A stretch of 19,925 bases of DNA from Fulvivirga aurantia (GTDB taxonomy: Bacteria > Bacteroidota > Bacteroidia > Cytophagales > Cyclobacteriaceae). Location: NCBI RefSeq assembly GCF_009711475.1, contig NZ_SMMD01000926.1, positions 1-19,925 on the forward strand, written 5' to 3'. The position numbers were made by a program, and so were the translations under genes. Below, in pieces: positions 1 to 19,925 of the stretch. The notes under the pieces were generated by a model that was given only the letters and a program-made list of their open reading frames with translations, ran no database searches and had not been told where the DNA came from. Position 1 is the stretch's first letter, and the number at the start of each line of letters is the position of its first letter.

Positions 1-270
1 CTCGTTGATCCACTCAAAATGATAATCTACATTAATTTCCTCCAGCCTGGCTTCAATCCAGTTTTTAAGGTTGGAATATTTACGTTTGTCAACAGTGGTG
101 TCATAAGCAATTGGCTGATTGAAATTATTGCTATTATGTGCCATACGCTCCAGTATTGAGCGTTTTGTTTCGTCTTCAAAGTTTTCAATACTTAAGAGAT
201 AAGAAGCTTCGTGAGGAAGGATCTTCTCGGCAAATGCTGAAAACTTCTTGAGTTTTTGTTTTTTGGCCAC
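1..270 (-). CDS. Unrecognised protein, N-terminal 90 residues (runs off left edge)
   Basis: The frame is open from a GTG at 268-270 to the window edge, giving at least 90 residues. It begins with a Lys-rich stretch (VAKKQKLKKF) and continues as a hydrophilic, probably cytoplasmic, alpha-helical sequence with no signal peptide or membrane segment. GTG is chosen because the codon directly upstream is the in-frame TAA of the hydrolase gene; the next internal ATG would remove roughly half of the visible part. There is no clear Shine-Dalgarno sequence, as is common in Bacteroidota. It is probably the last or a later gene of the fabG-led operon. I do not recognise the family and assign no function. 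Confidence 0.6.
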   Translation of the reverse strand, partial: MAKKQKLKKFSAFAEKILPHEASYLLSIENFEDETKRSILERMAHNSNNFNQPIAYDTTVDKRKYSNLKNWIEARLEEINVDYHFEWINE

Positions 271-1212
271 TTATTTAGAGAGAAATTCAACAATCAGATT
301 GTTGAATATATCAGCTTTTTCAAACGGAACAAAATGACCGCATTCGGGAATGATATGAAGACTTGCATTTGGTAACTTTTCTGTGCTGGCTTCAGCCACC
401 TGCTTGGTGGTAATGTTTTTATGAAGTAGTTGATTTGGAATGAGCGCATCGTTAGCTCCGTATACCACAAGCACTGGCTGGTCAATTTCAGATAAGTCAT
501 CGAAAACAGGCTCATCGAGCATACCAATAACACCTTTAGCTACGGCATTACAATAATCCATAAAGTCTTCTGCCTGTGCCATGTTTATGCGATCTTCAAT
601 CATAAAGTCTATATCGGCAGGCATTTGATAGAAATTAAGCCCATAGTTGGCTCGTATCTGCTCTGGAGTAGCCGAGGCGATAATAGGTGCTTTAAATACC
701 GACTTCAACCAGACACTTTCATTTTCATTAAAACGCTCAAACCCTGCAGGTGATGCCACAATCAAAGATTCTATTTTCTCAGGATACTTTAAAGCCGTAG
801 TGAGGCTCACCTGAGCACCCATTGAGTGACCTACTAACACTATATTTTCTAACGCTAGCTTTTCGATCAACTCGTTTACAATAGAAGCATAAAATGACAT
901 CGTACCCGGGTATTTCCCTTTCGAAGACCTTCCATATCCTGGCAAATCAATGGCTATACAACGATACTTCTTACTTAGTGCGGGTATGTTTTTATACCAG
1001 GAAGGCAGGTATGTTGCCAGGCCGTGAATAAACACTAAGGTCTTATCGCCCGCACCTTCATCGATATATGCTAATTTAATGCTATCTCTCAATACAGCAT
1101 ACTTAGTATCGAAACTATATGGCTTGATAATTTCAGCTATTGTTTGTGGTTGTGCCTGAGTCATGACAGATATGAATAGAAGTAAGCCAGTTGTAAATAA
1201 TCTCGTTTTCAT
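271..1212 (-). CDS. Exported alpha/beta-fold hydrolase
   Basis: A 313-residue alpha/beta hydrolase. Residues 1-21 form a signal peptide (Lys/Arg start, Leu-rich core, ending TQAQ), so the enzyme should act in the periplasm. The oxyanion-loop HG is at residues 63-64. The nucleophile elbow GHSMG is at 128-132 (Ser130), the acid is probably Asp255 in YGANDALIP, and the catalytic His is His293 in CGHFVPFE. A helical cap lies around 165-235. The family includes esterases, lipases, thioesterases and C-C hydrolases, and the sequence alone does not fix the substrate. Its ATG overlaps the stop of the upstream ligase gene (ATGA), suggesting translational coupling. In this operon it may release an acid from an ester outside the inner membrane for the symporter to import; this is inference. 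Confidence 0.9.
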   Translation of the reverse strand: MKTRLFTTGLLLFISVMTQAQPQTIAEIIKPYSFDTKYAVLRDSIKLAYIDEGAGDKTLVFIHGLATYLPSWYKNIPALSKKYRCIAIDLPGYGRSSKGKYPGTMSFYASIVNELIEKLALENIVLVGHSMGAQVSLTTALKYPEKIESLIVASPAGFERFNENESVWLKSVFKAPIIASATPEQIRANYGLNFYQMPADIDFMIEDRINMAQAEDFMDYCNAVAKGVIGMLDEPVFDDLSEIDQPVLVVYGANDALIPNQLLHKNITTKQVAEASTEKLPNASLHIIPECGHFVPFEKADIFNNLIVEFLSK

Positions 1213-2681
1213 TTTAGATGCTCTTTTAATGCTTTCCGGTCAATTTTACCGCTATCGTTTTTAGGAAGCACTTCAATATTTTCAAAATATTTGGGCACTT
1301 TAAACTTGGCCAGTTTTGCTATACAATGCTTTGCAACACTGTCAAGATCGCAATGAGGAGAAGTTACCAAAAACGCCTTTCCTACCTCGCCCCATTTCGC
1401 ATCGGGCACGCCAATCACTGCGGCCTCTTCAACCTCAGGTAGCTCGAGTAAAACTTTCTCGACTTCTGCAGGGTATACATTTTCTCCACCAGAAATAAAC
1501 ATGCATTTCTTACGGTCAACAACGTACAAAAACCCCTCTTCATCTTGCTTCATTAGGTCCCCGGTTTTAAACCAGCCATCCTCTTTGGCATCTTTCGTGG
1601 CCTGTTCATTTTGCCAATACCCTGGGGTTACAACTTCTCCTTTCAAGCAAAACTCACCTATTTCACCGCGCTGAACTTCATGGCCATCTTCATCTACCAA
1701 CTTTGTAGAAAGGTAATAATTAGGCCTCCCAATGGATCCTTGCTTTTGCTCCGCATCGTCTTGATGCAGCGAGGTGAGATTGGGCCCAACCTCTGTAAGG
1801 CCATAGCCCTGCCTTATGCTTACACCTTTTTTGTGCCAGGATTTGATGACTGGGAGTGGAAGGGCCTCTCCTCCAACTATGAAGTAGCGGATTGAATCAA
1901 GATTTACCTGAGTAAACGATTTGGTATCTTGCATCATCTTGAGCATTGTAGGCACACCCATAAATAAAGTTGATCGTTTTTCTTCGAGCAGCTGTAAAAG
2001 TTTATCTGCATCAAATTTCCGTAATATGCCCACAGTAGCACCTCGATGCAACATAGGTGTGAGTAACACATTCCAGCCTCCGGTATGAAAGGCTGGCATA
2101 CAGTTAATCGTATGGTCATCAGGGGTAAGCGCCAAACTCATTGTGGTATTGATACTATTCCAAAATAACATCTTGTAGGTGTAAATGGCCCCTTTAGGAA
2201 AACCCGTGGTACCGGAAGTATATAAGATGAAAATAGGATCATCATCTTCCACCACTACACTTTCGAAGGCCGGAGACTCGCTCTCAATAGCTCTGGAAAG
2301 GTCTAGAAATGACTCTCCTTTTAGATCGGTTCTGTGAGAAATCTTTTCAATAAAGCGGTCGTCATAAATAAGAAGTGCTGGCTTGCAATTATCAATCAGA
2401 TAATCAATCTCGGCTGGAGCGAGTCTAAAGTTTATTGGAACAATAATAACTCCGGTTTTTAAAGCTGCAGCAAACACAACCACCATCTCAATGCTATGCT
2501 CGCCAAGTAGCATTACACGATCACCTTTGTTGATATTTTCAACCTTAAAATAATTGGCCAACTGAGCCGCTTGCTTATTTATCTTAGCATATGTGACCGT
2601 CCTTTCCGGCTCGTATTCTTCAACCGCCACTTTATCGGGTGAATATGTCGCCCATCGCTCAAACCAATCTTTAGTGTACAT
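1209..2681 (-). CDS. AMP-dependent acyl-CoA synthetase/ligase
   Basis: A 490-residue class I adenylate-forming enzyme, which would activate a carboxylic acid with ATP to an acyl-AMP and then an acyl-CoA. Motifs are complete: P-loop YTSGTTGFPKG at 154-164, A5 motif GYGLTE at 292-297, A7 TGD with Asp375, the hinge region DRKK from Asp389 with Arg390, the A8 loop SGGENVYPAEVE at 397-408, and the C-terminal catalytic lysine Lys479 in NDSGKIDRKAL. It has no signal peptide and is cytoplasmic. Length and motif order fit medium/long-chain fatty-acid or aryl-CoA ligases; substrate choice is not readable. Its start overlaps the symporter gene by 11 bases and its stop overlaps the hydrolase start by 4, so it is central in the operon. 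It may activate the acid brought in by the symporter. Confidence 0.93.
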   Translation of the reverse strand: MYTKDWFERWATYSPDKVAVEEYEPERTVTYAKINKQAAQLANYFKVENINKGDRVMLLGEHSIEMVVVFAAALKTGVIIVPINFRLAPAEIDYLIDNCKPALLIYDDRFIEKISHRTDLKGESFLDLSRAIESESPAFESVVVEDDDPIFILYTSGTTGFPKGAIYTYKMLFWNSINTTMSLALTPDDHTINCMPAFHTGGWNVLLTPMLHRGATVGILRKFDADKLLQLLEEKRSTLFMGVPTMLKMMQDTKSFTQVNLDSIRYFIVGGEALPLPVIKSWHKKGVSIRQGYGLTEVGPNLTSLHQDDAEQKQGSIGRPNYYLSTKLVDEDGHEVQRGEIGEFCLKGEVVTPGYWQNEQATKDAKEDGWFKTGDLMKQDEEGFLYVVDRKKCMFISGGENVYPAEVEKVLLELPEVEEAAVIGVPDAKWGEVGKAFLVTSPHCDLDSVAKHCIAKLAKFKVPKYFENIEVLPKNDSGKIDRKALKEHLK

Positions 2682-4200
2682 TCAATGCTTCTTTATTGTT
2701 GGCTTTACTAAATTCTAATTGATGTATAATGCCACCTACTACTACAGATATCAAAATAGCCATAGTTGCTGCAATTGCCGGATTATTCACCTCTTCTTTC
2801 ATATAAGGCATGAATTTACCGTAATAGACCGAAAAATGAACAACGATAGCTGTCACAGAGGCAATAGATACTGCTTTTAGCGAGGTCTTTTTAAGAAACG
2901 TGCCAAATATTACTGGCACAAAAGCTGCAGAAAAGTAGGCATACACACCATTTTGCGCGAAAATTCCTACACTTAGGTTGGGGCTTACCAACTGCTGGTA
3001 AGACAAGCCAAAGCTAATGGCAGCAAGTAGCACTATCACGATCTTATTAGTTAAAATCTGATTTGAATCTATATCTAACTTAAGTTCTTTCCCCAATAAA
3101 GGGTCAAGCAAGTCGGCAGTGATGGTAGAGCTTATGGACTGGATCAATCCTTCGAGTGTTGATAGCCCGGCTGAAATGAGGCCGATTATTACAATCAAAC
3201 TAACATAAACAGAAAACTTACTTACTACATATGCTGAAACAAGGCTGTCCATTGGCAATACTTGTCCCCCTACCTTTAAGTCAGGGAAGTAAACCCTTAC
3301 ATAAAGTCCAACAAACACAACCAGGAAAAAGAATGTGAGCGCGATAATACTAACTACCAAATACTTATTTACATCTTCATCCTTTTTGAGAAGTAGACTC
3401 TTGGTCATAATGTGCGGTTGACACACAATAGCGACACCGATTACAAGTTGACAAAATATAATTTCAAAATAATCCCGGAACAGCAGGCTGTCAGGATTTG
3501 TAGGTTTCACTAAAGCAGGATCGATACTGGCGAGTTTGGCAATAAATCCATCCACACCACCCTCAAAATATTCCAACCCCGAAGACAATAACACGATAGC
3601 TACAACCAGCATTATAGAGGCTTGAATAGCATTGGTATACACCAGCGAGTTGGCTCCTCCAAACATCATATAACCAAACACAAACACCACAACTGCCAAC
3701 AGTACCCAAAAAGGATCTGCATTAAGCGCATTAGACAATACCTGAGTAATACCTACACAAATGAGCACAATAAATGTGATGAGCAGCAAGGATAGAAATG
3801 CAAAGAATATGGCGTACCGCTGGCTATTAAACATTTTACCGATCCACTGCGCCATGGTAAGAGCTTTTACGCTCGACCCATACTTTCTAAAGCCTTTGGT
3901 AATAACAATTAACGAAAAATAGATAGCAATGGGCATAACAATGCCAAAGGACAAAAAGCCGCTAAATCCATATAGCGCTATAAATCCTGGGTTGATTATA
4001 AAGGTTGCGGCACTTGTCATAGAAGCAGCAAGGGCCAGACCCACCGCAACGGGAGAAAACCCAATAGTACCAAGTGCGTACTCACCAATATTGGTAGTTT
4101 TCCTTGCTCCTCTTATTACCAACCAAAGCACTACAGCCATATAAATTACTATAAGAATCGCGGTAGCTATTATCTGCTCTTGTGATGCCAGATTGTTCAT
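2671..4200 (-). CDS. Sodium:solute symporter (SSS family)
   Basis: A 509-residue, strongly hydrophobic protein with about 13 predicted transmembrane helices, beginning around residues 10-30. The stretch at 56-81 (ALAASMTSAATF followed by NPGFIALYGFSG) matches the conserved TM2 region of the sodium:solute symporter family. The SSS family drives uptake of pantothenate, proline, acetate, sugars and similar solutes with sodium; the substrate here cannot be read directly. It is inserted between the KAS III-like gene (1-base gap) and the acyl-CoA ligase (11-base overlap), which makes a carboxylate substrate reasonable. Located in the inner membrane. Confidence 0.9.
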   Translation of the reverse strand: MNNLASQEQIIATAILIVIYMAVVLWLVIRGARKTTNIGEYALGTIGFSPVAVGLALAASMTSAATFIINPGFIALYGFSGFLSFGIVMPIAIYFSLIVITKGFRKYGSSVKALTMAQWIGKMFNSQRYAIFFAFLSLLLITFIVLICVGITQVLSNALNADPFWVLLAVVVFVFGYMMFGGANSLVYTNAIQASIMLVVAIVLLSSGLEYFEGGVDGFIAKLASIDPALVKPTNPDSLLFRDYFEIIFCQLVIGVAIVCQPHIMTKSLLLKKDEDVNKYLVVSIIALTFFFLVVFVGLYVRVYFPDLKVGGQVLPMDSLVSAYVVSKFSVYVSLIVIIGLISAGLSTLEGLIQSISSTITADLLDPLLGKELKLDIDSNQILTNKIVIVLLAAISFGLSYQQLVSPNLSVGIFAQNGVYAYFSAAFVPVIFGTFLKKTSLKAVSIASVTAIVVHFSVYYGKFMPYMKEEVNNPAIAATMAILISVVVGGIIHQLEFSKANNKEALNVH

Positions 4201-4201
4201 A

Positions 4202-5191
4202 TCAATACTTTATTGCTGCACATGCGAACGCTAACCCTCCACCTGATCCTATCAGAAAAAGTAGATCGCCCCGTTTGATTTTGTTTTTCTGGATAGCATC
4301 ATCAAGCGCCATGGGTATACACGCAGACCCTGTATACCCATAATACTTCATTATTTTATGGGCCTTTTCTTTTGCTACTCCGAGCCGTTCCATCGTTTCA
4401 TCAATAGAATTAAAATTAAGTTGAGTAATGAGATACTGGTCTATATCATCGGGTCTGATATTCAAACGATCGCACATTTTCAGTGTCATTTCCGTCCACA
4501 TTTCAGGATTGATTTCTTTAGGAAATTTATGCACGAACTTAAGCTTATGATCATTTCGGCTTATTACATCCTCATTTACGGGTTCATGGGCTCCTCCACT
4601 GTAAATGCCCATCCAGCTGTTATACTCACCGCGTGTTTTTAGCTCAGAAGCAACAAACCCGGCATCGGTGTTTTCATCAGCAGATAATACCAGTGCTCCT
4701 GCCCCATCGGCAAAAAGTGTAGCCGTTTTTTTGTCTGTTTTATTCAAATGTTTGCTCATTGCGTAGGCTCCAACCACCAACACCTGGCTGTAACGGTCAT
4801 CGGCTATTATATATTTTGCAGCCACATCAAGGGCTGTAACAAATCCAGCACATGCGGTATTCAGGTCAAAGGTTCCCGCGTTTTCTGCTTTCAATCGATC
4901 TTGTAGAACGGCAGCTGTTGATGGAGAAATATATTCAGGTGTATCTGTCGCAACAATGATCAAATCAAGGTCGGTTGGTTTTAAGCCTCCTCTATCGAGT
5001 GCCTGCCTACTGGCGTGCTCACACAAATCAGCTACTGACTCGTCTTCGCTGCACCAGCGCCTTTCATGGATATTTACATTTTCGCGTAGCCACTGATCTA
5101 CATCTTCTTTTAATAGTTCAGTAAAATAGCTGTTTGGAATTACATTTTCAGGTGCATATGCACCCGTTGACTTTATTATTGCCTTTCGCAT
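4202..5191 (-). CDS. KAS III-like thiolase-fold enzyme with non-canonical active site
   Basis: A 329-residue thiolase-superfamily protein of the 3-oxoacyl-ACP synthase III (FabH-like) type. The nucleophile motif NTACAG places the acylatable cysteine at Cys114, and the C-terminal IGSGGGLAFA matches the FabH glycine loop. In classical FabH the cysteine works with His (HQAN) and Asn (GNTSA). The aligned positions here read ITQLN (Thr256 for His) and GYTGSA (Tyr286 for Asn). It therefore has the acyl-binding cysteine but lacks the usual decarboxylation pair. It may be an acyltransferase, a condensing enzyme with a different mechanism, or need a partner. It sits between fabG and the symporter and is cytoplasmic. 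I do not give it the fabH symbol because of these changes. Confidence 0.88.
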   Translation of the reverse strand: MRKAIIKSTGAYAPENVIPNSYFTELLKEDVDQWLRENVNIHERRWCSEDESVADLCEHASRQALDRGGLKPTDLDLIIVATDTPEYISPSTAAVLQDRLKAENAGTFDLNTACAGFVTALDVAAKYIIADDRYSQVLVVGAYAMSKHLNKTDKKTATLFADGAGALVLSADENTDAGFVASELKTRGEYNSWMGIYSGGAHEPVNEDVISRNDHKLKFVHKFPKEINPEMWTEMTLKMCDRLNIRPDDIDQYLITQLNFNSIDETMERLGVAKEKAHKIMKYYGYTGSACIPMALDDAIQKNKIKRGDLLFLIGSGGGLAFACAAIKY

Positions 5192-5210
5192 GCGATGTTT
5201 TTCAAGTTAT

Positions 5211-5951
5211 TTAAATAGAAACTGCTCCGTCTACACTCAATACTGTGCCGCTAATGAAATTTGCTTCCGCTGATGCTAAAAAGGCATAAGCATTGGCAAT
5301 ATCTTCAGGTTTACCCAGACGCGCAAGTGGTGTTTTATCGACCATCATATTAATGACTTTTTCAGGAATGGTCTTGATCATGTCTGTGGCTATAAATCCG
5401 GGAGCCACGGCATTAACAGTAATATTATACCTACCCAACTCCTTGGCCAGGGTTTTGGTAAGACCAATCAAGCCAGATTTGGTAGCCGCGTAGTTGGCCT
5501 GGCCAAAATTTCCGTATAAACCCACTACCGATGAAGTGTTGATGATACTCCCTGATTGTTGCGCGATCATAGTAGGAGCAACTGCCTGTGTACAGTTGAA
5601 AACACCCGTTAAGTTTACGTCAATTACTTGCTGCCATTCAGCTAGTGACATTTTCTTTACGGTAGCATCACGGGTAATTCCAGCATTATTTATGAGAACA
5701 TCTATTTTTTGATTGCGTCCTAATTGCTCATTGAGAGCACTTTGAACCGAGTCCGGGTTTGTAGTGTCAACTTTTGAAAAATAAACTTCTCCTTTGCCCG
5801 CCAGGGTATCCAAAGCTTTCTTACCATCTTCTTCGCTTATGTCCCAAATGGTAACAGAGGCACCTTCTTGCAAAAACTTATGTACAGCTGAGAAGCCTAT
5901 GCCTCGGGCTCCACCAGTTATAATTACGACTTTGTCTTTGAGTCTCTTCAT
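5211..5951 (-). CDS. fabG: 3-oxoacyl-ACP reductase, FabG-type SDR
   Basis: A 246-residue classical short-chain dehydrogenase/reductase. The Rossmann glycine motif TGGARGIG is at 12-19, NNAG at 88-91 and the catalytic Asn at Asn113. Ser141, Tyr154 and Lys158 (YAATK) complete the active-site tetrad, and the PGFIATDM loop follows. Closest in pattern to NADPH-dependent 3-oxoacyl-ACP reductases of fatty-acid synthesis, although PhaB-like acetoacetyl-CoA reductases share these motifs. It is the first gene of the minus-strand operon, with 19 bases before the KAS III-like gene. Because the genome must have a housekeeping fabG, this copy may be dedicated to this operon's pathway; the symbol is therefore a family label rather than proof of role. 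Confidence 0.88.
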   Translation of the reverse strand: MKRLKDKVVIITGGARGIGFSAVHKFLQEGASVTIWDISEEDGKKALDTLAGKGEVYFSKVDTTNPDSVQSALNEQLGRNQKIDVLINNAGITRDATVKKMSLAEWQQVIDVNLTGVFNCTQAVAPTMIAQQSGSIINTSSVVGLYGNFGQANYAATKSGLIGLTKTLAKELGRYNITVNAVAPGFIATDMIKTIPEKVINMMVDKTPLARLGKPEDIANAYAFLASAEANFISGTVLSVDGAVSI

Positions 5952-6004
5952 GAGGTTAATTCTGATTTTTGAATTTTAAATCCTCAAAATAGAGTGCTAT
6001 TTAC

Positions 6005-6028
6005 ATGCGAAAAGGGACGATGCGAAAA
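6005..6028. repeat. Direct repeat ATGCGAAAA x2, possible operator upstream of fabG
   Basis: ATGCGAAAA occurs at 6005-6013 and again at 6020-6028, an exact 9-bp direct repeat with a 15-bp period, about 55-77 bases upstream of the fabG start. Direct repeats with such spacing can be operators for a dimeric regulator or stacked sites on DNA. No assignment to a regulator is possible from this window. Confidence 0.4.
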
Positions 6029-6131
6029 CTCATGGCATTGACTATTAAATTAATTTGTTACCAATAATATTTAATGCACTCATTTACAGTTACTTAATTT
6101 TTATATGCGACAGGTGGACTTTGTGAATTAT

Positions 6132-6158
6132 TTAAAATTATATATCCATTAATTTTAA
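6132..6158. promoter_or_regulatory. AT-rich inverted repeat, weak candidate operator
   Basis: TTAAAATTA at 6132-6140 is the exact reverse complement of TAATTTTAA at 6150-6158, separated by 9 bases. It lies about 100 bases upstream of the Fur-family gene. The composition is almost pure A/T, so a chance occurrence is quite possible, and the spacing is not the 7-1-7 arrangement seen at 18301-18315. Confidence 0.25.
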
Positions 6159-6209
6159 TTATCGGTGTATTAAGTAAAAAGGGATGTTATAAAAAACTTG
6201 TAAGTTTCA

Positions 6210-6250
6210 CTTAGTGTTAGGTATTTAGTTAAACTTTAAAACACACTAAG
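6210..6250 (+). promoter_or_regulatory. Inverted repeat in leader of the Fur-family gene
   Basis: CTTAGTGT at 6210-6217 pairs exactly with ACACTAAG at 6243-6250, leaving a 25-base loop. The second arm ends a few bases before the ribosome-binding sequence AGAGG at 6254-6258, so if transcribed it could influence translation, or as DNA it could be an autoregulatory site. The arms are short and the call is tentative. Confidence 0.25.
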
Positions 6251-6259
6251 GATAGAGGT

Positions 6260-6685
6260 ATGAGCGATAAGAAATTGATTGGAGACCTTTTGCGTGCGCA
6301 TGGTTTGAAGAAAACACCGATAAGATTGGAGATGCTGGAGCTGTTTATGGACCATGATTTTGCCCTTTCGGCCAGTGATATTGTTGCTAAAATGACTGCC
6401 GGACACGACCGTGTAACGATCTACAGAGCTTTGAGCTCTTTTGAGGAAAATGGCATATTACATCGCGCTTCAGAAGACGGACAAGGTGTGAAATACGCCT
6501 TGTGCGGGCAACACTGCCCCGATGAATCTCATAGCGATGAGCATGCCCACTTTGTGTGTGATGAGTGTCATCATACTTATTGTTTGGAAGATGTAAAAAT
6601 ACCCGAGGTAAAAGTATCAAACGAATTTATGGTAGACCGCGCCAACTATACACTCAGCGGCATCTGCAAAGAATGTAAATCATGA
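6260..6685 (+). CDS. Fur-superfamily metal-dependent repressor, Zur-like
   Basis: A 141-residue Fur-superfamily regulator. An N-terminal winged helix includes RVTIYRALSSFEENGIL (about 51-67), followed by a metal-binding dimerisation domain. The structural zinc pairs are Cys100-xx-Cys103 and Cys136-xx-Cys139. A Cys/His/acid-rich segment between them and the wing holds Cys82, His85, Cys86, His91, His95 and His97. The YALC at 79-82 aligns with the YVLC of E. coli Zur, which favours zinc sensing over iron or peroxide, but the subtype is not proven. The start is supported by AGAGG just before ATG. It is followed after 9 bases by the methyltransferase gene. A candidate target in this window is the 7-1-7 palindrome at 18301-18315. 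Confidence 0.9.
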   Translation: MSDKKLIGDLLRAHGLKKTPIRLEMLELFMDHDFALSASDIVAKMTAGHDRVTIYRALSSFEENGILHRASEDGQGVKYALCGQHCPDESHSDEHAHFVCDECHHTYCLEDVKIPEVKVSNEFMVDRANYTLSGICKECKS

Positions 6686-6694
6686 TTTTAACCT

Positions 6695-7303
6695 ATGCCT
6701 GAATCCTGGAAAAAGCATTACGAGCATTTCACCGACAAACTTATTCCACCTTCTGCAACGCTATCAAAGGCGCTTGAATTGTTTTCGCAAGAAAAGATCA
6801 ACATCAGGCATGCCATAGATTTGGGATGTGGCAATGGTATAGACACGCACGCACTTCTTCAAAATAATTGGCAGGTATTAGCTATTGATAAAGAAGAAGA
6901 GGCATTGAATCAATTAGACACTTTAGTTGCCCAAAACCATCGCCATGCATTAGCTAAGAGGTGTAGCGCTTTTGAGGAACTCACCTCACTACCATCAACC
7001 ACGCTCGTAAATGCTTCTTTTAGTCTCCCTTTTTGTCACCCTAACTATTTTGATAAAGTCTGGCAGGTAATTGTAAATAGTATCCAACCCAATGGAAGGT
7101 TTTCCGGGCATTTTTTTGGTAACGATGACTCATGGTCTTCAAATACCGACATGACATTTCACAATATGCAGGAAATAGAAGCGCTACTGTCTGATTTCAA
7201 CATCGAAGCACTTAAAGAGGTAAACAAGAAAGGAAAAACCGTTTCCGGAAAAGTAAAACACTGGCATGTTTTTCATATAGTGGCCAGAAAGAATACTATT
7301 TAG
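6695..7303 (+). CDS. Class I SAM-dependent methyltransferase
   Basis: A 202-residue Rossmann-fold methyltransferase. Motif I IDLGCGNGID is at 41-50, and Asp65 in VLAIDKEEEA is the likely ribose-binding acid at the end of beta-2. Motif IV is around SFSLPFCHP (108-116), where the usual acidic residue is not obvious. The overall pattern resembles small TehB-like or UbiE-like methyltransferases; the acceptor is unknown. It is cytoplasmic and follows the Fur-family gene by 9 bases on the same strand, so the two are probably co-transcribed. Its stop codon overlaps the stop of the convergent MATE gene by 4 bases, leaving no room for a separate terminator. Confidence 0.88.
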   Translation: MPESWKKHYEHFTDKLIPPSATLSKALELFSQEKINIRHAIDLGCGNGIDTHALLQNNWQVLAIDKEEEALNQLDTLVAQNHRHALAKRCSAFEELTSLPSTTLVNASFSLPFCHPNYFDKVWQVIVNSIQPNGRFSGHFFGNDDSWSSNTDMTFHNMQEIEALLSDFNIEALKEVNKKGKTVSGKVKHWHVFHIVARKNTI

Positions 7304-8655
7304 GTACAGTTTAGAGAAGTTTTTGATTGTAGCTTTTGCATTTCTATTTCCAACACAAATAATAATATTGAGGCATATAGAATATTTTCTATCACTAAGC
7401 TATAGTAAATGCCCTCGAGGCCCAGGAAATAAGGTAGGGCAAAAATGAGGGGTAAAAACAAGACCGCCTGCCTCGCCAATGGTATCATAGTAGCCTTTCT
7501 ACTATTACCCACTGCCTGAAAATAGATAATCGCTGAAGTCGAAATAGGCAAAAAGGGTAAGGCCAGAAAAACAAGTCTGATATAGTGTAGTTCGATTCCC
7601 CGTAAGGGTTCTTCCGGTATCATCAAGCCTATAAACCAATCAGGAAAAATTAAAAAGGGAATTAAAATCGAGGCCATAAAAATAACGCCTCCCCAGCGAA
7701 AGTACTTTAATACACTCACACACCTTTGCCAATTGCCAGCTCCGTAATTGATGCCAATAACCGGCTGAAGTGGTTGTAACAACCCCATGGCTGGTATTGA
7801 GATAAAGGAGAACAGTCTGTATGCTGCGCTAAATACCGCCAGATCGTGCGTAGTGCCATAGTAAGTGATAGAGCGAAAAATAATAAACTGCCTGACCACA
7901 TTTGATATTTGCATGGTGAGTGAGGAAAATCCGATGCTTACCACGTCTGAGGCAATCTCTTTCTCTACTCTTATGGCAAATTTACCTGTTTTAAATGAGG
8001 CATTACCTCTAATAAAATACGCTGAAGTAAGCAGACTATACACCACCATACTGGCTACGCTACTCCAGGCTGCTCCTTTCACACCTAGATTCAAGGTTTG
8101 AATAAACAGGGGTGTTAAGATGATATTTGCAACTACCGCAACCACGGTATAAGTCATCGCCTGCTTTATTTTACCTTCTGAACGAATAAGGCCATTTGCC
8201 GCCAGACCATAAACACTAAAAAAGGCCCCACACAAATAGATCTGTAAATAATCTACCCCTGATTGGTACACCTGGCCTTCTGCACCCAACAAGCTGACTA
8301 TGTCTTTAGAAAAAAGTATGCCGACTATAATGAGTATACCCGACCCTATGAGTGACAGTGCAATTAGGTTGGGAATTATCAATTGCTGAATAGATTGGTC
8401 TTTGGCACCTATGGCCCTGCTCAACACCGATGACGACCCCACAGCTATAAACCCGGTAATACTGGTGACCACCAAAGTCATAGGAAACAGTAGTGATACA
8501 CCTGCAAAGGCTTCCGTGCTTACAAGATTTCCCAGATAAAGTGCATCTACTAATGAGCTGATAGACAGTACCATCATGCCCAAAATACCCGGTAGAGAAA
8601 GTCTTTTCATGAGTAGCCATGGGCTATCATTATGCAGGTCTGGCCCTTTACTCAT
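7300..8655 (-). CDS. MATE-family efflux transporter
   Basis: A 451-residue inner-membrane protein with about 12 transmembrane helices in two repeated halves. SISSLVDALYLGNL in the first helix region has the conserved acidic residue (Asp37) typical of MATE exporters, and SSVLSRAIGAKD marks the loop after TM2. The family exports cationic drugs, metabolites or, in methanobactin loci, a metal-binding peptide, in exchange for sodium or protons. It is the last gene of the TonB-receptor operon, starting one base after the DUF5916 gene ends, so its job is probably tied to the compound handled by that operon. The substrate cannot be read from sequence. Confidence 0.92.
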   Translation of the reverse strand: MSKGPDLHNDSPWLLMKRLSLPGILGMMVLSISSLVDALYLGNLVSTEAFAGVSLLFPMTLVVTSITGFIAVGSSSVLSRAIGAKDQSIQQLIIPNLIALSLIGSGILIIVGILFSKDIVSLLGAEGQVYQSGVDYLQIYLCGAFFSVYGLAANGLIRSEGKIKQAMTYTVVAVVANIILTPLFIQTLNLGVKGAAWSSVASMVVYSLLTSAYFIRGNASFKTGKFAIRVEKEIASDVVSIGFSSLTMQISNVVRQFIIFRSITYYGTTHDLAVFSAAYRLFSFISIPAMGLLQPLQPVIGINYGAGNWQRCVSVLKYFRWGGVIFMASILIPFLIFPDWFIGLMIPEEPLRGIELHYIRLVFLALPFLPISTSAIIYFQAVGNSRKATMIPLARQAVLFLPLIFALPYFLGLEGIYYSLVIENILYASILLFVLEIEMQKLQSKTSLNCT

Positions 8656-8656
8656 T

Positions 8657-10861
8657 TTAGAATTGCTTTAGAAATGTAATCTTTCCTATGAGTTGCTGCT
8701 CCTCAAAAGGCGACTCGAGTCCATCGATACGATTGTCATTAAACACTAGATAGATAAAAGATAATGGACGATACTCCCAACTTCCACGTACATTCCAGCG
8801 GCCCTGCTTATCGAAGGAATTGTACTGGTAAAAGGCAGAGAGCTGTATCCGTGGATTTAGCGCAAATCGTGCTCCCAAAGTGGTCAGGTGTGTTTCCAGG
8901 TCTTCGAGTGACTCACCCAGCGACTTTAAATTATTATACTCATAATCTGCTGTAAACGCCATGTGCGGAATGGGCGCATAACGCATACCTCCATTTACTG
9001 TGAGCCTGTCTCCATTATAAAAACCTCCCCAGCTTAGTTTGCCTGACAGCGAAAACTTTCTTGATTGGTCAGTATTATACGACACCTGATGTCGCGTATA
9101 GTAATAGTTATCCTGAGTAATAGCGATTCCTAATGGAGCAAAGTTGAAGTTTATATTTTGCCAGGTAGGGTAAATGGCATATTCGAAAAAACTACCATCG
9201 GTAAAAATCAGGTAAATAGGAAACAAGTAAATACTACCCTGCTGAAAGTTGCCCGGATCATCGGCATCGTGGTAATAGTTGAAAAATGCTCCCGGATCAA
9301 ACCGTCTGATCCATGGTATATTTTCCGGCCTGAAGATATAATAGCCTCCCGGATTGTGCCAGATCACATTTTTCTGAAAGACAAAGCCCATGTCAGGATT
9401 ATAGTCTTTGGTCACAAAATTTGTAAGCCACCCAAGGTAAAACTTGTTGGTGTTGTATCCGGCAAATATCTTTCCTGCCAGACCCAGTGTGTCATTAGAA
9501 TTGTCTCGCGATCCGGAGAGCAGGTATGAGAAAGTAAGCTCACTTTTAGGGCGAATTAATCCATCAACTGTCAATGTGGTATTGTTGCTTTGGCTGGTAC
9601 CGAGCTCACTCGAAGCTTCGTCTAACCGATGGGTCACCATAAGACCCACATTGTTTTCTTTGCCATAATTTTGAAGGTAACGGGCCACACCAAAGCTGGC
9701 AGCTGGTGTGTTACCTGTAGCAGCCTGGTGTATATACAAACCTGCCACAGAGCGATTATCATTACGCATGGTATAACGTGCTCCGGCATCTATCCTGGCC
9801 GGCTCAGCATTAAAATTGCCTTGCAATCCGATGGTACGGCTAAAGAACGGCTTTACAGAAAAGTCACTCGCTCCTGCCCAAATCCCGGAGTTTTCCAGAA
9901 AAAACTGTCTCCGCTCAGGAAAGAAAATATTAAACCTTTCGAGGTTATTTACAGCACGATCTACGTCTGCCTGGGCAAAATCTGTATTAAAAGTAAGGTC
10001 TAAAACTGAGCGTGGATTGATGGCCCATTTTATATCACCACCTAATTTCACATCTCCCTCCGACTGACTTTCGCCTCCGGCTTCCACGTCATCATATTGA
10101 TATAGAAAATACGGTTCTACACGAATGTTGGCGCTGGGCTCTGGCACTGTCAGACCTTTAAGTTTGGCAGCATAAGTCATTCTGTATGGCGAAAATGACT
10201 GCGGGATAGCAGGAAATACGGTTTGTTCGTAATCCCTCCTTGCCAGTCTGTTAAAGGTTATCCCCCACGTAACGGAATCAGTATCCTGGGGGCGCTCATA
10301 ACGGATGGATTTAAATGGGATGGCAAATTCAGCAAAATAGCCCGAGTCAGTCTGGTGGGTTCTCACGGTCCATAAGGCGTTCCAGTTTGTATCGGTATTG
10401 TTGTCATTAAAATTCTGCAGGTCTCGCTGGTTGCCATAAGGTGTGGTTTGAAATGACACACAATATTGCTTGAGATTCTGAGGGTCTAATTGAATACCAA
10501 AAATATCATTTTCGCCCCATCTGAAGTCTCTGCGCAAATCCTGCACTCTTATGCCTTTTTTACCCAGAGAATCTTCGCAAAAAATACCGACATAGAGATT
10601 TTTCTCATCAAACATGAGCTTGGCCAGCGTTTGATAGTGGTATTCTCCTCCCTGCCTTGGTTCAATTCGGAAGAAATCCTTCGTTACCGGGGCTTTGTCC
10701 CAGGCGGCTTCTGTAAGCTTTCCATCTATTTTAATGTCTTCGTCAGCTCTCACCGCGTTGATCTCTAGCGGAGTTTCCGGTGGTGGAAAATTGTCAGTCT
10801 GCTGTGCCTGAAGCAAACCAAAGGTGCCAACCCATGCAAAAAGTAATGTGATAGATTTCAT
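8657..10861 (-). CDS. DUF5916 outer-membrane protein with CBM9-like domain
   Basis: A 734-residue protein. A signal peptide covers residues 1-20 (MKSITLLFAW start, ending LLQAQ). Residues about 34-195 match the carbohydrate-binding family 9-like fold (IKIDGKLTEAAWDKAP and a later FAEFAIPFKSIRYE), and the DUF5916 hallmark FFPERRQFFLEN follows. The rest is rich in alternating aromatic beta-strands and ends in a Phe, as expected for an outer-membrane barrel. The ATG at 10861 is chosen over a longer start at 10945. It begins the signal peptide and overlaps the upstream permease stop as ATGA, while the 28-codon extension would hide the signal and overlap the permease gene. Function of DUF5916 is unknown; here it may form the outer-membrane path of an ABC system. 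Confidence 0.88.
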   Translation of the reverse strand: MKSITLLFAWVGTFGLLQAQQTDNFPPPETPLEINAVRADEDIKIDGKLTEAAWDKAPVTKDFFRIEPRQGGEYHYQTLAKLMFDEKNLYVGIFCEDSLGKKGIRVQDLRRDFRWGENDIFGIQLDPQNLKQYCVSFQTTPYGNQRDLQNFNDNNTDTNWNALWTVRTHQTDSGYFAEFAIPFKSIRYERPQDTDSVTWGITFNRLARRDYEQTVFPAIPQSFSPYRMTYAAKLKGLTVPEPSANIRVEPYFLYQYDDVEAGGESQSEGDVKLGGDIKWAINPRSVLDLTFNTDFAQADVDRAVNNLERFNIFFPERRQFFLENSGIWAGASDFSVKPFFSRTIGLQGNFNAEPARIDAGARYTMRNDNRSVAGLYIHQAATGNTPAASFGVARYLQNYGKENNVGLMVTHRLDEASSELGTSQSNNTTLTVDGLIRPKSELTFSYLLSGSRDNSNDTLGLAGKIFAGYNTNKFYLGWLTNFVTKDYNPDMGFVFQKNVIWHNPGGYYIFRPENIPWIRRFDPGAFFNYYHDADDPGNFQQGSIYLFPIYLIFTDGSFFEYAIYPTWQNINFNFAPLGIAITQDNYYYTRHQVSYNTDQSRKFSLSGKLSWGGFYNGDRLTVNGGMRYAPIPHMAFTADYEYNNLKSLGESLEDLETHLTTLGARFALNPRIQLSAFYQYNSFDKQGRWNVRGSWEYRPLSFIYLVFNDNRIDGLESPFEEQQLIGKITFLKQF

Positions 10862-12297
10862 TGCTTTATACCTCCTTTCATTTTTATAAAGCCTAAAGTG
10901 AACACCAGAACTGCCGCTAGAAGGACTTTGCCCAACCCCAGCCATACCGTCTCCCAGCGGTCTGATTGCTGCTTCATAGAGAAGCTCGGCAAATTTTCAT
11001 AATCTGCTCTGACAAGTGGTTTGTCCCAAAAAAGGCGATTGAAATAGAATTCACTTATGTTTCCGTGGAAACGTACCAGCGCATCTTGATAATGAAGAAA
11101 TGTTGTTAGGTCAGTCTCAACAATGTGTGTAAAAACATCCTGCATATTAACTGAGGGGCTCAACCAATGGAAGCGGGATGTCCATGTGTTTCTTTTGGCC
11201 ACCTGGGCGTTGTAGTGGTCTACTTCATGCTGATTATTAATGTCTTTTAAAGAAGTGAAAGCAGCATAGGCTTTTGCTAGCATGTTATTTTCTATCAAAC
11301 TATCGCTTGCTGCCAGCTCAGGTTTGTGAGCTAAAAACTCTCTGATCACTTTCTTAACTTCCTTCTCATCATTTTCATTTTCCAGGCCCGTTCTTCGGGT
11401 AAGGCCGGCAAGTGTCGCACTATTGAGCGGATACATGGTAGTGACAATCACATTGAGCATCGATGGAATCACGATTAAGAGGAATAGCCAACAACCCGCT
11501 GCGGAAATAGCATTGAAAGATGAGCTTTTGCGAAAGCTTATGACGAAGTACAACAAACCAAACCAAAAAGCACAATAAACCACCACGCCAACTAACCAGG
11601 CCAGACCAGGCATCAGGTTCTCATCGGCTACAAAACTGCCTGAAGAAAGAATACCGACAAGTGATAGTAATAGAGCAAGACCTGTGATCAGCACAAAGTA
11701 AAAAGTGAGTCTTACTAAAGTAATCTTGCGCATACTTACTGACTGAATCAGCAGCAAAGCGAGTGTGCCCCCTTCTTTATCAGACGAATACAGACCATAG
11801 CAAAAGGCTATAATCACAAGCGGAAACAGGTAAATAAGTACAAAAGACAAATCGAAATTTCCCGCCATCAGGTTAACGGGGTTGGCGAGCTCATTTTCGA
11901 ACAACTGGTAATGCAAGCTCATACCTGTAAGGCGATAGTAATAGCGAAAAAGGTCTCTCTGACCAATCGCTAATGGCGCAAAATCGTGAGGAGGAAGTAT
12001 CGCATGGTAGCCATGCCTAAACCAGGCGTAAGCCGGTCGAGAAGCAATGTCATGCGTTTGCTCCTGCTCAATCGTTTCCATTTCCTCAGTGAAGCTGGCC
12101 TTATAGGTAGAAAACTCTTCATGCTCAATAGCAGTGACCGCATTTATAGTATTTCGCTGTGCGTTTATCTCAGACTGACCATAGTATATCGCATACAGGC
12201 CGAATAAAAACGTTACCACCAGCATTATCAGCTGAAACTTATTGCGTACAAATGCTTTCCATTCATAGCGAACCAATGTCTTTATTGTGCTATCCAT
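10858..12297 (-). CDS. ABC-2 type permease, DUF3526 family (second subunit)
   Basis: A 479-residue inner-membrane protein. It has an N-terminal amphipathic stretch and TM1 (about 22-40), a large extracytoplasmic loop (about 41-148), then TM helices around 150-170, 194-218, 230-253 and 262-285. A second long loop and a final helix (about 452-471) follow. After TM2 the motif SDKEGGTLALLLIQ (171-184) matches the equivalent site in the neighbouring permease and probably contacts the ATPase. The first loop holds His95, His98 and His104. It is paralogous to the upstream permease, overlaps it by 8 bases, and should form a heterodimer with it. Export or import direction and substrate are unknown; DUF3526 permeases are poorly characterised. 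Confidence 0.87.
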   Translation of the reverse strand: MDSTIKTLVRYEWKAFVRNKFQLIMLVVTFLFGLYAIYYGQSEINAQRNTINAVTAIEHEEFSTYKASFTEEMETIEQEQTHDIASRPAYAWFRHGYHAILPPHDFAPLAIGQRDLFRYYYRLTGMSLHYQLFENELANPVNLMAGNFDLSFVLIYLFPLVIIAFCYGLYSSDKEGGTLALLLIQSVSMRKITLVRLTFYFVLITGLALLLSLVGILSSGSFVADENLMPGLAWLVGVVVYCAFWFGLLYFVISFRKSSSFNAISAAGCWLFLLIVIPSMLNVIVTTMYPLNSATLAGLTRRTGLENENDEKEVKKVIREFLAHKPELAASDSLIENNMLAKAYAAFTSLKDINNQHEVDHYNAQVAKRNTWTSRFHWLSPSVNMQDVFTHIVETDLTTFLHYQDALVRFHGNISEFYFNRLFWDKPLVRADYENLPSFSMKQQSDRWETVWLGLGKVLLAAVLVFTLGFIKMKGGIKQ

Positions 12298-13726
12298 GAA
12301 GCGGTCTCATTTTTCGGTTAGTATAATGTATGAGCAAAACCATCATGGCCGTCCACAGACCAATAGAAATCAATTCCAACTTATAATGGCTTAGTAATTC
12401 TTTAACTGTAGGCGTCTGGTAAGAAAAATCATCTATTTGTTTCCAGAGATCTTCACCAGCCTTATAGCCAAAAAACTCCCCATACTTAGAGTTTTCAGCC
12501 ATGTCATTGTTCATTTTGCGTACCAGTGCTCTTCTATACGCTTCCACCTCATCTTCAAAGTGAATGAAAGTATGAATGTCAGTACCGGATAGCCCCATAG
12601 ACAGGTGCTGTACCGCCAGAAAAGGATTGAACAGACTTGCGATACTGCTCAATCGGTTTTGTTTATGGAAAATATTCTGGAGTTTTTCTAAATGATGGTC
12701 GTAAACCATATTGCCGTACTCCTCACCTGCCTGCATGCTCACGCCTTCGAAGTTAAAGGGTAGCTGCTCTACAGAATCTACCTGATATTTTTCCAGGTAT
12801 TCGTTGGTCAAGTTTACCATTCGCACAGATCGGGGTGTTTTGCCATCCAGGCCGTTGGCCTTGTCTTTGTCTATGGCCGCCTTAAACTCCCGCATAGAAG
12901 GAAGTGTGTAAATGCTCTCGCTGAAGTTGGCCACCGTTTTAGGCATGAGTATTACCAACAATATCCAGCAGGAAAGCAGTGTCAACAGTGCATTTCTACC
13001 AGTAGACGAGCGCAGCGATATCCATACTGAAAAGGAGATAAAGAAAAATAAATAGAGGCCATAAACGCCATACAGCAAAATCACCCTGGCTTCAACTTGC
13101 TGAAGAGCCTCATGCTGCACGCCCGTAAATGAAAGTATAGCTATCCCGATCATAAAAGGTGATAGGATGACTATGAGAATAATACTATAGGCTAAAATCT
13201 TACCCCATGTGAGCGTTTGAAAAGAAACACCCTGACTTAGCAATAATTTTAAGGTCCCTCGCTCACGCTCGTGGGTGTAAGAAGCAAAAGAGAGAAAAAT
13301 AATAAGCAGTGGAACCAGTACCTGTAACACCAAAGCCGCACTTAGCTCGCCAAACCTGATCATACTGCTATGATCCTGCGCGGGCCTAAACATAAATTCA
13401 TGTTGATAATGCGCCTCAAGGTACACTGACGTGCCGGTGTAGGCATCAAGACCAAAGTCGAAGAGACTCAACACTGTTTTTGGCTTGAATACAAATGTGC
13501 CATAATGAGCCGCTATATGTGGGTGCTTGTCGCCCTGGCCCAGCCACTCCTGACGTTTCTCATTTTGGGTTTGAGAAATTATGGCTTCTTGCTGCTGATA
13601 GGTGAGGTACCCTGCATACAAAGCTACCCCAAGCAAAATCACAATAATACTACCCAGCGCTAGCACCAATCTTTCTCTTAGTGCTATCAAAATCTCCTTT
13701 TTTATGATTAAGAAAAGTAGTTGCAT
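12290..13726 (-). CDS. ABC-2 type permease, DUF3526 family (first subunit)
   Basis: A 478-residue inner-membrane protein laid out like its neighbour: TM1 around 20-40, an extracytoplasmic loop, TM helices around 130-150, 175-200, 215-235 and 245-262, a long second loop, and a final helix around 452-467. The first loop has the DUF3526-like HPHIAAHYGTFVF (68-80) and a later EAHYQHEF (104-111), a cluster of five histidines that could bind metal. The cytoplasmic motif THERERGTLKLLLSQG (151-166) is typical of this permease group. Its ATG overlaps the ATPase stop by one base (TAATG), indicating coupled translation. With the ATPase and the second permease it should make a complete ABC transporter. 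Confidence 0.88.
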   Translation of the reverse strand: MQLLFLIIKKEILIALRERLVLALGSIIVILLGVALYAGYLTYQQQEAIISQTQNEKRQEWLGQGDKHPHIAAHYGTFVFKPKTVLSLFDFGLDAYTGTSVYLEAHYQHEFMFRPAQDHSSMIRFGELSAALVLQVLVPLLIIFLSFASYTHERERGTLKLLLSQGVSFQTLTWGKILAYSIILIVILSPFMIGIAILSFTGVQHEALQQVEARVILLYGVYGLYLFFFISFSVWISLRSSTGRNALLTLLSCWILLVILMPKTVANFSESIYTLPSMREFKAAIDKDKANGLDGKTPRSVRMVNLTNEYLEKYQVDSVEQLPFNFEGVSMQAGEEYGNMVYDHHLEKLQNIFHKQNRLSSIASLFNPFLAVQHLSMGLSGTDIHTFIHFEDEVEAYRRALVRKMNNDMAENSKYGEFFGYKAGEDLWKQIDDFSYQTPTVKELLSHYKLELISIGLWTAMMVLLIHYTNRKMRPLHG

Positions 13727-14427
13727 TAGTTATGCATGTGTTTGAGATACAGCTTTTCCAGGTCTTGAAAACTCACATCATCAGAAGCAAACTGCTCAAT
13801 GAGCACACCTTCTTTCATGATGCCGATATGCGTGCCTGTGTCTTTGGCGCGAAAAAGATCATGGGTAGCCATAAGTGTGGCTACACCATTATCTTTCATA
13901 CTCAACAACAGCTCTGAAAATTCATTGCTGGCTTTTGGGTCAAGCCCAGAGGTAGGCTCGTCTAATAGTAAAACCTTGGCTTCTCGTGCTCTTGCCAGCG
14001 CTATGCCTACTTTCTGCCTCATCCCTTTTGAGTAGCTTTTTACTCTTTTATTGATAAAATCTGGCTGTAGGCCTGATTGCTTAAGCAGCTCTTCTAACTG
14101 CTCTCTGGCATAGCTTCGACCTCTCAAACCACAGAAAAAATCCAGATTCTCCAGGCCAGTAAGGTTTGGGTACAGCATCAGGTTTTCTGGTATGTAAGAA
14201 AGCAATTGTTTAGTCTCCCTTGCATACTGATCGACATCCAATGAGTTGATACTCGCCTTTCCTTCTGTAGCTTCTATGAAGTTGAGAAATAGGTTGATGG
14301 TAGTCGACTTTCCTGCTCCATTGGCTCCCAGCAAACAAAAGATGTCTCCTTCGTTTACTGATAGGTTGAGGTCATGAAGAGCCGTAAAGCTTCCGTATTT
14401 TTTTGTGAGATTGGTGGCTTTTAGCAT
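13726..14427 (-). CDS. ABC transporter ATP-binding protein
   Basis: A 233-residue nucleotide-binding subunit. Walker A is GANGAGKST at 34-42, the Q-loop region reads YIPENLMLYP (78-87, with Asn or Glu in place of the usual Gln), the signature is SYSKGMRQKV at 131-140, and Walker B is VLLLDEP at 152-158. The D-loop GLDP and H-loop His189 are present. It is closest in style to ABC-2/NosF/GldA-type ATPases that pair with ABC-2 permeases. It powers the two permeases encoded directly downstream (1-base overlap). It follows the lipoprotein gene by 6 bases, so all belong to one transcript. Confidence 0.92.
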   Translation of the reverse strand: MLKATNLTKKYGSFTALHDLNLSVNEGDIFCLLGANGAGKSTTINLFLNFIEATEGKASINSLDVDQYARETKQLLSYIPENLMLYPNLTGLENLDFFCGLRGRSYAREQLEELLKQSGLQPDFINKRVKSYSKGMRQKVGIALARAREAKVLLLDEPTSGLDPKASNEFSELLLSMKDNGVATLMATHDLFRAKDTGTHIGIMKEGVLIEQFASDDVSFQDLEKLYLKHMHN

Positions 14428-14433
14428 AATGAA

Positions 14434-15900
14434 TTAATTTACCTGTACCAGTCCGCTCACGTAACCGCTGCTACTGGTAATCTTTTTAGATACTTCTCCT
14501 GAGCCTATCGCATAGCTGTAGATGGCATCTTCGTCTTTGCCAGCTATAGGGAAGAGAATTTCATCATCTGAAGATTGGAAAAAGAACATCGTGCGAGATG
14601 CAGCAAATGTATTTGGCAATGATGCAGCCAGATCTCCTCCATCAGTCTTAGCAGCTAAGTCGATTTGGTGGTAACGGAATGCCGGATTGTCTCCATCAAA
14701 TCCGAACCAATTATCGTCATTTGATGAAACTGCTGTAAAAGTGAGGCCATCACCAAAGTGATATAGTCCAAAACATGAGCCTCCTACCGTAGCAGTCAAG
14801 TCAAAGAAATAGCCAGTGTCAAACTCTGTTTCTCCCGCTTTGATTCTTAGTATACCACTAGGTTTATCACTAAAAAGACCAGATCCCTGCACGTAAATGT
14901 CACCGTTATCAGCCTCGGTCATTATAGCTGTGGTTAAAGAACCAAAAAGTGTTGATGTTCTGGTATCGGTAATCACCTTTTCCAGCGTGTTGGTCTGTAA
15001 GTCTACCACAGCCACCATCGCTTCACCTGAGCCTCCAAAGTCATTAAGTGCGATGAATAAGGTGTTGCCTCTTACAATCATGTCAGAATAAAAAAGGCCC
15101 TCACCTGCACTGGAAAGGTCTATTTCTCCGGTAATACGCATTTCTGAAGGGCTAAATTGTACCGCTCTTGAGAGGCCGCCTCCCACGGTAGCATACCCTT
15201 TATTCTCGTCAATAATTTCTACAGAAGAAAAGGAGCTTGAACCAGGAACTATGATCTCCTGATCTAGTTTAGCTTCACCAGCGCTATTGAAGACGTATTT
15301 ACCCATGGTAGCCGGTGCACCGAAACCTGCAGTAAACAAAGCATTGCCATCTGAATAGACCGCGGCAAACTGCGCTAATTCTGTGCTACTACTATTATCA
15401 ATTGTGTTTAGGTCAAGATCAATCAGACCTTGTAAGAAAGTAGTAGTTACATCTCCAGCACCTGAAACCAGGGCCATCCCGTAGTTTACCGGAGCAAACA
15501 CTTCAACCTCAACCGCCTGGTTAGTACTCTTTCCTTGCTGATCAGTAACTGTGAGTGTTACCGTCTGAGTGCCACTTATATCGGCCGCTGTTTCATAACT
15601 CACCGTTGCTTCTGCATTGGTGGTACCTACAATGTCATCTGTATTGATGATAGTGGCTGTACCGGCACTGGCTGCCACTGTTACCTCAGAAACGGTACCA
15701 GGCGCAATTACTGTAAACGTTACTTCCAGGGTTTCTCCGCCACGTACAGATGAGCCCTCAGCCGCTTGAATCACTGGCGCATCAGGGTCGATTCCGGGGT
15801 CATCATCAATACATGATACCATAGCTGAAACGGCAAAAACAAGAGTAAGAGAGATGCTTATATATTTCATAAGCCTTAAATAGTAAATTGGTTGTTTCAT
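14434..15900 (-). CDS. Surface lipoprotein, Ig-like domain plus beta-propeller-like repeats
   Basis: A 488-residue predicted lipoprotein. The lipobox SAMVSC puts the lipidated cysteine at Cys30, and the following IDDD resembles the acidic surface-export signal of Bacteroidota lipoproteins, so it is probably on the cell surface. An Ig/PKD-like beta-sandwich spans about 38-135, followed by repeated beta-strand segments resembling a propeller (about 140-488). The layout recalls the DUF4374/XusB-type lipoproteins that capture siderophores for a partner TonB receptor; this is a resemblance, not a firm match. A second ATG at 15870 would give a more typical 20-residue signal peptide and may be the true start. 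It lies 18 bases after the receptor gene. Confidence 0.8.
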   Translation of the reverse strand: MKQPIYYLRLMKYISISLTLVFAVSAMVSCIDDDPGIDPDAPVIQAAEGSSVRGGETLEVTFTVIAPGTVSEVTVAASAGTATIINTDDIVGTTNAEATVSYETAADISGTQTVTLTVTDQQGKSTNQAVEVEVFAPVNYGMALVSGAGDVTTTFLQGLIDLDLNTIDNSSSTELAQFAAVYSDGNALFTAGFGAPATMGKYVFNSAGEAKLDQEIIVPGSSSFSSVEIIDENKGYATVGGGLSRAVQFSPSEMRITGEIDLSSAGEGLFYSDMIVRGNTLFIALNDFGGSGEAMVAVVDLQTNTLEKVITDTRTSTLFGSLTTAIMTEADNGDIYVQGSGLFSDKPSGILRIKAGETEFDTGYFFDLTATVGGSCFGLYHFGDGLTFTAVSSNDDNWFGFDGDNPAFRYHQIDLAAKTDGGDLAASLPNTFAASRTMFFFQSSDDEILFPIAGKDEDAIYSYAIGSGEVSKKITSSSGYVSGLVQVN

Positions 15901-15918
15901 AGTTGTTTAATTAAAGTT

Positions 15919-18288
15919 TCAAGGTTTTGTAAGGAAAAGTCTAAGTTTTACATGCCACGAGCGACCCGGTTTTTGCACACGGAAATTGTCGTAGGCATTG
16001 GCATCCAATATATTTTGTGATTCTAAAGAAAGTGTGGCCCTTTCATTCCAGCCTGTATAAGCTATGCCTGCATTATGCAACCATTGATCAGGAACTGTCA
16101 GCTTATCTTCTTTTCTTCCGTCAATTTCCCAATAGCGAAAAAACTCTTTGACATAAGCCACAGACCACCAGACCTGAAACTGGTCTCCACGTTTCAATAC
16201 ATTTGATTTACTGAACTGCAGCTCGCCATTGCCAAATAGATGTGGTCGGTTGGGCAGTCTGGCACCATAATATCTATCACTGCTCACACCTGAGTTAATT
16301 TTGTTTGAGCGATTGCGCAAGTCCTGATAGGTTGCGTTAGCACGTACCGTGAGCCAGTGCCATGGTTTGTATTGCACCTCACTTTCAATACCGGTGATGC
16401 TTGCTTCGAGTAAATTTTCATACTTACTAAGCACAGGTGGTGGTACTGCCTGCAAGATGATAATATCGCTTACTCTTCTTAAGAAACTATTGACCTCTAT
16501 GCTCCAGACTTTTCTTTTGTAGAGCCCACCGAGATTTACATTATGACTCGTTTCTGGAACCAAACCCGGGTTGGCATTTATAGCTGCGCTAAAATCACCC
16601 AGCGTTTCTATCCTGTCTGGCATACGGGTGGCGTACTCATAAGACGCTTTTGTAAGTAAATATTTATTGGCCTTCCATTTAAATGACTGACTAAAACCCG
16701 GCTGGAATTGGTCCTGTTTTATAGTTGTCGATTCACTGTTTTCAATGATAAATCCTTCAGAATTGAATTGGTAGGCTTTTACGGCTGTGTGGCTGACTAT
16801 TTTACCCGCTAAAAACTCTTTTTCTAAACCTACACCGGCTACTAGTTTATCTACATATACCGGATTTTGAAAATAGTCTTCTCCATAAAATTCTGCGGCT
16901 ACCGGATCGCTACCCACTCGTGTGAAGTGAGATGCCACACCATTGAAGATAAGGCTCGTTGTGGGTGTAATTTTGTAATTGACATTTAAGCGCCCTACTA
17001 GATTTTCCCCATCTAAGTTCAGGTTATTCTGAGATGTGGTAATTTCTCCTCCGTATGTTTTTTGGCCAATGATCTCTCCTCGCCAATCATAAATATTGCG
17101 GGTTGTGTCTATGAAGCTGGTTGCTATACGGTTATAGCCTAAATAGAAATTTAGGTCCAGTTTGTCTGCAATGTCGTATTTCTCATATTGCAGTGAGGTA
17201 TTATAGGTTGTCGCCAGATTAAGGGCTTGACCGTATGGCTGGCGCATCTCAAAATTGTGTTGTATCTCATCGTACAAGTCACCGTGTGAGAAACTCACTA
17301 ATAATTGATCTGCCCAGGGTTTATTAACAACACCTGCCTCACCCTTTACCATATAGCTTCTAAAGCGGTCATGAAATTTAGGTGTAGATATAGATTCCGG
17401 ATTCCCAAATTCGTTGATGGTTTTTACATCGTCCAACATGTAGTTATTGTCTGAAGCCATATAAAAGGCACTTAGGCCAACGGTAAATCCTGAATCAAAA
17501 AACTTGCGTGTGCTCAAGGTAGACCGCCAGGTATTAAAAGAGCTATGCTCTGTTGATATTTCCAGGTAATCCTGAAAATCTTTACGCGTAATAATGTTTA
17601 TGGCTCCACCTAGTGCGTCTGCACCCAATGCTACCGGTACAGCGCCTTTATAGACCTCCATTCTTTCCATCAAATTGACGGGAAACATGGACAGAGAAGC
17701 ACCGATACCCAACTCTTCTACCGGCAAGAGAAAATCCATAGGAATACCATCGACAAACAACTTTACCTGTCTGCCCGAGAGGCCCTGTATAGATATTTCT
17801 GTGCTGTTACCCACGCCTCCACTCTGTCGCACCTGTACACCAGAGAGGGTATTGAGTAAATCTGGTGCATTTATGGAGCGATTATAAAACGGTTTGGCTT
17901 CAACGAGAGAGACCGATGCAATACCTTCTTTGATGGCCATCGACTCAGATTGCCCGGTCACGGTTACCTCATTTAGTTGCGTGACCGACTCGTCTAGACT
18001 AAGGTTTACTACCAGACTTTGACCTGAGTTTATACTCACTGATTTTTTCAAAGGTTGGTAGCCAATGAAGGAAGCAGTGATGACGAAGTCACCTTTCGTT
18101 AACTTATTGAAAGCATACCGCCCTTTTTCATCAGCCACAGTTGCCAGGTCGCTGTTTAATTGCACATAAGCTCCGGGAATTACGCCTCCATCAGTTGTCG
18201 ATACCCTTCCTGATATAGACGCATTTTGGCCATAGGTGTAAGCCGATGACACTAAAATGATAGCAAAGAAAAGAGAGAGACGTTTCAT
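15919..18288 (-). CDS. TonB-dependent outer-membrane receptor
   Basis: A 789-residue receptor. A signal peptide (1-21) is followed by a CarboxypepD_reg-like domain (about 24-100, SISGRVSTTDGGVIPGAYV). The plug domain follows (about 115-235: APDLLNTLSGVQVRQSGG, later MERMEVYKGAVPVALGADAL and GGAINIITRK) and a 22-strand-type barrel fills the rest. It imports a scarce large or metal-bound ligand across the outer membrane using TonB energy. It is not SusC-like in length (SusC proteins are about 1000 residues) and has no SusD partner; instead a lipoprotein follows. It is the first gene of the operon and has a good promoter at 18314-18343 overlapped by a 7-1-7 palindrome, so it is probably repressed by a Fur-family regulator. 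Confidence 0.93.
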   Translation of the reverse strand: MKRLSLFFAIILVSSAYTYGQNASISGRVSTTDGGVIPGAYVQLNSDLATVADEKGRYAFNKLTKGDFVITASFIGYQPLKKSVSINSGQSLVVNLSLDESVTQLNEVTVTGQSESMAIKEGIASVSLVEAKPFYNRSINAPDLLNTLSGVQVRQSGGVGNSTEISIQGLSGRQVKLFVDGIPMDFLLPVEELGIGASLSMFPVNLMERMEVYKGAVPVALGADALGGAINIITRKDFQDYLEISTEHSSFNTWRSTLSTRKFFDSGFTVGLSAFYMASDNNYMLDDVKTINEFGNPESISTPKFHDRFRSYMVKGEAGVVNKPWADQLLVSFSHGDLYDEIQHNFEMRQPYGQALNLATTYNTSLQYEKYDIADKLDLNFYLGYNRIATSFIDTTRNIYDWRGEIIGQKTYGGEITTSQNNLNLDGENLVGRLNVNYKITPTTSLIFNGVASHFTRVGSDPVAAEFYGEDYFQNPVYVDKLVAGVGLEKEFLAGKIVSHTAVKAYQFNSEGFIIENSESTTIKQDQFQPGFSQSFKWKANKYLLTKASYEYATRMPDRIETLGDFSAAINANPGLVPETSHNVNLGGLYKRKVWSIEVNSFLRRVSDIIILQAVPPPVLSKYENLLEASITGIESEVQYKPWHWLTVRANATYQDLRNRSNKINSGVSSDRYYGARLPNRPHLFGNGELQFSKSNVLKRGDQFQVWWSVAYVKEFFRYWEIDGRKEDKLTVPDQWLHNAGIAYTGWNERATLSLESQNILDANAYDNFRVQKPGRSWHVKLRLFLTKP

Positions 18289-18300
18289 AAATAATACAGG

Positions 18301-18315
18301 TGCAACATTGTTGCA
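18301..18315. promoter_or_regulatory. Perfect 7-1-7 inverted repeat, Fur/Zur-type operator
   Basis: TGCAACA-T-TGTTGCA is a perfect 15-bp inverted repeat with one central base, which is the architecture of Fur, Zur and PerR boxes. It overlaps the last bases of the -7 element and the expected transcription start of the TonB-receptor operon, so a bound repressor would block transcription. The Fur-family gene at 6260 is the obvious candidate regulator, but this is not shown. Confidence 0.65.
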
Positions 18316-18343
18316 AATATAGTATTATGTTTCAAACGCAAAA
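18314..18343 (-). promoter_or_regulatory. Bacteroidota-type promoter of the TonB-receptor operon
   Basis: Read on the minus strand, TTTTG (18343-18339) is followed after 17 bases by TATATTTG (18321-18314). These match the Bacteroidota -33 TTTG and -7 TAnnTTTG elements. The receptor ATG follows about 26 bases downstream of the -7 element, giving a short leader of roughly 20 bases. Confidence 0.7.
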
Positions 18344-18417
18344 GATTTGCATTTATAATTTTAAGATAAAATAGATTTTCGGATGTGCCGATGGATAAGT
18401 GGCTTACCTGTCAGCTA

Positions 18418-19341
18418 CTAAAAGTCTATAGAATGAATTAAACCTTCACTGGACAACTCCTCAAAAGCTTCGAGTTCTTCTTCGGACAATTTGCTTTTAG
18501 GTAGTAGACCATCTGACTTGCTCCAGAGTGATTGAGCCCCAGGTGTGAGTTTGTAGGCCTCCTCTTTGTCTTTTTTTAATAAGTAAGTATTGCCGTCATT
18601 TTTATTTAGCTCCAGCACTCTTTGGTTTCTCAAAAGATAGGCTGATGCACTTTGTTGTAACGGTAATACCTCTCGTTCTTCATTATAAAGCAAAAAATTT
18701 AAAGGAGAGTTGAGACTTATTGCTTTTTCTTCATTCTCACCAAGCTCAAATACTTCAATATGAGTTTTCATCTTTCCCGCCCCAGTTGGTGTACAGCTTA
18801 CAATCTTGACAGGTGTTTTTTCCGGTGAGTGATTTACTACAATGGCCTTACTATCTTCACCAGACTTTTCTTCATCTTTTACGGATACTTTCTCAACAAA
18901 GAAAAAATCATCTTTGGCCGTTTTTGAGTGTCTGATCTCTCCTCCACTATGCACCTCAGAAATCAATGTATACTTACCCAGTGGCGCATCCTCAGGCACC
19001 TGATAGCTAAAGTAATAATGCCGCCCAGACTGTATATTTTGTAAGATTTCGATCAGCTTTTCTCGTTGGTGCTGGCCACTTAGGTATTCCGCTATAACCA
19101 GCAAAGGCAAGTTTTTATTCAGGTACTTTAATGATGGTTTAGCGTTTGGCTGCGGTTGCTCATCAGACTCTGGTAATCCTAATACATGATCTTCAAACAG
19201 CATGGTGATTTTACCATCTGGTGCTTTTACTCCAATTCTCACATAAGGAAAAACATGCACGTCTGTGAGGTGAGCTGTATTAAAATTCCAGTGGATGGTA
19301 ACCACACTATTACGTACAGTCCTTTTAGGAAATATGCTCAT
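18418..19341 (-). CDS. Beta-sandwich protein with PqqD/RRE-like C-terminus
   Basis: A 307-residue, hydrophilic protein without signal peptide. Residues about 10-152 look like one or two beta-sandwich units (VTIHWNFNTAHLTDVHV; later GKYTLISEVHSGGEI and DDFFFVEKV). A further beta-rich part covers about 165-230. The last 55 residues (YLLKKDKEEAYKLTPGAQ, LWSKSDG, then an alpha-helix ending EELSSEGLI) follow the pattern of PqqD-like RiPP recognition elements: a beta pair, a Trp/DG turn and helices ending in GLI. That would bind a leader peptide. It overlaps the upstream small gene as ATGA and ends 129 bases before the TonB receptor start. No enzyme motif is visible, so an accessory or scaffold role is likelier than catalysis. 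Confidence 0.82.
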   Translation of the reverse strand: MSIFPKRTVRNSVVTIHWNFNTAHLTDVHVFPYVRIGVKAPDGKITMLFEDHVLGLPESDEQPQPNAKPSLKYLNKNLPLLVIAEYLSGQHQREKLIEILQNIQSGRHYYFSYQVPEDAPLGKYTLISEVHSGGEIRHSKTAKDDFFFVEKVSVKDEEKSGEDSKAIVVNHSPEKTPVKIVSCTPTGAGKMKTHIEVFELGENEEKAISLNSPLNFLLYNEEREVLPLQQSASAYLLRNQRVLELNKNDGNTYLLKKDKEEAYKLTPGAQSLWSKSDGLLPKSKLSEEELEAFEELSSEGLIHSIDF

Positions 19342-19823
19342 CGCCTAAGCGCCTTAATATTTTGTTTACTGTATTTTTCGGGATATTCCTGAAACCACTT
19401 CTTTACAGTTTCTTCTCCCAGGTGATCGTAAGTGACGGAGATTAAGGTTTGTAGCTTGTCCAGATAATCCTGTCTGGCTTTTTCATGGTCTGCCATGAGA
19501 GACTTTTCACGCTCCGCTTTTTCTTGCTTGCTGGCCGGTACGTGATGAAAGTATTTTTGAAAATGCTGCTGACTAAACTCATGATATTGTGGTGTAAACA
19601 AGATCATATTGTGCCACATCTCATCGATAATCAATAAGTCATCAGGAATAAACGTACCAGGAATCTGGCTTATGTATAGAAACTTCAATGTTTCTTTTAA
19701 AATGTCCCTTGCCTCATCTTCGCTGACATTATACATATCAGTGAATCTTGAGAGCATGTCTTCATTTTCAAACTGCAGTAGTTTTTGCAGTTGTTCTTTT
19801 TCTAAAGTCTCTGTCATAGTCAT
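19338..19823 (-). CDS. Small glycine-rich-domain-like (DUF1399-type) protein
   Basis: A 161-residue cytoplasmic, mostly helical protein. Residues 67-96 (IDEMWHNMILFTPQYHEF, then QKYFHHVP) match the conserved DxxWHxxxLxTxxYxxF…HH pattern of the glycine-rich-domain-containing/DUF1399 family, whose molecular function is poorly known. The conserved Trp70, His71, His93 and His94 could form a metal or ligand site. The ATG at 19823 is preferred; a GTG at 19922 in the same frame would add 33 residues that overlap the Cys-rich tail reading frame and a hairpin. Another ATG is two codons downstream. The stop is ATGA-coupled to the PqqD-like gene, suggesting joint function. Confidence 0.78.
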   Translation of the reverse strand: MTMTETLEKEQLQKLLQFENEDMLSRFTDMYNVSEDEARDILKETLKFLYISQIPGTFIPDDLLIIDEMWHNMILFTPQYHEFSQQHFQKYFHHVPASKQEKAEREKSLMADHEKARQDYLDKLQTLISVTYDHLGEETVKKWFQEYPEKYSKQNIKALRR

Positions 19824-19834
19824 ATTAAGCAAAG

Positions 19835-19866
19835 AAGCGGCAGCATGACTACTCACGCTACCGCTT
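19835..19866 (-). terminator. RNA hairpin between putative precursor gene and downstream genes
   Basis: On the minus strand the transcript would form a 10-bp stem (AAGCGGTAGC-type arm at 19866-19857 pairing with 19844-19835, one G-U pair) around a 12-base loop. The sequence after it is CTTTGCTT, U-rich but not a strong U-tract. It starts about 10 bases after the stop of the upstream Cys-rich reading frame. A leaky terminator or processing stem there would let the first gene be expressed more than the following ones, as is common in peptide precursor operons. Confidence 0.45.
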
Positions 19867-19875
19867 AAGAATGGT

Positions 19876-19925
19876 TTATAATGTACTGCTACAGTGTCCG
19901 CAGTTGCTACAATGTGTACCACCTA
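19876..19925 (-). CDS. 3' end of a possible RiPP precursor (GG + Cys/His/Ser/Thr-rich tail)
   Basis: A minus-strand frame open to the window edge ends at TAA (19878-19876) with GGTHCSNCGHCSSTL as its last 15 residues. A double glycine followed by a short Cys/Ser/Thr-rich C-terminus is the layout of many Bacteroidota ribosomal peptide precursors (leader, GG cleavage site, core). The core would have three Cys, two His, three Ser and two Thr. An 18-bp-period imperfect DNA repeat encodes the HCSN/HCSS units. It is followed by a hairpin and by genes on the same strand including a PqqD/RRE-like protein. Only the tail is visible, so a protein ending in a CxxCxxC metal site is a real alternative, as is a chance open frame. 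Confidence 0.5.
   Translation of the reverse strand, partial: GGTHCSNCGHCSSTL

Follow-up and report, generated by a model that had tools for sequence, protein, structure and literature searches.

Methanobactins are RiPP copper metallophores, in which a short Cys-containing ribosomal precursor with a leader is combined with TonB uptake logic. The operon analysed here shares these traits and differs from the methanobactin systems in its zinc-type control and its core; neither MbnB/DUF692 nor MbnC maturases were present among the conserved genes typed in the window (the whole 19,925-nt stretch of Fulvivirga aurantia DNA that was analysed). Grasp-with-spasm systems (TIGR04192/TIGR04193) are related in another way. 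Two of their clusters, L141 and L142, contain a homologue of the 161-aa protein of our locus (A), and the leader of an ORF in L141 (KENLISEL) is similar to those found here, whereas the zinc-type operon has a different core, and typing of its conserved genes in the window revealed neither ATP-grasp nor SPASM maturases. Zincophores of the pseudopaline type and ZepA (PMC10957091, accessible part) offer a third parallel, with Zur control, the idea of an extracellular scavenger and a TonB receptor; their scavengers, however, are opine-type molecules or an exoprotein, whereas the candidate here would be a ribosomal peptide of 36 aa. No description of such an operon was found in the open-licence literature, a scope that leaves most subscription papers and preprints outside, and neither DUF1399 nor glycine-rich appears as a term in the accessible main text of two RiPP surveys (PMC8939145, PMC10352776).

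The window corresponds to all of contig C349, one of 947 in the draft genome, and thus has no DNA to its right. The operon (window 10858-19925) is bigger than originally described and comprises the precursor peptide gene, A, a 307-aa protein (B), a TonB receptor, a DUF4374-like protein, an ABC ATPase and two DUF3526 permeases, all encoded on the minus strand from the peptide frame to the second permease. As the preliminary description had stated, a reading frame at the right edge ends in GGTHCSNCGHCSSTL; we located this 3′ end of the precursor gene at 19923-19876, followed by a TAA stop, and its start is missing because the window spans the entire contig. The coupling described for the genes of A (19338-19823) and B (18418-19341) was likewise present, with an overlap of 4 bp. 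For the A gene, there is also a 194-aa ORF with a GTG start, which overlaps the peptide frame. The RiPP-like character proposed for the operon was upheld, although its TonB/ABC half and its zinc-type regulation had been missed. We give about an even chance to a zinc-starvation operon for a ribosomal, leader-guided Cys/His peptide that would act as a metal scavenger, with zinc the most likely metal.

Homologous loci came from a scan of genome contigs with A (17 loci) and from 28 further regions of relatives. The comparison set consisted of 21 loci with A at least 56% identical (L032-L049, L051, L053 and L055, of which L040 and L041 are almost identical), duplicate records of a genome being omitted, and the peptide diversity given here rests on the loci fetched. 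The peptide core was present in all 21 loci, and the genes of the peptide, A and B, whose co-occurrence was to be checked across Bacteroidota, stood together in 20 of them. The peptide-hairpin-A-B layout is not due to chance. In the next locus down (L056, A 53% identical) and in L088, both the peptide core and the 307-aa gene were lacking. The precursor start and leader for which a search had been recommended exist in relatives, and the contig of the window ends before them. In the relatives, the precursor ORF has an ATG of its own and a length of 33-36 aa (typically MQIKKEALISQILAEKSANPVGGTHCSNCGHCSSTL), which excludes the GG/Cys-His frame being the end of a long protein. It combines a conserved leader, KxxLIxxIL..K, with a separate, invariant core, G..HC...GHC, as expected of a short RiPP precursor gene. 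M1, K5, L13, G22, H25-C26 and G30-H31-C32 were invariant in 15 distinct peptides. The middle Cys of the core was replaced by Gly in L037 and L038, and GG was altered in L053 and L055, so GG is not strict. For the 15 distinct 36-codon genes, representing 17 of the 21 loci, dN/dS was computable in 76 of 105 pairs and had a median of 0.13. No signal peptide was evident by eye in the precursor. The assignment of the peptide as a leader-core precursor is well supported.

The interval between the peptide and A genes contains a stem-loop (19835-19866, minus strand). It had been announced as a 10-bp element; the stem-loop was indeed present, but its predicted fold has 14 bp. A stem followed the peptide stop in all 20 related loci that were folded, as well as in the window. 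The alignment of 17 of the 21 stems, from which the differing stem of L055 and three stems repeating that of L039 were omitted, gave a consensus of 12 pairs, 7 of them with compensatory changes. As the stems were excised from single-sequence folds, pairing is expected, and it is the compensatory changes that constitute the evidence. The hairpin may serve as an attenuator or mRNA stabiliser with a role in differential expression.

Protein A is an all-helical member of the PF27765 family with the signature DEMWH...Y...HHxP, and a candidate RiPP maturation partner. Its suggested likeness to DUF1399 found support in the fold but not in Pfam. The fold matched a viral GRDP-like protein (E 0.012, prob 1.00, TM 0.55/0.62), and at least five A homologues, among the matches listed, bear the NCBI name glycine-rich domain (DUF1399-like); the Pfam GRDP family was absent among 25 of the 27 families listed for 47 A members. 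The similarity to glycine-rich domain (DUF1399-like) proteins is one of fold, whereas A is devoid of a fused glycine-rich region. A had no PDB match at E 0.001 and has no known activity, and the curated families in local libraries matched neither A nor B. The HH pair of A reads DH in the A proteins of grasp-with-spasm clusters, which weakens the case for a metal site at this pair.

Protein B consists of beta-sandwich domains and a small C-terminal domain, and was present in 20 of the 21 loci (L048 is without it). At the C-terminus, for which a PqqD-type recognition element had been claimed, strands are followed by helices in the predicted order. The 23 families with a match to any of 40 B members did not include PqqD, and hhalign of B against 7 PqqD sequences scored 19.8 (P 10.6%), compared with 18.7 for the best of 30 column shuffles. 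A PqqD-like domain in B is thus weakly supported.

Homologues of A also occur outside the zinc-type operon. Within the GTDB genus and family of our genome, paralogues make up a second type of locus (type II). In all 16 such loci (L057-L068, L070-L073), A was preceded by an ORF of 41-50 aa that has Cys close to the end, and in 15 of them it was followed by a protein of 898-1111 aa that clusters with the sensor histidine kinase of L057, the only one of these kinases that was typed; at L058 the contig ends. Locus L069 had no kinase and contained a 61-aa ORF with a similar leader. A leader + Cys motif, composed after the peptides had been seen, was found on site in 15 of the 16 type II loci and in one off-site ORF among 308 small intergenic ORFs. 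The type II leaders have K..LI..L in common with the zinc-type leaders, and their cores vary and contain between one and three Cys. The pattern scanned for the regulatory box described below was not found at the type II A-peptide systems, which implies that A itself is not zinc-specific.

In another family, four A matches were found among 249 genomes, two of them inside the grasp-with-spasm clusters L141 and L142 (TIGR04192 at 336 and 342 bits, cut-off 230; TIGR04193 at 320 and 306 bits, cut-off 175). A C39 ABC and an HlyD protein were typed in L141, where the ORF leader reads KENLISELMQDTVKGG ahead of CC. In L140, the ORF ahead of A is Cys-rich, 78 aa long and equipped with a double-Gly leader; the ORFs of L141 and L140 matched no known family. 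At L143:3478-3835 (minus strand), two nearly identical tandem peptide ORFs ending in KRCLTMCELSSNGGKK precede A and a large 819-aa protein. There were also counter-examples: L056 has A with no recognised peptide or B, and L142 has no recognised precursor just upstream of A. Separately, we observed that lower-similarity A-like proteins (L074, L075, L132/L144) adjoin proteins ending in Cys-Ser repeats; in L074, L075 and L144, the A-like proteins of ~146-149 aa stand beside proteins of 349-401 aa with end repeats such as SSCSSCSSCSSCGGD.

The distribution of the system is patchy. In the phylum, the A profile matched 6 of 395 genomes at E 1e-10 (own genome included; three were partial matches in longer frames), 8 of 291 genomes of the order, again including our own, and 4 of 249 genomes of the one other family. 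A single-sequence search with A gave 28 of 98 genomes, weak distant matches included. B was found in 1 of 395 genomes of the class, i.e., our own. The A family is apparently an undescribed RiPP-associated family, and maturation of the peptide by A (with B) is plausible, given that A recurs beside such leaders.

It might be argued that the product is an unmodified small metal-binding peptide or metallochaperone, which A and B merely help to fold, target or load. The HC...GHC core could presumably bind zinc without modification, and no known RiPP enzyme appeared among the conserved genes typed. Nonetheless, the conserved leader and the hairpin that follows the precursor gene speak against this alternative, as do the members of the A family that reside in grasp-with-spasm clusters or accompany the type II peptides, whose cores are variable; we regard it as unlikely.

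The remainder of the operon runs from the TonB receptor to the second permease. The TonB-dependent receptor (15919-18288, minus strand) had MxcH, the myxochelin siderophore receptor, as its best NCBIfam model, at 498.7 bits vs a cut-off of 925, and was present in 20 of the 21 loci (L048 is without it). Further downstream, the counts use the 18 B-bearing loci with sufficient DNA, as L044 and L049 end early. The DUF4374-like gene (14434-15900, minus strand; 21.3 bits, under the cut-off of 25) was conserved in place in 18/18 loci. The ABC ATPase (13726-14427, minus strand), which is nearest to drug-export and lantibiotic-protection ATPases at scores below their cut-offs, occurred in 17/18, with L053 lacking it. 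Both ABC-2 permeases with DUF3526 (12290-13726 and 10858-12297, minus strand) occurred in 18/18, weakly in L032, L053 and L055 (27-41% identity). The gene order is kept as far as the second DUF3526 permease, and the genes upstream of the operon vary between genera. The ABC genes of the window contain no C39 peptidase domain. Among the conserved genes typed in the window (TonB, DUF4374-like, ABC, DUF3526), there was no maturation enzyme of a known RiPP class; the LanB/LanC, YcaO and radical SAM enzymes that the preliminary description had recommended looking for did not turn up, nor did an ATP-grasp. A canonical lanthipeptide, YcaO, sactipeptide or graspetide operon was ruled out on the same grounds.

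Several neighbouring or related gene arrangements deserve mention. After the second permease and on the same strand, the window contains a DUF5916/CBM9 gene and a MATE transporter (7300-10945, minus strand). Five further same-strand genes (271-5951, minus strand), named by reading the sequence only, are alpha/beta hydrolase-like, AMP-dependent ligase-like, sodium/solute symporter-like, ketoacyl synthase III-like and short-chain reductase-like. In L139 (genome G883), an A fragment (84-aa open frame) precedes a 467-aa ORF that looks like a DUF3526 permease, perhaps a decayed copy of the operon. At L117:1556-3015 (genome G030), a Zur-type box is followed by a His-rich ORF of 100 aa, an ABC ATPase and the beginning of a permease that resembles the DUF3526 type; a single-sequence search found no A homologue in this genome. 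The ABC cassette may have a zinc role of its own.

The transport genes could also be read as self-protection or product uptake for an antibacterial or signalling peptide of RiPP type tied to zinc shortage. The resemblance of the ABC ATPase to drug and lantibiotic-protection ATPases, albeit below cut-offs, and the pairing of type II peptides of the A family with sensor kinases would fit such a role. However, H25, C26, G30, H31 and C32 are invariant in the 15 distinct peptides, unlike in fast-changing toxins, and the TonB receptor is retained in nearly every locus. We consider this alternative to have a rather small chance of being correct. The most economical idea is that the product would scavenge zinc via the TonB receptor.

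A zinc-type regulatory signal accompanies the operon. The palindrome TGCAACANTGTTGCA was located upstream of the peptide in 19 of the 21 loci, with at most one mismatch; it was not found there in L037 and L049. The same palindrome recurs in the interval from B to the TonB gene in 6 of 20 loci and likewise in the window, where the Zur-box-type TGCAACATTGTTGCA is found 5′ of the TonB receptor gene (18301-18315, strand not assigned). The palindrome TGCAACANTGTTGCA matches the published ATGCAACNNNGTTGCAT, predicted in PMC545781 to be the Zur box in two Desulfovibrio species. The exact pattern was present in 28 of 58 genomes (own included) at 60 sites, 13 of which are held by G016 alone, while the reversed-pattern control gave 0 in all 58. 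Out of the 60 exact sites, 27 were read, one per genome: three were the peptide operon and four were near COG0523 and/or MerC relatives (L102, L107, L111, L119). Other sites were near TonB receptors or lipoproteins, as in L095, which adjoins a TonB gene and an ABC gene, and some had no clear zinc link. Examples of the latter are L093, L099, L101 and L105, where the box is near an FAD/NAD oxidoreductase-like gene of ~301 aa (GGSYAGLSAAMALGRSLR; named by reading), a candidate new member of the regulon.

Our own genome has six box sites with at most one mismatch, one at the operon and five on one other contig, which encodes a COG0523 GTPase, DUF1826, MerC, an FtsX-type ABC system and a TonB receptor. 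A figure legend in PMC2770081 lists DUF1826 among Zur-regulated COG0523 clusters. In G014, a single contig of 6.98 Mb, there were eight sites with at most one mismatch and none for the reversed pattern. Two are inside the peptide operon. A TonB gene with a lipoprotein accounts for two more, and the remaining four are at a MerC-COG0523/FtsX ABC group, a TonB-like gene, a ZIP zinc transporter (79.1 bits, cut-off 35.1) and a lipoprotein beside COG0523. The seven sites in G005 (control 0) comprise two at a C39 ABC transporter, two near FolE, and one each at a TonB receptor, an FtsX ABC system and a second ZIP (63.3 bits). G004 had three sites and G011 four, with one each from the reversed-pattern control. 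The C39-peptidase ABC transporter of G005 (L162:2179-4398) directly adjoins its two boxes and is possibly another zinc-linked peptide exporter; the best A homologue of that genome is only 45% identical.

A possible regulator of the box is the Fur-family gene of the window (6260-6685, plus strand). Three Fur-family genes were found in the genome, and this one alone has Zur as best NCBIfam match, at 38.6 bits against a cut-off of 167; it is barely separated from a paralogue that scores 37.9 bits with the same model. A Zur box upstream, as in Zur-regulated zinc acquisition, was found in silico, where zinc-type control of the peptide operon is well supported. Scavenging of another metal (copper, iron or nickel), with the palindrome belonging to a different Fur-family regulator, is improbable: the Cys/His core suits copper too and none of the three Fur-family genes exceeds a curated NCBIfam cut-off, yet the box matches the published Zur box (PMC545781, accessible part) and stands beside ZIP genes in two genomes, COG0523, MerC, DUF1826 and FolE.

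For the proposed zinc-scavenging peptide, the following sequence of events can be envisaged. Zinc shortage would cause a Zur-type repressor to leave the box, and the peptide would be made in excess over the downstream proteins owing to the hairpin. A, together with B in the zinc-type subtype, would bind the leader and modify or protect the Cys/His core, after which the leader would be cut near GG. The ABC-2 transporter would export the product, which would bind zinc outside the cell, and the MxcH-like TonB receptor and the DUF4374-like protein would take the loaded peptide back.

We also put forward, tentatively and as a possibility rather than a probability, a new RiPP class around PF27765 proteins. 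One of its lineages would be the first ribosomally encoded zinc scavenger, controlled by Zur, matured by A (and B), exported by the DUF3526 ABC system and re-imported through the MxcH-like TonB receptor, and the same family would serve the sensor-kinase-linked and grasp-with-spasm peptides. If this is true, bacteria would acquire zinc with a genetically encoded peptide, comparable to what methanotrophs do for copper, and the peptide core would be readable directly from DNA. It would also assign a role to PF27765 (GRDP-like), a family of unknown function, as a marker of the RiPP precursors that are overlooked when mining relies on known maturases.
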